Below are positions 1 to 64,000 of a stretch of 64,000 bases of DNA, one piece after another (position 1 is the stretch's first letter; each line of letters opens with the position of its first letter). This DNA is from Desulfatitalea tepidiphila. GTDB taxonomy: Bacteria > Desulfobacterota > Desulfobacteria > Desulfobacterales > Desulfosarcinaceae. Below the pieces are notes generated by a model. That model was not told where the DNA came from and searched no databases. It saw nothing but the letters and a program-made list of their open reading frames with translations. The stretch spans positions 2,768,501 through 2,832,500 of the forward strand of contig NZ_BCAG01000003.1 of NCBI RefSeq assembly GCF_001293685.1, in the 5' to 3' direction. The translations under genes were made by a program, and so were the position numbers.

Positions 1-70
1 GGTTGGTGCGTCTGTCGTGTTGATCGGCCCGATGACCCTCATCGAGCCCACCCTACATGAAGGAAGAAAA

Positions 71-1924
71 ATGCATAAACTACTGATCGACGAACCCGGT
101 GCCGAACGTCTGCTGCTGGGTAACGAAGCCATAGCGAGAGGCGCCCTGGAGGCCGGGGTGGCCTTTGCCACCACCTACCCGGGCACCCCTTCGTCCGAAA
201 TTTCGTTGAACCTGTTCCAGGTCTCCCAACAGAGCGACCTGTACTTCGAATACAGCACCAATGAAAAGGTCGCCCTCGAAGTGGCGGCCGGTGCCGCCAA
301 TGCCGGACTGCGCACCATGTGCATGATGAAGCACGTGGGCCTGAATGTGGCGGCCGACCCGCTCATGACCCTGGCCTATGTGGGCGTGCGCGGCGGCATG
401 GTGATCCTCTCGGCCGACGATCCCAACATGTTCTCCAGCCAGAACGAACAGGACAACCGCTATTACGCCAAGATGTCCGGTCTGCCCATGCTGGAACCCT
501 CCTCGGTGCAGGAGGCCCTGGAGATGACGGCCTATGCCTTCGAGCTCTCCGAGCAACTGCACGAGCCGGTGATCTTGCGCACCACCACACGCATCAACCA
601 CTCCAGTGCCTTTGTGCGTCTGGGCCCATTGAAAAAGCCGGTCGCCAAAGGCCGTTTCAACAAGGACCCGTTCAATTACGTCACCGTGCCGGCCGTCTCG
701 CGCCGGCTGCACGTCAAACTGCTGGAAAACATGGCCAAAGCAGCGGAGATATCGGAAAGCAGCGCCTACAACACGGTGACCGGCAACGGCACCTTGGGCA
801 TCGTGTGTAACGGCGTCAGTTACAACTATGTCAGAGACGCCGTGACCGAACTGGACATCGCCGAACGAACCAAAATTCTCCGGGTCGGCATGTCCAATCC
901 CCTGCCGGCCGATAAAATCAAACAATACCTCAACGGATGCGAAAAAGTGCTGGTGGTCGAAGAGGGTGAACCCTTCATGGAAGAGGCGGTCAAGGCCTTT
1001 GCCCAGGAAGCGGGACTGACCCTGAAGATCCAGGGCAAGGGCGAAGGGCTCTTTTCGCGCTTGTACGAATTCGATCCGGCCATGGTGCGCCGCATCGTGG
1101 CCGGCTATTTCGGGGTGGCCGACATCCCCAAACAAAAGCTCGACCTGTCCGATGTCCCCGAGATCCCGGCCCGGCCGCCCAACCTGTGCGCCGGCTGCTC
1201 CCACCGCGCCACCTTTTACGCGGTGAAAAAAGCTGCCGAAGGCATGGACACCATCTATCCCAACGACATCGGATGCTACACCCTCGGCTTTCTGCCCCCG
1301 TTGAGCATGGGTGATTTTGTCATCTGCATGGGTTCTTCGGTCAGTTCGGCCTGCGGATTTTCCAAAGCCACCGATCAGAAGGTTGTGGCCTTCATCGGCG
1401 ACTCGACCTTTTTCCACTCAGGCCTCACCGGCCTGGTCAATGCGGTGCACAACAACCACAACTTCACCCTGGTCATCCTGGACAACGGCACCACGGCCAT
1501 GACCGGCCATCAGCCCCACCCCGGAGTGGACATGGACGCCTTGAACATGGCAGGCTACAACCGCATCTCCATCGAGGCGGTGGTCCGGGCCGTGGGCGTC
1601 TCCCATGTCACGGTCGTCAAGCCGTTCAAGATCAAAAAAAGCATCGATGCGATTCGCGAGGCACTGGCGTTCAAAGGGGTTTCGGTGATCATCTCACAGG
1701 AGATCTGCACCCTCTACGCCCGCAGCCAGGGCATCTTGAAACCGCGTGCCTTCCAGGTGTCAGACCGTTGCACCAATCACCGCGACTGCATCAATGAGCT
1801 GGCTTGTCCGGCCTTTTACCTGGAGGGGGAAAGGGTGCGCATCGACGCCGATGCCTGCGTGGGATGCGCGGTCTGCGCCCAGATATGCCCGGAGAATGCC
1901 ATCGTGCCGGTCAAATCGGCCTGA
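71..1924 (+). CDS. iorA: Indolepyruvate:ferredoxin oxidoreductase, alpha subunit
   Basis: This is the TPP-dependent, Fe-S-containing subunit that oxidatively decarboxylates arylpyruvates (indolepyruvate, phenylpyruvate) to aryl-CoA and reduces ferredoxin in the cytoplasm. The 617-residue protein starts at the ATG preceded by AGGAAG; an upstream in-frame start at 17 lacks a ribosome site. The N-terminal pyrimidine-binding domain carries TTYPGTPSSE. The TPP domain carries NLCAGCSHR and GDSTFFHSG. Two ferredoxin-type cysteine groups close the protein: C567/C573/C579 and C596-x2-C599-x2-C602-x3-C606. iorB follows after a repeat-containing gap. The length and motif order are those of complete IorA proteins. 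Role in amino acid fermentation, or in the reverse aryl-acid uptake direction, is inferred from the family. Confidence 0.95.
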   Translation: MHKLLIDEPGAERLLLGNEAIARGALEAGVAFATTYPGTPSSEISLNLFQVSQQSDLYFEYSTNEKVALEVAAGAANAGLRTMCMMKHVGLNVAADPLMTLAYVGVRGGMVILSADDPNMFSSQNEQDNRYYAKMSGLPMLEPSSVQEALEMTAYAFELSEQLHEPVILRTTTRINHSSAFVRLGPLKKPVAKGRFNKDPFNYVTVPAVSRRLHVKLLENMAKAAEISESSAYNTVTGNGTLGIVCNGVSYNYVRDAVTELDIAERTKILRVGMSNPLPADKIKQYLNGCEKVLVVEEGEPFMEEAVKAFAQEAGLTLKIQGKGEGLFSRLYEFDPAMVRRIVAGYFGVADIPKQKLDLSDVPEIPARPPNLCAGCSHRATFYAVKKAAEGMDTIYPNDIGCYTLGFLPPLSMGDFVICMGSSVSSACGFSKATDQKVVAFIGDSTFFHSGLTGLVNAVHNNHNFTLVILDNGTTAMTGHQPHPGVDMDALNMAGYNRISIEAVVRAVGVSHVTVVKPFKIKKSIDAIREALAFKGVSVIISQEICTLYARSQGILKPRAFQVSDRCTNHRDCINELACPAFYLEGERVRIDADACVGCAVCAQICPENAIVPVKSA

Positions 1925-1999
1925 CTGGAAAAAACCATCCAGTTGATCTGGGATGCAACGGATGGATCGGCGGTATCGACGCAAGGATGCCAGTTACTA

Positions 2000-2175
2000 G
2001 AGGTTAAAGTATAAAGTTTTAAGTTTAAAGTGAAGGAATGCTGTCTGTTTCATACGGATCAAAAGCATATTCGTGATGAGATGCACTTCTTTAGCGAGAG
2101 ACCCTGGGGCCTGCACAAAAAAACAAAATGGCCTTTTACCTTCACTTCAAACTTTACACTTTAAACTTAAAACTC
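2000..2175. repeat. Inverted repeat pair in the iorA-iorB gap
   Basis: Two 37-base AT-rich arms (2000-2036 and 2139-2175) are inverted copies of each other with 31 of 37 positions matching. They enclose about 100 bases. The arms are built from TTTAAAGTGAAGG-like words. The structure looks like a small non-autonomous palindromic element inserted between iorA and iorB. The right arm ends 18 bases before the iorB start codon, so transcripts crossing it would fold into a long hairpin just ahead of the iorB ribosome site. Confidence 0.8.
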
Positions 2176-2193
2176 AAAAAATAAGGTAACCAC

Positions 2194-2799
2194 ATGGAAA
2201 CACTTCGATTGATCATTGTGGCTGTCGGCGGGCAAGGCAACCTGCTGGCTTCAAAAGTATTGGGTGAAGCGGCCCTGCTGGCCGGCATCCCCGTCCGGAT
2301 GAGCGAAATCCACGGCATGGCCCAGCGCGGCGGCGTGGTCGAATCGGCTATCGTGTTCGGCGAAGCGCAGAGCAACATCATCTCCGACGCCGAAGCGGAC
2401 ATCCTGTTGGGCTTCGAACCCGCGGAAACCCTTCGGGCCCTGAACAAATGCAACCGGGAGACCGTGGTGATCACCAACCTTTCGCCTGTGCCGCCGTTCA
2501 CAGTGGCCATCGGCAAAGGCGCCTATCCGGACCTGGCGCACATTCAAGACCTGATTCGCGCCAAGACCCGTCAGTTGATCGCATTCGACGCCGTGGCACT
2601 GGCCAAAGCGGCTGGCAGTGCCATGGCCCTGAACATCGTGCTGCTCGGCGCCCTGCTCCAGACCGGCCGATTGCCCATTACCGCCGAACAGCTTGAAACC
2701 GCCATCCGCACCAAAACCAAAAAGGCTTTTGTCGATAACAACTTAAAAGCCTTCCGGTTGGGATACGAGGCGGCCGAACGCGCCACCAGATCAACATAA
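2194..2799 (+). CDS. iorB: Indolepyruvate:ferredoxin oxidoreductase, beta subunit
   Basis: IorB is the small subunit that pairs with IorA (2-oxoacid:acceptor oxidoreductase gamma-type fold, POR family). The 201-residue protein opens with the characteristic glycine-rich VAVGGQGNLLASKVLGEAA segment, followed by the SEIHGMAQRGG motif seen in gamma subunits of this superfamily. The start is the ATG at 2194 after an AAGGTAA-like ribosome site. It lies 269 bases after iorA, the gap being mostly an inverted repeat, so coupling to iorA is probably transcriptional only. Nothing is missing relative to the family. Confidence 0.93.
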   Translation: METLRLIIVAVGGQGNLLASKVLGEAALLAGIPVRMSEIHGMAQRGGVVESAIVFGEAQSNIISDAEADILLGFEPAETLRALNKCNRETVVITNLSPVPPFTVAIGKGAYPDLAHIQDLIRAKTRQLIAFDAVALAKAAGSAMALNIVLLGALLQTGRLPITAEQLETAIRTKTKKAFVDNNLKAFRLGYEAAERATRST

Positions 2800-2832
2800 A
2801 AAAGACCAGCATAAAGGCAGATCATATAAAAA

Positions 2833-2876
2833 TTGATGGATTCGTAAAAAGCAGTTGCCGGAGGGCGCCGTAACAA
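2833..2876. repeat. Partial copy of an interspersed repeat
   Basis: These 44 bases match 35 of 44 positions of the left end of the larger element at 20354-20510, sharing TTGATGG at one edge and GGCGCCGTAACAA at the other. Only the end is present here, so it is a truncated copy. It lies directly upstream of the solute-binding protein gene. Confidence 0.65.
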
Positions 2877-2914
2877 TCTCATCCGGAGGTATCCAAGGCC
2901 TGAGGAGCAGTGCC

Positions 2915-4588
2915 ATGAAACGCCAAACATGGATGTGCGTACTTCTGGCCGCCGTTCTTCTGACCACGGCGGGCCGCCTGGCCATGTGGCCGGCCACAGC
3001 GGCGCAACCCCTGCCGCGATCCAGTCCGGCGGTCAACACCGTGTCCGATCCATCACCCAGGGGAAATGTGCTGCGTTTCGGCATGCCGGTCACCGATGTC
3101 GGACGGCTGGATCCCCACCTTGCCGCCGGCTCCCAGGATCGTGCCCTGGCCGATATGGTGTTCAACGGCTTGCTGCGTTATGCGCCGGGCGACGCGCCCA
3201 AACTCGAGCCCGACCTGGCCGCAGACATCCCCCTGTTCGAGATGGTAGGCGGCCGGCAGGTCTGGACGGTCCATCTTCGCAGGGGGGTCATGTTTCATGC
3301 CGGCCCCATGACCGACGCCTACGAACTCACGGCCGACGATGTGGTCTTTTCGCTCCGCAAATCGGCCGACCCCGCCCATTGCGCCTACGCCGGCGAGTAC
3401 GACGGCATGACCTTCGAAAAAGTCGACGCGTATACGATCCGCATCATCCTCGAAAAACCGCTCTCGTCGATTCTCTTCCTGCCCAAGCTGACCGATTATG
3501 CCGGTGGTTTCATTGTCAGTAAACGGGCCGTCGAAGCCATGGGAATGGAGGCCCACCGTATTCACCCGGTCGGCACCGGCCCTTTTGCCTTCAAGATGCG
3601 TATTCCCAATGAAAAAATCATGTTGTCGGCCCACCGCCAGTATTTTCGCGGCCGGCCTGAACTGCAAGGGGTGGAGATCCATTTTTCATCGGATATCACA
3701 ATACTCGAGGCGGATTTGCGCAGGGGCGACCTGGATGTCATCATGGGGTCCGGAGACAAGGAGTGGATCGAAAAGATGGAGACGGTGGGCGACGTCGCGA
3801 TCGACACCCACGGGGTCGGCGAGGTGATCTCTCTGTATTTGAACACCCAGTTCAAACCGCTCCATGACGTCCGGGTCCGCAGGGCCATCGCCTATGGGAT
3901 AGACCGAGAGGCATTCCTTTCCATTTCTCATCCCCGTCTGGTGGGCAGCGCCTATTCGCAAGTCCCGGTCCAGTTTCTTCCCGGCGGTTTGACACCGTCC
4001 GATGCGGCCCGGCTCGATCTGCTTTATCCACTGAACCTCGAAAAAGCCAGGGGACTGCTTGCCGACGCAGGTTATCCGGACGGGTTCACCATGGATCTGG
4101 TTGCTTCGGAAAAACGGCTCCACCGCGGATGTTTTGCGCTGATCGTCGAACAGCTCGCAAAAATCGGAATCGATTGCCGCATCACCTTCGTCCCCCACGG
4201 CGCCATGCACCGGTTGATCCGCCAGGGATTGCAGCCAATGGTCCTCTATACGGCCTGGCGCCCCAACGCCGACGCCTACCTGAGCCGCTTTTTTCACTCC
4301 GACGCCATCGTCGTCACCGGTTCGCATCCCGACACCAATTTTTCCCACTACCGCCAGATCGACCGATTGATCGAAGCCGCCCGGCTGGAAATCAATCCCG
4401 AAAAACAGATCCACCTTTGGGAACAGGCCCAAATCAGGATTTTGAACGATATGGCCGCTTACCCGATCATGTTCACGAAGCAGTGCTACGCCCGGAAAAG
4501 GTATGTGGACTACGGACACGAGCTGTCGTCGACCATGGCGCTCTATCCCCAGTTCACCGAGAAAACGAAGATGACGGCCAGACGATAG
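2915..4588 (+). CDS. ABC transporter solute-binding protein, family 5
   Basis: A 557-residue periplasmic solute-binding protein of the DppA/OppA/NikA class (SBP family 5). The ATG at 2915 follows TGAGGAG and begins a signal peptide (MKRQ, then a hydrophobic stretch, cleavage near ATAAQP). The lobes carry typical family 5 features: the LDPHLAAGSQDR entry, LTADDVVFSLRKSAD, VRRAIAYGIDREAF and the C-terminal NTNFSHYRQIDRLI segment. No permease or ATPase gene accompanies it, so it is an orphan. It ends 44 bases before a membrane hybrid kinase on the same strand. It could feed ligand information to that kinase or serve a transporter encoded elsewhere; the substrate cannot be read from sequence. Confidence 0.88.
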   Translation: MKRQTWMCVLLAAVLLTTAGRLAMWPATAAQPLPRSSPAVNTVSDPSPRGNVLRFGMPVTDVGRLDPHLAAGSQDRALADMVFNGLLRYAPGDAPKLEPDLAADIPLFEMVGGRQVWTVHLRRGVMFHAGPMTDAYELTADDVVFSLRKSADPAHCAYAGEYDGMTFEKVDAYTIRIILEKPLSSILFLPKLTDYAGGFIVSKRAVEAMGMEAHRIHPVGTGPFAFKMRIPNEKIMLSAHRQYFRGRPELQGVEIHFSSDITILEADLRRGDLDVIMGSGDKEWIEKMETVGDVAIDTHGVGEVISLYLNTQFKPLHDVRVRRAIAYGIDREAFLSISHPRLVGSAYSQVPVQFLPGGLTPSDAARLDLLYPLNLEKARGLLADAGYPDGFTMDLVASEKRLHRGCFALIVEQLAKIGIDCRITFVPHGAMHRLIRQGLQPMVLYTAWRPNADAYLSRFFHSDAIVVTGSHPDTNFSHYRQIDRLIEAARLEINPEKQIHLWEQAQIRILNDMAAYPIMFTKQCYARKRYVDYGHELSSTMALYPQFTEKTKMTARR

Positions 4589-4632
4589 ACGAACACGCCA
4601 CCGTAAGGCGCGAATCGTAAGGGGATTGTTCG

Positions 4633-7008
4633 ATGAACACCTATGCCAAGATCCTGGCCACCACCTTACCGCTGGTCCTTTTTTCCCTTTTTGCCACCGC
4701 CGGCACGACTTACTATTTCACCCACCAAGCGCTGACGCAGTTGGCCGAAACCTGGCTCGAGACCCGACTGGAAGAAGCCGTGCAAGCAGCCTCCGAACAG
4801 AGGGACATTCTTTATAAGTACGGTCTGGAAAACGTACCGGCCAGCAATGCCAAAGCCCAACTGGATGCCGGCCGCCGCATATCCCACATCGACGTGGGGC
4901 GCGAAGGCTATATCTTTGCCGTGGACACCCGGGGGGTCATTGCCATGCACCCGGACGAACGCAAGATCGGCACGGATGTCAGCGACCAGGCATGGTTTCG
5001 AAAACTGGGATTGGACGGCGGACGCCTCCGGTACGATGCCCAAGGCGTCAAAAGCCTGGCCCTTTTCAATTATTTCGAACCCTGGCAGTGGCACATTCTG
5101 GCCGTGGACCCGGAACGCGAAGTCTATGGCGTTGCCAACCGCATGCGACCCTATCTCGTCTATCTGGGCATCATCAGTTCCATCGTTCTGGCAGGAGCCC
5201 TGATGCTGCTTACCCGGAAAATCACCGCGCCCCTGCGGGAGTTGACCAACGGGGCCGAATCCATCGGCAAAGGCGACCTGGAGACCCGGATCGACATCCG
5301 GTCCAAGGATGAATTCGGCCGCCTGGCCTCTGTGTTCAACGAAATGGCCGCTCGGATTCAGGCCTCCCATCTCGAGCTGGAGAGTCGTGTGGCCGCCCGA
5401 ACCGCCGAACTCAGTGAAACCAATCGGCGATTGAGAGGAGAAATCGAGGAGCGCGCCAAAGCCCAAAAAGAGCTCAGCGACAGGGAGCAAAACCTCAAGG
5501 CCATCCTCAGCGCGTCCCCGATCGGTATTGGCCTGGTGATTCACCGAAAGCTGGGTTGGGCCAACGAAACGATGTATCGCATGCTCGGTTATGAAAACGG
5601 CGATCTTCTCAACACGAGCGCCGAAATCCTCTATCCCGATCGCCAAGAATTCGAACGCGTCGGCAAGGTCATATATGACAGTATCGCCAAACACGGCATC
5701 GGCCAAGTGGAGGCCAAATGGGTACGTAAAAACGGCATGGTGTTCGACTGCCTGGTGCGACTCTGCTCCCTGTATCCCGACGATCCGGACAAGGGCCAAA
5801 TCTTTGCCGTCATGGATATTTCCGAGGCCAAGCGTCTCGAGGCCGAACTGCAGCGCGCCAAGAAAATGGAGGCCATCGGGTTGCTGGCCGGCGGCGTGGC
5901 CCACGATCTGAACAATATCTTATCCGGCATCGTCAGTTATCCGGAACTGCTATTGCTCGATCTGCCCAGTGAGAGCCCCCTCGTCAAACCCATCGCGACC
6001 ATCAAAAAATCAGGCGAAATGGCGGCCGCCATCGTCCAGGACCTGCTGACCATGGCCAGACGCGGCGTTGCGGTCAGCGAGGTCGTCAACCTCAACCAGA
6101 TCGTCGCCGAACAAATGAAAAGCCTTGAATTCAAAAATCTGATGTCTTGTCATCCCAATATCCAGGTTTCCATTGCGCTGGCGCCCGACCTGCTGAACAT
6201 CAACGGCTCCGTGCCCCACCTGTCCAAAAGCGTGATGAACCTGATGCTCAATGCCGCCGAAGCGATGCCCAAGGGCGGCAAGATCGATATCATCACCAGC
6301 AATGCCTACATTGACAGGCCCATCCGGGGATACGAGCATGTGGCGCCGGGACAGTATGTGCAACTTTCCATCGCCGACACGGGCGTGGGGCTCAACGAAA
6401 AAGAGATGGAGCGGGTTTTCGAACCCTTCTACACCCGGAAAAAGATGGGACGCAGCGGCAGCGGCCTGGGAATGGCCGTGGTCTGGGGCACTGTCAAGGA
6501 CCATAGCGGGTTCATCGATATTCAAAGCGCAAAAGGCGTGGGCACCACCTTCACTCTCTACTTCCCGGCCACGAAGGAGTATGTGAAGGCCGAATCACCG
6601 AAATTTTCCCCGGACCGATATAAGGGCAACGGCGAAAAGCTGCTGGTGGTGGACGATGCCGACGTGCAGCGCGAAATCGCCAGGCGAATTCTTGAAAAAC
6701 TGGGCTACGACGTGACCTGCTGTTCCAGCGGCGAAACAGCGGTCGAGTACCTAAAGGATCATACGGTGGACGTGATGGTACTGGACATGATCATGGACCC
6801 GGGAATGGACGGGCTCGACACCTACCGCGAAATCCTCCGGTTCAAGCCCGGAATCAAGGTCATTATCGCCAGCGGCTTTTCAGAATCAGAAAGGGTCAAG
6901 GCAGCCCAGGAGCTGGGAGCAGGCCCATATATTCGAAAACCCTATACCATCGAGACCATAGGAATGGCCGTGAAAACCGCTTTGGCAGGCAAGCCGTGCC
7001 GAAAGTGA
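4633..7008 (+). CDS. Membrane hybrid sensor histidine kinase (Cache-HAMP-PAS-HK-REC)
   Basis: A 791-residue hybrid kinase. A first membrane segment (about 7-28) precedes a periplasmic single-Cache-like sensor (EGYIFAVDTRGVIAMHP is typical). A second membrane segment (about 174-196), a HAMP domain, a coiled coil and a PAS domain (about 290-400) follow. The phosphoacceptor is H424 in GGVAHDLNNIL. The ATP-binding domain has the N box (NLMLNAAEAMP) and G boxes (DTGVGL, GSGLGM). The C-terminal receiver has acidic DDAD and phosphoacceptor D718 (VLDMIMDPG), with a conserved KPYT lysine. The start ATG follows AAGGGGATTG. No separate DNA-binding response regulator is adjacent, so output is unknown. 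The orphan solute-binding protein just upstream is a possible sensory partner (inference). Confidence 0.9.
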   Translation: MNTYAKILATTLPLVLFSLFATAGTTYYFTHQALTQLAETWLETRLEEAVQAASEQRDILYKYGLENVPASNAKAQLDAGRRISHIDVGREGYIFAVDTRGVIAMHPDERKIGTDVSDQAWFRKLGLDGGRLRYDAQGVKSLALFNYFEPWQWHILAVDPEREVYGVANRMRPYLVYLGIISSIVLAGALMLLTRKITAPLRELTNGAESIGKGDLETRIDIRSKDEFGRLASVFNEMAARIQASHLELESRVAARTAELSETNRRLRGEIEERAKAQKELSDREQNLKAILSASPIGIGLVIHRKLGWANETMYRMLGYENGDLLNTSAEILYPDRQEFERVGKVIYDSIAKHGIGQVEAKWVRKNGMVFDCLVRLCSLYPDDPDKGQIFAVMDISEAKRLEAELQRAKKMEAIGLLAGGVAHDLNNILSGIVSYPELLLLDLPSESPLVKPIATIKKSGEMAAAIVQDLLTMARRGVAVSEVVNLNQIVAEQMKSLEFKNLMSCHPNIQVSIALAPDLLNINGSVPHLSKSVMNLMLNAAEAMPKGGKIDIITSNAYIDRPIRGYEHVAPGQYVQLSIADTGVGLNEKEMERVFEPFYTRKKMGRSGSGLGMAVVWGTVKDHSGFIDIQSAKGVGTTFTLYFPATKEYVKAESPKFSPDRYKGNGEKLLVVDDADVQREIARRILEKLGYDVTCCSSGETAVEYLKDHTVDVMVLDMIMDPGMDGLDTYREILRFKPGIKVIIASGFSESERVKAAQELGAGPYIRKPYTIETIGMAVKTALAGKPCRK

Positions 7009-7022
7009 TCCCCTGGCGACCC

Positions 7023-7913
7023 ATGCAAAACAACAGAAGCATAAAGGGGCCATTCGGGCCCGAACCGCAAGACACCTCACCGTCACAATTGGAAATCCCC
7101 GGCGGCGTCTACCTGTGCCAGGTCAGTGAAACAGTCTCCTGCGGCGCTTGCTGCGGGCTCTATAATCTATCAAACGTGTCGCGGGCGAGTCTCTCGGCCA
7201 TGCTGGCCCATCGGACTGTGCAGTTCCAGAAAATACCCAGGACCGTGGCGGCCATCGATGAGTTTGCCGCCCGGATGCAGGCCGTCGAGCCCCAAAACCG
7301 GCCCTTTCCTCAATTTCACCACTGCCCGTTCATCGGTCTGATCGGCAAGGATCGACAACGGGTGGGGTGCCTGCTGCACCCGTTGGCGGAAGGCAATGCC
7401 GGGATCGATTATCGGGGCTTGAGCTACTACGGCGGTCTGGCCTGCAGGAGCTATTTCTGCCCCGCTCCCCACGAACTCCCGGCCCGCTACAAACGGGTCC
7501 TTCAAACGGTGATCGACGATTGGTACACCTATGGCTTGATCGTCACCGAAGCGGTGTTGGCTGGCGCCATTTTCGGCCGGATCGAAACGATGCTCGGTCG
7601 CTCCCTGGTGCCGGAGCTGTTCGACAAAAACCCGGCGGCGCGCGCCGCATTGAACGACCTGCTCCGGATAAAGATCGACTGGCCCTATCGTCCCGCACAT
7701 GCCGACACGCCCTGCCACCATTTCTTCCCGGACGCCGGCGATATCAAGCCGGCCATCGACTATGAAACGATCGGTGCGCCTCCTGCCCCGGCCGATGACA
7801 TCCTGGTCGAACTCGTCTCCGAATTCAAATCCGTCGACGATTTGGCCGATGCCCGTGAATGCATCTCCCGCGCGATTCAGAACGTGGTCGCGGCCCTGGC
7901 ATCGAAGATTTGA
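7023..7913 (+). CDS. Cysteine-rich conserved hypothetical protein
   Basis: A 296-residue soluble protein I do not recognise with certainty. It has CGACC near residue 40, then HHCPF, a C in VGCLLHP, CRSYFCP and CHHFFP; the spacing suggests a metal or Fe-S site like the YkgJ-type CxxCxxC chelating proteins. No signal peptide or membrane segment is seen. The ATG at 7023 is chosen because it clears the preceding kinase. A GTG at 6996 would overlap that gene by 13 bases and extend the protein by nine residues; neither has a strong ribosome site. Position directly behind the kinase suggests co-transcription. Confidence 0.6.
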   Translation: MQNNRSIKGPFGPEPQDTSPSQLEIPGGVYLCQVSETVSCGACCGLYNLSNVSRASLSAMLAHRTVQFQKIPRTVAAIDEFAARMQAVEPQNRPFPQFHHCPFIGLIGKDRQRVGCLLHPLAEGNAGIDYRGLSYYGGLACRSYFCPAPHELPARYKRVLQTVIDDWYTYGLIVTEAVLAGAIFGRIETMLGRSLVPELFDKNPAARAALNDLLRIKIDWPYRPAHADTPCHHFFPDAGDIKPAIDYETIGAPPAPADDILVELVSEFKSVDDLADARECISRAIQNVVAALASKI

Positions 7914-8005
7914 CAATCGACGATCGGTGCAAATCTATACACCATGCCGCCCAAATAAAAAACCGAACCATTGGAGCACACGAACTGCGCTAAGGAACCC
8001 GATCG

Positions 8006-8992
8006 ATGCAAGACCACAATATCGACCGATGGATGCATGCACATGATTTTGAAATACAGAACCGCGCCAACGAACGGCGGGTGCTGTGGGTTATCGGCCT
8101 TACCGTTGTCACCATGGCAGCCGAAATCACGGCCGGCTTGCTATTCGGCTCCATGGCCCTGCTCGCCGACGGCTGGCACATGGGCACCCACGCGGCGGCG
8201 TTGGGAATCACGGCCCTGGCCTATCATTTTGCCCGCAGGCATGCCCGCGACCGGCGATTCACCTTCGGTACGGGTAAGATCGGAGTGCTGGGAGGCTACA
8301 GCAGCGCCGTGGTACTGGCCGTCGTGGCCTTGCTGATGGCCGTCGAGTCGGCCGAAAGGCTGTTTCATCCCCAGACGATCCGCTTCGACGAGGCCCTGAT
8401 GGTGGCGGTCCTGGGGTTGGTCGTCAATTTGGCCAGCGCCCTGCTGCTGCAACAACCGCATCACGGCCACGGTCCGGATGCGTCTCACCAGGGACATGGG
8501 CATGACCACGACCATCACCATCACGACCACCCCGACCACAACTTGCGCAGCGCCTATCTTCATGTGTTGGCCGATGCCCTCACTTCGGTGCTGGCCATTG
8601 GGGCCCTGGTCGTGGGAAAGTTCTGGAACTGGGTGTGGATGGATGCGGTCATGGGCATCGTCGGCGCCCTGATCATCGCCCAGTGGGCCAGGGGGCTTTT
8701 GAAAGATACGGCGCGGATCCTGCTCGACCGCGACATGGACAAGGAGATGGTGCAGCGCATTCACGATCTCATCGAGGCCGATGCCGACAACCGGATCGCC
8801 GATCTGCACATCTGGAAAATCGGATCCAATCAGATGGCCGCCATCGTCTCGGTGGTCACCCATTTTCCCAGGCAGCCGGACCATTACAAGCAACTGCTCG
8901 CCCCCATCGAACAGATGGCCCATCTCACCGTGGAAGTGATCGACTGCACCATCGGCCCATGCCTCACCACCAACGGCGGCCTTGCCAAATAA
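8006..8992 (+). CDS. Cation diffusion facilitator metal exporter (DmeF/CzcD-like)
   Basis: A 328-residue CDF-family proton-coupled divalent metal exporter of the inner membrane. Six membrane segments are visible. The transport-site residues sit in ALLADGWHMG (D55, H58) and in YLHVLADALTS (H186, D190). A histidine-rich cytoplasmic loop spans about 152-178, as in DmeF-type Co/Ni and CzcD/ZitB-type Zn exporters. The C-terminal regulatory domain (about 245-320) is present. The start is preceded by AAGGAACC. The histidine loop and the long cytoplasmic tail favour DmeF-like Co/Ni efflux, but substrate is not decided by sequence alone. The stop codon lies 24 bases before the next gene. Confidence 0.9.
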   Translation: MQDHNIDRWMHAHDFEIQNRANERRVLWVIGLTVVTMAAEITAGLLFGSMALLADGWHMGTHAAALGITALAYHFARRHARDRRFTFGTGKIGVLGGYSSAVVLAVVALLMAVESAERLFHPQTIRFDEALMVAVLGLVVNLASALLLQQPHHGHGPDASHQGHGHDHDHHHHDHPDHNLRSAYLHVLADALTSVLAIGALVVGKFWNWVWMDAVMGIVGALIIAQWARGLLKDTARILLDRDMDKEMVQRIHDLIEADADNRIADLHIWKIGSNQMAAIVSVVTHFPRQPDHYKQLLAPIEQMAHLTVEVIDCTIGPCLTTNGGLAK

Positions 8993-9016
8993 GTGCTTTT
9001 ATCCTATGGCAGAGCG

Positions 9017-9952
9017 ATGCATCCCGCCCCGCAGCGATATTATGACCTGAACCGCTATTTCCGCGACCGATTCGGCTGCCGGGTCCACAAGCTGACCGTG
9101 GACGCCGGGCTCACCTGCCCCAACCGCGACGGCACCGTGGGCCGCGGCGGCTGCATTTACTGCAACGCCCGCGGTTCCGGTACCGGCGCCTTTTCCAGGG
9201 GACTGTCTATCACCGAACAACTCGACATCAGCAAGGCAGCGGTGGCCGCAAGATTCAAGGCCCGGAAATTCATCGCTTATTTCCAATCCTTTTCCAACAC
9301 CTATGCACCGGTCGAACGACTCCAGGCCATGTATGACGAGGCCCTGGCCGTGCCGGATATCGTGGGCCTGGCCATCGGCACACGGCCCGATTGCGTGGAT
9401 GAAGCCAAACTGAACCTACTGGAAGATTATGCCCGCGATCACATGGTCTGGATCGAGTATGGCCTGCAGTCGGCCCACGACCGCACCCTGTCCGCCATCA
9501 ACCGCGGCCACGATGTGAACACCTTCGAAGCGGCTGTACAAGCCACCGCCGGCCGGGGAATGGAGATTTGCGCACATATCATCCTCGGCCTGCCTGGAGA
9601 GACGGGCGACGACATGCGTGCCACGGCCGATTTCATAGCCCGCCTGCCCATCGACGGCGTGAAACTGCACCTGCTCTACGTGGTTAGAGGCACCCCCATG
9701 GAAGCCCTCTACCGGTCCGGGACATATCGTTGCCTCGAGCAGGCGGATTATGTGGAAATGGTCTGCGACGTTCTGGAGCGTTTGCCGACTCGGATGGTGA
9801 TTCAAAGACTCACCGGCGATCCCCACCGGGAGGAACTGGTCGCCCCCGTCTGGGCATTGAAGAAAAGAGAGACACTCGAGTCGATCCGGCGCCGCCTGAT
9901 GGAACGCGATAGCTTTCAGGGCAAAGCGTTTGCGGCCAGGGCTCCGAACTGA
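9017..9952 (+). CDS. Radical SAM protein, YhcC/TIGR01212 family
   Basis: A 311-residue radical SAM protein of the YhcC family (TIGR01212), function unassigned. The [4Fe-4S] ligands are C34, C46 and C49 in TCPNRDGTVGRGGCIYCN, an elongated spacing diagnostic of this family. ICAHIILGLPGET and the KLHLLYVVRGT segment are also family-typical. I place the start at the ATG at 9017, where MHPAPQRYYDLNRYFRDRFG begins the conserved domain; the upstream in-frame TTG at 8993 adds eight unconserved residues. It sits close behind the metal exporter, probably in one transcript. Confidence 0.88.
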   Translation: MHPAPQRYYDLNRYFRDRFGCRVHKLTVDAGLTCPNRDGTVGRGGCIYCNARGSGTGAFSRGLSITEQLDISKAAVAARFKARKFIAYFQSFSNTYAPVERLQAMYDEALAVPDIVGLAIGTRPDCVDEAKLNLLEDYARDHMVWIEYGLQSAHDRTLSAINRGHDVNTFEAAVQATAGRGMEICAHIILGLPGETGDDMRATADFIARLPIDGVKLHLLYVVRGTPMEALYRSGTYRCLEQADYVEMVCDVLERLPTRMVIQRLTGDPHREELVAPVWALKKRETLESIRRRLMERDSFQGKAFAARAPN

Positions 9953-10141
9953 CTCCCATTCATTGGACCCGGCCCTGGTGGAACAGGTGGCCGATGCCAT
10001 CCGAATTTTTACATCAAACAACGCCTTGAAAGCAGGCTCCTCGGTTCGGATCACATTCAGTCAGAATTGTTGGGTTGCGGAAAAGTGACGGTGGGAGGGC
10101 AGGAAAAACTGAGCTATAGCCACATCGCTGTCCTGGTCAAT
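9953..10141. other. Gap between the radical SAM gene and the csp terminator
   Basis: No convincing reading frame, RNA gene or repeat is visible here. It separates a rightward gene from the leftward cold-shock gene, so it is a convergent 3' region. Confidence 0.6.
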
Positions 10142-10174
10142 AAAAAAGGCACACTTCCATGACGGGAGTGTGCC
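10142..10174 (-). terminator. Intrinsic terminator of the cold-shock gene
   Basis: Read on the minus strand, a GGCACACT(C)CC / GG(A)AGTGTGCC stem (10148-10174) runs into a TTTTTT tract (10147-10142). It lies 22 bases after the csp stop codon. Confidence 0.88.
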
Positions 10175-10195
10175 CTGAAGCTGAAGCAGCTTTAT

Positions 10196-10399
10196 TTATC
10201 GAACGGTCACGTTGACCGCCGACGGTCCCTTGGGTCCCTGCTGGATATCGAAGGTCACTTTTTCGCCTTCGTTGAGCGACTTGAAACCACTGGCATTGAT
10301 ACCGGTGTGATGAACGAATACATCCGGTCCGCCATCTTCCTGCTCAATGAACCCATACCCTTTGCTGCTATTAAACCACTTTACTGTTCCACTTGGCAT
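10196..10399 (-). CDS. cspA: Cold-shock protein (CspA family)
   Basis: A 67-residue single cold-shock domain, an RNA chaperone/single-strand nucleic acid-binding protein. RNP1 (KGYGFIEQ) and RNP2 (VFVHHT) are both present, and the length matches CspA. The start is set by an AGGAGG ribosome site seven bases before the ATG. A leader of about 120 bases precedes it, as is usual for thermoregulated csp genes. A strong terminator follows, so it is a single-gene unit. Which csp paralogue it is cannot be decided. Confidence 0.95.
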
Positions 10400-10527
10400 A
10401 GTAACATCCTCCTTTCTTAAAAAATTCTCAAAGCTTCATACTTGAGGATGTCACCTGGAACACGTCGGACTTTCCTTAAGCGCGAAACTACCCGCCAATG
10501 AAGATCGGGTCTTTATTGATTGACTGT

Positions 10528-10555
10528 ACAGTAGCACTTTTTTTGTAGAAAGCAA
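10528..10555 (-). promoter_or_regulatory. Possible csp promoter
   Basis: On the minus strand TTGCTT (10555-10550) and TACTGT (10533-10528) are separated by 16 bases. This would give a start near 10521 and a leader of about 120 bases. The match to consensus is only moderate. Confidence 0.35.
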
Positions 10556-10676
10556 GTATAATCTATTCTTTATCGATTTTTGCCATCCTGACACCGGAGG
10601 ACCGCCTCAAACCATCGGGTTGCGTGGCAAAGCAAGGGTTCATGCTTATAGTGACTCATACATCGCGGCCATAGAT

Positions 10677-10819
10677 AGTGCCCATCCACAAATGGCCAAT
10701 TGGCCCGATATCGGTGTTGCACGAAAAATTTAATCCTCGGGATATTGACCATATGCCTGCGGTTAAATTTTTCGTGCGCCTTGATCTCGACCCAATTTGC
10801 CTATTTGTGGACGGACACT
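10677..10819. repeat. 143-bp palindromic repeat element
   Basis: Two arms of about 57 bases (10677-10733 and 10763-10819) are imperfect inverted copies, starting with AGTG and ending with GCACGAAAAATTTAA. The centre is itself partly palindromic (CATATG region). It carries no reading frame. The element resembles dispersed non-autonomous palindromes that I associate with Desulfobacteraceae genomes. It lies between csp and the divergent CBS gene. Confidence 0.78.
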
Positions 10820-10873
10820 AGATAGATCGTCTATGCGATCGCTACAGAAAATTCCCTTCAGAAGGAGAAGGTT

Positions 10874-11362
10874 ATGAAAACGGCTGAAGACATTTTGAAC
10901 GACAAAGGCCCAGGGATCATGGTCAGCGTCACCCCGGACCAGCGGCTATCCGATGCCATCGCCAAGATGAATGCGGCCAACGTCGGCGCCATGTTGATCG
11001 AAGCAGAAGGCGAGATTATCGGCATCTGGACCGAACGGGACCTGCTGCGGGCGACGGGCAGTCCCGGTTTTGATCCGGAGCAGGCCGTTATCGGCGATCA
11101 TATGAAGACCCATCTTCATTTTGCCGATGCCGATACGCCGGTGGAGCGGCTCGAAGAGATGTTTCTGGGGCTTTATATCCGCCACATCCTCATTCGAAAA
11201 GAGGAACGTTTCATCGGACTGCTGTCCATCGGAGACGTCCTGCGGGCCAGCCTCCTGGAAAAAGACAAGCAGATCAAGAAGCTCAACGCCATCGCCAGCT
11301 GGCAATATTACGAAAACTGGGGGTGGGACCGCAAAAAGCGCGGCAAGACCAAATCCAGGTAA
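10874..11362 (+). CDS. CBS-domain pair protein
   Basis: A 162-residue stand-alone Bateman module. The first CBS repeat contains ATPDQRLSDAIAKM-like and NVGAMLIEAEGEIIGIWTERDLLRA segments; the second contains HMKTHLHFADADTPVERL and RHILIRKEERFIGLLSIGDVLRA. Such modules bind adenine nucleotides and usually regulate a partner protein. No partner domain is fused; the lysine-rich tail (GKTKSR) is unconserved. The ATG follows AGAAGGAGAAGG. It is convergent with nadE. A second CBS protein occurs at 43570, but the two are not close copies. Confidence 0.85.
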   Translation: MKTAEDILNDKGPGIMVSVTPDQRLSDAIAKMNAANVGAMLIEAEGEIIGIWTERDLLRATGSPGFDPEQAVIGDHMKTHLHFADADTPVERLEEMFLGLYIRHILIRKEERFIGLLSIGDVLRASLLEKDKQIKKLNAIASWQYYENWGWDRKKRGKTKSR

Positions 11363-11404
11363 GGGGATTCAGCCAGGACGAGGGCGCCTCTCCTCTCGAA
11401 TCGG

Positions 11405-13045
11405 CTACAGGGGATTGAACCGTTTGGCCAACGGAAAGCGACGACCTTCGCCAAACGCCTTGGGTGTCACCTTGAGACCGGGTGCGGCCTGGTGGCGTTT
11501 ATATTCGTTGCGGTCCACGCGGGCCGTGATATCGGCCACCGCTTGGGGATCGTGACCGGCGGCCACCAGTTCATCGACCGACATGGCTTTTTCCACGTAG
11601 CCCTCGAGGATGGCATCGATGACCTCATAGGGCGGCAGGTCGTCCTGGTCGGTCTGATCGGGTTTGAGCTCGGCCGAAGGGGCCTTCTCCAGGATGCGCA
11701 TGGGAATCACCTCCTGCTCCCGGTTGATCCAGCGGCATATCTCGTAGACCAGCGTCTTGGGCACGTCGGAGATGACGGCCAGTCCGCCGTTCATGTCCCC
11801 GTACAAGGTGCAGTAACCCACCGCCAGCTCGCTCTTGTTGCCTGTGGAGAGCACCAGGCAGCCGTCCCGGTTGGAAACCCCCATGAGCAGCGTACCGCGG
11901 ATACGGGCCTGCAGGTTCTGTTCGGTCAGACTCAACGCCGTGTCGTCCGCGTCCGGCACGAGCAGGCGGACAAAATCCTGGTACAACCCGTCGATGGGAA
12001 TGATCGAATAGTCGACCCCCAGGTTGCCGGCCAGATTGCGGGTGTCCTGGTAGTTGTCCGGAGAGGTGTAGCGCGATGGCATGAATATCGTAGCGATCTG
12101 CTCCGGACCCAGGGCCTGGACAGCGATATAGGCCACCAACGCCGAATCGATACCGCCCGACAAACCGATGACCGCCTTCCTGAAACCGCATTTGGTGACA
12201 TAGTCGCGAGTGCCCATGATCAGGGCCTGCAACACGGCCTCGGTGTCCGAACCAATAACCGGGTGCATCTCGCCCCGGCCGTCGGCCGTATCGTACAGCA
12301 CCATGTCTTCAGCAAATTCCGCGGCGCGGGCCACGACCTGGCCCCTGACATCGAAAACAGCGCTGGCGCCGTCAAACAGAATGTGATCGTTACCGCCCAC
12401 CTGATTGGCGAACACGACGGTGACCTTGTGTTTGCGCGCCAGGGTCGCGAGCATGGTATCGCGGAAGACGCGCTTGCCCTTGTGAAACGGCGAGGCGGCG
12501 ATATTGATCAACACGTCCGCGCCATCCCGTACCAGCTGGGCCACCGGGTCGCGGGCATAAAGCCGGCGCCGGAACACATCCTTGTCGTTCCAGGCATCCT
12601 CGCAAATGGTCAACCCGATGCGATGGCCCTTGTAGTCGACCGGTTGGGTGGCTGTTCCAGGTTCGAAATGGCGCTGCTCGTCGAACACATCGTAAGTGGG
12701 CAGCAGTTGCTTGTTGGCGGTGTGCAATATCCGGCCGTCCTCGAACAGCACCGCAGAATTGAACAGGGCCTTACCGGTTTCATCCGGATTGCCGGTGACC
12801 AACCCACAGATCACCCCGATGCCGTGCACCTCCTTGACCAGGGCCGCCAGACACTTTTCATTGGCGGTCACGAAGGCCCCATATTCCAGAAGGTCCCGGG
12901 GTGGATAGCCGCACAGGGCCAGTTCCGGAAAAACGGCCAAATCACACCCCTGCTCCATGGCCCGGCGACTCCCCTCGACGATCAAGGAGAATTGACGTTT
13001 AAAATCCCCGATAAGCGGATTCACCTGAAAAATGGCAATTTTCAT
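11405..13045 (-). CDS. nadE: Glutamine-dependent NAD+ synthetase
   Basis: The last step of NAD synthesis: amidation of deamido-NAD using glutamine. The 546-residue protein has an N-terminal nitrilase-type glutaminase with the Glu-Lys-Cys triad ([27 protein letters not shown]). The C-terminal ATP-pyrophosphatase synthetase carries the P-loop [12 protein letters not shown] and the [14 protein letters not shown] segment. The ATG at 13045 gives the usual [15 protein letters not shown] start; a GTG nine bases upstream is possible. It is convergent with the CBS gene at its 3' end. Confidence 0.95.
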
Positions 13046-13248
13046 AACACGCACCTGTTCTACCGGACCACCTGAGGGTTGAATGTCTCTGGCCGGGCCC
13101 GATTGCTTTTAACCTACAGACCTGAATCTTTTATCCGCAAAGGTCCTAAAATGCAATTTCGATTCAGTCCCGCAACATTGCCAAGGCGCTCGTCCGCATG
13201 ATAAAGATGACATCATGTAAAAAGCAGATATCTGCCAGGAGGATACCC

Positions 13249-13695
13249 ATGAGAAAAGTCACCATGGTTTTCGTCGCGCTGTTACTCATCGTCTCCCCCG
13301 TCGCCGCCGAAACCATCTATATATGGACCGATGAGAATGGCGTCAAACGTTTCAGCAACCAGCTTCCAGAAGGGGTTGAGGACTACGAGACCGAAGAGGG
13401 CGCGGCTTCGGATGGCGAAGGTGGAGAGCGGCCCGAATTCGATCGGATGATCGAAGAGGTCAAGCAGGAAAATCGCCAATCCGACATCGAGAGGGAAGAG
13501 GAGGCCGCCCGGCGCAAGGCGGAAGCGGAACGCAAGGCCAAGGAAGAAAAAGAGGCCCGGATCGCCGCCGAACGAGACCGCCTTCAAAAACAGATCGATG
13601 CGTTGAACAACAGGGCCCTCAGTCCGACTTTCACCCAAGGCATGCGGGACAATCTGATTCGTCAAATCCAGGAAAAGATCGATGCATTGAAATAG
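13249..13695 (+). CDS. Exported DUF4124-domain coiled-coil protein
   Basis: A 148-residue exported protein. A signal peptide (MRKVTMVFVALLLIVSPVAA) is followed by a DUF4124 motif (IYIWTDENGVKRFSNQLP), then a long charged segment rich in E, K, R and A (about 60-120) that should form a coiled coil. The C-terminal SPTFTQGMRDNLIRQIQEKIDAL repeats helical character. The ATG at 13249 has an AGGAGG ribosome site; upstream in-frame starts would place the signal peptide internally. Function of DUF4124 is unknown; it is common in Gram-negative cell-envelope proteins. Confidence 0.82.
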   Translation: MRKVTMVFVALLLIVSPVAAETIYIWTDENGVKRFSNQLPEGVEDYETEEGAASDGEGGERPEFDRMIEEVKQENRQSDIEREEEAARRKAEAERKAKEEKEARIAAERDRLQKQIDALNNRALSPTFTQGMRDNLIRQIQEKIDALK

Positions 13696-13795
13696 TGCCC
13701 GGCTGAACCTGGAACACGAGTTGTGGAATGTGTGTTTGCGTCTCACGGGTTTTGTTCGGATTGACACAAACCGGCTTGCACGGGTGGGATGATCT

Positions 13796-14395
13796 TTGTA
13801 CCAGTCGCTGAAAAATCTGGCCAAGAAAATCTACGAGCGCTTCATCAAACTCAAAGGCGCCCCGCGGGAACTTGCCTTGGGGTTTGCCTTGGGTTTGTTT
13901 ATCGGCATGAGCCCGTTTTTCGGGATGCATATCGCCATCGGCGTCATTTGCGCGTCGATTCTCGGTTGGAGCAAGATCGGCGCTGCCATCGGCGTTAACA
14001 TCACCAATGTGTTCACCGTACCGTTCATTTATCCGGTCACCTACTGGGTCGGTTCGAAAATCACCGGATTCACGAAACACGTGAGCTGGCCCACCTCCCC
14101 TGATTTCGACGGATTTTTACAGCTCTTGAAAGATTCGCCGATGATCGTACTCGACCTGTGCGTGGGGGGCGCAATTCTGGGTATTCCCATTGCCGTCATC
14201 GGCTATTATCTGGCCTTCAATGCCATCACCGTCTACCGCCAGAGGGTGCGGGAGCGGGTGCGCGAACTCAAACGGCAACGTAAGTTGAAATCCCAGGCAA
14301 AGAAAAAGACAAGACGGCGTAAACCGCGCAAAGACAAATCTCAAACGCAGAAAACCGCCGCAGCCCCTACCGGCGGGAAACCCGGCAAGCCATGA
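13796..14395 (+). CDS. DUF2062 membrane protein
   Basis: A 199-residue membrane protein with a DUF2062 domain (LALGFALGLFIGMSPFFGMH is the hallmark) and about three to four hydrophobic segments. The C-terminal 50 residues are extremely basic (KTRRRKPRKDK region), likely cytosolic and nucleic-acid or phospholipid facing. The start appears to be TTG at 13796 after GGGATG; no ATG fits the frame upstream before a stop codon. Function is unknown; the family often sits with polysaccharide or lipid genes, which are not present here. Confidence 0.75.
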   Translation: MYQSLKNLAKKIYERFIKLKGAPRELALGFALGLFIGMSPFFGMHIAIGVICASILGWSKIGAAIGVNITNVFTVPFIYPVTYWVGSKITGFTKHVSWPTSPDFDGFLQLLKDSPMIVLDLCVGGAILGIPIAVIGYYLAFNAITVYRQRVRERVRELKRQRKLKSQAKKKTRRRKPRKDKSQTQKTAAAPTGGKPGKP

Positions 14396-14437
14396 CGCAG
14401 CGGATGGGGCGGTTTCATCCACGGAACGGACCGGCCG

Positions 14438-15418
14438 CTATTTTAACACGCTGATCACCAGGTAACTGCAATATCCGATGTAGACGGCCAGCAGGATGGC
14501 ACCTTCGAGCCTGTTGATGCGCCCCTGGCCTTTGAATCCGTATCCCAGGACAAACAGAGAAAACGTCAAAGCGGCCATGACCGTCATGTCCCTGAAGAAA
14601 ACCTCCGGCCCCACGGTCATGGGTTGAATCGATCCCGCAATACCGACCACGGCCAGGGTATTGAACAGGTTGGAGCCCAATATATTGCCCAGGGCGATGT
14701 CGTGTTCATTTTTCCGCGCGGCGATGACCGACGAGGCCAGCTCGGGCAGAGAAGTGCCGACCGCCACAATGGTCAAACCGATGATCAGGTCGCTCACCCC
14801 GAAGCCGCTGGCGATTCCCACGGCCCCCCAAACGAGCAGGCGTGAACTGACGATCAACAGCACGAGACCGACCACCAGCCAGAAAATCGCGCGCCGAATG
14901 GGCATGATGTTCTCCGCCAATGCCTGGGCCATTTCGCTGCCCAGTGCATCGGCCGGGCGTCGCACCCCTTGGAAAATGGTCCAGCCCATGAGGCCGGCGA
15001 ACACGCACAGGAGCACCAGGGCGTCGAATCGGGTGATGCGTCCGTCCCACAATTGCCATGCGGCCAGCAGGGTGACTCCGGACAGGATCGGCAACTCCTT
15101 ACGCAGCACCTGGGAGTGGACGGCGATGGGGCTAAGCATGGCCGTAAGTCCCAGAATCAAGGCGATATTGGTGATGTTCGAGCCGTAGGCATTGCCCAGT
15201 GCGATACCCGGCGTGCCTTGGGCGGCCGCAAAGGCCGACACCACCATTTCCGGTGCCGACGTACCGAAACCCACGATCACCATGCCGATCAACAGCGGTG
15301 ACATCCCTAAATGCCGCGCCGTGGCGGCCGACCCTTCGACAAACCGATCGGCGCTCCATACCAACAGCGCCAACCCGGATATCACTGCTAAAATCGCCCA
15401 CATCATGGAATTCGTCAC
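14438..15418 (-). CDS. Calcium/sodium antiporter (CaCA, YrbG-like)
   Basis: A 326-residue inner-membrane cation exchanger. Both inverted alpha-repeats are visible: GFGTSAPEMVVSAFAAAQG with GNAYGSNITNIALILG, and AVGTSLPELASSVIAARKN with GNILGSNLFNTLAVVG. These conserved acidic and asparagine motifs bind Ca and Na. About ten membrane segments fit YrbG/NCX_Mj homologues. It begins 20 bases after the stop codon of the upstream hybrid kinase on the same strand, so the two are probably one operon. Confidence 0.9.
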   Translation of the reverse strand: MTNSMMWAILAVISGLALLVWSADRFVEGSAATARHLGMSPLLIGMVIVGFGTSAPEMVVSAFAAAQGTPGIALGNAYGSNITNIALILGLTAMLSPIAVHSQVLRKELPILSGVTLLAAWQLWDGRITRFDALVLLCVFAGLMGWTIFQGVRRPADALGSEMAQALAENIMPIRRAIFWLVVGLVLLIVSSRLLVWGAVGIASGFGVSDLIIGLTIVAVGTSLPELASSVIAARKNEHDIALGNILGSNLFNTLAVVGIAGSIQPMTVGPEVFFRDMTVMAALTFSLFVLGYGFKGQGRINRLEGAILLAVYIGYCSYLVISVLK

Positions 15419-15438
15419 GCCTCCCTGCCCTTGCGGCG

Positions 15439-17931
15439 TTATCGGCTCAGCACCTCAACCACCTTCTCCAAGAGCCCGTTGACTGTAAACGGCTTTTCTA
15501 TAAAGTCAATATCTGCTTCCAGAACACCCTGCCGGGCGATCACGTTGTCGCTGTAGCCCGACATGTAGAGCACCCGGGCTTCCGGATGATGCGCCGCGAT
15601 CCTGGCAAAAACTTCGGGGCCGTTCATCCCCGGCATGACCACATCGGTCAGCACCAGGTCGATGGGCGCACCGTGCGATGCGGCCTTCTCAACAGCGTCC
15701 CCGACCGAAGCCGATTCGAACACGACGTAACCGCCGCGCCGGATCACGGAGACCGCCATGGCGCGAACCGCGGGGTCGTCTTCCACAACCAGCACCGTTG
15801 CAGTGCCGGAGCCGATCCCATGTACGGTAACCGTCGATGGCGGCTGTACCTGAATCGGAAGGGGTGCGTCGCTCAACGGCAGATAGATTTTAAATGTGGC
15901 GCCTTGCCCCGGTTCGCTGTAGGCCCAAATGTTGCCGCCGTGCTGTTTGACTATGCCGTAAGAGGTCGCCAATCCAAGGCCGGTGCCCTTTTCTTTGCCC
16001 TTGGTAGTAAAAAACGGTTCGAAAATGCGGGACAGGGTCTCCTTGTCCATGCCGCAGCCCGTATCGCTGATCCGGATCATGGCGTAATCACCGGGCGTCA
16101 CACCGGACTTTAGATCGGCATAGGTCTCATCCAGCACAACCCGACCGGTTGCAATGGTCAATGTCCCGCCGTCACTCATGGCGTCCCGGGCGTTGACCGC
16201 CAGGTTCATCAGCACCTGGGTCAATTGGGCGCTGTCGGCAGCCACGGTCAACGGCTCATCCGACAGACGCAGCTGCAATTCAATATCCTCCCCCAGCAGT
16301 CGTTGCAGCAGGCGTTCCAACTCCGCCACCGCGGCATTGACATCCAGGCGCTTGACCTCGAGCAGTTGCTTGCGACTGAAGGCCAGCAACTGGCGGGTCA
16401 CATCCCTGGCCCGAATGGCGGCATCGAAAATTTCCCGCAACGGCGCGTGGTGGGGATGGCCGTCCTGCAACTCTTCGAGCACCAGTTCGGCATACCCCAT
16501 GATAATCGACAGCAGGTTGTTGAAATCATGGGCCACGCCGCCGGCCAACCGCCCCACGGATTCCATCTTCTGGGCCTGGTTGAGCTGTTCCTGCAGCGCT
16601 TCTCGCTCCGCGTTGGCCCGATGGCGTTCGGTGATGTCCCGCGTCACGCCCTGCAATCGGACGGGCCGGCCGGCATCGTCATAAAGCACCTTGCCATGGA
16701 TCTCGACCCAGATCGGCTCACGGTTCTTTTTAAACATCGCGACGTCGAAAACGACACCGGCTCCCCCAGGTCCCTTTTCCAGCTCTCCGGCGATCACACG
16801 GGCCATCTCGTTGAAATTGTCGTCATCGCAATGGTCCGGCAACCGGCTACCGATCCACTCTTCCGGGGTATGGCCGGTAAGTAGGGTGATGGCCGGATTG
16901 ACATAGGTGAACCTGAGATCGAGGTCCATCACCCAGATCACGTCGAGGGTGTTGTCGGCCAGCAATCGATAGCGATTTTCGCTATCGCGCAGCTCTGCGG
17001 TTTTTCGGGCAACCTGTTTGCGCAACGACCAGGACCAAAGGGAAAAGGCCAGAAGAAGCACCAGCAACGCCACGGCAACCAGAGCCACGTACCCCAGCAT
17101 CATCCGAACACCGAAATGCGTATCTTCGTATACGCCCATCCATCGCTCATAGATGCGTCGATACTCGCCGGTGGCCTCGATCGCCTTCAACCCTTCGCTC
17201 AACTGGGCCAGCAGCGCTTTGTGACTGTGCGGCACCGCATAACAGTAGCCTGGACTGAGCAGGGGCTGCCGTCCGACGGTCAGGTTTTTCCAATCCTGTT
17301 TTTCGATCCAGTACAGAGCGGTCAGGCGCGACACCAGGGCGCAATCATGGTTGCCCCGCACGAGTTCGAACAGAGCGTCCTCCTGCGCATCGACCACGGT
17401 GATCCGATCCGCGAGGCCGTTTTTAAGCACAAAATCGTGCATGATATCGCCCTGCTGAACGACGATGCGACGTCCGGTCAGGTCGGCGACGGCGGTGGGC
17501 GGTTCCCCCTCACCGGTCCGCACCACGGCCACGCAATGATTGACGGTATGGGGTGCGGTAAAATCAAAGGCCAGGTCTCGCTCGGGCGAGTAGAACATAC
17601 CCTGCAGCGCATCGATCTCGCCGCGCGCCAGGGCATCGCGGACCTGCTCCCACGGCCCCAGGCGGATCTCCACATCGAGCCCCAACTCCCGGGCGATGGC
17701 CCGCGTGAGATCCACATTATATCCGGACGGACGGCCGTTCTCATCCAGATATTCGTACGGCGGGTAGTTGTGATCACCTCCGATCACGATTCGGCGCGGG
17801 ACGGGCTTTTCCAGTTGCACCGAATTGTCGGCCAGAAGGTGGGCATGCATGCCATGCCCTGCGACCCCACCGATCACAGCAATAATCAAGAAAGCGAAAG
17901 CCCGAAGGTGGCGTAAAGTTCCCAATTTCAT
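15439..17931 (-). CDS. Hybrid histidine kinase with periplasmic amino-acid-binding-type sensor
   Basis: About 830 residues. After a signal/anchor, an SBP family 3 domain (about 45-265; DHNYPPYEYLDENGRPSGYNVD and FDFTAPH) forms a periplasmic ligand sensor of the BvgS/EvgS type. A membrane segment (about 275-297), a PAS domain (TLDVIWVMDLDLRFTYVNPA), a HisKA domain (GGVAHDFNNLLS), an ATPase domain (NLAVNARDAM, DTGCGM, GTGLGL) and a C-terminal receiver (VLTDVVMPGMNG, KPF) follow. I chose the ATG at 17931 over the GTG at 17973 because MKLGTLRHLRAF begins a normal signal peptide. No DNA-binding regulator is adjacent. Co-transcription with the Ca/Na antiporter is likely. Confidence 0.88.
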   Translation of the reverse strand: MKLGTLRHLRAFAFLIIAVIGGVAGHGMHAHLLADNSVQLEKPVPRRIVIGGDHNYPPYEYLDENGRPSGYNVDLTRAIARELGLDVEIRLGPWEQVRDALARGEIDALQGMFYSPERDLAFDFTAPHTVNHCVAVVRTGEGEPPTAVADLTGRRIVVQQGDIMHDFVLKNGLADRITVVDAQEDALFELVRGNHDCALVSRLTALYWIEKQDWKNLTVGRQPLLSPGYCYAVPHSHKALLAQLSEGLKAIEATGEYRRIYERWMGVYEDTHFGVRMMLGYVALVAVALLVLLLAFSLWSWSLRKQVARKTAELRDSENRYRLLADNTLDVIWVMDLDLRFTYVNPAITLLTGHTPEEWIGSRLPDHCDDDNFNEMARVIAGELEKGPGGAGVVFDVAMFKKNREPIWVEIHGKVLYDDAGRPVRLQGVTRDITERHRANAEREALQEQLNQAQKMESVGRLAGGVAHDFNNLLSIIMGYAELVLEELQDGHPHHAPLREIFDAAIRARDVTRQLLAFSRKQLLEVKRLDVNAAVAELERLLQRLLGEDIELQLRLSDEPLTVAADSAQLTQVLMNLAVNARDAMSDGGTLTIATGRVVLDETYADLKSGVTPGDYAMIRISDTGCGMDKETLSRIFEPFFTTKGKEKGTGLGLATSYGIVKQHGGNIWAYSEPGQGATFKIYLPLSDAPLPIQVQPPSTVTVHGIGSGTATVLVVEDDPAVRAMAVSVIRRGGYVVFESASVGDAVEKAASHGAPIDLVLTDVVMPGMNGPEVFARIAAHHPEARVLYMSGYSDNVIARQGVLEADIDFIEKPFTVNGLLEKVVEVLSR

Positions 17932-18167
17932 CAAAAATGCCTTTTTCCCCTTGACAACGGATCGATATTTCACGTTAATTGAAGTGACCTATTTCTCTCA
18001 GCGGCTGGATCTCCTTCAGCCATATGCCCATTGAAAACCGTTACTTAAATTGAATCTGAAAGCCGGGACAGCGCAGCGGAGCACGAGGCGAGGCTGTTGT
18101 ACCTATTTTCAGCACGCTGTTCAATGATAAGGCGCAACACTGCTGACAAGCGCACATGGGGGCAGCC

Positions 18168-18731
18168 ATGAAAAAATACGTGATTGCGGCAATTCTGGTC
18201 GGGGTGGGCGTGGTGATCGCCTTTCCCTTGCTGAGCATGACCTACTACACCATGGTGAGAACCTCCACACCGGATTTTTGTGCAACGTGCCATGAGATCA
18301 AACCGGCGGTGAGGGAGTGGCGTGCGTCCACCCACGTGAACAATCCCCAGGGGTTCGTGGCCGACTGCATGGACTGCCATCTGCCCGCGCCCCACAAGAC
18401 CTTCGATTTCTTCTTCGCCAAAACGCTCCACGGTGCCAAGGACGTGGTCATGCATTTCATCATCGACGAATACGACCGGCAAAAAAACAGGGAGGCCGCT
18501 TACGCCTCCTTCGACAATGCCCAGTGCCAGAAGTGCCATCGCAACTTGCTGGACATGCCGGACAAGCGCGGCGCCATGCTGGCCCACCGCTCGGTACTTT
18601 ACGCCCGGCCCGGTTACGAACGCAAGTGCGTGGACTGCCATTGGGATCTCGTGCACAACCCCAGCGAAACCGTCCAATTCAAGCAGTACCGCAAACTCCC
18701 CTATCACGCCAAGGGATTGAGAAAACTTTAA
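18168..18731 (+). CDS. Tetrahaem NapC/NrfH-family quinol dehydrogenase (CycX-like)
   Basis: A 187-residue membrane-anchored tetrahaem cytochrome c. One N-terminal membrane helix is followed by four CxxCH motifs (CATCH, CMDCH, CQKCH, CVDCH), the NapC/NirT/NrfH arrangement. It would oxidise menaquinol and pass electrons to the periplasmic cytochrome encoded next. The ATG at 18168 is preceded by GGGGG; an ATG at 18156 adds four residues. The gene pair with an octahaem HAO-family protein parallels the HaoA-CycX pairs of Campylobacterota. The gap to the next gene is 65 bases. Four haems and small size fit CycX/NrfH better than NapC, whose periplasmic domain has a similar haem count but a different partner. 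Confidence 0.9.
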   Translation: MKKYVIAAILVGVGVVIAFPLLSMTYYTMVRTSTPDFCATCHEIKPAVREWRASTHVNNPQGFVADCMDCHLPAPHKTFDFFFAKTLHGAKDVVMHFIIDEYDRQKNREAAYASFDNAQCQKCHRNLLDMPDKRGAMLAHRSVLYARPGYERKCVDCHWDLVHNPSETVQFKQYRKLPYHAKGLRKL

Positions 18732-18796
18732 ATACAAATCCTGATCACAGGTTACTGTCAATGCTTTCGGATATTTCAAAGAAAGGAGCAAAAACC

Positions 18797-20197
18797 ATGA
18801 GGCGACGAAAAGTGTTGATTTTTACGGCTGTGACGATCCTGGCGCTGATCGCAGCCGGGGTCTCGCCACCGGCCATGGCCCAGCCCAACTTTGCCAAGGT
18901 CAAGGAGTTCCGCATCGAGCGGAGCATCCCCCCGGAGGCGGTCGCCTGCATCGAGTGCCACAAACAGACCAGCCCCGGTCTGTTTGCCGATTGGGCCAAC
19001 AGCCGCCATGCTAACGCCAACATCACCTGCCTGGACTGCCATCTGGCCCAGCCCGGAGATCAGGATGTGGCCAAGGGGCATGACGCGGTTTACAGCCGCA
19101 AAGACCTTCCCTATGCCGAAGCAAAGTACAAAGTACCCGTCGCCACCGTCGTCACGCCCAAGGATTGCTCCCGCTGTCACCCGGACGAGGTGACCCAGTA
19201 CAGCAAAAGCAAACACGCCAACACCATCGAAATCATGTGGAAGCTCGATCCCTGGCTGAACAAGGGCATGAATTCGGACAACGAGCGCAAGACCGGCTGC
19301 TACCACTGCCACGGCACGGTGCTGGCCATCGATGACAAAGGCAAGCTCGATGCCACCACCTGGCCCAACGTGGGCGTGGGGCGTCTGAACCTGGACGGCA
19401 GCAAGGGGTCGTGCACCTCCTGCCACAGCCGCCACCGCTTCGCGGTATCCGAAGCGAGAAGACCCGAAGCGTGCGACTCCTGCCACCTGGGGCCGGATCA
19501 TCCCCAGATCGAAATATACGAAGAGTCCAAGCACGGCACGATCTACCACGCCTTCAATGACGAGTTCAACTTCAAGGCCGCGGCCGGCACCTGGACGCCG
19601 GGGACCGACTACCGGGCGCCCACCTGCGCCGCCTGCCACATGAGCGGCTCGGGCAAGGTCATGGGCACCCACGACGTCACCGAACGCCTCTCCTGGGAGA
19701 CGCAGGCCCCGCTCACCGTGCGGCCCCAGGACTTCGCCGCCTTCCCTTCGGGCACCGACTGGAAGGTGGAGCGCGAAAAAATGAAAAATGTCTGCCTCGC
19801 CTGTCACAGCGACGCCTGGGTCGACGATTTCTACCAGGGCTACGACAAGGCGGTGGAAGAGTACAACGAAGTCTACTTCAAGCCGGCCAAGGCCAAGTTC
19901 GACGAACTGAATTCAAAAGGATTGCTGGATCAGACCAAGTTCTTCGACGAGCGTCTCGAAGTCGAATTTTACGAACTCTGGCACCATGAAGGCCGCCGGG
20001 CGCGCATGGGCGTCATGATGATGGCCCCAGACTATGCCTGGTGGCACGGCTTCTATGAAGTCAAGCTGCGCTTCGCCAATTTCATGGAAGAAGCCAACCA
20101 CCTGATCGAAACCGGTCAGAAGGCTTACATCGCCAAGGACTTCCCCAACGCCACCGGCGATACGACCCGGCCGCCCAAGATTTTCGGCGGGAAGTAA
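18797..20197 (+). CDS. Octahaem cytochrome c, hydroxylamine oxidoreductase family
   Basis: A 466-residue periplasmic protein with a signal peptide (cleavage near PPAMAQ) and exactly eight CxxCH haem sites at residues 51, 78, 124, 168, 206, 226, 277 and 333. The C-terminal helical region (YELWHHEGRRARMG, then PDYAWWHGFYEVKLRF) is HAO-family. HAO relatives either oxidise hydroxylamine or hydrazine, or reduce nitrite to hydroxylamine or ammonium. With a quinol-dehydrogenase partner upstream and nitrate reductase downstream, a reductive role (nitrite to ammonium or hydroxylamine) is inferred. AAAGGAG precedes the ATG. No NrfA-type CxxCK site is present. Whether a tyrosine near residue 420 equals the P460 cross-linking residue needs an alignment. 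Confidence 0.88.
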   Translation: MRRRKVLIFTAVTILALIAAGVSPPAMAQPNFAKVKEFRIERSIPPEAVACIECHKQTSPGLFADWANSRHANANITCLDCHLAQPGDQDVAKGHDAVYSRKDLPYAEAKYKVPVATVVTPKDCSRCHPDEVTQYSKSKHANTIEIMWKLDPWLNKGMNSDNERKTGCYHCHGTVLAIDDKGKLDATTWPNVGVGRLNLDGSKGSCTSCHSRHRFAVSEARRPEACDSCHLGPDHPQIEIYEESKHGTIYHAFNDEFNFKAAAGTWTPGTDYRAPTCAACHMSGSGKVMGTHDVTERLSWETQAPLTVRPQDFAAFPSGTDWKVEREKMKNVCLACHSDAWVDDFYQGYDKAVEEYNEVYFKPAKAKFDELNSKGLLDQTKFFDERLEVEFYELWHHEGRRARMGVMMMAPDYAWWHGFYEVKLRFANFMEEANHLIETGQKAYIAKDFPNATGDTTRPPKIFGGK

Positions 20198-20218
20198 CGG
20201 GTTAGAAGCAGGTTCACA

Positions 20219-20305
20219 GAACCGTGCACGGGATATCCTGTGCACGGTTCAAATCGCGACCATACAACGAGGCGCCCGAGACAGGACCGGGCGCCTCGTC
20301 TGTTC
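20219..20305 (+). terminator. Double hairpin terminator after the HAO-like gene
   Basis: Two stems follow the stop codon: GAACCGTGCAC/GTGCACGGTTC (20219-20250) and CGAGGCGCCCG/CGGGCGCCTCG (20268-20298), the latter leading into TCTGTTCTC. The second is the better terminator candidate; its U-tract is interrupted. Confidence 0.65.
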
Positions 20306-20353
20306 TCAGCGACTTGAAGCAACATTTCCGAATTCCACCTCCTTTTCTGTCAC

Positions 20354-20510
20354 TTGATGGCTATGTAAAACGTCGCTGTCGGACGGCGCCGTAACAAGTT
20401 CAAGATCAAGGCGTGCGACATTCCATGTCCTGAGGCGTACTTGTCGTACGCCGCAAGGACCACGGGATGAGCACAACGCAGATATTGGACGTGTTACGGT
20501 GACGTCAAAC
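20354..20510. repeat. 157-bp interspersed repeat element
   Basis: The element starts TTGATGG and ends near GTGACGTCAAAC, with partly inverted-repeat ends (CGCCGTAAC against GTTACGGTGACG). It contains CAAGATCAAGGCGTGCGACA and a TACTTGTCGTACG palindrome. A truncated relative lies at 2833-2876. It contains no gene. Its right edge directly abuts the FNR-type box at 20511. Confidence 0.72.
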
Positions 20511-20551
20511 TTGACTCAAGTCAAGGACGCCGCGTCTGCTCCCGCGATATG
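20511..20551 (+). promoter_or_regulatory. CRP/FNR-type operator and -10 before the kinase/phosphatase pair
   Basis: TTGACTCAAGTCAA (20511-20524) has TTGACT/AGTCAA arms around CA. A GATATG hexamer at 20546-20551 lies 33.5 bases from the box centre, as in class II CRP/FNR-activated promoters. Similar boxes occur at 23135 and 37250 in the same island. Confidence 0.7.
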
Positions 20552-20608
20552 ACCCAACTATCTCGATCCCTTGTTGTTTTAAAGTCAAAAAAATCTCGAA
20601 GGGAGTGA

Positions 20609-22276
20609 ATCGCTATCACATCGTCTTCTTGCAAACCAAACGCCGGCGCCAAAAAGTCCAACTGCTGGGAATTCATGCAGTGCGGCCGTGAACCGGGCGG
20701 CGCGAAGAGTGGGGAGCTTGGCATTTGCCCGGCGGCGGTCGATCACTCGTTCGACGGCATCAATGCCGGAACGTGCGCCGGGCGCATCTGCTGGGCGGTT
20801 TCCGGCACCTTTTGCGACGGTCGCGTGCAGGGATCGTTTGCCGAAAAGCGTGCCTCGTGCCTCGACTGCGATTTCTACCGGTCGGTTCACGCGCAAAAAC
20901 AGACCACGCCCCACAACACGAGGTTCCTGCACTTCATCGACCGTAAAGGCCACAGTCCCTTTTTCGACCGCATGACCCGCAGACGCGTCGCGGCCGGCGA
21001 GCGCTTCGTCGACCAGGGTGCAATCGAGGACACGGCCTATATCATCCAGAGCGGCGCATGCCTGGTCATCGTGGAAAAAGAGGGCGAACTGCACCCCGTG
21101 GATCACTACGGCCCGGGTGACATCGTCGGCGGTCTGGGCATTTTGACCGGCGAACCGCGGCGCGCCCACGTGGAGGCGGAAACGGAGATGGACCTGTGGG
21201 TCATGACCCGCGCCCAGTTCGACGCGTTCACCGAGAAAGACCCGGACCTGTTGGATTTCATCACCGAACTGGTGGCCGATCGGTTCGACAGCCGGCGGCC
21301 CACCGCTTACCGGACCATCGGCAAGTACGTGACCACCGATATCATCGGCCGCGGCGCCTTCAGCATCGTTTACAAAGGCTTTCACAGCGTGCTTAACACA
21401 CCGGTGGTGATCAAGATGATGCGTCACGACATGGCCCTGCACCCCGAATTTTTCGAGAGCTTTTACAACGAAGCCAAAACCATCGCCTCCCTGGAGCACG
21501 ACCATATCGTCAAGGTCTATGACTTCGACGAGCGTTACCGGACGCTGTTCATCATCATGGAGCAGGTCAAAGGCGAGATGCTCAAAACCCTGATCAGCCG
21601 TCTGGGTACCCTGCCACCCGGTCTCGCGGCCCGATTTATCCGGCAGATCGGCGCCGCGCTGGCGTATGCCCACCAACGCGGGATCGTGCATCGCGATATC
21701 AATCCCGCCAATATCATCGTAGAACCGAACGACCGGATCAAGATCCTCGATTTCGGACTGGCCTGCCCCACCGGCACCGAAGACTTCACCGGCCTGGGCA
21801 CGGCCGCCTTCATGGCACCGGAGCAGATCGAGGGAGGCCCGCTCGACGGCCGCACCGACATCTACGCCCTGGGGATCACCGCCTTCGAAATGCTCACCGG
21901 CCAGCGGCCGTTCCCCGAGGACGATCCCAAACGGTTGCTGAAACTGCACTTGACCCGCGACATCACCGATCCGAAAATCCTCGACCCGCATATTCCCGAA
22001 CCGTTGCGGCGCTTCATTCTCACCGCCGGCCGCCGCGATCCCGACCAACGCTACGGAAACATGGACCAAGCCATGGCCGAGCTCCAACCGCTGATTGCCG
22101 ACTATCCTGCGCCAGGCCACACGACCGTGCTCGACCAACGTAACGACCATGTCTCGCTGATGTTGACCCTCGCGGGAAAACAGGGGATCAATCTCGAAGC
22201 GGTGGCGGACGCGCTCAGGGCCGAGGCGCACCGGCTGGGTGCGACGCTGAGCTTCAACGACTGTATCGAACCGTGA
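20609..22276 (+). CDS. Two-CW domain, Crp-like domain and Ser/Thr protein kinase
   Basis: The first ATG is at 20675, but the conserved Two-CW cysteine domain starts earlier in the same open frame (CWEF at 20663, then CGREPGGAK, CPAA, CWAVSGTFC, CLDCDFY). Between the stop at 20606 and that motif there is no ATG, GTG or TTG, only ATC codons at 20609 and 20615; AAGGGAG precedes 20609. A cyclic-nucleotide-type domain follows (GDIVGGLGILTGEPRRA), then a Hanks kinase with GRGAFSIVYKG, VVIKMM, HRDINPANI, DFGLA and MAPEQ. The usual cNMP-binding glutamate is replaced by glycine. The stop overlaps the start of a PP2C phosphatase gene by GTGA. Predicted cytosolic; targets are unknown. The start codon is the uncertain part. 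Confidence 0.85.
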   Translation: MAITSSSCKPNAGAKKSNCWEFMQCGREPGGAKSGELGICPAAVDHSFDGINAGTCAGRICWAVSGTFCDGRVQGSFAEKRASCLDCDFYRSVHAQKQTTPHNTRFLHFIDRKGHSPFFDRMTRRRVAAGERFVDQGAIEDTAYIIQSGACLVIVEKEGELHPVDHYGPGDIVGGLGILTGEPRRAHVEAETEMDLWVMTRAQFDAFTEKDPDLLDFITELVADRFDSRRPTAYRTIGKYVTTDIIGRGAFSIVYKGFHSVLNTPVVIKMMRHDMALHPEFFESFYNEAKTIASLEHDHIVKVYDFDERYRTLFIIMEQVKGEMLKTLISRLGTLPPGLAARFIRQIGAALAYAHQRGIVHRDINPANIIVEPNDRIKILDFGLACPTGTEDFTGLGTAAFMAPEQIEGGPLDGRTDIYALGITAFEMLTGQRPFPEDDPKRLLKLHLTRDITDPKILDPHIPEPLRRFILTAGRRDPDQRYGNMDQAMAELQPLIADYPAPGHTTVLDQRNDHVSLMLTLAGKQGINLEAVADALRAEAHRLGATLSFNDCIEP

Positions 22277-23082
22277 CGGCGAAACGCGCCGTGAATACCA
22301 ACGACCGGGAATGCCGCATGCCCCAGACCCGCACCACCGCCCCTGACCGCCAAAGCATCGTCATCGGCGGCCGGCAATGTTTCGGCATGACGCACATCGG
22401 CCTTGCCCGGCAGACCAATGCGGATCGCTACCTGATCCATGCCTTGCGGCACGACGAGGTGCTCCTGGCCCTGGCCGACGGACTGGGTCCCACGCCGGCA
22501 GCGGCCCATGCCGCCGACAGCATACATGCGCGGTTTGCCGCCATCGCCGACATCGCCCCGGGCCACGAACGCGACACCCTGGATCGCATCGCCAGGGAAG
22601 CCGATCTGGCCCTTTGGGCTGAAAGCCAACGCGACGCGGACCTCGACGGCACCGGCAGCACCCTCGTGGCCGTTCTGCTGCGAGGCCGCCAGGCCTATTG
22701 GGTGCATGTGGGCGACAGCCGTCTCTACCTGTTCCGTGATGCGGTGATACGCCAGGTGACCCGTGACCAGACCCTGGCCCGATTTCTGGTCGCGGAGAAC
22801 GAGATTACCCTGGAAGAAGCAGCGGTCCACTACTCACGCCACGTCATGGACCAATACATCGGCTGCGGTTTTGCCGAGCCGGAAACCGGCGTGTTGGCCC
22901 TGTTGCCCTCGGATCTGCTGGTGTTGACCAGCGACGGCCTTCACAAGCAGATCTCCACGGAAACGTTGCGCCGGGTCCTCGACAGGAGAGCCAATCTTGC
23001 GGACACGGGTCATGCCCTGGTCGAAGCAGCCCTGGCCGTCGGAGGCGCGGACAACATCACCGTTGTCCTGGCCCGGCCATGA
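22273..23082 (+). CDS. PP2C-family protein phosphatase
   Basis: A 269-residue metal-dependent Ser/Thr phosphatase. Motifs in order: NADRYLI, LADGLG (metal aspartate), GTGSTLVAVLL, VGDSRLYLFRD, LTSDGLH and GADNITVVLARP. It starts at a GTG that overlaps the kinase stop (GTGA), so translation is coupled; an ATG at 22318 is an alternative. It is expected to reverse phosphorylation by the kinase upstream. No membrane segment is present. The gene ends the unit controlled by the box at 20511. Confidence 0.9.
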   Translation: MTAKRAVNTNDRECRMPQTRTTAPDRQSIVIGGRQCFGMTHIGLARQTNADRYLIHALRHDEVLLALADGLGPTPAAAHAADSIHARFAAIADIAPGHERDTLDRIAREADLALWAESQRDADLDGTGSTLVAVLLRGRQAYWVHVGDSRLYLFRDAVIRQVTRDQTLARFLVAENEITLEEAAVHYSRHVMDQYIGCGFAEPETGVLALLPSDLLVLTSDGLHKQISTETLRRVLDRRANLADTGHALVEAALAVGGADNITVVLARP

Positions 23083-23134
23083 TCCCATCCCGACCAGGCC
23101 GGCTTTCCATGCGGTGCATGTTTCCTTTTGACAT

Positions 23135-23175
23135 TTGACTTAAGTCAAGGCGTTCGGTTAAACTTCGTTTATCAT
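23135..23175 (+). promoter_or_regulatory. CRP/FNR-type operator and -10 before the amidotransferase-nar operon
   Basis: A perfect palindrome TTGACTTAAGTCAA (23135-23148) is followed by TATCAT at 23170-23175, 33.5 bases from the box centre, giving a predicted start near 23182. The first start codon is at 23237. This is the class II activator geometry. Confidence 0.78.
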
Positions 23176-23236
23176 TGATCCTGCCTTGACATTTCCTTTT
23201 CCTACGCCACTCCGAAACGGATACAGGGAGGCCTGA

Positions 23237-23935
23237 ATGCGGGTACATGCCCTCTACCACGTTCCTTTTGAAGACATCGGCAGCATGGCGCCCTATTTCC
23301 AAAGGGGCGGCCACGGCGTGACCGTCACCCGCCTCTGGCAGGCGGAGCCGCTGCCGGACATGGCGAATTTCGACATGTTGATCGTCATGGGCGGCCCCAT
23401 GGGGGTGCACGACGAGGCCCGCCACCCCTGGCTCGCCGACGAAAAGCGTTTCATAGAAGCGGCCATGAACCACGACAAAACCGTTCTGGGCATCTGCCTG
23501 GGCGCCCAATTAATCGCCCACACGGCCGGCGCCCCGGTCCGGCCCAACGGCCATCGCGAAATCGGCTGGTTCCCGGTCATCCGCGCCGATCAATCCCAAA
23601 CGACCGTGCTGCGCGATGTGCTGCCCCCGGTCTTCGATGCCTTTCACTGGCACGGCGATACCTTCGACTTGCCGACCGGGGCCGTGCCCCTGGGATCGAG
23701 CCAGTCCTGCGTCAACCAGGGCTTCGTCATGGCCGACCGCGTGGTCGGCCTGCAGTTCCACCTGGAAACCACCCCCCGCTCGGCCCAGGCCCTGATCGAC
23801 CACTGCGCCGAAGAGTTGGACGGCTCTACCTATGTCCAGGAACCGGCGGCCATGCTGGCCGACCCCCAGCGTTTTCAACAGATCAATGCCATCATGGAGA
23901 AATTGCTCGACGCCCTCTTCACACTTCACCCTTAA
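23237..23935 (+). CDS. Class I glutamine amidotransferase (GMP-synthase-like)
   Basis: A 232-residue stand-alone GATase1 protein. The nucleophile is in GICLGAQLIA and the catalytic His-x-Glu is in QFHLETT; IVMGGPMGVHDE is also family-typical. Such proteins hydrolyse glutamine or, as in the GMP-synthase-like subgroup, act on gamma-glutamyl compounds. AGGGAGG precedes the ATG. The gene lies 33 bases before narG and directly behind the FNR-type box, so it is the first gene of the nar operon. I know of no established role for this family in nitrate reduction; its place here is unexplained. Confidence 0.85.
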   Translation: MRVHALYHVPFEDIGSMAPYFQRGGHGVTVTRLWQAEPLPDMANFDMLIVMGGPMGVHDEARHPWLADEKRFIEAAMNHDKTVLGICLGAQLIAHTAGAPVRPNGHREIGWFPVIRADQSQTTVLRDVLPPVFDAFHWHGDTFDLPTGAVPLGSSQSCVNQGFVMADRVVGLQFHLETTPRSAQALIDHCAEELDGSTYVQEPAAMLADPQRFQQINAIMEKLLDALFTLHP

Positions 23936-23968
23936 AGCTCCCCGCCCAGCGGGGCCCCGAGGTGTCCA

Positions 23969-26900
23969 ATGAAAAACAGCCTGCTGAACCGACTGCGTTT
24001 CTTCCGCCCCAAAGGCTCCGCCCACGGCTGCAACGAGGAGACCGGCCCCGGCCAATGGACCCAGACGCGCTGCGGCCAGCGGGAATGGGAGGATCTCTAC
24101 CGCCGGCGCTGGCAGTATGACAAGAAGGTGCGCTCGACCCATGGTGTCAACTGCACGGGCTCGTGCTCGTGGGACGTCTATGTCAAGGACGGCATCCTGG
24201 TGTGGGAGACCCAGGCCACCGACTACCCGGCCTGCGGCGACGGCTTTCCCAACCACGAACCGCGCGGCTGCCCGCGGGGCGCCACCTATTCGTGGTACAC
24301 CTACAGCCCGGTGCGCCTGAAGCATCCCCTCGTGCGCTCGTGCCTGCTGGAGATGTGGCGTGCGGCCCTGGAAGCGAACGACGACCCGGTTTCGGCCTGG
24401 GCGGCCATCGCCGGCGATAACCAAAAACGCCGGCAATTCCAGCAGGCGCGCGGCAAAGGCGGTTTCGTGCGCGTGGATTGGGAAGAGGCCGCCACCCTGA
24501 TCGCCGCGGCCCTGGTCCACACCATCCAAAAATATGGCCCGGACCGCGTTTTCGGTTTCTCGCCGATTCCGGCCATGTCCATGGTGTGCTACGCCGCCGG
24601 CGCGCGATTTCTGTCGCTCATCGGCGCATCCATGATCAGCTTCTACGACTGGTACTGCGACCTGCCGCCGGCCTCGCCCCAGATCTGGGGCGAGCAGACC
24701 GACGTGCCCGAAAGCGCCGACTGGTATGAAGCCTCCTATTTCATCGTCTGGGGCACCAACCTGCCCATGACGCGCACGCCCGACGCCCATTTCTACACCG
24801 AGGCGCGCTACCGCGGCGCCCGGGTGGCGGCCGTGGCGCCCGACTACGCCGAGTATGTCAAGTTCGCCGATACGTGGCTGCCGGCCCGGGCCGGCACGGA
24901 CGCGGCCCTGGCCCTGGCCATGACCCACGTCATCGTCAAGGAGTTCTACATCGAGTGCCAGACTCCCTACTTCATGGAGTACGCCCGGCAGTACACCGAC
25001 CTGCCCTTCGTGGTGGTGCTCGGAGAGGGTGCCGAGGCCTTAACGCCGGGGCGCTTGCTGCGCGCCGCGGACCTGGGCTTGACGACCAACAACGCCCAAT
25101 GGAAAACCGTGGTGTACGACGCCACCGAAGGCGGCTTTGCCGTGCCCAACGGCAGCATCGGTTTCCGCTGGAACGAGGAGGGGCGCTGGAACCTCAAACT
25201 GGAGGCGGAGGGGCGGCCCGTCGATCCCCTGCTCAGCTTCGCCGATCAAAACGACGGCTGGGACAGCGTCGCCTTTGCGGTCTTCGCCGAGGCCGGGGCC
25301 GGCGTTAAAAAAGGATCAGTGCCGTATAAAACCTTGCCCACCGCCGGCGGCGAACTGCGCGTGACCACGGTTTTCGATCTCATGGCCGCCCAATTGGGCG
25401 TACGCCACGACAACGCAGCCTCCCCTTCGGACGGTTATCCATCCGATTATCCAATAGATTACAGCGATCCCAAGCCGTTCACCCCCGCCTGGCAGGAGGC
25501 GATCACCGGCGTGCCGGCCGCCGACGCCATCCGCGTGGCCCGCGAGTTCGCCGACAATGCCGAAAAGACTCGCGGCAAATCCATGATCTTTCTGGGCGCC
25601 GGCACCAACCACTGGTTTCACAGCGACATGATCTACCGCGCCATCATCAATCTCACCACCCTGTGCGGCTGCCAGGGGGTCAACGGCGGCGGCTGGGCCC
25701 ATTACGTGGGCCAGGAAAAGGTGCGGCCTCAGGCGGCCTGGTCCCAGGTGGCCTTCGGCCTGGATTGGCAGCGTCCACCGCGCCAGCAGAACGGCACCTC
25801 GTTCTACTACTTCGCCTCCAGCCAGTGGCGCTACGACACCCTGCGGCCCGAGACCATCCGTTCGCCCCTGGCCGATGGTCCGGCGGCAGCCCACATGGCG
25901 GACTACAACGTGATCGCCGCCCGTCTGGGCTGGCTGCCATCGTACCCGCAGTTCGATCGCAACCCCATCGACATCGTGCGCGATGCCGTCGCCGCCGGCG
26001 CCGCCACGGACGAGGAGATCGTGGCTCACGCGGTGCAAAAACTCAAAGCGGGCGAGCTGCGTTTCGCCGTGGAAGACCCCGACCACCCGGCCAACTTTCC
26101 GCGCATGCTCTTTCTGTGGCGGGCCAATCTGCTGGGCGCCAGCGGCAAGGGCCACGAGTATTTCCTCAAGCACCTGCTGGGCGCCGACCACGCCGTGCTC
26201 AACACCGACAGTCCCCTGCGTCCCCAAGAGATCGAATGGCGCGAACCGGCCCCGGAAGGCAAGCTGGACCTGCTGGTCACCCTGGAGCTGCGCATGTCCA
26301 CCAGCGCCATGTACGCCGACATCGCCCTGCCGGCCGCCGGCTGGTACGAGATGCACGACCTGAACACCACCGACATGCATCCGTTCATCCACCCGTTCAA
26401 CCCGGCCATCGACCCGCCCTGGGAGACCCGTACCAACTGGGAACAGTTCAAGACCATCGCCGCCAGATTCTCCGAGCTGGCCGCCGACCACCTGGGCACG
26501 GTCAAGGAATTGGTGGCCACGCCCCTGATGCACGACAGCCCCGGCGAAATCGCCCAGGCCGAGGTGCGCGACTGGCGCCGGGGCGAGTGCGATCCGGTCC
26601 CCGGCAAAACCATGCCCAACCTGGCCGTGGTGTCCCGCGACTTTCCCAACACCTTTCGCAAGATGACCGCCCTGGGGCCTCTGGCCGCGTCGGCGGGCGT
26701 GGGGTCCAAGGGCATCATGTGGAAGGCCCAGGAGGAAGTCGAGGGGTTGAAGGCCTCCCTGGGCACGGTGGCCGAAGGGATCGCCCAGGGACAACCGGTC
26801 ATGGAGACCGAGAAACAGGCGGCCGAAACCATCCTGATGCTGGCGCCCGAGACCAACGGCGCCACGGCGGTCAAATCCTGGGGCGTGCTGGAAAAGCGCA

Positions 26901-27673
26901 CGGGGCTGGCGCTGCGCCACCTGAGCCTGCGCCGCGAAGGCGACCGCTTCCGCTTCGACGACCTGACCGCCCAGCCGCGCAAGATCATCACCTCGCCGGT
27001 GTGGAGCGGCATCGAGTCCGAAGAGCGGCGCTACTCGCCGTTCGTGATCAATATCGAGGAGAAGGTGCCCTTCCGAACGCTCACCGGCCGGGCCCAGTTC
27101 TACCAGGATCATCCCTGGATGCGCGACTTCGGCGAGCAGTTGCCCGTCTACCGGCCGCCCCTGGGCCGAACGGCCGACGATCCGGCGGGCGTGCGCCGCG
27201 AGCCGGAACGCGAAATCGTGCTCAACTACCTCACCCCCCACTCCAAGTGGTCGATCCACAGCACCTATTCCGACACCCTCACCATGCTGACCCTGTTCCG
27301 CGGCGGCGAGGCGATCTGGATCAATGACGCCGACGCCGGCAAAATCGGGGTCAAGGACAACGACTGGCTGGAGTGCTTCAACTCCAACGGGGTGGTGATG
27401 GCCAAGGCCGTGGTGAGCCCGCGCATCCCGCCGGGCAAGGCGTTCATGTACCATGCCCAGGAGCGGATGATCAACACGCCGGGTTCGGGGCTCTCGGGCA
27501 AGCGCGGCGGCACCCACAACAGCGTGACGCGCATCCTGGTCAAGCCCACCCACATGATCGGCGGCTATGCCCAGTTGAGCTACGGCTTCAACTATTACGG
27601 ACCCATCGGGGCCCAGCGCGACGAATCGATCATCGTGCGCAAGGCCGGAAAGGTGGCATGGTATGAAGATTAA
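23969..27673 (+). CDS. narG: Respiratory nitrate reductase, alpha subunit
   Basis: The catalytic Mo-bisMGD subunit of membrane nitrate reductase (nitrate to nitrite). The 1234 residues are close to E. coli NarG (1247). The FS0 ligands H58, C62, C66 and C101 match E. coli H50/C54/C58/C93. The Mo ligand aspartate sits in DWYCDLPPASPQ. SFNPIPA-equivalent GFSPIPAMSM, GEQTDVPESADWY and RTPDAHF segments are conserved. There is no functional Tat signal, so the enzyme should face the cytoplasm. The reading frame is intact. Its 3' end overlaps narH by 11 bases. Confidence 0.97.
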   Translation: MKNSLLNRLRFFRPKGSAHGCNEETGPGQWTQTRCGQREWEDLYRRRWQYDKKVRSTHGVNCTGSCSWDVYVKDGILVWETQATDYPACGDGFPNHEPRGCPRGATYSWYTYSPVRLKHPLVRSCLLEMWRAALEANDDPVSAWAAIAGDNQKRRQFQQARGKGGFVRVDWEEAATLIAAALVHTIQKYGPDRVFGFSPIPAMSMVCYAAGARFLSLIGASMISFYDWYCDLPPASPQIWGEQTDVPESADWYEASYFIVWGTNLPMTRTPDAHFYTEARYRGARVAAVAPDYAEYVKFADTWLPARAGTDAALALAMTHVIVKEFYIECQTPYFMEYARQYTDLPFVVVLGEGAEALTPGRLLRAADLGLTTNNAQWKTVVYDATEGGFAVPNGSIGFRWNEEGRWNLKLEAEGRPVDPLLSFADQNDGWDSVAFAVFAEAGAGVKKGSVPYKTLPTAGGELRVTTVFDLMAAQLGVRHDNAASPSDGYPSDYPIDYSDPKPFTPAWQEAITGVPAADAIRVAREFADNAEKTRGKSMIFLGAGTNHWFHSDMIYRAIINLTTLCGCQGVNGGGWAHYVGQEKVRPQAAWSQVAFGLDWQRPPRQQNGTSFYYFASSQWRYDTLRPETIRSPLADGPAAAHMADYNVIAARLGWLPSYPQFDRNPIDIVRDAVAAGAATDEEIVAHAVQKLKAGELRFAVEDPDHPANFPRMLFLWRANLLGASGKGHEYFLKHLLGADHAVLNTDSPLRPQEIEWREPAPEGKLDLLVTLELRMSTSAMYADIALPAAGWYEMHDLNTTDMHPFIHPFNPAIDPPWETRTNWEQFKTIAARFSELAADHLGTVKELVATPLMHDSPGEIAQAEVRDWRRGECDPVPGKTMPNLAVVSRDFPNTFRKMTALGPLAASAGVGSKGIMWKAQEEVEGLKASLGTVAEGIAQGQPVMETEKQAAETILMLAPETNGATAVKSWGVLEKRTGLALRHLSLRREGDRFRFDDLTAQPRKIITSPVWSGIESEERRYSPFVINIEEKVPFRTLTGRAQFYQDHPWMRDFGEQLPVYRPPLGRTADDPAGVRREPEREIVLNYLTPHSKWSIHSTYSDTLTMLTLFRGGEAIWINDADAGKIGVKDNDWLECFNSNGVVMAKAVVSPRIPPGKAFMYHAQERMINTPGSGLSGKRGGTHNSVTRILVKPTHMIGGYAQLSYGFNYYGPIGAQRDESIIVRKAGKVAWYED

Positions 27674-29087
27674 AGTCCAATACGCCATGGTGCTGAACCT
27701 GGACAAGTGCATCGGCTGCCATACCTGCAGCATTCCCTGCAAGAACGTGTGGACAAACCGCGAGGGCGCCGAATACATGTGGTTCAACAACGTCGAGTGC
27801 AAGCCGGGCATCGGCTATCCCAAAAAATGGGAGAACCAGCAAATTTATCGCGGCGGCTGGACCCTTGACGGCGAACGGTTGCAGCTCGTGGCCGGCGGAC
27901 GGGTGCACAAGGGGCTGAACATCTTCCACAACCCCGACCTGCCGACGATCGACGACTACTACGAACCGTGGGATTACGACTACGGCCGACTGATCGACAG
28001 CCCCCGGCGCAACCATCAGCCCGCGGTGCGACCCCGTTCGCGCCTGACCGGCGAACCCCTCGACGTGAAGTGGGGCCCCAACTGGGAGGACGACCTGGCC
28101 GGCCTGACGGAAACCGGCGGCGGCGACATCAATTTCAAAAACCTGGAGATCCAGACCTACCTGCAATTCCGCAACGTCTTCATGTTCTGGCTGCCGCGAC
28201 TGTGCGAACACTGCCTCAATCCGGCCTGCGTGGCATCGTGCCCGTCCGGCGCCCTGTACAAAAGGGACGAGGACGGCATCGTGCTGGTCGACCAGGAGCG
28301 CTGCCGGGGCTGGCGCTACTGCGTCTCGGGCTGCCCTTACAAGAAGGTCTATTTCAACTGGAAGAGCGGCCGGGCCGAAAAATGCATTTTCTGCTACCCG
28401 CGCATCGAGGCCGGCCTGACCACTCTGTGCGCCCACAGTTGCGTGGGCCGCATCCGCTACGTGGGGATGCTGCTCTATGATGCCGACCGCATCGCCCAGG
28501 CCGCGGCGACCCCGCGGGAGCAGGAGATCTATCCGGCCCACCTGGAGCTCCTGCTCGATCCGCACGACCCCGAGATCGCCCGTGCCGCAACAGCCCAGGG
28601 CATCGCGCCCAACGTGCTGGCCGCGGCGCAACGCTCGCCGGTGCACGCCCTGATCAGCCAGTGGCAACTGGCCCTGCCGCTGCATCCCGAGTTCCGCACC
28701 CTGCCCATGGTGTGGTACGTGCCGCCGCTCAGCCCGATCAGCAGCCATGTGGAAGACCCGGCGGCCACCGGCGAATTGATCGACCGCATGCGCATACCGG
28801 TGGCCTACCTGGCCAACCTGCTCACCGCCGGCGACGAGACCCCGGTGCGACGTGCCCTGGGGCGCCTGGCGGCCCTGCGCCACTTCATGCGCACCCGGCG
28901 GGTCGAACAGCGCGACGACACCCAGGTGCTCGATGCGGTGGGACTCGACACGACCGCCGCGGAAAAAATCTATCGACTGCTGGCCCTGGCTCCCCTGGCC
29001 GAGCGCTTCGTGGTGCCCACTGCAGCGGCGCAAGACGACACCCTTTACACCCGCCAGGGCCAATGCGGCCTGGGCGAAGCCCTTTAA
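27663..29087 (+). CDS. narH: Respiratory nitrate reductase, beta (Fe-S) subunit
   Basis: A 474-residue electron-transfer subunit with four ferredoxin-type clusters. The first cluster ligands are in CIGCHTCSIPCK. The second group is CEHCLNPACVASCP. CRGWRYCVSGCP has the tryptophan that marks the [3Fe-4S] cluster next to haem bP. CIFCYPRIEAG and CAHSCVGR complete the set. The ATG lies inside the end of narG, indicating translational coupling. It is somewhat shorter than E. coli NarH (512) but no cluster is missing. It links NarI haem to the NarG FS0 cluster. Confidence 0.97.
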   Translation: MKIKVQYAMVLNLDKCIGCHTCSIPCKNVWTNREGAEYMWFNNVECKPGIGYPKKWENQQIYRGGWTLDGERLQLVAGGRVHKGLNIFHNPDLPTIDDYYEPWDYDYGRLIDSPRRNHQPAVRPRSRLTGEPLDVKWGPNWEDDLAGLTETGGGDINFKNLEIQTYLQFRNVFMFWLPRLCEHCLNPACVASCPSGALYKRDEDGIVLVDQERCRGWRYCVSGCPYKKVYFNWKSGRAEKCIFCYPRIEAGLTTLCAHSCVGRIRYVGMLLYDADRIAQAAATPREQEIYPAHLELLLDPHDPEIARAATAQGIAPNVLAAAQRSPVHALISQWQLALPLHPEFRTLPMVWYVPPLSPISSHVEDPAATGELIDRMRIPVAYLANLLTAGDETPVRRALGRLAALRHFMRTRRVEQRDDTQVLDAVGLDTTAAEKIYRLLALAPLAERFVVPTAAAQDDTLYTRQGQCGLGEAL

Positions 29088-29102
29088 AAGGAGGCGTACC
29101 CG

Positions 29103-29684
29103 ATGACGACCGCAGCGCCGTCCAGCGATACCTTGCGACTGCTCTCCGTGCTGCTCGACTACCCGGACAACGGCCTGCTGATGGGTCTCGACCGAATTGC
29201 CGCCGCGGCCGAACAGATTGCCGAACCCGAGTTCAAGAGCGCTGCGCAGGGGTTCTTGGACTACCTGCGGGCGCACGCGCCGCTGCGCCTGCAGGAGAAC
29301 TACACGGCCGCCTTTGACCTGCATCCGGCCGCGACCCTCAATCTGACCTATCACGCATACGGCGACAACGAAAAACGCGCCGCGGCCCTGGCGCGATTGC
29401 AGCACCTGTACGACCAGGCCGGCTGGGAGCGCACGGGCGGGGAACTGCCCGATTATCTGCCCCTGCTGTTGGAGTTTCTGGCGATCCACCCCCGGCCGGA
29501 AACCGCACTTCCGGTGTGGCAATGCCTGCACGCCACGCAAACCCTGGTCGCGGGCCTGGAAAAGAGTGCCCCGGCATACGCCATGCTCCTGCGCCCCCTG
29601 GCCCGCCTGGCGGCCGCAACCACCGGACTGGATGACGGCAGCAGCCAGACGCCGGTCCAGCCCCACGCCCACGAGGAGGATTAG
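29103..29684 (+). CDS. narJ: Nitrate reductase molybdenum cofactor assembly chaperone
   Basis: A 193-residue NarJ/TorD-family helical chaperone needed for Mo-cofactor insertion into NarG and for holding NarGH before membrane docking. LLSVLLDYPDN at the N terminus and GELPDYLPLLLEFLA in the middle are family-typical. AAAGGAGG precedes the ATG, 15 bases after narH. The stop codon is one base before the narI ATG. It is shorter than E. coli NarJ (236), which is common in this group. Confidence 0.93.
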   Translation: MTTAAPSSDTLRLLSVLLDYPDNGLLMGLDRIAAAAEQIAEPEFKSAAQGFLDYLRAHAPLRLQENYTAAFDLHPAATLNLTYHAYGDNEKRAAALARLQHLYDQAGWERTGGELPDYLPLLLEFLAIHPRPETALPVWQCLHATQTLVAGLEKSAPAYAMLLRPLARLAAATTGLDDGSSQTPVQPHAHEED

Positions 29685-29685
29685 C

Positions 29686-30360
29686 ATGGACCTTTGGTAT
29701 ACGGTCATCTTTACGGTTTTCCCGTACGTGTGCCTGACCACCTTCGTGGTGGGCCACGCCTATCGCTACGTCACCGACCGGTTCGGGTGGAACGCCCGCT
29801 CCAGCGAGTTCCTCGAGAAAAAACGCCTCTTCGCCGGATCGGTCCTCTTTCATGCCGGCATCATCCTGACCGTTTTCGGACATGCCGGGGGCCTGCTCAT
29901 CCCCCAGCGCGTGTTCGACCTGTTCGGCATCGATGCCCAGGGGCATATGACCCTGGCCTACTGGAGCGGCCTGGCCGTCGGCATCGCCGCCTTTGCCGGG
30001 GTGCTGCTGCTGGCCTGGCGGCGGTTGAGCGTGGCGCGCCTCAAGGCCGTCACCACCCGCAACGATCTCGTCGCGCTGGCAGGCCTGGTTGCGGTGATCG
30101 GCGTCGGACTGTACAATGTGGTGTTCGGACATTTCAACGTGCTGTACACGGTGGCGCCCTGGATCCGCGGCATCGTCACCTTCACCCCCGACCCTGGGCT
30201 GATGCGGGAGGTGCCGTTGAGCTACCAGATTCATGTCGTCGCGGCCTGGGCCCTGCTCGGCTTTTCGCCGTTCAGCCGCCTGGTGCACATCTGGAGCGCG
30301 CCCCTGTTTTACCTCCTGCGACCGCCCATCGTGTTCCGGCGCCGAGTGAGGCAATTCTGA
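29686..30360 (+). CDS. narI: Respiratory nitrate reductase, gamma (cytochrome b) subunit
   Basis: A 224-residue membrane cytochrome b with five helices that oxidises menaquinol. The four haem b ligands are visible: two in LFHAGIILTVFGHAGGL and two in QIHVVAAWALLGFSPFSRLVHIWS. The ATG at 29686 has GAGGA just upstream and follows the narJ stop by one base. The protein length matches E. coli NarI (225). Together with NarGH it completes the energy-conserving enzyme. Confidence 0.96.
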   Translation: MDLWYTVIFTVFPYVCLTTFVVGHAYRYVTDRFGWNARSSEFLEKKRLFAGSVLFHAGIILTVFGHAGGLLIPQRVFDLFGIDAQGHMTLAYWSGLAVGIAAFAGVLLLAWRRLSVARLKAVTTRNDLVALAGLVAVIGVGLYNVVFGHFNVLYTVAPWIRGIVTFTPDPGLMREVPLSYQIHVVAAWALLGFSPFSRLVHIWSAPLFYLLRPPIVFRRRVRQF

Positions 30361-30407
30361 CCATGGCCGCTTTTATGCCAGTACCTGACGCGTGGGAGAA
30401 CAGGCTT

Positions 30408-30725
30408 ATGGCGTTGGACCGAGACCCCTTGAAGCGGACATTGGCGTGGGTTATCCTGCAATACCTGATCTGGACGTTGGTTTGCTCTTCGGCTGCAATG
30501 GCATGGGCGGCGGACGATCCCGGCGGATCGCGTCTGGCCGAAAATAGTGCCGGACAAGCGGTCGCAAGCGACGGTCAAGTCAACCTCCCCCCTGGGAACG
30601 ATACGCCCGAAACCGATGCCGACCGGTTCTTCCGGGCCTATATGCTGCCGGGCACGGCCGTGCTCGTTCTGATTGTGGCAACCGTCCTGACGGCGGTCTT
30701 TTATCCCAAATCCGGAAAAAAGTAG
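30408..30725 (+). CDS. Small exported or membrane protein behind narI, unknown
   Basis: A protein of about 105 residues that I do not recognise. It has an N-terminal hydrophobic segment resembling a signal peptide (AWVILQYLIWTLVCSSAAMAWA), a polar middle of about 45 residues rich in D, G, N and P, and a C-terminal membrane helix (LPGTAVLVLIVATVLTAVFYP) ending in basic residues. This predicts a periplasmic loop with a C-terminal anchor. Start is uncertain: ATG 30408 has GGAG upstream; ATG 30363, two bases after narI, would add 15 residues. It sits between narI and a channel gene, so it may be an accessory subunit of either. Confidence 0.6.
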   Translation: MALDRDPLKRTLAWVILQYLIWTLVCSSAAMAWAADDPGGSRLAENSAGQAVASDGQVNLPPGNDTPETDADRFFRAYMLPGTAVLVLIVATVLTAVFYPKSGKK

Positions 30726-30734
30726 GGTCTGCCC

Positions 30735-31844
30735 ATGGAATCAAAGAAAACCAGCGCAACACCCGAAGCAAAGCGCCCCAAACCATCGGCGCCCGGCCGG
30801 GCCGTTTCCCAGGACATCATCGCCAGGGGCATCAAAGAGCTCAACCCGGCCTATTTCGCCCTGGTGATGTCCACGGGTATTGTCTCGATTGCCGCCCACT
30901 ATCAGGGTTTCGAAAATATTGCATTGACCCTCCTTGGGATCAATGCTGTTGCCTACATGATTCTCTGGGCCATGTACATCGCCCGGATCGTTTGGTTCAC
31001 GCAGCGATTCCGCGAGGATTTTCGTGACCACATGCTCGGCATGGGGTTCTTCACCGCCGTGGCCGCCTCTGGTGTGCTGGGCAGCCAGACGCTGCTGTTG
31101 ACCGGCCGTTTCCCGGTGGCCGCGGTGCTTTGGTGCGTGACGGTGGCCCTATGGCTCTGTCTGATTTACGGCCTGTTCACCGGATTGATCACCAAGGAAG
31201 AAAAGCCCTCCATCGCCCAGGGCATCAACGGCGGATGGCTGCTGGCCATCGTGGCCACCCAGGCCGTCACCGTGCTCAGTACCGCCCTCGCTCCCTTTTT
31301 TCAGCTTTACCGGGAACCCGTTCTTTTTCTGGCCTTCATCACCTGGCTGTTCGGCGGCATGCTCTATATCTGGGTGATCGCGTTGATCTTCTACCGCTAC
31401 CTGTTCTTCCATTTCTCCCCCCAGGACCTGACGCCGCCTTACTGGATCAATATGGGCGCCGTGGCCATCACCACCCTGGGAGGCACCGGATTGATCGCCA
31501 ATGCCTCGGCCTCGCCCTTTATGCTCGAATTGACGCCCTTTTTGAAGGGCCTCACCCTTTTTTTCTGGGCCACTGCCACATGGTGGATTCCAATGCTTAT
31601 CATCTTGGGTGTGTGGCGCCATGGGTTCCGGCGATTCCCTTTGCGTTACAGCCCGCTATTCTGGGGAGCGGTCTTTCCCCTCGGTATGTATACCGCCTGC
31701 ACCCACCGCCTTGCCGAAGTCACCCAGGCGCCAATGATCGCCGTCATCCCCAAGGGATTTGTTTACGTGGCCATGACGGCGTGGCTGGCCACCTTCTTCG
31801 GAATGGTGCACGGCATCGTGGCGGGTCTATACAAAACCAAGTAA
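30735..31844 (+). CDS. TDT/SLAC1-family channel or transporter
   Basis: A 369-residue inner-membrane protein of the tellurite-resistance/dicarboxylate transporter (TDT, SLAC1/TehA) superfamily with about ten helices; NPAYFALVMSTGIVSIAAH is the family entry motif. Members move C4-dicarboxylates, sulfite, malate, or, in plant SLAC1, nitrate and chloride. It begins nine bases after the small nar-linked gene and no narK is present, so a role in nitrate or nitrite movement is a reasonable inference. The N-terminal 25 residues are polar and lysine-rich. The gene is followed by an IS element 56 bases on. Confidence 0.82.
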   Translation: MESKKTSATPEAKRPKPSAPGRAVSQDIIARGIKELNPAYFALVMSTGIVSIAAHYQGFENIALTLLGINAVAYMILWAMYIARIVWFTQRFREDFRDHMLGMGFFTAVAASGVLGSQTLLLTGRFPVAAVLWCVTVALWLCLIYGLFTGLITKEEKPSIAQGINGGWLLAIVATQAVTVLSTALAPFFQLYREPVLFLAFITWLFGGMLYIWVIALIFYRYLFFHFSPQDLTPPYWINMGAVAITTLGGTGLIANASASPFMLELTPFLKGLTLFFWATATWWIPMLIILGVWRHGFRRFPLRYSPLFWGAVFPLGMYTACTHRLAEVTQAPMIAVIPKGFVYVAMTAWLATFFGMVHGIVAGLYKTK

Positions 31845-31900
31845 ACTTCCAACAAATGTTTGATTCGAGAGAGGTGCTATTTTGAATGACAACGTCAAAA

Positions 31901-33309
31901 CACTCTTGTCCAAAAACGGATTTAAAATGAAGTAATCCACTAAAATATTGAAAAAAAGCCCCCTTGTAAGGCATGGTTTAGCTGCGAAGAAAAACCGATA
32001 GCCAACAACAAGGAGGCACCCTGATGGTACGATATGCCAGTCTGTTTAGTCAATTGGTTGCTCTGTTTCACCGAGGTCAATTTCATGGTCTGGTCTTTCG
32101 TCACCAAGCCGAACGATATGCAAAGAGCTTCAACAGCTGGGATCATTTTGTAGCCATGCTATTTTGCCAACTTGCCCAAGCCAAGAGTCTGCGTGAAATA
32201 TGCGGCGGTTTGTCGTGCTGCCTGGGCAAGCTGAGGCATCTTGGGGTAAAAAAGGCGCCCAACAAGTCGACCCTTTCCTATGCCAACGCCCATCGGCCCT
32301 GGCAGATGTTTCAGGACCTGTTTTATCAGACCCTTGATATGTGCAAATTGGCTGGCACCGGCAAACACCGCTTCAAGTTCAAAAACAAGCTGCTATCGCT
32401 GGACAGTTCGACCATATCCCTGTGTCTGTCGCTTTTCCCTTGGGCCAAATTCCGTCGCACCAAAGGAGCTGTCAAACTGCACTTGCTTCTGGATCATAAT
32501 GGGTATTTACCGACCTATGCCTATATTTCCAACGGTAAAAAGCATGATGTCACGATTGCCCGCAAGGTGCCCTTGTCGCCTTATTCTATTGTAGCCATGG
32601 ACAGAGGTTACAACGACTACAATCTGTTTGCCCACTGGACCGAAAACCATATTTTCTTTGTCACCCGCTTAAAGGACAATGCTGACTATACCGTCGTTGA
32701 AGAGCGCTCTGTACCGCAGCATAGAAACATCCTGGCCGATCAGTTAATCCAGTTCAATGGCCACTACGCCCGGAAAAAGTGTTCGCACATTCTTCGCAAG
32801 GTCGTTGTCTGGGAAAAAGAGCAAAACCGTCAAATCGTTCTATTGACCAATCATCTTGAATTTGGGCCAACCACCATATCGGAAATCTACAAGGATCGTT
32901 GGCAGATAGAACTTTTTTTCAAAGCATTGAAACAGAATCTGAAAGTCAAAACCTTCGTTGGTACCAGTGAAAACGCCCTCTACATCCAGATTTGGACAGC
33001 ATTAATTGCCATGCTGCTGATCAAGTACCTTCAGTTCAGATCCAAGTTTGACTGGTCCCTATCGAATCTGGTGGCATTTTTAAGATGGAACCTTTTTACT
33101 TACAGGGACATATGGGATTGGATCGATAGTCCATTTGATGTTCTTCCCATAACTCCCAAGCCTGTCCAACATCTACTACCGTTCAGGGGTGTTGGACAGC
33201 ATCCTTGAAAAAACTGCAACCTGGTACATGAAAATGAGGCCCTGTGATTATAACCACCCGAAATTATAACTGGCCCAGGCCACTTTCAGTTTTATTTTGG
33301 ACAGCAGTG
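31901..33309 (+). mobile_element. IS4-family insertion sequence, complete
   Basis: A 1409-bp element bounded by terminal inverted repeats CACTCTTGTCCAAAA (left) and the complement of TTTTGGACAGCAGTG (right), matching 13 of 15 positions, and flanked by a 9-bp direct repeat. It holds one transposase gene and has visibly lower GC than its neighbours. It is inserted between the nar-linked TDT gene and the DHOD-like/hemerythrin/norB genes, which were probably about 105 bp apart before insertion. Confidence 0.9.
32024..33208 (+). CDS. IS4-family transposase
   Basis: A 394-residue DDE transposase. The N-terminal DUF4372-type domain (FSQLVALFHRGQFHGL) precedes the catalytic core with the aspartates in LSLDSSTIS and VAMDRGYND and the glutamate in the IS4 signature Y-x2-R-x3-E-x6-K (YKDRWQIELFFKALKQNL). 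AAGGAGG precedes the ATG. No frameshift or stop interrupts the frame, so the element is likely recent and active or recently active. Confidence 0.93.
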   Translation: MVRYASLFSQLVALFHRGQFHGLVFRHQAERYAKSFNSWDHFVAMLFCQLAQAKSLREICGGLSCCLGKLRHLGVKKAPNKSTLSYANAHRPWQMFQDLFYQTLDMCKLAGTGKHRFKFKNKLLSLDSSTISLCLSLFPWAKFRRTKGAVKLHLLLDHNGYLPTYAYISNGKKHDVTIARKVPLSPYSIVAMDRGYNDYNLFAHWTENHIFFVTRLKDNADYTVVEERSVPQHRNILADQLIQFNGHYARKKCSHILRKVVVWEKEQNRQIVLLTNHLEFGPTTISEIYKDRWQIELFFKALKQNLKVKTFVGTSENALYIQIWTALIAMLLIKYLQFRSKFDWSLSNLVAFLRWNLFTYRDIWDWIDSPFDVLPITPKPVQHLLPFRGVGQHP

Positions 33310-33367
33310 ACGTCAAAAGATGAATCAAAACCCGAAGCATCCCGAAGCACGGGAGTCAGGAGCAATC

Positions 33368-34360
33368 ATGGACATCACGACAACTTACTTAGGCCTGAGG
33401 CTCGCCAGCCCCCTTATCGTCGGCAGTTCGGGGCTGACCGGTTCGGTGGACAAAATCGCGGCTTTCGCGCGACATGGCGCGGGGGCGGTGGTACTAAAAT
33501 CGATCTTCGAAGAAGAAATCCTCTTCGAGTACGAAGACATCATGAAAGAAGCGCAAGCCGAGGGTGTCAACCTGGATCAGTTCGACTATTACGACTACCA
33601 TCTCAAAGGAAAACGGATAGACAAGTACATCGAATTGATCCGATCCGCCAAAAAGACAGTGGATATCCCGGTCATCGCCAGCATCAACTGCATCTTCTCC
33701 CACGAGTGGACCGCCTTTGCCGACCGCATCCAGGAGGCCGGCGCCGACGCGTTGGAGCTGAACATGTTCTTTCTGCCGTCGGACTTCGAGCGCTCGGCCC
33801 GGGAGCAAGAGGAGGCCTACTTCCGCGTCATCGATAAAGTTCTCGCCGCGGTCTCCATACCGGTAGCCTTGAAGATCAGCTATTATTTTTCCAATCTCGG
33901 GCCCATGATCCAGCGGCTGTCGCGCACCGGCGTGGCCGGACTGGTGCTCTTCAACCGCTTCTTCAGTCCGGACATCGATATAGATGCGTTGAAAGTCAAA
34001 CCCTCCTTCGTTTTCAGCACGCCGGTCGAACTGGCCATATCGCTGCGCTGGATCGCCATCATGGCCCGCAAGGTCGATTGCGATCTGGCCGCCTCCACGG
34101 GCGTTCACGACGGCGAGGGCCTCATCAAGCAGCTTTTGGCCGGCGCTAAGGCGGTACAAACGGTGTCCAGCCTCTACCGCCAGGGGCCCGAGCATGTCGA
34201 GACCATGCTGAATAGGTTGAAAGAGTGGATGCAGTCCCACGGATACCAGCGTTTGGTGGATTTCCGCGGCAAGCTGAGCCAGGAGGCGGCCAGCAATGCG
34301 GCCGTTTACGAACGGGTGCAGTTCATGCGCTATTTCGGAGGTGAAAAGGACGTTACGTAA
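33368..34360 (+). CDS. Dihydroorotate-dehydrogenase-like flavoprotein (paralogue 1)
   Basis: A 330-residue TIM-barrel protein of the DHOD class 1 fold (SPLIVGSSGLTGS start, GAGAVVLKSIFEEE, ASTGVHDGEGLIKQLLAGA phosphate/FMN region). The DHOD active-site segment normally reading LN-x-SCPN is ELNMFFLPSDFE, so the catalytic cysteine and orotate-binding asparagine are absent. It is therefore unlikely to make orotate. CAGGAGC precedes the ATG at 33368; an upstream start at 33320 has no ribosome site. It sits just behind the IS element and 41 bases before the hemerythrin gene. A paralogue lies at 38455. Confidence 0.82.
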   Translation: MDITTTYLGLRLASPLIVGSSGLTGSVDKIAAFARHGAGAVVLKSIFEEEILFEYEDIMKEAQAEGVNLDQFDYYDYHLKGKRIDKYIELIRSAKKTVDIPVIASINCIFSHEWTAFADRIQEAGADALELNMFFLPSDFERSAREQEEAYFRVIDKVLAAVSIPVALKISYYFSNLGPMIQRLSRTGVAGLVLFNRFFSPDIDIDALKVKPSFVFSTPVELAISLRWIAIMARKVDCDLAASTGVHDGEGLIKQLLAGAKAVQTVSSLYRQGPEHVETMLNRLKEWMQSHGYQRLVDFRGKLSQEAASNAAVYERVQFMRYFGGEKDVT

Positions 34361-34401
34361 GTTACGATCTGCGGAAAGTCGACGTTTGAAAGGAGGTCCC
34401 C

Positions 34402-34959
34402 ATGAAGGCCACCCAGGAGTTGAAAAACGAGCACCGCGGCATCGAACAGATGCTGCGGGTCCTGAGTGTCGTCGCGGAGAAAACCGAGCGCGGTGAAGCC
34501 TTGCAGGCTCCACATGTCGATGGCATCATGGAATTCTTGACGATCTTTATCGACAAGTGCCACCACGGCAAGGAGGAGGAGTTTCTCTTCCCGGCACTGG
34601 AAGCCGCCGGGGTGAAGCGGGAAGGCGGCCCCATCGGCGTCCTGTCGAGCGAGCACGAGCAAGGGCGTTCGCTGGTGGCCGGCCTTAAAAAGCATCTATC
34701 CGCTCACCGCGCCGGCGACCGCCGGGCTGCCGGCGACATCCGGAAAACCGTTCAAGCCTACGTGACGCTGCTGACCCAGCATATCGCGAAGGAAGACACC
34801 GTTCTGTTTCCCATGGCCGACGAGAGACTCGACGCCAAACAGGACGAGTCGCTTTTCGAGGCTTTCGAACGGCTGGAACGCGAGCGCATCGGTGCCGGAA
34901 AGCACGAGGCGTTCCATGCCCTGTTGGATGAACTTCAGAATACCTACCTGAGAAAATGA
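34402..34959 (+). CDS. Hemerythrin-like non-haem diiron protein
   Basis: A 185-residue four-helix hemerythrin HHE-domain protein. Diiron ligands are expected in NEHRGIEQ, DKCHHGKEEEFLFPAL, SSEHEQGRS and HIAKEDTVLFPMADE. It lacks the ScdA N-terminal domain of YtfE/RIC proteins. AAAGGAGG precedes the ATG, and norB starts 13 bases after its stop, so the two are co-translated. In this setting it may bind NO or O2 or protect or repair iron centres during NO reduction; the exact role is inferred from neighbours. Confidence 0.88.
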   Translation: MKATQELKNEHRGIEQMLRVLSVVAEKTERGEALQAPHVDGIMEFLTIFIDKCHHGKEEEFLFPALEAAGVKREGGPIGVLSSEHEQGRSLVAGLKKHLSAHRAGDRRAAGDIRKTVQAYVTLLTQHIAKEDTVLFPMADERLDAKQDESLFEAFERLERERIGAGKHEAFHALLDELQNTYLRK

Positions 34960-34972
34960 TGGAGGGTCCCGA

Positions 34973-37258
34973 ATGCACGCAGAGAAATCGCCCCGGCAGG
35001 AGCTTTCTCCCTGGTGGCGCCGCAGTGTGGCGCTGGTCTTCTTTATCGGCATGGCGGTGTTGATCTTCATTTCGGTGCAAGCCTATCGCCATGCGCCGCC
35101 CATACCGGCCAAAGTGGTCGGTTCCGGCGGCGAACCGATTTTCACCGGTCGGGACATCGAGACAGGCCAACAGGTTTTCTTAAAATACGCGCTGATGCAG
35201 AACGGCTCGATCTGGGGGCATGGGGCCTACCTGGGACCCGATTTTTCGGCGCGCTATCTCCATGAACTCGCTCTGGACGCCGGCAACGCGATGGCCCGTG
35301 AGCTGTTCGGCCGTGATCTTTCGGCGCTCGACGAGGGGCAACGTGCGTCTATCGACGCGCAGGTGGCGCTCCTGCTCAAACAGAACCGCTACAATGCCAC
35401 GACGGATACACTTCTGTTTACACCGGCCGAAAAAGCCTCCTTTCAGCGGCAGTTGGGATATTGGGCGGACTATTTCACGCATCCCACAAATAACGGCGGT
35501 CTTCCAAGCAAATATATCGACGACCCGGAAGAGATCCGCCAGCTGAACGCGTTTTTCTCCTGGGCCGCCTGGGCCAGCGTAGCCAACCGGCCGGACAAAC
35601 CCTATTCGTACACCAACAATTTTCCCTACGACCGTGCGGTCGGCAACCTTCTCACCAGCGACGCCATCCTGTGGAGCGCGCTGAGCGTGGTGATGCTGCT
35701 CGGGGGGCTGGCGCTGGTGCTGTTCACCTTCGGGCGGTTCGATTATCTGGGATGGAAAGGGGGAGAACAGGACATCCACCCCATCATGCGACCCGGCGAA
35801 GCGACCCCCGGCCAGAAAGCGGTGGTCAAATACTTCGTGATCGTGGCCCTTCTTTTTTTGGCGCAGGTCATGATCGGGGGCGCTCTGGCCCACTACCGGG
35901 CCGATCCCGGCGATTTTTATGGCATCGATCTGGCCCAGTTTCTGCCCAGCAACATCATGCGCACCTGGCACCTGCAGCTCGCCATTTTTTGGATCGCCAC
36001 CGGCTACGTCGCCGGCGGACTGCTCCTGGCCTCCTCCCTCGGCCAGAATGAACCCCAGGGCCATACAACGGGCGTTCATCTGCTTTTCTGGGCCCTGGTG
36101 GTGTTGGTGGTCGGCAGTCTGTTGGGCGAAATCCTCGGTATTCACCAACTCTTCGGGACCTTGTGGAGCTGGTTCGGCCACCAGGGATGGGAATTTCTCG
36201 AACTGGGAAGGTTCTGGCAGGTGATCCTCGCCGTGGGCCTCAGCTTCTGGCTGTGGCTACTATATAGGGCAGTCGGGCCCGCCCTGAAAGACCCCGGTAA
36301 AAAAGAGATCGGCTGGCTTTTCCTTGGAGCGGCCGCCTCCATTCCGGTATTTTACCTGCCGGCCTTTTTCTTCGGCTCGACCACAAACTATGCGGTGGTC
36401 GATACCTGGCGTTTCTGGATCATTCACCTCTGGGTGGAGGGCTTTTTCGAATTGTTCGTCACCGTTCTGGTGGCTGTCACCTTCTACCAGCTCGGGGTCG
36501 TGCGCCGCATCAACGTGATCCGGGTCATCTATATGGACGCCATCTTGTTTCTCTCCGGGGGCATTATCGGCACGGCTCACCATTGGTACTGGACCGGCCA
36601 GACCAACTTCACCATGGCCCTGGCCGCCATGTTCTCGGCCCTCGAGGTGGTGCCCCTGACCCTCCTGACGCTGGACGCATGGGATTTCATGAAGTTGACC
36701 GGCACGCAGAGCGGTGCCAGCACAGCTCGCAAGGTGATTCCCCATAAATGGGCCTTCTACTTTCTGATGGCCGTGGGTTTCTGGAACTTCGTGGGCGCCG
36801 GCGTCTTCGGCTTTTTGATCAATATGCCGGTGGTGAGTTTCTACGAGGTGGGGACGGTGTTGACCCTCAACCATGGACACGCGGCCCTGTTGGGCGCCTT
36901 TGGCATGCTGGCCATGGCCCTGCTGGTGCTTTGCCTGCGCCATGTGCTCAGCGACGCCCAGTGGGTGGTTCCCGAAAAATGGGTGAAGGTCTCTTTCTGG
37001 GGTATGAACGTGGGCCTGGCCCTGATGGTCATTACCAACCTGTTCCCGGTGGGCGTGCTGCAAATCTGGGATGTGCTCACCAACGGATATTGGCATGCCC
37101 GGGGCCTGGAATTCATGGCCCAGGATCGTATCCGAATGCTGGAATGGGCCAGCCTGCCCTCGCACGTGGTCCTGATCGCCCTGGGTGTCGTTCCCATGGT
37201 GATCGCCGCGGGCCTGACCTATTTAAAGATCCGGCAGCCGGCCTCGGAATTGACTTAA
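34973..37258 (+). CDS. norB: Quinol-dependent nitric oxide reductase (qNOR)
   Basis: A 761-residue single-subunit NO reductase (2 NO to N2O) of the haem-copper superfamily, with 14 predicted helices. The N-terminal cytochrome-c-like domain has no haem motif (KYALMQNGSIWGHGAYLGPDF), which marks qNOR rather than cNOR. FeB and haem ligands are visible in IIHLWVEGFFE, GTAHHWYWTG, RTWHLQLAIFW and LNHGHAALLG, and the conserved glutamate in SALEVVPL is kept. Retention of the His and Glu set argues against the NO dismutase variant. The stop codon lies inside the FNR-type box that starts the next operon. Confidence 0.95.
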   Translation: MHAEKSPRQELSPWWRRSVALVFFIGMAVLIFISVQAYRHAPPIPAKVVGSGGEPIFTGRDIETGQQVFLKYALMQNGSIWGHGAYLGPDFSARYLHELALDAGNAMARELFGRDLSALDEGQRASIDAQVALLLKQNRYNATTDTLLFTPAEKASFQRQLGYWADYFTHPTNNGGLPSKYIDDPEEIRQLNAFFSWAAWASVANRPDKPYSYTNNFPYDRAVGNLLTSDAILWSALSVVMLLGGLALVLFTFGRFDYLGWKGGEQDIHPIMRPGEATPGQKAVVKYFVIVALLFLAQVMIGGALAHYRADPGDFYGIDLAQFLPSNIMRTWHLQLAIFWIATGYVAGGLLLASSLGQNEPQGHTTGVHLLFWALVVLVVGSLLGEILGIHQLFGTLWSWFGHQGWEFLELGRFWQVILAVGLSFWLWLLYRAVGPALKDPGKKEIGWLFLGAAASIPVFYLPAFFFGSTTNYAVVDTWRFWIIHLWVEGFFELFVTVLVAVTFYQLGVVRRINVIRVIYMDAILFLSGGIIGTAHHWYWTGQTNFTMALAAMFSALEVVPLTLLTLDAWDFMKLTGTQSGASTARKVIPHKWAFYFLMAVGFWNFVGAGVFGFLINMPVVSFYEVGTVLTLNHGHAALLGAFGMLAMALLVLCLRHVLSDAQWVVPEKWVKVSFWGMNVGLALMVITNLFPVGVLQIWDVLTNGYWHARGLEFMAQDRIRMLEWASLPSHVVLIALGVVPMVIAAGLTYLKIRQPASELT

Positions 37259-37289
37259 GTCAAGACACCGGCCCCAGAATTCGTATAGG
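37250..37289 (+). promoter_or_regulatory. CRP/FNR-type operator overlapping the norB stop, before the MetE/UroD-like operon
   Basis: A perfect TTGACTTAAGTCAA palindrome (37250-37263) contains the last two codons and stop of norB. TATAGG at 37284-37289 lies 32.5 bases from the box centre. The downstream start codon is at 37372. Geometry matches the two other boxes in the island. Confidence 0.75.
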
Positions 37290-37371
37290 GTTGCAAGGCA
37301 AACCCAGCGGAACCGATTCACCTGAAGATGCAAAACACCTCTATCTGACCGGAACAAAGGAGAAAACGGCC

Positions 37372-38400
37372 ATGCCCAACCCCATTCCCGGCAACCTGCT
37401 GACCACCGCCATGGCGGTGATGCCGCACACGGACGTGGACCGCGCCCTTCAAATGGCCCTGTCGCTCGACGTGCCGTTCTGGCCCCAGTTGCCCAACTAC
37501 AGCTACTACGAAGACATGTACGTCCAGGCCGCCGAGCACTTTCCCGGCATTGTCCTGGACCTGGAAAAACGCAGCCTGCGCTTTTCTATGGACAAGTTCG
37601 CCGAGGAATTGGAAACGACGTTGATGCACTTCGACGAACCGGAGATGTTCGACATCAGCGAAACCTACTCCGCCGTCTACCATCGCTTCCTGGCCATGGA
37701 CCTGGCCGACCGGCCGGCCATCCGGGGGCAGCTCGAGGGGCCCATCAGCTTCGGGTTCAACATCCTGGACCAGGACGAACGGCCCATTCTCTTCGACGAT
37801 ACCGTGCGGCCCTTCATGCTCGACTTCATGGCCAGGCGGATCAACGTCCAGCTCGCCCGGCTGCGAAAATTGAACCCCAATGCCTTCATGTTCGTGGACG
37901 AGCCGGGGTTGCAGTTTCTCTTCTCGGCCATGGCCGGTTACGGCGATCTCAAGGCCAAGGGGGACCTGGACCATTTTTTCGCCCAGGTGGAGCGGCCCCG
38001 CGGCATTCACCTGTGCGGCAACCCGGACTGGGATTTCCTGCTCAACCTGGACTTGGAGGTGCTCTCCCTGGATGTCTACACCAATGCGGAGGTCTTCGCC
38101 TCCTATGCCAAATCCATCGGCAAATTTCTCGATCGCGGCGGCGTAATCGTCTGGGGCATCGTGCCCACCGGGTTCGAGGCCTTCAGCCAGGAGGAGATCC
38201 CCACGTTGATCCAGCGCCTCGAAACGATCTGGACCACCTTGTGGGGCAAGGGGATCGACCGTGAACAATTGATCTCTCAAGGTATGATCTCGCCGGCCAC
38301 CTGCTGCCTGATCAACCCGGACAAGGAGCGCACCGTGGAGCGCGCATTTGCCGCCGTCAATCAGATGGCTGCCGCTCTACGGGAGAAGTACCTGCACTGA
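37372..38400 (+). CDS. MetE/uroporphyrinogen-decarboxylase-like protein
   Basis: A 342-residue TIM-barrel protein of the UroD/MetE/MtaA superfamily. A zinc-thiolate type site is suggested by GIHLCGNPDWD (His-x-Cys) and the distal cysteines in SPATCCLINPD; FVDEPGLQFLF is shared with MetE-type proteins. This favours methyl transfer from a thiol or corrinoid over porphyrin decarboxylation. AAAGGAG precedes the ATG. It is the first gene behind the box at 37250 and lies 54 bases before the second DHOD-like gene. Substrate is unknown. Confidence 0.75.
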   Translation: MPNPIPGNLLTTAMAVMPHTDVDRALQMALSLDVPFWPQLPNYSYYEDMYVQAAEHFPGIVLDLEKRSLRFSMDKFAEELETTLMHFDEPEMFDISETYSAVYHRFLAMDLADRPAIRGQLEGPISFGFNILDQDERPILFDDTVRPFMLDFMARRINVQLARLRKLNPNAFMFVDEPGLQFLFSAMAGYGDLKAKGDLDHFFAQVERPRGIHLCGNPDWDFLLNLDLEVLSLDVYTNAEVFASYAKSIGKFLDRGGVIVWGIVPTGFEAFSQEEIPTLIQRLETIWTTLWGKGIDREQLISQGMISPATCCLINPDKERTVERAFAAVNQMAAALREKYLH

Positions 38401-38454
38401 ACCGCAACGGCGGACAATGTATTTTAAGCTTAACCTGAATGAGAGGAGGTAGGC

Positions 38455-39480
38455 ATGGATCTGACGACCAGTTACATGGGCATGGAGTTGACGAGCCCGA
38501 TCATCGCCGGCAGCTCGGGCATGACCGGATCGATGGATCAGGTCAAAAGGCTGGCGGAAAACGGCGCCGGTGCCGTGGTGCTCAAGTCGATCTTCGAAGA
38601 GGAGGTGATGAACGAGTACGCCGATTTCATCAAGACCGCCCGGGTGCAGTACGGCGATCCCCAATACTTCGACTACGACGGTCAGCGCAGCCCCATCGAG
38701 TATTACGACTACGTGTTGCGCGAAGAGAATCTGAAAAAATACATCGAACTGGTCGAAGCGAGCAAGGCGGCGGTGACGATTCCGGTGATGGCCAGCATCA
38801 ACTGCTTTTTCTATTCGGTGGAGTGGCTCTCCTATGCCGTGAACCTGGAAAAGGCCGGGGCCGACGGTCTGGAGCTCAACATGTTCTTTCCGCCCACCGA
38901 CTTCGAACACTCGCGCGAAGAAAAAGAGGCCCTCTATTTCAAGATCGCCAAACAGGTGACCCAGGCCGTTTCCATCCCCGTGGCCCTGAAGATCAGCCCC
39001 TACTTCACCGACCTGGGCCCCATGATTCAGCGCTTATCCAAAACCGGCATCAAGGGCATCGTCCTGTTCAACCGCTTTTTCAGCCCGGATTTCGACCTCG
39101 ACAAGCTGGAGGTCAAGCCGTCGTTCGTCTTCAGCACCCCGTCGGACCTGGCCCTCTCCCTGCGATGGGTCGCCGTCATGGCCAACAAGGTCGACTGCCA
39201 CCTGGCCGCCTCCACCGGCGTTCACGACGCCGCGGCGGTGATCAAGCAGTTGCTGGCCGGTGCCCATGCCGTGCAGGTCGCCTCCTGCCTCTACAAGAAC
39301 GGGCCGAAGTACATCCGGGAGATGCTCGACGGCGTCGAGGCATGGATGACCGGCCGAAGGTACCGCACCCTTTCGGATTTCAGAGGCAAATTGAGCCAGG
39401 AGCGCAGCGCCGACCCGGCAGTATACGAGCGGGCCCAGTTCATGCGCTATTTTGGCGGCAAAAAGAATGTGACCCTTTAA
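38455..39480 (+). CDS. Dihydroorotate-dehydrogenase-like flavoprotein (paralogue 2)
   Basis: A 341-residue relative of the protein at 33368, sharing the same opening (TSPIIAGSSGMTGS), LKSIFEEE, PVMASINCFF, LFNRFFSPD, VKPSFVFSTP and STGVHD blocks and C-terminal RGKLSQE...YERAQFMRYFGG. It also has ELNMFFPPTDFE in place of the DHOD catalytic LN-x-SCPN, so a non-orotate substrate is expected. A short insertion (DPQYFDYDGQRSP) distinguishes it. GAGAGGAGG precedes the ATG. An ABC transporter ATPase follows 19 bases on. Confidence 0.82.
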   Translation: MDLTTSYMGMELTSPIIAGSSGMTGSMDQVKRLAENGAGAVVLKSIFEEEVMNEYADFIKTARVQYGDPQYFDYDGQRSPIEYYDYVLREENLKKYIELVEASKAAVTIPVMASINCFFYSVEWLSYAVNLEKAGADGLELNMFFPPTDFEHSREEKEALYFKIAKQVTQAVSIPVALKISPYFTDLGPMIQRLSKTGIKGIVLFNRFFSPDFDLDKLEVKPSFVFSTPSDLALSLRWVAVMANKVDCHLAASTGVHDAAAVIKQLLAGAHAVQVASCLYKNGPKYIREMLDGVEAWMTGRRYRTLSDFRGKLSQERSADPAVYERAQFMRYFGGKKNVTL

Positions 39481-39499
39481 ACGGACTGGAACCCTGAAC

Positions 39500-40204
39500 A
39501 TGACATTGGTCCAGGCATCGAATGTTTCCAAGGATTACGAGACCGAAGAGGTGACCGTCCATGCGCTGCGGGGGGTGACGTTCGACATCGAACCCGCCTC
39601 GTTCGTCTCGTTCGTCGGGCCGTCGGGCAGCGGCAAGACGACCCTGCTCAACCTGATCGGCTGCCTGGACAAGCCCTCGTCCGGGCAGCTGCTCGTGGCC
39701 GGCACCGACATCGCCGCTCTCGACCGGAAAGAGGGCGCCGCCTTCAGGGGCAAGCACCTGGGATTCATCTTCCAGGACTTCAACCTGATCCCGGTCCTGA
39801 CCGTGTACGAGAACATCGAGTACCCCCTCATCATGGTGCAGAACGTCCCGCCGGCCGAACGCAGGGAACGGATCGCGAACATGATCGACGCGGTGGGCAT
39901 GAGGGCCCAGGCCAACAAATACCCCCACCAGATCTCCGGCGGACAGAAACAGCGCGTGGCCGTGGCCCGGGCCCTGGTCACTCACCCCGCTCTGGTTTTG
40001 GCCGACGAACCCACTGCCAACCTCGATTCCCAGACCGCCTACACGGTGATCGCACTGATGAAACGCATGCGCGATGACCTCGGGACCACTTTCATCTTCT
40101 CCACCCATGACACCAAGATCGTCGGCGAGGCCGAACTCATCTTTCACCTCGACGACGGGTGTCTCGCGACCGGGGAAGGGAAAGGGGAGGCGCCGCATGT
40201 TTAA
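39500..40204 (+). CDS. ABC transporter ATP-binding protein (LolD/MacB type)
   Basis: A 234-residue ABC ATPase with Walker A GPSGSGKTTLL, signature ISGGQKQRVAVARAL, Walker B LVLADEPTANLD and a switch histidine in FSTHD. The sequence type is that of LolD/MacB/FtsE exporters. Its last codons overlap the permease start by eight bases. With the permease, the LolA-like protein and a beta-barrel protein downstream it suggests a lipoprotein or hydrophobic-substrate route to the outer membrane. Confidence 0.92.
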   Translation: MTLVQASNVSKDYETEEVTVHALRGVTFDIEPASFVSFVGPSGSGKTTLLNLIGCLDKPSSGQLLVAGTDIAALDRKEGAAFRGKHLGFIFQDFNLIPVLTVYENIEYPLIMVQNVPPAERRERIANMIDAVGMRAQANKYPHQISGGQKQRVAVARALVTHPALVLADEPTANLDSQTAYTVIALMKRMRDDLGTTFIFSTHDTKIVGEAELIFHLDDGCLATGEGKGEAPHV

Positions 40205-41435
40205 CCTGTTCAAAATCGCCATGCGCAACCTGATTCGCTACAAGCGCCGTACCCTGCTCACCGCCTCGCTGATCACCTTGGGCGTCGTCTTCGTGCTGGT
40301 CTTCGTCTCGATCAGCGGTTCCTTCAAAGCCATGATGATCGGCCAGATCACCGATTCCATGCTGGGCCACCTGCAGATCCACCGCAAGGGATATGTCGCC
40401 TCCATCGACAACCTGCCGCTGAACCTCAACATCCAGCCGCAGGCGTACCGGCAGATCGCCGCCAGGCTCGCCGCCGATACCCGTGTAGCGGCCTTTTCGC
40501 CGCGCATCAAATTCGGCGGCATGTTCAGCAACTTCGTGGAAACCACCAACATCCGGTTGAACGGCATCGATCCGGAAAAAGAACTGCAAACGACGCCCCT
40601 GCTGACCGCCCGCATCGCCGAGGGAGAAAAGACGCTTATACCCGGCGAGCTGTGGGTGCCGGTCCTCCTGGCCAAAGGACTGAAGGTGAAACTGGGCGAC
40701 ACGGTGGTCATCGTGGCCACCAACGCGGATGGCTCGGTCAACGGCAAGCAGTTCACCGTCTCCGCGATCCTGGAGAGCGTCACCGGTCCCGGCGGCCGCG
40801 ACGGCTATCTCCACATCGAGGATGCCGCCGACATACTTCGCATGAGCGAGGCCGAAATCAGTGAAGTGGTGGTTCGGCTGAAGCAATTCGATCGCCTGGA
40901 CGAAGCCAGACAGCACTTGACCCGCGAGACGGCGGACACGGTGGACAAGCAAGGCCGGCCGATGCTCGAAGTCCACTCCTGGGAGCAGCTCTCGCCCTTT
41001 TTCAACATCGCCAGCATGATCGACGTCATGACCTTCTTCATCAAAATCATGCTCGTCGCCATCGTGCTGATCAGCATCATGAACGTGATGATCATGGCCG
41101 TTTACGAACGCATCCGGGAAATCGGCACCATCGCCGCCATCGGCACGCCGCCCGGCCGGATTCGGACCCTGTTTATCATGGAAGGCTTTTTCCTGGGCGT
41201 CATCGGCGCCGTCGTGGGCAACCTGATCGGCATCGGACTGGTGGTCGTGCTCAACCTGATCGGCATCGAGTTCGACTTCGGCCAGCAGAAAGGTCTGCTG
41301 CTCACCACCACCCTCGATCCCATGGATGTACTGGTCGTGTCGGTCATCGTCATCGCCGTGGCCGTGGCAGCCAGCCTCCAGCCGGCGTTCAAGGCCTCGC
41401 GCATGGAACCGATCCAGGCCCTCAGGCATGTGTAG
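40197..41435 (+). CDS. ABC transporter permease (FtsX/MacB/LolE type)
   Basis: A 412-residue permease with the MacB/LolC fold: one N-terminal membrane helix (RRTLLTASLITLGVVFVLVF), a large periplasmic domain of about 220 residues, and three C-terminal helices (MTFFIKIMLVAIVLISIMNV, the IGAVVGNLIGIGLV region and VVSVIVIAVAVAASL). The cytosolic REIGTIAAIGT coupling motif is typical of FtsX-like permeases. The ATG at 40197 follows GGGGAGGCG and overlaps the ATPase gene, so the products are made together. Mechanotransmission-type export rather than import is expected. Confidence 0.9.
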   Translation: MFNLFKIAMRNLIRYKRRTLLTASLITLGVVFVLVFVSISGSFKAMMIGQITDSMLGHLQIHRKGYVASIDNLPLNLNIQPQAYRQIAARLAADTRVAAFSPRIKFGGMFSNFVETTNIRLNGIDPEKELQTTPLLTARIAEGEKTLIPGELWVPVLLAKGLKVKLGDTVVIVATNADGSVNGKQFTVSAILESVTGPGGRDGYLHIEDAADILRMSEAEISEVVVRLKQFDRLDEARQHLTRETADTVDKQGRPMLEVHSWEQLSPFFNIASMIDVMTFFIKIMLVAIVLISIMNVMIMAVYERIREIGTIAAIGTPPGRIRTLFIMEGFFLGVIGAVVGNLIGIGLVVVLNLIGIEFDFGQQKGLLLTTTLDPMDVLVVSVIVIAVAVAASLQPAFKASRMEPIQALRHV

Positions 41436-41487
41436 GAGAACCGCCCGCGATGCCGATACCGTCGGCGTCCATCAAAGGAAGTGATTC

Positions 41488-42219
41488 ATGCTTAAATTAC
41501 TCGGATTCATTCTCACGCTGGCCATGGCCTGGCCGGCGCATGCCATCGACGGCAACGCGCTGCTCAAGGAGGTGGACCGCAATCTCAATCCCGAATCGTA
41601 CGAGATGTACCGCAAACTCATCAACTTGGAGCCAGACGGCCGCAAAAAGGAGTTCACGCTCTTTTCGGTCAAGAAAGGCGCCGACAAGGTGGCTGCGCTG
41701 TTCCTGGCCCCTGCCAGCGAAAAGGGGCGCAGCACCCTTCGGCTGGGCGACAACATGTGGCTCAACATTCCCAACGTCGGAAAACCGATTCGCATCACGA
41801 GCCTCCAGTCCGTGGTGGGCGGGATCTTCAACAACGCCGACATCCTGAGCCTGGACTATGGCGATGAATACGACGTGGTCCAAACCGAACAGCCCGACCC
41901 GGCGCACTTGCTGCTCCTGCTCAAGGCCAGGACCCGCACGGTCGCCTACGACCAGCTCAGCATGTGGGTGGACAAAGTTCGGACCCTGCCGACCCGGATC
42001 GAATGCAAGACTGCGGATGGCATGTTGATCAAAACCCTGCACTTCAAGGAGATCAAGGATTTTGGCGGCGGCATCGTCCGGCCGTCGGTGATCGAAACCG
42101 ACAGTCCGCTTTATCGAGGCTACACCTCGATCATGCTCTTTGCCGGTATCAAAAAGCGGGAATTCAAGGACGAGGTCTTCACCCTGACCTTCATGCCGAA
42201 CCTGGAATCGTTGCGATAG
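41488..42219 (+). CDS. LolA-like outer membrane lipoprotein-sorting protein
   Basis: A 243-residue periplasmic protein with a signal peptide (MLKLLGFILTLAMAWPAHA) and a LolA/LppX-like half-barrel (MYRKLINLEPDGRKKEF and LDYGDEYDVVQ match the outer-membrane lipoprotein-sorting protein family). It likely carries a lipid-linked or hydrophobic ligand between the upstream ABC exporter and the outer membrane. AAAGGAAGTG precedes the ATG. The stop codon directly abuts the ATG of the beta-barrel gene (TAGATG), implying tight coupling. Confidence 0.82.
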   Translation: MLKLLGFILTLAMAWPAHAIDGNALLKEVDRNLNPESYEMYRKLINLEPDGRKKEFTLFSVKKGADKVAALFLAPASEKGRSTLRLGDNMWLNIPNVGKPIRITSLQSVVGGIFNNADILSLDYGDEYDVVQTEQPDPAHLLLLLKARTRTVAYDQLSMWVDKVRTLPTRIECKTADGMLIKTLHFKEIKDFGGGIVRPSVIETDSPLYRGYTSIMLFAGIKKREFKDEVFTLTFMPNLESLR

Positions 42220-43521
42220 ATGAAACCTTTGAGGATTGCCTTGCTGATGATGGCACTGACCATTTTTCCGCACCGGAGCTGGTCGGAAGAAAAGTATACG
42301 TTCGATCTCGCCGAGATCGAGAAAAAGCCGTATCAGCTCGCCGGCTATGTCGAAGCCCGACCCGTCCTCTATGGCCTGGATCACGACGCCGCCCTGTATC
42401 GATTGCGTTTTTTCGATGATCCCCGGGGAAACACCCGCTGGGAGATCAATGGCCGGCTGCGGCTGGAAGGCAGTTACGAAAAGAGCATCTTCCGTATGTT
42501 TGCAAGAGTCAACACCGATCTGTCGTATGATCACGACGGCGGCGAGGAACGCACCACGGTTTACGAGGCTTATGTTTCGGCCAAGCCGTCGGCGTCGCTC
42601 AAGCTCGATGCCGGCAAAAAGACCCTGAAATGGGGCAAGGGATATGCCTGGAATCCCGTGGCCTTCGTGGACCGCCCCAAGGACCCGGAAGATCCCGAAC
42701 TGGCCATGGAAGGCTATGTCATGGCCACCGCGGATTGGATCCGGAGCTTCGACGGCCCGCTGACGACCGTGGCGTTCACGCCGGTGCTGTTCCCGGTCTA
42801 CGACCATGTCAACGACGACTTCGGCGAAACGGAAAAGCTCAACTTTGCCGGGCGGCTCTATTTCCTCCTGTATGACACGGACCTGGACGTGATGTTCATG
42901 GCGGGCGGGAGCCGGCCGGACCGATATGGTGTCGATTTTTCGCGCAACCTGACCACCAACTTCGAAATTCACGGCGAATACGCCTGGCTGCCCAACACCC
43001 GCAAGCTGGTCCTCGACGCCGGAGGCACACCGCGGCGAACCAGAGAAGATGCACACGCCTTCCTGGTCGGCCTGCGCTACCTGACCGGATTCGATCTGAC
43101 CACTATCGTCGAGTTCTATCACAACGGTGCCGGTTTCGACAGGGAGGAGATGAAGGCCTTCTATGACCTCGTCGATCGCGGCTACGCCAGCTACCAGGAC
43201 ACGGGCAACGCCAGCGGGCTCGCCCAGGCCCTGCAACTGGCCGGCAGCGGTTACTCGCAGCCCAGCGCCATGCGCAACTATCTCTACGTCCGGATGAGCC
43301 AGAAAGAACCGTTCGACATCCTTTACCTGACGCCCGCGCTGACCTGCATCATCAATACGGACGACGGCAGCCTGAGCCTCACCCCGGAGCTGTTCTACAC
43401 CGGCATCACCAACCTGGAGCTGCGCCTGCGGGCGAGCCTCATCGCCGGCGACGGCCGCAGTGAATTCGGCGAGAAGCAGAACGACTACCGCTTTGAAGTA
43501 CGGGCGGGCTATTTCTTTTAA
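42220..43521 (+). CDS. Predicted outer-membrane beta-barrel protein
   Basis: A 433-residue exported protein with a signal peptide (cleavage near HRSWSEE). Alternating hydrophobic strands run through the length and the protein ends in aromatic FEVRAGYFF, the classic terminal barrel strand. KLDAGKKTLKWGKGYAWNPV resembles DUF1302/alginate-export-type barrels. The gene is fused in operon order with the LolA-like and ABC genes. Substrate is unknown; it may receive what the ABC/LolA pair delivers. Confidence is good for location, low for function. Confidence 0.72.
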   Translation: MKPLRIALLMMALTIFPHRSWSEEKYTFDLAEIEKKPYQLAGYVEARPVLYGLDHDAALYRLRFFDDPRGNTRWEINGRLRLEGSYEKSIFRMFARVNTDLSYDHDGGEERTTVYEAYVSAKPSASLKLDAGKKTLKWGKGYAWNPVAFVDRPKDPEDPELAMEGYVMATADWIRSFDGPLTTVAFTPVLFPVYDHVNDDFGETEKLNFAGRLYFLLYDTDLDVMFMAGGSRPDRYGVDFSRNLTTNFEIHGEYAWLPNTRKLVLDAGGTPRRTREDAHAFLVGLRYLTGFDLTTIVEFYHNGAGFDREEMKAFYDLVDRGYASYQDTGNASGLAQALQLAGSGYSQPSAMRNYLYVRMSQKEPFDILYLTPALTCIINTDDGSLSLTPELFYTGITNLELRLRASLIAGDGRSEFGEKQNDYRFEVRAGYFF

Positions 43522-43569
43522 AAGGCCTGTAAGACCAACAACAACCTGCAACAGAATGGAGCATCACCC

Positions 43570-44175
43570 GTGAATGCAGCGAATCTTCGAGAGTGTGCCC
43601 CCGTCGATATCTCCGATGAGGACGTCATGGCCGCCATGAAAACTATGCAGGGCTATATCGACATCACCCCGGCCGACTTTCGGGAGGTCTACCGGGTGGC
43701 CTACGCCCTGGCCCAGGAACGCATGTTGAACGCCTTGAAAGCCGCCGACATCATGACCCCGACGGTCCACGTGCTCGACGCCGACGCCGATTTGATCGCC
43801 GCCGCCACCCTGCTGGCCGACAAGGGCATCTCGGGCGCGCCGGTGACCGACAGCGACGGCCGCATCGTGGGCGTGATTTCCGAAAAGGACTTTTTGCGCC
43901 GAATGGGCGCTGGTCCGGGCGGATCGTTCATGCGGGTCATCGCCCACTGCCTGAAGAGCAAGGGATGCGTGGCCACGCCCATGGCCGGCCGCACCGTGCG
44001 CGACATCATGAACGCGCCGCCCATCACGGCCGCGGCCGACATCTCCATCGGCGCCATCTCGGCCCTGCTGATGGAGAAAAACATCAACCGCTTGCCGATC
44101 CTGGACGCGGCGGGCAAACCGGTCGGCATCGTCACCCGCTCGGACCTGGTCAACTCGTTCTGCATGCTCGGATAG
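43570..44175 (+). CDS. CBS-pair protein linked to HPP transporter
   Basis: A 201-residue protein starting at GTG. About 55 N-terminal residues of helical character precede two CBS domains (IMTPTVHVLDADADLIAAATLLADKG and IMNAPPITAAADISIGAISALLM; the second ends in RSDLVNSFCM). CBS pairs sense adenylates and commonly gate the neighbouring membrane protein, here an HPP protein that starts 12 bases on. CBS-HPP fusions are also known, which supports a joint function. The frame is intact. Confidence 0.87.
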   Translation: MNAANLRECAPVDISDEDVMAAMKTMQGYIDITPADFREVYRVAYALAQERMLNALKAADIMTPTVHVLDADADLIAAATLLADKGISGAPVTDSDGRIVGVISEKDFLRRMGAGPGGSFMRVIAHCLKSKGCVATPMAGRTVRDIMNAPPITAAADISIGAISALLMEKNINRLPILDAAGKPVGIVTRSDLVNSFCMLG

Positions 44176-44187
44176 ACAGGAGAATCC

Positions 44188-44724
44188 ATGAAGTTTTTCG
44201 AAAAAATGCTGGGGCACACCCAGAGCCCGCCCCGGGTCGGCGCGGTGGAAATCCTCTGGTCCTGGATCGGCAGTTTCGCGGGCATCGCCCTGGTGGCACT
44301 GATCCATTACAACCTGCTGGACCGAACGGCGCTTTCCATGATCATCGGCTCGTTCGGCGCCTCGGCCGTTCTCATCTACGGCGCCATCCGCAGCCCCCTG
44401 GCCCAGCCGCGCAGCCTGATCGGCGGCCATGTGCTCTCGGCCGTGATCGGCGTGGCGGCCTTTCAGTTCCTGGGCCAACTGCCCTGGCTGGCGTCGGCCG
44501 CGGCCGTCTCCACGGCCATTGCCCTGATGCATTGGACCAAGACCCTGCACCCGCCGGGCGGCGCCACGGCCCTGATCGCGGTCATCGGCGGCGACAGCGT
44601 GCACCAGTTGGGCTATCTCTACGCGGTCATCCCCGCCGGACTGGGCGCCCTCGTCATGCTGATCATCGCCCTGCTGATCAACAACATCGCGCCCAACCGG
44701 CGATATCCCGAATTCTGGTTTTAA
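44188..44724 (+). CDS. HPP-family membrane protein, candidate nitrite transporter
   Basis: A 178-residue protein with four membrane helices and the family-defining LHPPGGATALIA motif. HPP proteins in cyanobacteria and plant chloroplasts have been reported to transport nitrite. Here the gene sits among nitrate-reductase, NO-reductase and hydroxylamine-reductase genes and follows a CBS regulator, so nitrite uptake or export is a testable inference. AGGAG precedes the ATG. The flavodiiron gene starts 40 bases downstream. Confidence 0.88.
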   Translation: MKFFEKMLGHTQSPPRVGAVEILWSWIGSFAGIALVALIHYNLLDRTALSMIIGSFGASAVLIYGAIRSPLAQPRSLIGGHVLSAVIGVAAFQFLGQLPWLASAAAVSTAIALMHWTKTLHPPGGATALIAVIGGDSVHQLGYLYAVIPAGLGALVMLIIALLINNIAPNRRYPEFWF

Positions 44725-44764
44725 ATCCCATAGATTTTTTACCCAACAGGAAGGAGTATTCGTC

Positions 44765-45943
44765 ATGCAGAAAAGAAAGATCATGGAAAACATCTACTGG
44801 ATGGGCGCCATCGATTGGGATCGACGGCTTTTCGACTCTTTGATTCCGCTTCCCGACGGTACCTCGTACAATGTCTATCTGGTCCAGGGCAGCGATAAAA
44901 CTGCCCTGCTGGACACGGTCGATCCCCCTATGGCCGGCGAATTGCTCGCCCAATTGGCCGACGTGAAGAAAATCGATTATATCGTGTCGCACCATGCTGA
45001 ACAGGACCACTCCGGCACCATCCCGCTCGTGCTCGAACGGTATCCGGAAGCCAAGGTGGTGGCGACACCCAAGGCCAAGGGCATGCTCATGGATATCCTG
45101 GACATACCGGAAAACGCCTTTGTCACAGTGGGTGACGGCGACACCCTCTCCCTGGGAGACAAGACCCTGAAATTCATCCACACCCCCTGGGTGCACTGGC
45201 CGGAAACCATGGTGACCTATCTAGCGGAAGACAAAATTCTCTTCAGCTGCGATTTTTACGGCTCTCACATCGCCACCACCGATCTTTTCGTCACCGACCA
45301 GGGCCGGGTGCACGAAGCCGCCAAGCGCTATTTCGCCGAGATCATGATGCCGTTTCGGACCATCATCGCCAAAAACATGGAAAAGCTCAAAGCGTATGAG
45401 ATCGGCATGATCGCGCCGAGCCACGGCCAGATCTACGACCGTCCGGCCTGGATCCTGGAGGCCTACCAGGATTGGGTGAATGGTGCCCCGCACAACGTGG
45501 TCGTGCTGCCCTTCGTCTCCATGCACGGCAGCACCCGGCAAATGGTGGATCGCCTGACCGCCGCGCTCGTCGAACAAGGGGTCCGCGTGGAGCTGTTCAA
45601 CCTGGCGGTCACCGATATCGGCAAGCTCGCCATGGCTCTGGTCGATGCCGGCACCATCGTCGTGGGCGTGCCCACCGTCCTGGCCGGTCCACACCCTTTG
45701 GCCGCCTATGCGACATTGCTGGCCAACGCCCTCAGGCCCAAGGCCAAGTTTCTCTCGATCATCGGCTCCTATGGTTGGGGCGGCAAGACCGTGGAAACCC
45801 TGGCCGGAATGATTCCCAACCTCAAGGTCGAGGTGCTGGATCCGGTCTTGTGCAAAGGGGTTCCCGCGGCGTCCGATTTTCAATTAATAGACCAACTGGC
45901 CGCCGCGATCGCTCGGAAACATGAAGAGAACGGCCTGCGATAG
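44765..45943 (+). CDS. fprA: Flavodiiron protein (A-type), NO/O2 reductase
   Basis: A 392-residue cytosolic FDP. The metallo-beta-lactamase-like domain keeps all diiron ligands: HHAEQDHSG (His-x-Glu-x-Asp), VHWPE, SCDFYG and PSHGQIY. The flavodoxin domain begins near PFVSMHGSTRQMV and has GSYGWGGKTV. It lacks the rubredoxin of NorV, so an external donor is needed; none is adjacent except a flavin reductase at 49098. It reduces NO to N2O or O2 to water. AGGAAGGAG precedes the start. It is the last gene before the separate hcp promoter. Confidence 0.94.
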   Translation: MQKRKIMENIYWMGAIDWDRRLFDSLIPLPDGTSYNVYLVQGSDKTALLDTVDPPMAGELLAQLADVKKIDYIVSHHAEQDHSGTIPLVLERYPEAKVVATPKAKGMLMDILDIPENAFVTVGDGDTLSLGDKTLKFIHTPWVHWPETMVTYLAEDKILFSCDFYGSHIATTDLFVTDQGRVHEAAKRYFAEIMMPFRTIIAKNMEKLKAYEIGMIAPSHGQIYDRPAWILEAYQDWVNGAPHNVVVLPFVSMHGSTRQMVDRLTAALVEQGVRVELFNLAVTDIGKLAMALVDAGTIVVGVPTVLAGPHPLAAYATLLANALRPKAKFLSIIGSYGWGGKTVETLAGMIPNLKVEVLDPVLCKGVPAASDFQLIDQLAAAIARKHEENGLR

Positions 45944-46010
45944 GCCGGTTAGATATAATAAATGAACAGGGTTAAGAAGAACGATCAAAACGCCGCTAAA
46001 ATCATTTTTA

Positions 46011-46041
46011 TTCACATATATGCATATAACGCGCGTATAAT
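46011..46041 (+). promoter_or_regulatory. Likely hcp promoter
   Basis: TTCACA (46011-46016) and a consensus TATAAT (46036-46041) are separated by 19 bases, giving a start near 46048 and a short leader before the AAGGAG site. A CATATATGCATATA palindrome fills the spacer. No TTGAC-N4-GTCAA box is present here, unlike the other island operons. Confidence 0.5.
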
Positions 46042-46069
46042 AGGAACGGACCAACTAAAGGAGTAAGCC

Positions 46070-47713
46070 ATGTTTTGTTTTCAATGTCAGGAAACGGCCA
46101 AGAACACCGGTTGTACGGTCAGAGGGGTTTGCGGAAAGCCCGAGGAGACCGCCGATCTGCAGGACCTGCTGATTCACGTGTGTAAGGGGATCGGCCTGTA
46201 TGGCGAGAAGTTGAAAGCCAGCGGTACAGTCGACAAGGACGCCGCCCACTTTATCGTCAAAGCGCTCTTTACCACCATCACCAATGTGGCCTGGAACGAC
46301 GATGTGCTCGTCGAACGGATCAAGGAAGGCCTCAAGGTGCGCGATGCCGTCAAGGCCAAGGCCGGCGCCATGCCCGGCGCGCTTCCCGATTGCGCCACCT
46401 GGGCTGCCACGGACAAGCAGGCCATTATGGACAAGGCTTTGTCCGATGAGGTGCGCATCACGGCCGCGGCCAACGAGGATGTGCGCTCCCTGCGCGAGCT
46501 GCTGATCATCGGCTGCAAGGGCATCGCCGCCTACGCCGATCATGCCGCCATTCTCGGGTTCGAAAAAGACGAGATTTACGGCTTCCTTATGGAGGCCCTG
46601 GCATCGACCACCAAAGACCTTTCGGTGGACCAGATGGTCGGGCTGGTGATGAAAGCCGGCGAGACGGCTGTGACCACCATGGCCCTGCTCGACGAGGCCA
46701 ACACCACCTCCTACGGCCATCCGGAAATCAGCCAGGTCAACATCGGCGTGGGCAAAAACCCGGGGATCCTGATCTCCGGGCACGACCTGAAGGACATGGC
46801 CGAACTGCTAGAACAAACCGAAGGTAAAGGCGTGGATGTCTACACCCACGGCGAAATGCTGCCGGCCAACTACTACCCGGCTTTCAAGAAGTACAAACAC
46901 TTCGTCGGCAACTACGGCGGGTCGTGGTGGCATCAGAACCCGGAATTCGAATCGTTCAACGGACCGGTCCTGCTCACCACCAACTGCCTGGTGCCCCTTA
47001 AAAAAGACAATACCTACCTCGACCGGCTCTACACCACCGGCGTGGTCGGCTATGTCGGGGCCCCCCACATTCCCGACCGTCCGGCCGGCGGCAGCAAGGA
47101 CTTTTCGGCCCTGATCGCCAAAGCCAAGAGCTGCCCGCCGCCCACAGAAATCGAAAACGGTACCATCGTCGGCGGTTTTGCCCGCAACCAGGTGTTGGCC
47201 CTGGCCGACAAGGTCATCGAAGCTGTGAAGTCGGGCGCCATCAAGCGATTCGTGGTGATGGCCGGTTGTGACGGCCGCCAGAAATCGCGCTCCTACTACA
47301 CCGAGGTGGCCAAAAAGCTGCCCAAGGACACGGTGATCCTCACCGCCGGTTGCGCCAAGTACCGTTACAACAAGCTGAATCTCGGCGACATCAGCGGCAT
47401 TCCGCGCGTGCTGGATGCCGGCCAGTGCAACGACTCCTACTCCCTGGCCGTGATCGCCCTGAAGTTGAAGGAGGCCTTCGGACTCAACGACATCAACGAC
47501 CTGCCCATCTCCTATGACATCGCCTGGTACGAACAAAAGGCGGTGGCCGTGCTGCTGGCCCTGCTCTATCTCAATGTTCAGGGCATCCGGCTGGGACCGA
47601 CCCTGCCCGCCTTCCTGTCGCCCAACGTGGCCAAGGTGCTGGTGGAAAAATTCAACATCAAACCCATCGGTTCCGTGGAAGAAGACGTCGCCGCCATGAT
47701 GGCCGGGAAATAA
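46070..47713 (+). CDS. hcp: Hybrid cluster protein (class I), hydroxylamine/NO reductase
   Basis: A 547-residue Hcp. The N-terminal cluster motif [23 protein letters not shown] has cysteines at 3, 6, 15 and 21, the short spacing of Desulfovibrio-type class I enzymes. The hybrid-cluster ligands are in [28 protein letters not shown] and DAGQCND. It reduces hydroxylamine to ammonia in vitro and NO to N2O in vivo in E. coli. It has its own promoter and no hcr gene. Cyclase and flavin-reductase genes follow on the same strand. Confidence 0.96.
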
Positions 47714-47847
47714 AACCAACGGACCGGACCCTCGAGCCAAAAGAGCAAGAGACCGGTCCGGCATAACATCGGCTTGGGGCAAGCGGTGTGTATCCTCGTT
47801 TGCCCCGAGTCCCTTTCGCATCAAGAGCGCAAGGGGGAAGCGAAACG

Positions 47848-49053
47848 ATGGAGAAATACTACAAGGAGAGATTCGAGGCCCAGCGCCGCCTGGCCAGAAA
47901 GGTGGCCCCCATCATGGAAGCCAACGAAATTCTAGAAAAGATGCGCTCGGAACTCAAGGAGATCGTTCCCGTGGCCATGGAGACCTGTATTCTCCTGATG
48001 GACCCCCATGCCATCGAATACACCCGTCCGCTCCAATGCGCTCTGTTCGACAAGCCGGTCAATTGCCTGCAATGCAAGCGTAACCGGCCGGCCGTCCAGA
48101 AAGCCATTGCACGGCGCAAGACCGTGGTGGCGCCGGGCGGTGCCCCGGTGTTACGGCCCGACGGCACGGTAATCGAGATCGGCCCCGAAGCCGCCCTGCC
48201 GGTGTTCGAGGAGGGAGAACTGCTTGCCGTGGTCAGCGTGGTTGCACCGCCCGGCACGCTCTTTTCCCGCAAGGAGTTTTTCCTGCTTCAGGATTTCGGG
48301 GAGACGGTCGGCAACCTGCTGGTCAGCGCCAGGAAACATTGGGCCGTGACCCAGGAAAAGATGCGCATCAACCAGATGCTGATCCACCTGTCGCCTTTCG
48401 TGCCCCACTCGGTGCGCAAGCTGGTGGAAAAAGACCCGGAAAGCATCGACCGCGAAAAGGAAAAAAAGGAGGTCAGCGTCCTGTTTCTCGACCTGGAAGG
48501 CTACACCAAACTCAACCTGGACCGGCCCGAGGATGAAGTCAACGCCCTGGTGGAACGCATCTTCTCCAGCTTCGTGGACCCTATTCACCGCTACCACGGG
48601 GATATCAACGAAACGGCAGGTGACGGTCTGATGATCATCTTCAAGGAGGACGACGCGCGCACCAATGCCGTCAACGCCATCAAGGCCGCCATCGATATCC
48701 AGGAGAAGAATCTGGCACTCAACCGTCAGCTCGGCCCCGGTGCCGATGCGGTCAACGTAAATATGGGGATCAACAGCGGCGAGGCCCTGGTGGGCATGAC
48801 CCGCCTGAAAGGCACCCTGAGCATCCGCATGACCTACACGGCCACCGGATCGGTGACCAACCTGGCCGCCCGCCTGGCACAGCACGCCAAGGGCGGCGAA
48901 ATCCTTTTCGCGGAAACCACCATGCGGATGATCCAATCAATGTGGCCCATAGAAGACCGCGGCACAGCCGCGCTCAAGGGCATCGACACGCCGATCCACA
49001 TCTATGCACTGCCGGAACCGGTGTGGTGCGGGGCGCAGGTTTGCAACCTTTAA
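47848..49053 (+). CDS. GAF-class III nucleotide cyclase
   Basis: A 401-residue cytosolic adenylate/guanylate cyclase. The N-terminal half is GAF-like and contains a cysteine pair in NCLQCKRNRPAV. The catalytic domain (about 200-380) has the metal aspartates in VLFLDLEGYTKLN and ETAGDGLMIIF and the TATGSVTNLAARLAQ transition-state segment. Substrate (ATP or GTP) is not decided. AGGGGGAAG precedes the ATG at 47848; an upstream in-frame start lacks a site. It lies 134 bases after hcp with only a weak stem between, so it may be read from the hcp promoter. The cysteine pair makes redox or NO sensing possible (inference). Confidence 0.85.
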   Translation: MEKYYKERFEAQRRLARKVAPIMEANEILEKMRSELKEIVPVAMETCILLMDPHAIEYTRPLQCALFDKPVNCLQCKRNRPAVQKAIARRKTVVAPGGAPVLRPDGTVIEIGPEAALPVFEEGELLAVVSVVAPPGTLFSRKEFFLLQDFGETVGNLLVSARKHWAVTQEKMRINQMLIHLSPFVPHSVRKLVEKDPESIDREKEKKEVSVLFLDLEGYTKLNLDRPEDEVNALVERIFSSFVDPIHRYHGDINETAGDGLMIIFKEDDARTNAVNAIKAAIDIQEKNLALNRQLGPGADAVNVNMGINSGEALVGMTRLKGTLSIRMTYTATGSVTNLAARLAQHAKGGEILFAETTMRMIQSMWPIEDRGTAALKGIDTPIHIYALPEPVWCGAQVCNL

Positions 49054-49097
49054 GCCTGCATGTCAACTGGCCTAAAAAGCCCGAAGGAGCAGGAAAT

Positions 49098-49667
49098 ATG
49101 AAAAAAATCAAGCTCGGCGCGCAGACATTCGTCTATCCCATGCCCGCTTTTTTGATCGGGGCCGATGTGGCCGGCAAAGCCAACTTCATGACGGCGGCCT
49201 GGAGCGGCATCGCCAACAGCAGCCCGCCCATGGCCACCGTAGCCTTGCAGCACCATCGCCATACCCTGAAAGGTATTAAAGAAAACGGAACTTTTTCTAT
49301 CAACGTGCCGTCGGTAGATCAGGTCAGGGAGACCGATTACTGCGGTATCGTCTCCGGCGCCCGTAAAGACAAGACCAGGGACTGCGCCTTCGAGGTTTTC
49401 TACGGAGAGTTGGAAACGGCGCCGCTCATCGCCCAGTGTCCGTTGAACCTGGAGTGCAAGGTGATTCACATGTTGAACCTGGGCAGCCACACCCTTGTGG
49501 TCGGTCAGGTCGTGGAAACCCATGTCTCCGAGGCGTGCACGACAGACGGGCTGCCGGATGTGGCCAAGGTGAAGCCCCTGGTTTACAGCGCCGGCGCGGA
49601 AAAAGCCTATCACGGTGTGGGCGCGGCTCTGGGCCTGGCATTCAGCGCAGGAAAAGAGCTCAAGTAG
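49098..49667 (+). CDS. Flavin reductase / flavoredoxin-like FMN protein
   Basis: A 189-residue FMN-binding split-barrel protein (flavin reductase DIM6/NTAB family). LIGADVAGKANFMTAAWSG, VALQHHRHTLKGIKENG-type and SINVPS segments match flavoredoxins of sulfate reducers, which move electrons between low-potential carriers. It ends PLVYSAGAEKAYHGVG, FSAGKELK. AAGGAGCAGG precedes the ATG. As the last gene of the hcp unit it could supply electrons to Hcp or FprA (inference). A decayed relative lies at 53636-53740. Confidence 0.87.
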   Translation: MKKIKLGAQTFVYPMPAFLIGADVAGKANFMTAAWSGIANSSPPMATVALQHHRHTLKGIKENGTFSINVPSVDQVRETDYCGIVSGARKDKTRDCAFEVFYGELETAPLIAQCPLNLECKVIHMLNLGSHTLVVGQVVETHVSEACTTDGLPDVAKVKPLVYSAGAEKAYHGVGAALGLAFSAGKELK

Positions 49668-49800
49668 CTCGTTCGCTTGTTTCCGCCCGCGATGTGATCA
49701 TATGGGTCGATGCAGAGCATCCCTCTGGATATCCCGCGTTCCACACGGGTGAATGTTGACTGAACGTCCGAAAATGGTCGGCGGGGGGTCGAGACGCTGA

Positions 49801-49840
49801 AAGAAAAGGCGGCGCTTCGGATGTTGCCGAAACGCCGCCC
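49801..49840 (-). terminator. Probable katG terminator
   Basis: Read on the minus strand, GGCGGCG/CGCCGCC arms (49840-49834 and 49815-49809) with an inner CCGAA stem lead into TTTTCTTT. It lies about 155 bases beyond the katG stop. The rest of the gap 49668-49994 shows no supported gene. Confidence 0.55.
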
Positions 49841-49994
49841 CCATTTGTTGCCGATAGCTTCAGTGTGCGATCCTAACGGCCGAATTTTTGGCGATGGTGA
49901 TCGCTGAAGACCTTCTCAGAAAGCGCCATGCGTGTACCCGTTTCCTGGGATGAAATCGTTCACCGCGAAGCGGGGCGAGCCGCATTCACGACGA

Positions 49995-52310
<2,316 letters not shown>

Positions 52311-52345
52311 TCATCTTTATTAAAGATCGAACTGTCCCATCTGTT

Positions 52346-52384
52346 CCATTGATAAATATGAATATTAAATGATAATCAATACCA
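52346..52384 (-). promoter_or_regulatory. Fur/PerR-type box upstream of katG
   Basis: An AT-rich tract between perR and katG holds TGATAAATATGAATATTAAATGATAATCA-like symmetry, with ATGATAATCAAT resembling half of a Fur/PerR box. It is placed for repression of katG by the neighbouring regulator. The exact operator edges cannot be fixed by eye. Confidence 0.5.
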
Positions 52385-52404
52385 ATAACAGGTGAAAAAA
52401 TATA

Positions 52405-52851
52405 TTACGCTTTCTCTGATGCCATGCAATCGCTGCATATACCGAAAAAGTCCAGGCGGTGACTCAAAATTTTAAAATGCGTCTCTTCGGCAACCTCTTT
52501 TTTCATGATGTCCATACTATCCAGATCCGGATCGACGATTTTTTTACATCTGATACAGATGACGTGCGGATGGGGGTGAGGCTTGTTTCCATCGTACCGG
52601 TTGCTCCCATCAGGGAACCCCAGTTCAAGAACCTCACCAAGCGATTTAATAAGTAAAATATTTCTGTACACAGTTGCAAGACTCATTGTCGGAAAATCGC
52701 CTTTGACAAGATCATAAACATCCTCAGCGCGGGGATGGCCATCACTTTTGGCGAGAATACCAACGATAGCCAGCCTCTGGGGTGTAATTTTGTGGCCATG
52801 ATCCCTAATTTTTCGGACGATGGTCTCAAATCTCTCTTTAGGATCTGCCAA
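52405..52851 (-). CDS. perR: PerR-type Fur-family peroxide regulator
   Basis: A 148-residue Fur-family repressor. The winged helix (KITPQRLAIVGILAK, LATVYRNILLIKSLGEV) is followed by the dimerisation domain with NRYDGNKPHPHPHVICIRC and a C-terminal CSDC, giving two CxxC structural zinc pairs. Asp in RYDGN, at the position that distinguishes PerR from Fur, and adjacency to katG favour a peroxide sensor. The start appears to be TTG at 52851 after AAGGA. It is transcribed towards katG. Confidence 0.9.
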   Translation of the reverse strand: MADPKERFETIVRKIRDHGHKITPQRLAIVGILAKSDGHPRAEDVYDLVKGDFPTMSLATVYRNILLIKSLGEVLELGFPDGSNRYDGNKPHPHPHVICIRCKKIVDPDLDSMDIMKKEVAEETHFKILSHRLDFFGICSDCMASEKA

Positions 52852-52870
52852 CCGAGGTTCCTTTTCTCAA

Positions 52871-52892
52871 TTAATATTTGTTATCAAATAAC
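52871..52892 (-). promoter_or_regulatory. Possible PerR autoregulatory palindrome
   Basis: GTTATCAAATAAC (52880-52892) has perfect GTTAT/ATAAC arms within an AT-rich stretch about 30 bases upstream of the perR start codon. It could be the regulator's own operator. Confidence 0.4.
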
Positions 52893-53160
52893 ATCGTCTT
52901 TCCTTTCCGTCAATACCCATTTTGTTGGCTCGTGTGCGCAACTTTCCGGCTTTAGCAAAATGGCTCAGCCAACCTCTCGGCAATCTGGAAATCGCCGGCA
53001 TTCTCGAACGCCATAAAAAGCCCGGGCCACGTCAGGTGGGACGACGGCTGGCCCGAAATCGGAGTTGGGCGATATGCTTCCCCCAGACGACCTGTCTGCT
53101 CAGCTTTAATGAAAAAGATGGCAAATCAGGATAGTATGACGCCATGCCTGGCACACAGCA
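52893..53160. other. Unassigned region upstream of perR
   Basis: A plus-strand frame with a TTG start (52922-53134, 70 codons) resembles nothing I know. A GGGCCA/TGGCCC stem occurs near 53024-53056. I cannot support a gene here; it may hold part of a short transcript ended by the hairpin at 53161. Confidence 0.4.
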
Positions 53161-53199
53161 AAAGGGCAGAGCCTCAATAGAGGCCCTGCCCTTTTTTTT
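53161..53199. terminator. Strong bidirectional intrinsic terminator
   Basis: AGGGCAGAGCCTC/GAGGCCCTGCCCT arms with an AATA-type loop are followed by eight T on the plus strand; on the minus strand the same stem is followed by TTTT. It can end the minus-strand small-gene unit and any plus-strand transcript from 52.9 kb. Confidence 0.85.
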
Positions 53200-53270
53200 A
53201 ACCGAAACGTCCGCGTATCGTGATTTTCTGCCTGTAATGTGATGAAGCTCTGCCGTTGAACCTTTTTCAG

Positions 53271-53363
53271 CTAAAGTTTACATCCTGCTCCATCTACCTG
53301 TCCTTTAATGCACCGATTGACGAAGTAACCTAGTACCGATACGGTCAGCATGATTCCGATCAT
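53271..53363 (-). CDS. Small membrane protein (30 aa), unknown
   Basis: A 30-residue protein with a hydrophobic N-terminal helix (MIGIMLTVSVLGYFV) and a basic tail with two cysteines (NRCIKGQVDGAGCKL). It has a good AAGGAAGG ribosome site seven bases before the ATG. It follows the 44-residue gene by 18 bases on the same strand and is followed by a strong terminator. I do not recognise it. The ribosome site, spacing and terminator support a real small gene. Confidence 0.5.
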   Translation of the reverse strand: MIGIMLTVSVLGYFVNRCIKGQVDGAGCKL

Positions 53364-53381
53364 AAGGCACCTTCCTTTTTG

Positions 53382-53516
53382 CTATCCCTGAACGTCGATT
53401 CCCATATCGCACCCCAGATGCTCGTCTGGGGTGTCGCACTTGAAATTCGCTTCGCGGGTGTCTACGTGTCCTTCGTTGCTCTCATCAAAGTAGTCTTGCA
53501 CGCTATTGTCGGCCAT
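53382..53516 (-). CDS. Small acidic protein (44 aa), unknown
   Basis: A 44-residue very acidic soluble protein with two cysteines (FKCDTPDEHLGCDMG), which could be a small metal site. GAGGTG lies five bases before the ATG. It forms a pair with the 30-residue membrane protein downstream. No homologue comes to mind. The gap upstream (53517-53745) contains a decayed flavin-reductase fragment on the other strand. Confidence 0.5.
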   Translation of the reverse strand: MADNSVQDYFDESNEGHVDTREANFKCDTPDEHLGCDMGIDVQG

Positions 53517-53635
53517 GATGTCACCTCACTGATGATTGGTTGGTTTGGGGTATTCATTCCTGCTGTGTTGGACATAAGGTGCGTCAGCATGAAAGAGATG
53601 CAATGCGGACCGAATAGGCGCATATTGAGAGGTAA

Positions 53636-53740
53636 AATCTACCATACGCAATCCAGCCAAGGCCGGTCATTTACTACCCTGGTGCGGAAAAACACTATCA
53701 AGGCATCACCAGCCATGCGCAATCGTTCAGTGCGGGGGAA
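53636..53740 (+). pseudogene. Remnant of a flavin reductase C-terminus
   Basis: In one frame from 53636 the plus strand reads LPYAIQPRPVIYYPGAEKH, then YQGITSHAQSFSAG. This matches the end of the flavoredoxin-like protein at 49098 (LPDVAKVKPLVYSAGAEK, YHGVG, FSAGK). The 5' part of the gene is missing, a stop precedes the fragment, and after SAG the frame diverges. It is a decayed second flavin-reductase gene. Confidence 0.7.
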
Positions 53741-53745
53741 GGATC

Positions 53746-54147
53746 TCAGGGAGTCGATTTATCCAGTGCCTTTTTGATTGCCTCGGTGCACTGCTCGACG
53801 GTCTCGCGGATGGGGGCGGCAATCTCGTCGGGCAGCACATCGGTGATCCATACCAGACGGGTCCGGCCTTCGGTTCCGGCACAAACCTGGAACGAAGCGT
53901 TGTGGTGGGTGGCCCGGCCGCCGACTGAAGCGTAGACGAGCCGTCGGGCCTGGTCGTCGATGGTGACAATCAGCTCGCGCACCAACAGGCCGCTGGCAAA
54001 GGTAACGACCCTGCAATTGCCATCCATGCGGGTATCCGCCAGAACACCCGGCACGAGGCGCGTATGGACGGCGGCGACGTCGCGAACCGCGTCCCAGACG
54101 TCGTCCGGATCGGCCTGGAGGGAAATCTCCTTGTAAATTGTGGCCAC
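53746..54147 (-). CDS. SRPBCC-family protein
   Basis: A protein of about 133 residues with a START/Bet v1-like (SRPBCC) fold: EISLQADPDDVWDAVRDVAAVHTRLVPGV is the usual N-terminal strand and helix, and a long C-terminal helix (AAPIRETVEQCTEAIKKALD) closes the ligand cavity. These proteins bind hydrophobic ligands or act as polyketide cyclases. The GTG at 54147 begins at the domain edge; a GTG at 54210 would add 21 residues. No functional link to neighbours is apparent. Confidence 0.75.
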   Translation of the reverse strand: MATIYKEISLQADPDDVWDAVRDVAAVHTRLVPGVLADTRMDGNCRVVTFASGLLVRELIVTIDDQARRLVYASVGGRATHHNASFQVCAGTEGRTRLVWITDVLPDEIAAPIRETVEQCTEAIKKALDKSTP

Positions 54148-54255
54148 GCCGATAGTTTCCGCGTTTCTACGTCCTGTTGCAGATTTTTGCCAACGAAGGT
54201 GTGTCTTCACAATCTCCGCTGTTCAACCCTTAACAAGAAGTCATTCCATCAATGT

Positions 54256-54684
54256 CTATTCTGGTGTTTCACTCGTCCATTGCCAAGCGGCGCCGTCGGC
54301 AATGCGTTTAATGTCAATACGGAACGCCACGCGCCGACCCTTTTCGACAGCGTAGCTCACTTGGACATCGCAGGGGACCAACATCTCTTTTAGGCCCACT
54401 TCTTTCCCATCCGGGCCTATGATTAGGGTTTCAGGACTAACCTTGAACTTGCCACCTAATGTGTAGACCCATTGCAGGCTCTTTTTACTAATGGTCACAT
54501 TGGCTTTGGAAATGACAACACCAAGGCCCCCTCCCTCCTCGTTGTTTCGAACACTTTTCGGGGGTGCTGCCGTAGCCGATACAGAAAATGCCAGAAAAAG
54601 CAGGGCCATCCCTATCGTTAGAAAATCAGTCGCGGCGAGCCTCAAATTTCTCATCATATTATATTTTTTGGTATAAAATCTCAT
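54256..54684 (-). CDS. Small periplasmic protein behind pilY1, unknown
   Basis: A 142-residue exported protein. After an N-terminal signal region (hydrophobic TDFLTIGMALLFLAFSVSATAA) come about 95 residues of beta-rich sequence (VVISKANVTISKKSLQWVYTLGGKFKVSPETLIIGPDGKEVGL) and VPCDVQVSYAVEKG. The ATG at 54684 has GGAG upstream. It lies beyond the hairpin that ends pilY1, on the same strand, so it may be a separate unit. A role with the pilus tip protein is possible, but no family is recognised. Confidence 0.6.
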   Translation of the reverse strand: MRFYTKKYNMMRNLRLAATDFLTIGMALLFLAFSVSATAAPPKSVRNNEEGGGLGVVISKANVTISKKSLQWVYTLGGKFKVSPETLIIGPDGKEVGLKEMLVPCDVQVSYAVEKGRRVAFRIDIKRIADGAAWQWTSETPE

Positions 54685-54735
54685 GGTTGTGCTCCATTTT
54701 GTATTTTCTGATGTAGTCGTTGCCATTCCTGAAAC

Positions 54736-54776
54736 GCCCCCTTTTCCCTGTTTAGATTACACAGGGAAAAGGGGGC
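54736..54776. terminator. 16-bp stem between pilY1 and the next gene
   Basis: Perfect arms GCCCCCTTTTCCCTGT (54736-54751) and ACAGGGAAAAGGGGGC (54761-54776) enclose nine bases. The stem lies seven bases after the pilY1 stop. The only U-tract (CTTTTTAT) is on the plus-strand side, so for pilY1 it may act as a 3' stabilising stem as much as a terminator. Confidence 0.65.
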
Positions 54777-54782
54777 AGCTTT

Positions 54783-57700
54783 TTATGGACAGGGTTGAGG
54801 CCCGGGTTCGACTTGCACCTTGCCGCTCTTGAGCACGCCGGGGTTATCCTGCTCAAGTGGTTTGATTGCACCCGTAGAGGTCTGAATATAAGCCCTGGAA
54901 CCTTCCTCGCGTCCAACATGGATATTGGGCGTAATAGTCATGCCCTTTCCTAAAGAAGCTCTCTTGAGTACCAGAGCATCGCTAACGCTCACATCGGTCG
55001 GGTCCAGACCGATAATCGATTGGTAATAGGCCGTACCGGTGAGGTAATAAAGGGCGTAGACCATGCTTTCCCCATCGAGACCGCAAGGATCGTCAGTGGG
55101 TACATAGCTGGTAAATGTCAATACATCACCCGCCAGTACGGCTTCACCCAAATTCCGTTCGCCTGCTTTGTAATCGAGGTCGATTCGCCAACCGCTGTAA
55201 TTGTTCTGGATTTCATCGACCAAAGCATAAAAGTCGCTGAAGCCCGTGACCGTACTACCGTTGTTGTAAACTTTGACATTGGTGGTATCCAGCAAACTGG
55301 TCACGGCGACCTGGTTGTGGTTGAACTTCTTTTCACCGCTCACGAGCGTGTAAGGTTCTTTTACACCGTAGTAGGATTGCTGGTCCGAATTTAGCTTATC
55401 ATCCTGGGAGTAGAAACGACCAGTCCCGAAGAACAGCCAGCGATTTTCGGACTTGTCCACGCCCGCCATTGCATGGGCCATGATGGGCTGGCCGTTGCTA
55501 AGGGCGGGGCTGCTTTTGTCGGTCAGATCCAGCAAGGTGCTGTCGAGGGTCCAGTTGGCCGGATTCTTGGGATCGGAGCCGTTCTCGAAAACGAACCGCC
55601 GCATCTTGCCGTTCCATCCGTCTGCGTGGTTCCCGTAACTGACACCGAAATAGGCTGCATCGGCGGTAAAATTCAGGTCCCAATCCACGGTAATGGGCTT
55701 GGAGATGCTGCTCTCCTCCTCCGGGAATTGCACCAGGTAATGCGGATCAGCCGAAGCTGCGGCGGTGTAGGTTTTGGGGCCGCTGCCGGTGAGGGCGACC
55801 ACCTTGCCGTTGTTGGCCAGTTCCACCAGATCGATGGCATACATGACGGCTTTTTGAGTGCTGGTGCCATCGATGAGGGCATCATAATTGGCGCCATTGT
55901 CTCCAGCGTCATCCTCCGAAATGGGTCCTGATCCGAAGAACAGGTACCACTGGTTGGATTGTTCCGTGTAAGTGGTCTGGTTGAAGTCTCTTACGGTGAT
56001 GACGCCCGGATGGCAGGTTGTAAAACCAAGCTCCGGAAATGTGATCTCGGCCAGCAGTTTGGGCGGCTGTTCCGGATTGGTGATATCGAAGATGGCGAAA
56101 GCCGAGGTCATGGCTTTATCCACAGCGGCATTATAGACGCCATCTTTTTTATCGATGTCCGCGGCGATTTTACCGCCGCCAAAACGCATGCCGCACACCA
56201 TGAGCGTGGCCCAGCCATTGGGGTTGGTAGAATCGGTGGCCCCTTTGGACGGGTAGATACGGGCATCGAAAACACGGGGCTGCAGGTCCATGTAGTAGAC
56301 GTGCTGGTAATCCGGTTGGGTGCGCCAGTACAAATGGGGGAGCAGGTTGAACGGCACATAGGCCCACAGTTCCGCGCCCAGATCGAACTCATGGTAGGGG
56401 CCGCCGTCAGTCACCTCGACGCCGGAGTTGTTGTAGGGCTTGAGGGCGAACTTGTTCTCGCTGGCGCTGAAGAAGCCGGAATTGAAAGCATGCACCATGC
56501 CGTCATTGGCGCCCACGTATACCACGTTTCGCCGGAATTGGTATCTTTTGTAGAAGGCGGAATACCCCTTGTCATTATAGAGCAGGTCGAAATTCTCCGA
56601 CGGTGCGCCCACTACCGTGGGCGTGGAGTAGACAATATCCCCAAGCCGCCAGGTTTCAAAAGTGCCGTCTCCCTCGGCGTCGTACTGGCGGTTGCGGAAA
56701 GCGGCAATTTCCAGGCCGCCGATGGCATCGGAAGCCTGGTCCTCTCCCCGCGTGTAATTGACCACCCGCCTGAGTTGCCGGCTGACCAGGGACTCAAAGA
56801 GGGTGTCCGTAGGAAGAATGGGCGGATTATAAGGTTGATAGGGATGGATATAGGCGAAAAAGTCGGCGGGATCGCTCACCTGGGACCAGCTGGGGTCACT
56901 AGACGCCACGAAATCCTTGGTCTCGCCGCTGTCCGCCACCATGTCACCGTCTGCGTCCGCAAAGGTGAAAATATATCGCTGTTCAGCAGTGGACGTATAG
57001 GATCGTTGATTGACTGCGTCGGTCAAATGGTTGAGCCAATCGTTGGAAGACCAGAGGTAACTGAGGTCGCTCATTTTGAATTCGGATTTGCCGTCTATCG
57101 TGAGAGGCCCTTCATCGTTGTCGTCAAAAATCCCATCGGCGTTTGTGTCTCTATACTTTTGGGCGGTCTCTTCTCCAAAGTAGATAAAGAGGTCTTCGTC
57201 CAAATCCAGTTGATGATTGCCATTGGTGTCTTCCCGCACGTTGCCGTGGGCATCGGCCAACAGGGAATGGACCTGGCCCACCCATTTGACGGTATTGCCG
57301 TTGATGGTTTCCGCGGGATAGAAGATGGATTGATAGATGGCACCCTCACCGGACCGGGAGTTGGAGACGACCGAGGCCGCCGTACCCGATGAGGCGCGTT
57401 TTAAAATGCTCTCGATGGCCGCCAGCAATTGCGCCTCCAGCTCATAGCCGTCGGTGGCTTCGTAATAGGTGTCGGGAACGCCGTCGCCATCCGCATCCCA
57501 CTCCATGCGCTGGTCGGCCGGGTCGGTGTAGGTTCCGTTGGGTAGACCGTCATCATTCAAGTCCTCGAAACCACCGTTCCGGGCAGCATCCATCAAAAGG
57601 CTGCGGCCGTTGGGATCCTTGTCAAAGGCGTAGACCGTATAAAGCAGAAGATTTTGGATATCCGTCAAATCCGAACGCAAATCCGAAGTGCGTGCGTAAA

Positions 57701-59486
57701 GAGCGACATCGTCCAGGTAGTCCGTACCCCCGGAGGGATAGTTGCATCCGCTGCCTGTGCTTTCGTTGCAGGAGGTGAAGTCTTTGTTGTCGCCGTCGAA
57801 ATCCTTAAGGAAGCTTGGAATTTTGCTGTCCTTGGTAGAGGCGCCGTCGGTGAGAAGCAGGATAAAACTCTTGGCGCAATATAATGAAACCTGATCGTCC
57901 TTGTCCCAGTATGGATCCTTTAGCGTGTTTTTACCGATACTGAACAATTGGGATTGATTGGGATAATCGAGGCCCGAAGCCACCGGCTCCTGGGCAAAAT
58001 ACTGTGTTGCCACGTATAATGTTTCCGCCAGGGGTGTCCAGGTGTTGCAGGGCATGCCTTGCAGCCCTGGCAGAAAGTTTGTGCCGAATCCATTATCGAT
58101 AGGGTTCTGCACATAGCCGCCGCTGTCACCACTACCGGTGCCGCTGTTGAACCACATATTCCCCCAGCGGGCCCGGTCGCCGATGCGCTGCAACACGCCG
58201 GCCAGGTTGCCCTCGTAGAAATCCCTGGGCTCGATGGCGATGTATTTTTGAATATCGAGCTTGTAATTGGTGCTGCTGACGTTGAGATATCCCTTCTCGG
58301 TCACCCCGTAAGAATAACTGCCTTTGTATGGGGATGTGGCCGGTCCGGAAGCGCTGGAAAAAGTTTTCCAGTAGGTGCCGTAGCCATAGGCTTCGGATTC
58401 ACACTGGTTCTGCTGGTTTCCGCCACCCGTGCGCGATGTGGCCTTGCCGCCCATGAGCACTTTGCGCAGCACATCCACCCGGCGCATGGCCATCCAGTTC
58501 ATCCAATTACCGTCCCACAGGCCGTTGCTCTTCACCGCCGGCGCGATATCGCTGTCGGTGATGGTGGCTGCGGCGCCGGTCATGGTTTGCACGTTCCAAC
58601 TGTTGGTGGATGGCACGTAGCTGATCTTTTTGTATTTGGGCCAGAAGACATTGCTGCTGTATGTGTAGAAATAATCCGGATTGAAGTATCCGTAGTATCG
58701 GGTTCCGGCAGCCTGGTCAATATAGGTGACATGCAGCATCGGACCGATCGCCTCGCCGCTTTCCCGTGATTGGGCCTCGCGGTGGCCGGTAAGCGTCGGA
58801 AAGGCGGTTCCATCGAACCGGAAGAGCATGGCATTTCCGGCTGCCCAGCCGCTGCGACCTACCAACGCCTGCACAATGGCCGTCAGATCGGGAGTACTAT
58901 AACGCGTGCCGGCGACCCAGTCGCCCGGTGTCCATGCGACTTCCACTGGGGGGGCAATGACCAACCGGTCGGAAATATTGAAATCATCCGAGACATCGAG
59001 AAAAGGCGCATCGTCGGCGTCTTCCGCCCGGATGACCAGGTCGGTAGTCACGGAAGTGCAGCTCGTTTTTGCGGTGAATTCGATACGCGCCGATACGATG
59101 GTCGCATCTTTCGGCAGTGTAACGTTCTGAAAACGAACAGCGACATAATCGCTGCCGAAATCCAGATCGTTGGCGCTGCCGCCGCCGTCGCGCATCGCAC
59201 CGCTGGTCGGGCTCTGTTCCATGTCGTCTCTTTCCAGGACCACGGGAAAGCTGACGGTGGTCCCGTTATAGGGGGTGCCGGTATATCCGTCCGCATAGGC
59301 GAGGGAATTCATACTGCCCGAATTGTCCAGGGCGATCATAATATTGGGTTTGGCCGCATTGGTGGCAAACACAGGCACCTTGACATATTCTTCCATGGTG
59401 GGCGTTTTCCAGTCGGCATGACTCGGGCCGGCAGCAGCCCAGGTGATTGCAACAAGCAGAATCAACTTCTCGAAGATGCGTTTCAT
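54783..59486 (-). CDS. pilY1: PilY1-like type IV pilus tip/adhesin protein
   Basis: A 1567-residue exported protein. A signal peptide (MKRIFEKLILLVAITWAAAG) is followed by a von Willebrand A-like region with the MIDAS start IMIALDNSGSMN, and the C-terminal half is the PilY1 beta-propeller (VVYVGANDGMVHAFNSG, WAYVPFNLLPHLY). Several Asp-rich Ca-binding loops occur (DADGDGVPD, DTNGNHQLDLDED, DTNADGIFDDND, DADGDMVADSGE). PilY1 caps the pilus with minor pilins and controls retraction and adhesion. GGAGAA precedes the ATG at 59486. It is the last gene of the minor pilin operon. Confidence 0.92.
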   Translation of the reverse strand: MKRIFEKLILLVAITWAAAGPSHADWKTPTMEEYVKVPVFATNAAKPNIMIALDNSGSMNSLAYADGYTGTPYNGTTVSFPVVLERDDMEQSPTSGAMRDGGGSANDLDFGSDYVAVRFQNVTLPKDATIVSARIEFTAKTSCTSVTTDLVIRAEDADDAPFLDVSDDFNISDRLVIAPPVEVAWTPGDWVAGTRYSTPDLTAIVQALVGRSGWAAGNAMLFRFDGTAFPTLTGHREAQSRESGEAIGPMLHVTYIDQAAGTRYYGYFNPDYFYTYSSNVFWPKYKKISYVPSTNSWNVQTMTGAAATITDSDIAPAVKSNGLWDGNWMNWMAMRRVDVLRKVLMGGKATSRTGGGNQQNQCESEAYGYGTYWKTFSSASGPATSPYKGSYSYGVTEKGYLNVSSTNYKLDIQKYIAIEPRDFYEGNLAGVLQRIGDRARWGNMWFNSGTGSGDSGGYVQNPIDNGFGTNFLPGLQGMPCNTWTPLAETLYVATQYFAQEPVASGLDYPNQSQLFSIGKNTLKDPYWDKDDQVSLYCAKSFILLLTDGASTKDSKIPSFLKDFDGDNKDFTSCNESTGSGCNYPSGGTDYLDDVALYARTSDLRSDLTDIQNLLLYTVYAFDKDPNGRSLLMDAARNGGFEDLNDDGLPNGTYTDPADQRMEWDADGDGVPDTYYEATDGYELEAQLLAAIESILKRASSGTAASVVSNSRSGEGAIYQSIFYPAETINGNTVKWVGQVHSLLADAHGNVREDTNGNHQLDLDEDLFIYFGEETAQKYRDTNADGIFDDNDEGPLTIDGKSEFKMSDLSYLWSSNDWLNHLTDAVNQRSYTSTAEQRYIFTFADADGDMVADSGETKDFVASSDPSWSQVSDPADFFAYIHPYQPYNPPILPTDTLFESLVSRQLRRVVNYTRGEDQASDAIGGLEIAAFRNRQYDAEGDGTFETWRLGDIVYSTPTVVGAPSENFDLLYNDKGYSAFYKRYQFRRNVVYVGANDGMVHAFNSGFFSASENKFALKPYNNSGVEVTDGGPYHEFDLGAELWAYVPFNLLPHLYWRTQPDYQHVYYMDLQPRVFDARIYPSKGATDSTNPNGWATLMVCGMRFGGGKIAADIDKKDGVYNAAVDKAMTSAFAIFDITNPEQPPKLLAEITFPELGFTTCHPGVITVRDFNQTTYTEQSNQWYLFFGSGPISEDDAGDNGANYDALIDGTSTQKAVMYAIDLVELANNGKVVALTGSGPKTYTAAASADPHYLVQFPEEESSISKPITVDWDLNFTADAAYFGVSYGNHADGWNGKMRRFVFENGSDPKNPANWTLDSTLLDLTDKSSPALSNGQPIMAHAMAGVDKSENRWLFFGTGRFYSQDDKLNSDQQSYYGVKEPYTLVSGEKKFNHNQVAVTSLLDTTNVKVYNNGSTVTGFSDFYALVDEIQNNYSGWRIDLDYKAGERNLGEAVLAGDVLTFTSYVPTDDPCGLDGESMVYALYYLTGTAYYQSIIGLDPTDVSVSDALVLKRASLGKGMTITPNIHVGREEGSRAYIQTSTGAIKPLEQDNPGVLKSGKVQVEPGPQPCP

Positions 59487-59566
59487 ATCAGTTCTCCATG
59501 ATTGTGATGATCTGAAGTCTGCACGCCCTTTAAGGCGAACAACCGTTGAGTGTCGGTCGGTTTGCT

Positions 59567-60124
59567 TCAAATCACATGACGCCAACCGGTGACCACGCGT
59601 GCCTGGCTGTTGGCCGGCCCCCGTCCTAAACCGCTGATGGTGTAGACTCTTTGGGTGCCACCCTTCGCCGAAGTCTTTCCCCGTCCCGCATATCCCTCAT
59701 TCATATTGTCCCCACTTCCAGGCAACGGTCCGACAGTACAATAGGTGCATGCCGTAACATTGGATTCAGACAATTCCTCCATCTCGACATCGGTACCAAC
59801 GCCCACCATATTTTCCCAAAAGTCGGTTTTATGGATGAAAAGGTCGGCAGAATTGCCAAAGTTGAAAGGCGTTGCCTCAGCACCAAAATCGCGATTTTCA
59901 ATATTTTGCTCGATCAATTCCGGCATCAAACCATCGCAAACCGCTTCGGTGGCATACCAAGTCATCTTATGCAATTTGTCATGAGAGGCCACTTGCAACT
60001 CGATGGTGGCGGTTCTTGTGGCAAGAACACCGATCACGGTGACCACCGCCAGGATAAGCACCACGATAACCAAAGCGGATCCATTTTCGTTATGAAGCCT
60101 TTGATGATGACGATTCATATGCAC
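59567..60124 (-). CDS. pilX: PilX-type minor pilin assembly protein
   Basis: A 185-residue PilX-like protein. The N-terminal NENGSALVIVVLILAVVTVIGVLATR is the PilX variant of the prepilin helix (no strict GFTLIE). A cysteine pair occurs in TACTYC. The C-terminal tail (GLGRGPANSQARVVTGWRHVI) is family-typical. It lies five bases after pilV and about 80 bases before pilY1, the standard order. It helps initiate pilus assembly at the inner membrane. Confidence 0.85.
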   Translation of the reverse strand: MHMNRHHQRLHNENGSALVIVVLILAVVTVIGVLATRTATIELQVASHDKLHKMTWYATEAVCDGLMPELIEQNIENRDFGAEATPFNFGNSADLFIHKTDFWENMVGVGTDVEMEELSESNVTACTYCTVGPLPGSGDNMNEGYAGRGKTSAKGGTQRVYTISGLGRGPANSQARVVTGWRHVI

Positions 60125-60129
60125 CTCTT

Positions 60130-60537
60130 TTAAATGATATCTTGTTTGATATAGACCAAATTGAGGTTTTTGGGAGTGCCGCGTTCCAGCCAGTTCACCG
60201 TGACATCCACGCGCATGGTGTTCCGCACGATCGCATCCCGTTGGACGTTGTAGGTAATGGTATAATTACCGTTTTGGATCGGGCCGTGGGCACCTTCGGT
60301 GAGATCGGCGTCCGTCATGTAGTCCAGCGGCCTGAGGTTTTCCACTTGATTGGCCGCGACATTGGCCCCCTGGGTCAGACTTTGCGCAGTGCTGTTCCCA
60401 TTGATGGAGCTGATCTGCATGCTCGCCGCCGCGAGCACGCCAACGGTGAAAACAAAAACGGCAATAATGGTTTCGATCAGGGTGAACCCCGCTTCAGTCT
60501 TCTTGCGGTTCTGAATCGTGCGCATCGAACGTTTCAT
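60130..60537 (-). CDS. pilV: PilV-type minor pilin
   Basis: A 135-residue type IV prepilin-like protein with the cleavage/methylation motif EAGFTLIETIIAVFVFTVGVLA after a basic leader. VNWLERGTPKNLNLVYIKQ at the C terminus matches PilV. GAGTTGCCGAG-like sequence precedes the start. It would be cleaved by PilD and join the priming complex of minor pilins. Confidence 0.88.
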   Translation of the reverse strand: MKRSMRTIQNRKKTEAGFTLIETIIAVFVFTVGVLAAASMQISSINGNSTAQSLTQGANVAANQVENLRPLDYMTDADLTEGAHGPIQNGNYTITYNVQRDAIVRNTMRVDVTVNWLERGTPKNLNLVYIKQDII

Positions 60538-60568
60538 CTCGGCAACTCCTTTTCCCGGAATTCCCGGG

Positions 60569-61480
60569 TTAAATGCCCATGTAGCGAAATTGGACGGTAT
60601 GATCCATCAACTGTCTTCTGAAGTTATCTTGAAAACCACCGGCTTGGGCGGGTACCACCCGATCGCCCACCACAAACTGATCGGTACTGTTGTATTGTGG
60701 ATCGATGTTGCGAGTCCTGGCCACCATCCAGATTCGGACCATGCGTATCTGGTTGAGGGGGACCGGTGGATTGATAAGACCCGCCGCGCCATCTGCCGCC
60801 TCGATGACGAAGTTGCCGCCGGCATCGTTGATATCGATGATGCCATCGTCGTTGGTGTCCAAATTGGTATCCAGCGTATTGTTATTGTCCGAATCCACGG
60901 CCCAAATGATATTGTTATTGGGGGTTCGGTCTAATTCACCGTCCCCATCGGTATCGATAGCAAAGGCGAATCCGATCGCGTCGATACCTTCGGCCACCAA
61001 TTGACGTTGACCGTTCGTATCCCTGGCTAAATCGAAGATGTTATCCGCATTGTCATCGTATAAGAGGTAGGAAAAAGTCGGTTCATCCAGGATGCCATTG
61101 CTGTTTGTGGCCGCATTGTTGGGATCGAAATCGTAAGCGAGAGTCAAAGCAGGGCTGCCAAGCGGAGCTGCCGTTACAACAGGCGCGGTAACTTCATTGG
61201 TGATGTCGTATCGACGGACGTCGGTGATGCCGAAAAGCCCTGTCGACTGAGGATCATACCCTGCGATACGGATGTCCTCCTCCAGGATATAAACAGCACC
61301 CCGCAATTGCTGCTGCATTTGCGCCACCTGACGCACCATGTTGGCGGCCCGTTGCTGGCTGATGGAATTGGAAACCATCGCGACCCCTACGATCGATGTG
61401 ACGATGATGGCAATCAGCAGCTCTATAATCGTAAAACCCTTGTCGGTTGACACGATTGAATGACGTTTTTTGGCGTCCAT
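60569..61480 (-). CDS. pilW: PilW-type minor pilin
   Basis: A 303-residue prepilin-like protein with KGFTIIELLIAIIVTSIVGVAMV after a 14-residue leader. RGAVYILEEDIRIAGYDPQ is the typical PilW segment. Asp/Asn-rich Ca-loop-like stretches are present (DTDGDGELD, DSDNNNTLDTNLDTNDDGIID), echoing those of PilY1. It belongs to the same operon, 31 bases before pilV. Confidence 0.88.
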   Translation of the reverse strand: MDAKKRHSIVSTDKGFTIIELLIAIIVTSIVGVAMVSNSISQQRAANMVRQVAQMQQQLRGAVYILEEDIRIAGYDPQSTGLFGITDVRRYDITNEVTAPVVTAAPLGSPALTLAYDFDPNNAATNSNGILDEPTFSYLLYDDNADNIFDLARDTNGQRQLVAEGIDAIGFAFAIDTDGDGELDRTPNNNIIWAVDSDNNNTLDTNLDTNDDGIIDINDAGGNFVIEAADGAAGLINPPVPLNQIRMVRIWMVARTRNIDPQYNSTDQFVVGDRVVPAQAGGFQDNFRRQLMDHTVQFRYMGI

Positions 61481-61493
61481 GTGGCGTGTTCTC

Positions 61494-62000
61494 CTATGTC
61501 CAGGTTCCCGTGCCGGGGTTGTAGAGTTTCTGGGAGATGCCGCCGGCTGCAGACACCCTCAAACGAAAAGTGAGATTTCCATTCTGATTGGTCACCAAAA
61601 TGGCGGCTGGAATCGTAGTGCATAGCCCTTGAGGGTTGAAGGTGATCACACCGGATGAAGCCTCCGGAATATTGGTGAAAGCGACACCACCGGGATACCG
61701 ACCCAAGTCGACGACTTCTCCGTTCAGGGAGATGGTATATTGATTGGCGGCCGGCGCGTTGATCGTAATCGTGCAGTTGGCGTTTTCCTTGATGGCCATC
61801 AATTTCGCGCGTTGGAGATCCATCAACAACTGATCGGCCGCATTGCGAACGCCTCTTTCACGCAACCAGGTCAGGGTTGAAGGCGCAGCTATGGCCAGCA
61901 CGATTGCAGCGATGGCGATGACAATGACCAGCTCTATGAGTGAGAATCCAGATGTTTTCTTGACATGTTTCGAAATTCCGTATCTCGTGCACTGTTTCAT
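61494..62000 (-). CDS. fimT: FimT/GspH-type minor pilin
   Basis: A 168-residue prepilin-like protein with SGFSLIELVIVIAIAAIVLAIAAPS and the FimT/GspH follow-on (ADQLLMDLQRAKLMAIKENANCTI). The ATG at 62000 has AGAGGG upstream; an in-frame start at 62060 lacks a site. It is the first gene of the fimT-pilW-pilV-pilX-pilY1 unit, ending 13 bases before pilW. Confidence 0.88.
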   Translation of the reverse strand: MKQCTRYGISKHVKKTSGFSLIELVIVIAIAAIVLAIAAPSTLTWLRERGVRNAADQLLMDLQRAKLMAIKENANCTITINAPAANQYTISLNGEVVDLGRYPGGVAFTNIPEASSGVITFNPQGLCTTIPAAILVTNQNGNLTFRLRVSAAGGISQKLYNPGTGTWT

Positions 62001-62111
62001 TTTGCCCTCTGCATGTTGTCGTTTGTTGCGCATCAAAAGATTCACCGCCGAATTAAGCAAAAAGCGTACCTAAATAGGGAAACCGCCATTTCAAAGCGGA
62101 CTGAAATGGCC

Positions 62112-62140
62112 AATTTAGTAATTTATTTTATTTATTTCAA
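62112..62140 (-). promoter_or_regulatory. Possible promoter of the minor pilin operon
   Basis: On the minus strand TTGAAA (62140-62135) and TAAATT (62117-62112) are spaced by 17 bases in an AT-rich tract about 110 bases upstream of fimT. The surrounding gap (62001-62475) holds no supported gene or sigma-54 site. Confidence 0.35.
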
Positions 62141-62475
62141 TATGTTGTAAAATTTATAAATATTGGAAATACGGCTGCGGCAGGGCATTCGATCCCCCGA
62201 CAAGACAAAATTTGGCTCAAATACTCTTAAAAAGTTTAATAGTCGGCAAGGGTAGGAGATTTCAAAACCAAATAAACCGGTCGAGGTCAGTCACCCTGTG
62301 AAACAGAATTGAACACGGGCACGTTTAAATCATTTAAGGGTCGGCTTCGATGATTGAGCAAAGAATCTCCACTACGGGTATCATGGCGCCTCCGTGAACC
62401 CACCATGGCTTGACCAACACCAATGGGATCATCATAATACAAACGATCTCAAAAAAAACAACGGGGCAAAAGGGC

Positions 62476-62796
62476 ATGTTTTTCTTTATCGCCGGCGTGC
62501 AGCCCAGAAAAAGGACCATCGACGCCACTCCGCGGCGCTGCCCGCGATGCGGGCTGAATCAGGCCGCCGTCCAACGGGTGGATCACTACTTCAGCCTCTT
62601 CTTCGTGCCCCTGGTCCCCGTCAAAAGAGGCGAGCCGTTCTTGTATTGTCGACACTGCAATTCTGTGGTGGGAGATGGCCGGGGCGTTGAATTTTCCCAG
62701 ATATCGCCTAATGAAAAGCCGCCCGCCTGCCGGCGATGCGGGCGGCCTCTGGATCCAGACTTCGCCTACTGCCCGTACTGCGGTGAGCGCCGGTGA
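62476..62796 (+). CDS. Zinc-ribbon protein
   Basis: A 106-residue protein opening MFFFIAGVQPRKR, followed by CPRCG, the hydrophobic YFSLFFVPLVPV stretch, CRHC, and a C-terminal zinc ribbon (CRRCGRPLDPDFAYCPYCGERR). The pattern is that of the small zinc-ribbon proteins that often flank membrane systems; function unknown. GGGGCAAAAGGG precedes the ATG at 62476. Confidence 0.78.
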   Translation: MFFFIAGVQPRKRTIDATPRRCPRCGLNQAAVQRVDHYFSLFFVPLVPVKRGEPFLYCRHCNSVVGDGRGVEFSQISPNEKPPACRRCGRPLDPDFAYCPYCGERR

Positions 62797-62833
62797 CCGC
62801 TATAATCGGGCTTAATCAAGACAGGAGGCTATC

Positions 62834-63295
62834 ATGGCACTCTACCTGGTCCAACACGGAAAGAGCCTTTCCAAAGAAATCGACCCGGGGAAAGGGCTCT
62901 CCGAAGAGGGGATCGCCGAGGTTCAACGGATTGCCCAGGTGGCGGCCGGCTATGGTTGCAAGGTGACCCAGATCCGCCACAGCGGCAAAAAGCGCGCCCG
63001 ACAGACCGCGGATATCTTCGCGTCCCACCTGAATCCCCAACATGGCGTCACCGACATCGACGGGCTCAATCCATTGGATGACGTGGCCGCTTTCGCAGCG
63101 AACCTGCCGGTCGAAGACAATCTCATGCTGGTCGGGCATCTGCCTTTTATGGAACGACTGACCGCCTATCTGATCATCGGGGTCATCGAGCCGGCAGTGT
63201 TCAAATTTCAAAATGGCGGCATCGTCTGCCTCGACCGGCATCCGGACTCCGGAAAGTGGATCATCAAGTGGGCGCTCATGCCGAATATCGGTTGA
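62834..63295 (+). CDS. sixA: Phosphohistidine phosphatase SixA-like
   Basis: A 153-residue histidine-phosphatase (phosphoglycerate-mutase-fold) protein. The catalytic RHG is QHG here (LYLVQHGKS), with the second catalytic histidine in VGHLPFME and the arginine in KKRARQT. SixA dephosphorylates phosphohistidine proteins such as ArcB or NPr. Replacement of Arg by Gln in RHG also occurs in SixA-like proteins of this group to my recollection, but activity should be tested. AGGAGG precedes the ATG. Confidence 0.82.
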   Translation: MALYLVQHGKSLSKEIDPGKGLSEEGIAEVQRIAQVAAGYGCKVTQIRHSGKKRARQTADIFASHLNPQHGVTDIDGLNPLDDVAAFAANLPVEDNLMLVGHLPFMERLTAYLIIGVIEPAVFKFQNGGIVCLDRHPDSGKWIIKWALMPNIG

Positions 63296-63402
63296 AAAGA
63301 TAATGAAGGATCGGGGGCTGGTCTCATTGGCTTTGGCCGGATTGTTGCTCCAATTCAGATGATGGCAATATGTTTAAGGGAACCCATTGGTGAGGACTGG
63401 AT

Positions 63403-64000
63403 ATGGCCAGCATAAGAGACGCGCGACCCCAAAAAGAGATGAGTCTCATCGGGCGGGCCCTTCATAAGCGGCTTAACAGGCCTGTTGAGTCCTATGAGAA
63501 GCGAATGGTCAACAACATGACCACCTTGTATCAGGTCATCCGCAAGGGAGACATCGTGCTGGTCGAGGGCCGCGCGGAAATCAGTCGAATCATCAAACTG
63601 ATGACCAACAGCACCTGGAGCCACTCGGCCATATATGTGGGAGACGCCCTCGAAAAATCGACCGATGAAAACGTCAAAAGGACATTGAAATATGCAGAAG
63701 AACCCCATCGCCGGCACATGCTGATCGAGGCAGATTCGGTAACTGGTGTCGCCGCTGCGCCCCTGAAGAAATACGCCGATGAAAATATCCGCATATGCAG
63801 GCCCTTTGGTATCTCGACGCAGGATTTGGAAGTCGTGGTCGCCGAGGTCATCACAAACCTGGGGAAGCATTACGACCACCGCAATATTCTCGATCTGGGC
63901 TTGATGCTTCTCCCCTCTTTCCTCAATCCTTTTAAAAAGAGAACCATCAAAGCCTGTTTAGGGGGCTGCTCGGAATACGAAGTCATTTGTTCCGGAATGA
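63403..64000 (+). CDS. YiiX/YebB-type permuted papain-fold protein, 3' truncated by window
   Basis: The frame is open to the window end (199 codons). After a charged N-terminus comes KGDIVLVEGR, then TWSHSAIYVGD with the catalytic-type histidine, and EVICSG with the expected catalytic cysteine, in the His-before-Cys order of permuted NlpC/P60 (YiiX, C92) proteins. TGAGGACTGG precedes the ATG. These are thiol hydrolases acting on lipids or peptides. The C terminus is not seen. Confidence 0.7.
   Translation, partial: MASIRDARPQKEMSLIGRALHKRLNRPVESYEKRMVNNMTTLYQVIRKGDIVLVEGRAEISRIIKLMTNSTWSHSAIYVGDALEKSTDENVKRTLKYAEEPHRRHMLIEADSVTGVAAAPLKKYADENIRICRPFGISTQDLEVVVAEVITNLGKHYDHRNILDLGLMLLPSFLNPFKKRTIKACLGGCSEYEVICSGM

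Follow-up and report, generated by a model that had tools for sequence, protein, structure and literature searches.

What might a pair of dihydroorotate dehydrogenase (DHOD)-like proteins contribute when they are encoded among nitrate and nitric oxide (NO) genes, and when the catalytic segment of both has been replaced? This question is raised by a locus of Desulfatitalea tepidiphila that we examined within a stretch of 64,000 nucleotides (the window; Table 1). Two paralogues, here called A and B, flank genes for a hemerythrin-domain protein, NorB and a MetE-like protein, and the open reading frames (ORFs) confirm this arrangement as given in a preliminary description of the DNA.

Table 1. Features of the D. 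tepidiphila locus, in order of position in the window
Feature	Position	Strand	Remarks
Third perfect palindrome	20511..20524		Upstream of cNMP-binding/Ser-Thr kinase gene
Second perfect palindrome	23135..23148		Upstream of GATase gene (23237) and nar genes
narG, narH, narJ, narI	23969..30360	+	Respiratory nitrate reductase; all above NCBIfam cut-offs
SLAC1/TDT-type anion channel	30735..31844	+	PF03595
IS4-type insertion	31895..33340	+	Between channel gene and A; transposase 32024-33208
DHOD-like protein A	33368..34360	+	NF005741, 330 aa, ELNMFF subclade A
Altered catalytic loop of A	33755..33790	+	ELNMFFLPSDFE
Hemerythrin-domain protein	34402..34959	+	PF01814; adjoins A
NorB-type nitric oxide reductase	34973..37258	+	PF22085 and COX1
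Perfect palindrome	37250..37263		TTGACTTAAGTCAA; overlaps norB stop codon, 108 nt before MetE-like start
MetE/UroD-fold protein	37372..38400	+	His-Cys-Asp-Cys zinc-type site
DHOD-like protein B	38455..39480	+	NF005741, 341 aa, ELNMFF subclade B
Altered catalytic loop of B	38872..38907	+	ELNMFFPPTDFE
CBS-domain protein and HPP-family membrane protein	43570..44724	+	
ODP/flavorubredoxin-like protein	44765..45943	+	Flavodiiron type
Hybrid cluster protein Hcp	46070..47713	+	TIGR01703; 6.6 kb after B

Identity and active site of the paired proteins

A and B are 60% identical over 340 columns; the ATG of A is taken at 33368, and the mechanical ORF opens earlier, at 33320. The IS4-type insertion is absent at the matching place in a near-identical relative (L046). 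Both proteins match Pfam DHO_dh and exceed the NF005741 cut-off of 303 bits, with scores of 416 and 400 bits, and they belong to NF005741/PRK07565, a subfamily that has a name (‘dihydroorotate dehydrogenase-like protein’) but has not been characterised. The structure model of B (pLDDT 89.9) has dihydropyrimidine dehydrogenase (DPD) and class 1A DHOD as its nearest folds, and shares the fold of class 1 DHOD and of the DPD C-terminal domain with TMq values of 0.63-0.69 among the matches listed. Domain searches found DHO_dh as the sole domain of A and B and no NAD(P)H-binding or Fe-S domain, and for this reason any electron donor named for them is a guess. Unlike DPD and PreA, they have no 4Fe-4S part that could be found, and they carry Phe at the Cys671 position.

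When aligned with pig DPD, Ser670 and the catalytic Cys671 are replaced by Phe144 and Phe145, and Thr737 by Arg207, whereas Asn668, Lys709 and Asn736 correspond to Asn142, Lys179 and Asn206. The Lys and Asn residues of this set are FMN contacts in class 1 DHOD. Residues were compared in 57 of 103 full-length relatives (39 with ELNMFF and 18 others). Asn142, Lys179, Asn206 and Gly255 are invariant in all 57, and the FMN-side Lys and Asn residues are common to A, B, class 1 DHOD and DPD; together with the fold model, this bears out the early reading that the barrel and FMN region are retained. From these conserved residues, A and B are predicted to bind FMN. The catalytic Cys and other substrate-side positions, in contrast, are replaced: Phe145 occupies the former in all 39 ELNMFF rows, A and B among them, and the DPD Asn609 position is Asp in 32 and Asn in 2 of the 39. 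Lys44 is kept throughout the 39 rows, where Cys117, Phe144/Phe145 and Thr254 are likewise fixed, and all of these positions mostly differ in the 18 others. The pattern of residues suggests that A and B can probably no longer perform acid-base catalysis of the dihydroorotate or dihydropyrimidine type.

Contrasts between ELNMFF proteins and other groups are circular where the motif itself defines the groups; the non-circular figure is that 66 of 67 full-length matches in the order-level sample carry ELNMFF, and the single exception (39% identical) adjoins PFOR. Seven DHOD pairs gave dN/dS values of 0.06-0.22, with dS saturated or high in some. Because of the recurrence of the motif and these low ratios, decay or chance can be ruled out as the source of the altered loop, and the substitution of the LN-x-SCPN segment stands as the conserved change that it was first taken to be.

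Gene neighbourhoods across relatives

Neighbourhoods were compared for the 103 relatives, which share ancestry and do not count as independent events (W and L149 form a near-identical pair, and three of the regions contain both A and B), using a crude gene caller and a quick tree with long-branch warnings. The 68 ELNMFF rows comprise 66 from the order sample plus L087 and L088, with seven split or short matches left out (six from the order sample and L093). The 35 rows without ELNMFF come mainly from a short-peptide scan with B and are not a random sample; L079 and L081 were left out. Split copies of the DHOD-like gene occur in relatives L116 and L118.

The next gene encodes PFOR in 29 of the 35 rows without ELNMFF but in none of the 68 with it, and AFOR lies within 10 kb in three of the six non-ELNMFF rows that have no adjoining PFOR. 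The PFOR-linked proteins are 34-42% identical to A and B, are likewise NF005741 members with the catalytic Cys replaced, and carry ELN[IV]YY in 22 of 29 rows and ELNMFF in none of the 29. A and B differ from this subgroup in ELNMFF itself, in keeping Lys44 and Cys117 and in lacking a PFOR neighbour, and the ELNMFF clade differs further by its nitrate/NO context, which is found in part of the clade. A complex of PFOR with GltD-like and DHOD-like proteins has been proposed for Propionibacterium, where the genes are co-transcribed, as an NfnAB-like hypothesis (PMC7650540), and Synechocystis sll0744 is a DHOD-like protein associated with nifJ sll0741 (PMC11368403); both proteins are putative NF005741/PRK07565 members. 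Novelty at the level of the protein family is not upheld, since the subfamily has a name, is commonly found beside PFOR and is already the subject of a published hypothesis. Because these distant cousins adjoin a pyruvate-oxidising enzyme, the pair gives the impression of a redox protein that is already known, though unstudied, and has found a new use.

A gene for Nar, NorB, Hcp or hemerythrin lies within 10 kb in 20 of 68 ELNMFF rows, compared with none of 40 random 20-kb windows. These markers are concentrated in two subclades (10/16 and 9/15 rows), the 31 rows of which were chosen after the contexts had been seen, whereas the rest of the clade has them in 1 of 37 rows. No core marker was found within 10 kb in 48 of 68 rows, many on contigs that end early, and other neighbours include glutamate dehydrogenase, aconitase, catalase and HMGL-like genes. 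The nitrogen-oxide link of the DHOD-like proteins is thus real but partial: the proposed tie to NO holds for two subclades and fails as a general property of the clade. It recurs in 15 genomes of seven genus codes and, on a tree of ELNMFF rows alone, requires 10 parsimony changes, a count made without a shuffled comparison. By genome content, NarH is present in 19/61 ELNMFF genomes and 27/328 without ELNMFF, and norB shows a modest link (17/61 versus 46/328).

The ELNMFF gene lies within 10 kb of hcp in 9 of 61 genomes (counted by eye), against about 0.5 expected under a Poisson model that used 71 loci, though there are 73 matches (72 without a PFOR-type one), and 94 hcp matches, three of them under the cut-off; this and the Fisher figures treat related rows as independent. 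Downstream of DHOD-B, four relatives carry hcp and a gene for a TIGR03980 redox-disulfide protein. TIGR03980-like matches occur in 7/15 subclade B rows and nowhere else among 67 loci (five of the seven were scanned, all five above the cut-off), and there is none in the window itself. CBS-domain and HPP-family genes adjoin or lie near DHOD-B in several relatives. No link of a DHOD-like protein to NO or Hcp was seen in the open-licence PMC papers searched.

The MetE-like gene and candidate regulatory sites

The MetE-like protein does have the zinc-type His-x-Cys...Cys site first ascribed to it: His213, Cys215 and Asp234 are invariant in 25 rows, and Cys311/Cys312 are present in at least 90%. Its ligand positions (213, 215, 234 and 311) resemble the H-C-D-C set at 214, 216, 235 and 311 of MesB, a core methionine synthase (PMC7857596), and its fold is that of MetE/UroD. 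The homocysteine-binding Ser, mostly conserved in MesB according to the same source, appears as Val16 at the Ser433 position when aligned by eye. Searching PDB chains with the MetE-like sequence and profile returned nothing useful. The idea of a joint redox/methyl-transfer module was rejected as a general arrangement because the MetE-like gene has a much broader distribution and frequently lies elsewhere. Relatives, distant paralogues included, were found in 126 of 198 phylum genomes at E-values up to 1e-10, compared with 11 of 198 for DHOD-like matches at up to 1e-60; the two genes are within 10 kb in 13/68 ELNMFF rows, adjacent in 9/68, and 210-216 kb apart in G161 and G021. With its methyltransferase fold, the MetE-like protein represents a widespread family of its own.

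The palindrome upstream of the MetE-like and DHOD-B genes matches the HcpR consensus TTGACnnnnGTCAA, which is printed for delta-proteobacteria other than Desulfovibrio in PMC1274295, and it is a candidate site; no HcpR-type palindrome was found before A. Twelve exact palindromes occur genome-wide, five of them intergenic; three of these five are in the window, and one intergenic palindrome lies between a CRP/FNR-type gene and the genome's other hcp. Exact TTGAY-N4-RTCAA sites were found at 4/68 ELNMFF loci versus 3/436 control genes. Among relatives, the palindrome is exact in L149 and L129, has one mismatch in L150 and L151 and is missing in most others. Sites with at most one mismatch occur at 15/68 ELNMFF loci, 6/35 others and 55/436 control genes, and hence show no clear enrichment. 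Relaxed TTGAC palindromes (up to two mismatches) occur in the window about as often as expected by chance (26 versus 24.3), where only the exact sites stand out, and the CRP-type HcpR site TGTGA-N6-TCACA has no exact match there and a chance number of matches with up to two mismatches (17 versus 19.9). The MetE-like/DHOD-B pair is possibly under an FNR/HcpR-type site in D. tepidiphila.

Possible functions of the ELNMFF proteins

We tentatively favour, with real doubt, a role for A and B as FMN electron-transfer partners in anaerobic NO/nitrite defence. As TIM-barrel, FMN-binding members of the PRK07565/NF005741 subfamily, they would descend from proteins that may have carried out low-potential electron transfer beside ferredoxin-linked oxidoreductases (PFOR, AFOR). 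PFOR no longer adjoins the gene in the Desulfobacterales ELNMFF clade, and two subclades occur in nitrate-respiration and NO-defence neighbourhoods. There, such a protein would most likely deliver electrons to the defence machinery from a donor of the ferredoxin or flavodoxin type, with Hcp and its TIGR03980 redox-disulfide partner, or hemerythrin-type repair, as possible acceptors. Such a role, suggested by gene neighbourhood, would match that of Hcr toward Hcp in E. coli. The proximity to hcp and the HcpR-type palindrome in the window recall the Hcp-Hcr/HcpR regulon, but Hcr is an NADH oxidoreductase (PMC1274295) and no NADH-binding domain was found in B. A more ambitious form of the proposal is distinctly improbable: that the clade represents a novel class of flavoprotein for NO defence. 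Such a protein would carry FMN but neither an NAD(P)H nor an Fe-S module, would stand in for Hcr as Hcp reductase in sulfate reducers, and would act via the TIGR03980 disulfide protein under HcpR-type control. Species that lack hcr have no clearly established natural reductant for Hcp.

It is possible, if doubtful, that these are instead general electron-transfer proteins of the PFOR type with no nitrogen-oxide role, and that nar/nor/hcp islands merely gather anaerobic redox genes. The prevalence of PFOR beside the rows without ELNMFF, the published Propionibacterium hypothesis with its co-transcription, and the mixed contexts in the rest of the ELNMFF clade all agree with this, whereas the complete absence of adjoining PFOR from ELNMFF rows, the clade-specific residues (Lys44, Cys117, Phe144/Phe145 and Thr254) and the recurrence of nitrogen-oxide neighbours across genera speak for a distinct use. 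An active reductase for a new small substrate, such as a nitrosated or nitro compound, with a pocket rebuilt from Arg207, the aromatic residues 144/145 and Cys117, is unlikely; Arg207 is Arg in 55/57 rows, Cys117 is present in 39/39 ELNMFF rows, and Glu49, Trp124 and Arg326 in 57/57, but the bulky Phe144/145 on the substrate side could close the pocket instead.

We consider it improbable that A and B are non-catalytic FMN or structural proteins kept for binding or sensing, as the lost catalytic residue and the split copies in two relatives might imply; the invariant FMN-side residues and the dN/dS values count against this, although binding without catalysis is compatible with both. Least credible, and very improbable, is a dihydroorotate or dihydropyrimidine dehydrogenase that uses Cys117 as its base. 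This residue does sit just past a barrel strand in the model of B, and DPD has a Cys nearby in the alignment, yet the DPD positions Asn609, Ser670, Cys671 and Thr737 are changed, position 117 is Gly in 15 of the 18 other rows, and the D. tepidiphila genome has a separate PyrD-type gene (307 aa).

The DHOD-like subfamily has carried a generic name, with no tested function in the literature searched. It can now be split into two types, one linked to PFOR and the other, with ELNMFF, set apart by distinctive residues and partly by a nitrate/NO context. A generic annotation thereby gives way to two proposals open to testing: for the first type, a ferredoxin-linked partner of PFOR and, for the ELNMFF type, a possible electron donor for Hcp-type NO defence in strict anaerobes.

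Two types of protein within one DHOD-like family

Both dihydroorotate dehydrogenase (DHOD)-like genes named in the preliminary description, here called A and B, are present in the window at the positions listed in the table, and their products are 60% identical. Each matches Pfam DHO_dh and exceeds the curated cut-off (303 bits) of NF005741/PRK07565 'dihydroorotate dehydrogenase-like protein', with scores of 416 (A) and 400 bits (B). No other gene in the genome does so, the third and weaker match being a 307-aa PyrD-type gene at another place.

Relatives were collected from a scan of named genomes (38 loci), a phylum sample of 198 genomes (11 with a match at E up to 1e-60) and an order sample (73 matches in 62 of 389 genomes), and gene neighbourhoods were read, within the limits of the contigs, for all 73 order-sample matches (window, L086, L090, L104-L168). 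The altered catalytic loop, ELNMFF, occurs in 66 of the 67 full-length order-sample matches; the sole exception (L146) is 39% identical and adjoins a gene for a pyruvate-oxidising oxidoreductase (PFOR). Among 103 family members of at least 300 aa, the 68 with ELNMFF form one fork of a quick tree (SH-aLRT 95), with A and B in separate forks of 27 and 30 members (SH-aLRT 99 each). PFOR, a call anchored on locus L061 (TIGR02176 above its cut-off), directly adjoins the DHOD-like gene for 29 of the 35 members lacking ELNMFF versus 0 of the 68 carrying it. Within 10 kb, nine of the 35 have a GltD-like gene, and three, all Bacteroidales, have an aldehyde ferredoxin oxidoreductase (AFOR) gene. The AFOR type, seen beside or near the DHOD-like gene in L053-L055, is a third ferredoxin-linked partner in Bacteroidales. 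Published reports describe a Propionibacterium PFOR co-transcribed with glutamate-synthase-like and DHOD-like genes, for which an electron-bifurcating complex was postulated (PMC7650540), and list sll0744 (annotated dihydroorotate dehydrogenase) and nifJ among transiently upregulated genes (PMC11368403). The open-licence PMC literature searched yielded no connection of such proteins with NO or Hcp.

Some ELNMFF members lie near catalase, aconitase, glutamate dehydrogenase or HMGL-like genes (L135, L137, L148; L139-L141; L104, L107, L108, L110; L112, L113, L121, L128), as named by Pfam for one gene per cluster and by similarity for the remainder, and this clade thus has additional, unexplained contexts.

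Active site and predicted fold

An alignment of 57 of the 103 full-length members was compared with class 1B DHOD, class 1A DHOD and pig dihydropyrimidine dehydrogenase (DPD) chains. DPD residues N668, K709 and N736, which we take to be FMN-side, correspond to N142, K179 and N206 and are invariant (57/57). At residue 145, equivalent to C671, presumably the catalytic Cys of DPD, all 39 ELNMFF members have Phe and 9 of 18 others Tyr; residue 144 (DPD S670) is likewise Phe in 39/39 and Tyr in 15/18. R207 replaces DPD T737 (Arg in 55/57). K44, equivalent to DPD K574, is Lys in 39/39 ELNMFF members versus 3/18 others. The predicted structure of B (mean pLDDT 89.9) is closest to the solved folds of DPD and class 1A DHOD.

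Relative to DPD and class 1 DHOD, the family has retained the flavin side and remade the substrate side, which makes dihydroorotate-type catalysis by A and B unlikely. Cys117, present in 39/39 ELNMFF members versus 3/18 others, might be proposed as an alternative catalytic base in a dihydroorotate/dihydropyrimidine dehydrogenase; given the remade substrate side, we consider this highly improbable. The best supported reading is that A and B are FMN electron-transfer or reductase proteins. The data directly establish family, residues, conservation, gene neighbourhoods and palindromes, and from these we infer FMN binding, an electron donor and acceptor, and regulation.

Neighbouring genes in the window and in relatives

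A and B are surrounded by narGHJI and genes for a SLAC1/TDT channel, hemerythrin, NorB, a MetE-like protein, an ABC/FtsX-type export set, CBS and HPP proteins, a flavodiiron-type protein and Hcp. Further genes were observed near hcp (see table).

Features of the window, by position
Feature	Position	Strand	Remarks
Palindrome	20511		exact TTGAC-N4-GTCAA
Kinase and phosphatase genes	20675-23079		cNMP-binding/Ser-Thr protein kinase, then PP2C-type phosphatase; exact palindrome upstream
Palindrome	23135		exact TTGAC-N4-GTCAA; upstream of GATase gene and nar
IS4-type insertion	31895-33340		separates SLAC1/TDT channel gene from A
A	33368-34360		DHOD-like, 330 aa
Palindrome	37250		exact TTGAC-N4-GTCAA; upstream of MetE-like gene and B
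MetE-like gene	37372-38400		between norB and B
B	38455-39480		DHOD-like, 341 aa
GAF + guanylate-cyclase-type and flavin-reductase-like genes	47848-49667		directly 3' of hcp
Peroxidase-family gene (PF00141)	49998-52851	-	758 aa; adjoins Fur-family regulator

The expectation that ELNMFF homologues neighbour nitrogen-oxide genes holds for part of the clade. Hcp, NorB, hemerythrin or Nar genes lie within 10 kb in 20 of 68 members (15 genomes, seven genus codes), namely 10/16 in the subclade of A and 9/15 in that of B, both chosen after the contexts were seen, but only 1/37 elsewhere. Comparison sets gave 1/35 members lacking ELNMFF and 0/40 random 20-kb windows (14 genomes of the order). Of 61 ELNMFF genomes, 9 (counted by eye) have hcp no more than 10 kb from the DHOD-like gene, versus about 0.5 expected from hcp density. 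Genome content is in agreement for NarH, which occurs in 19/61 ELNMFF genomes versus 27/328 genomes without ELNMFF, and in weak agreement for NorB (17/61 versus 46/328). The genomes behind these counts, and behind those for TIGR03980 below, are related to one another, and the counts do not represent independent events. At some nar-linked loci, small unnamed genes recur just 3' of the A-type gene (clusters c24 and c36 in L115, L124 and L152; c24 in L117). In L116 and L118, besides an intact copy downstream of nar, another DHOD-like gene lies between those for hemerythrin and NarG and is broken into two overlapping frames (5884-6719 and 4624-5459, respectively).

A tblastn search of 67 loci for TIGR03980 (hybrid cluster protein-associated redox disulfide domain) gave matches in seven, all of subclade B (only 22 residues in L158), and none in the remaining 60 or in the window. 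All five proteins scanned exceed its cut-off. In L155, L159, L160 and L161, four loci that represent two genus codes, DHOD-B is followed by the gene for the TIGR03980 protein and then by hcp, and L154 has all three genes differently ordered.

The MetE-like protein has no Pfam or NCBIfam match at E up to 0.001. Its model (pLDDT 87.5) matches the folds of MetE, a Methanosarcina methyltransferase and UroD. The H-C-D-C ligand spacing agrees with that printed for MesB, but the homocysteine Ser position seems to be Val16. Of the 198 genomes in the phylum sample, 126 have a relative, distant paralogues counted, and the gene lies within 10 kb of 13 of 68 ELNMFF members; it accompanies some members of the clade and is no constant partner.

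Candidate regulatory sites and proposed role

The HcpR consensus for delta-proteobacteria except Desulfovibrio is wyTTGACnnnnGTCAArw (PMC1274295). Exact TTGAC-N4-GTCAA occurs at 12 sites genome-wide versus 2 for the reversed control pattern, with 7 within predicted genes and 5 outside; of these five, one is upstream of hcp, in the gap that separates this gene from a CRP/FNR-type gene, another is upstream of a cupin gene (L220), and three are in the window (20511, 23135 and 37250). The MetE-like gene and B share one palindrome by position. In relatives, the palindrome is exact in L149, has one mismatch in L150 and L151, and is exact upstream of the nar-to-DHOD-A run in L129; most other DHOD-like loci lack it. 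By consensus match, these are possible HcpR/FNR-type sites. The kinase and phosphatase may form a signalling pair of the nitrate/NO regulon.

No palindrome was found upstream of A, where the IS4-type insertion lies. Locus L046, whose B counterpart is 99% identical, lacks this insert at the matching place, and thus the nar/channel transcript may no longer reach A in this genome.

We propose that the DHOD-like family would have an ancestral tie to ferredoxin-linked oxidoreductases, and that in the two ELNMFF subclades where the gene is found with NO/nitrite defence the protein perhaps serves Hcp.
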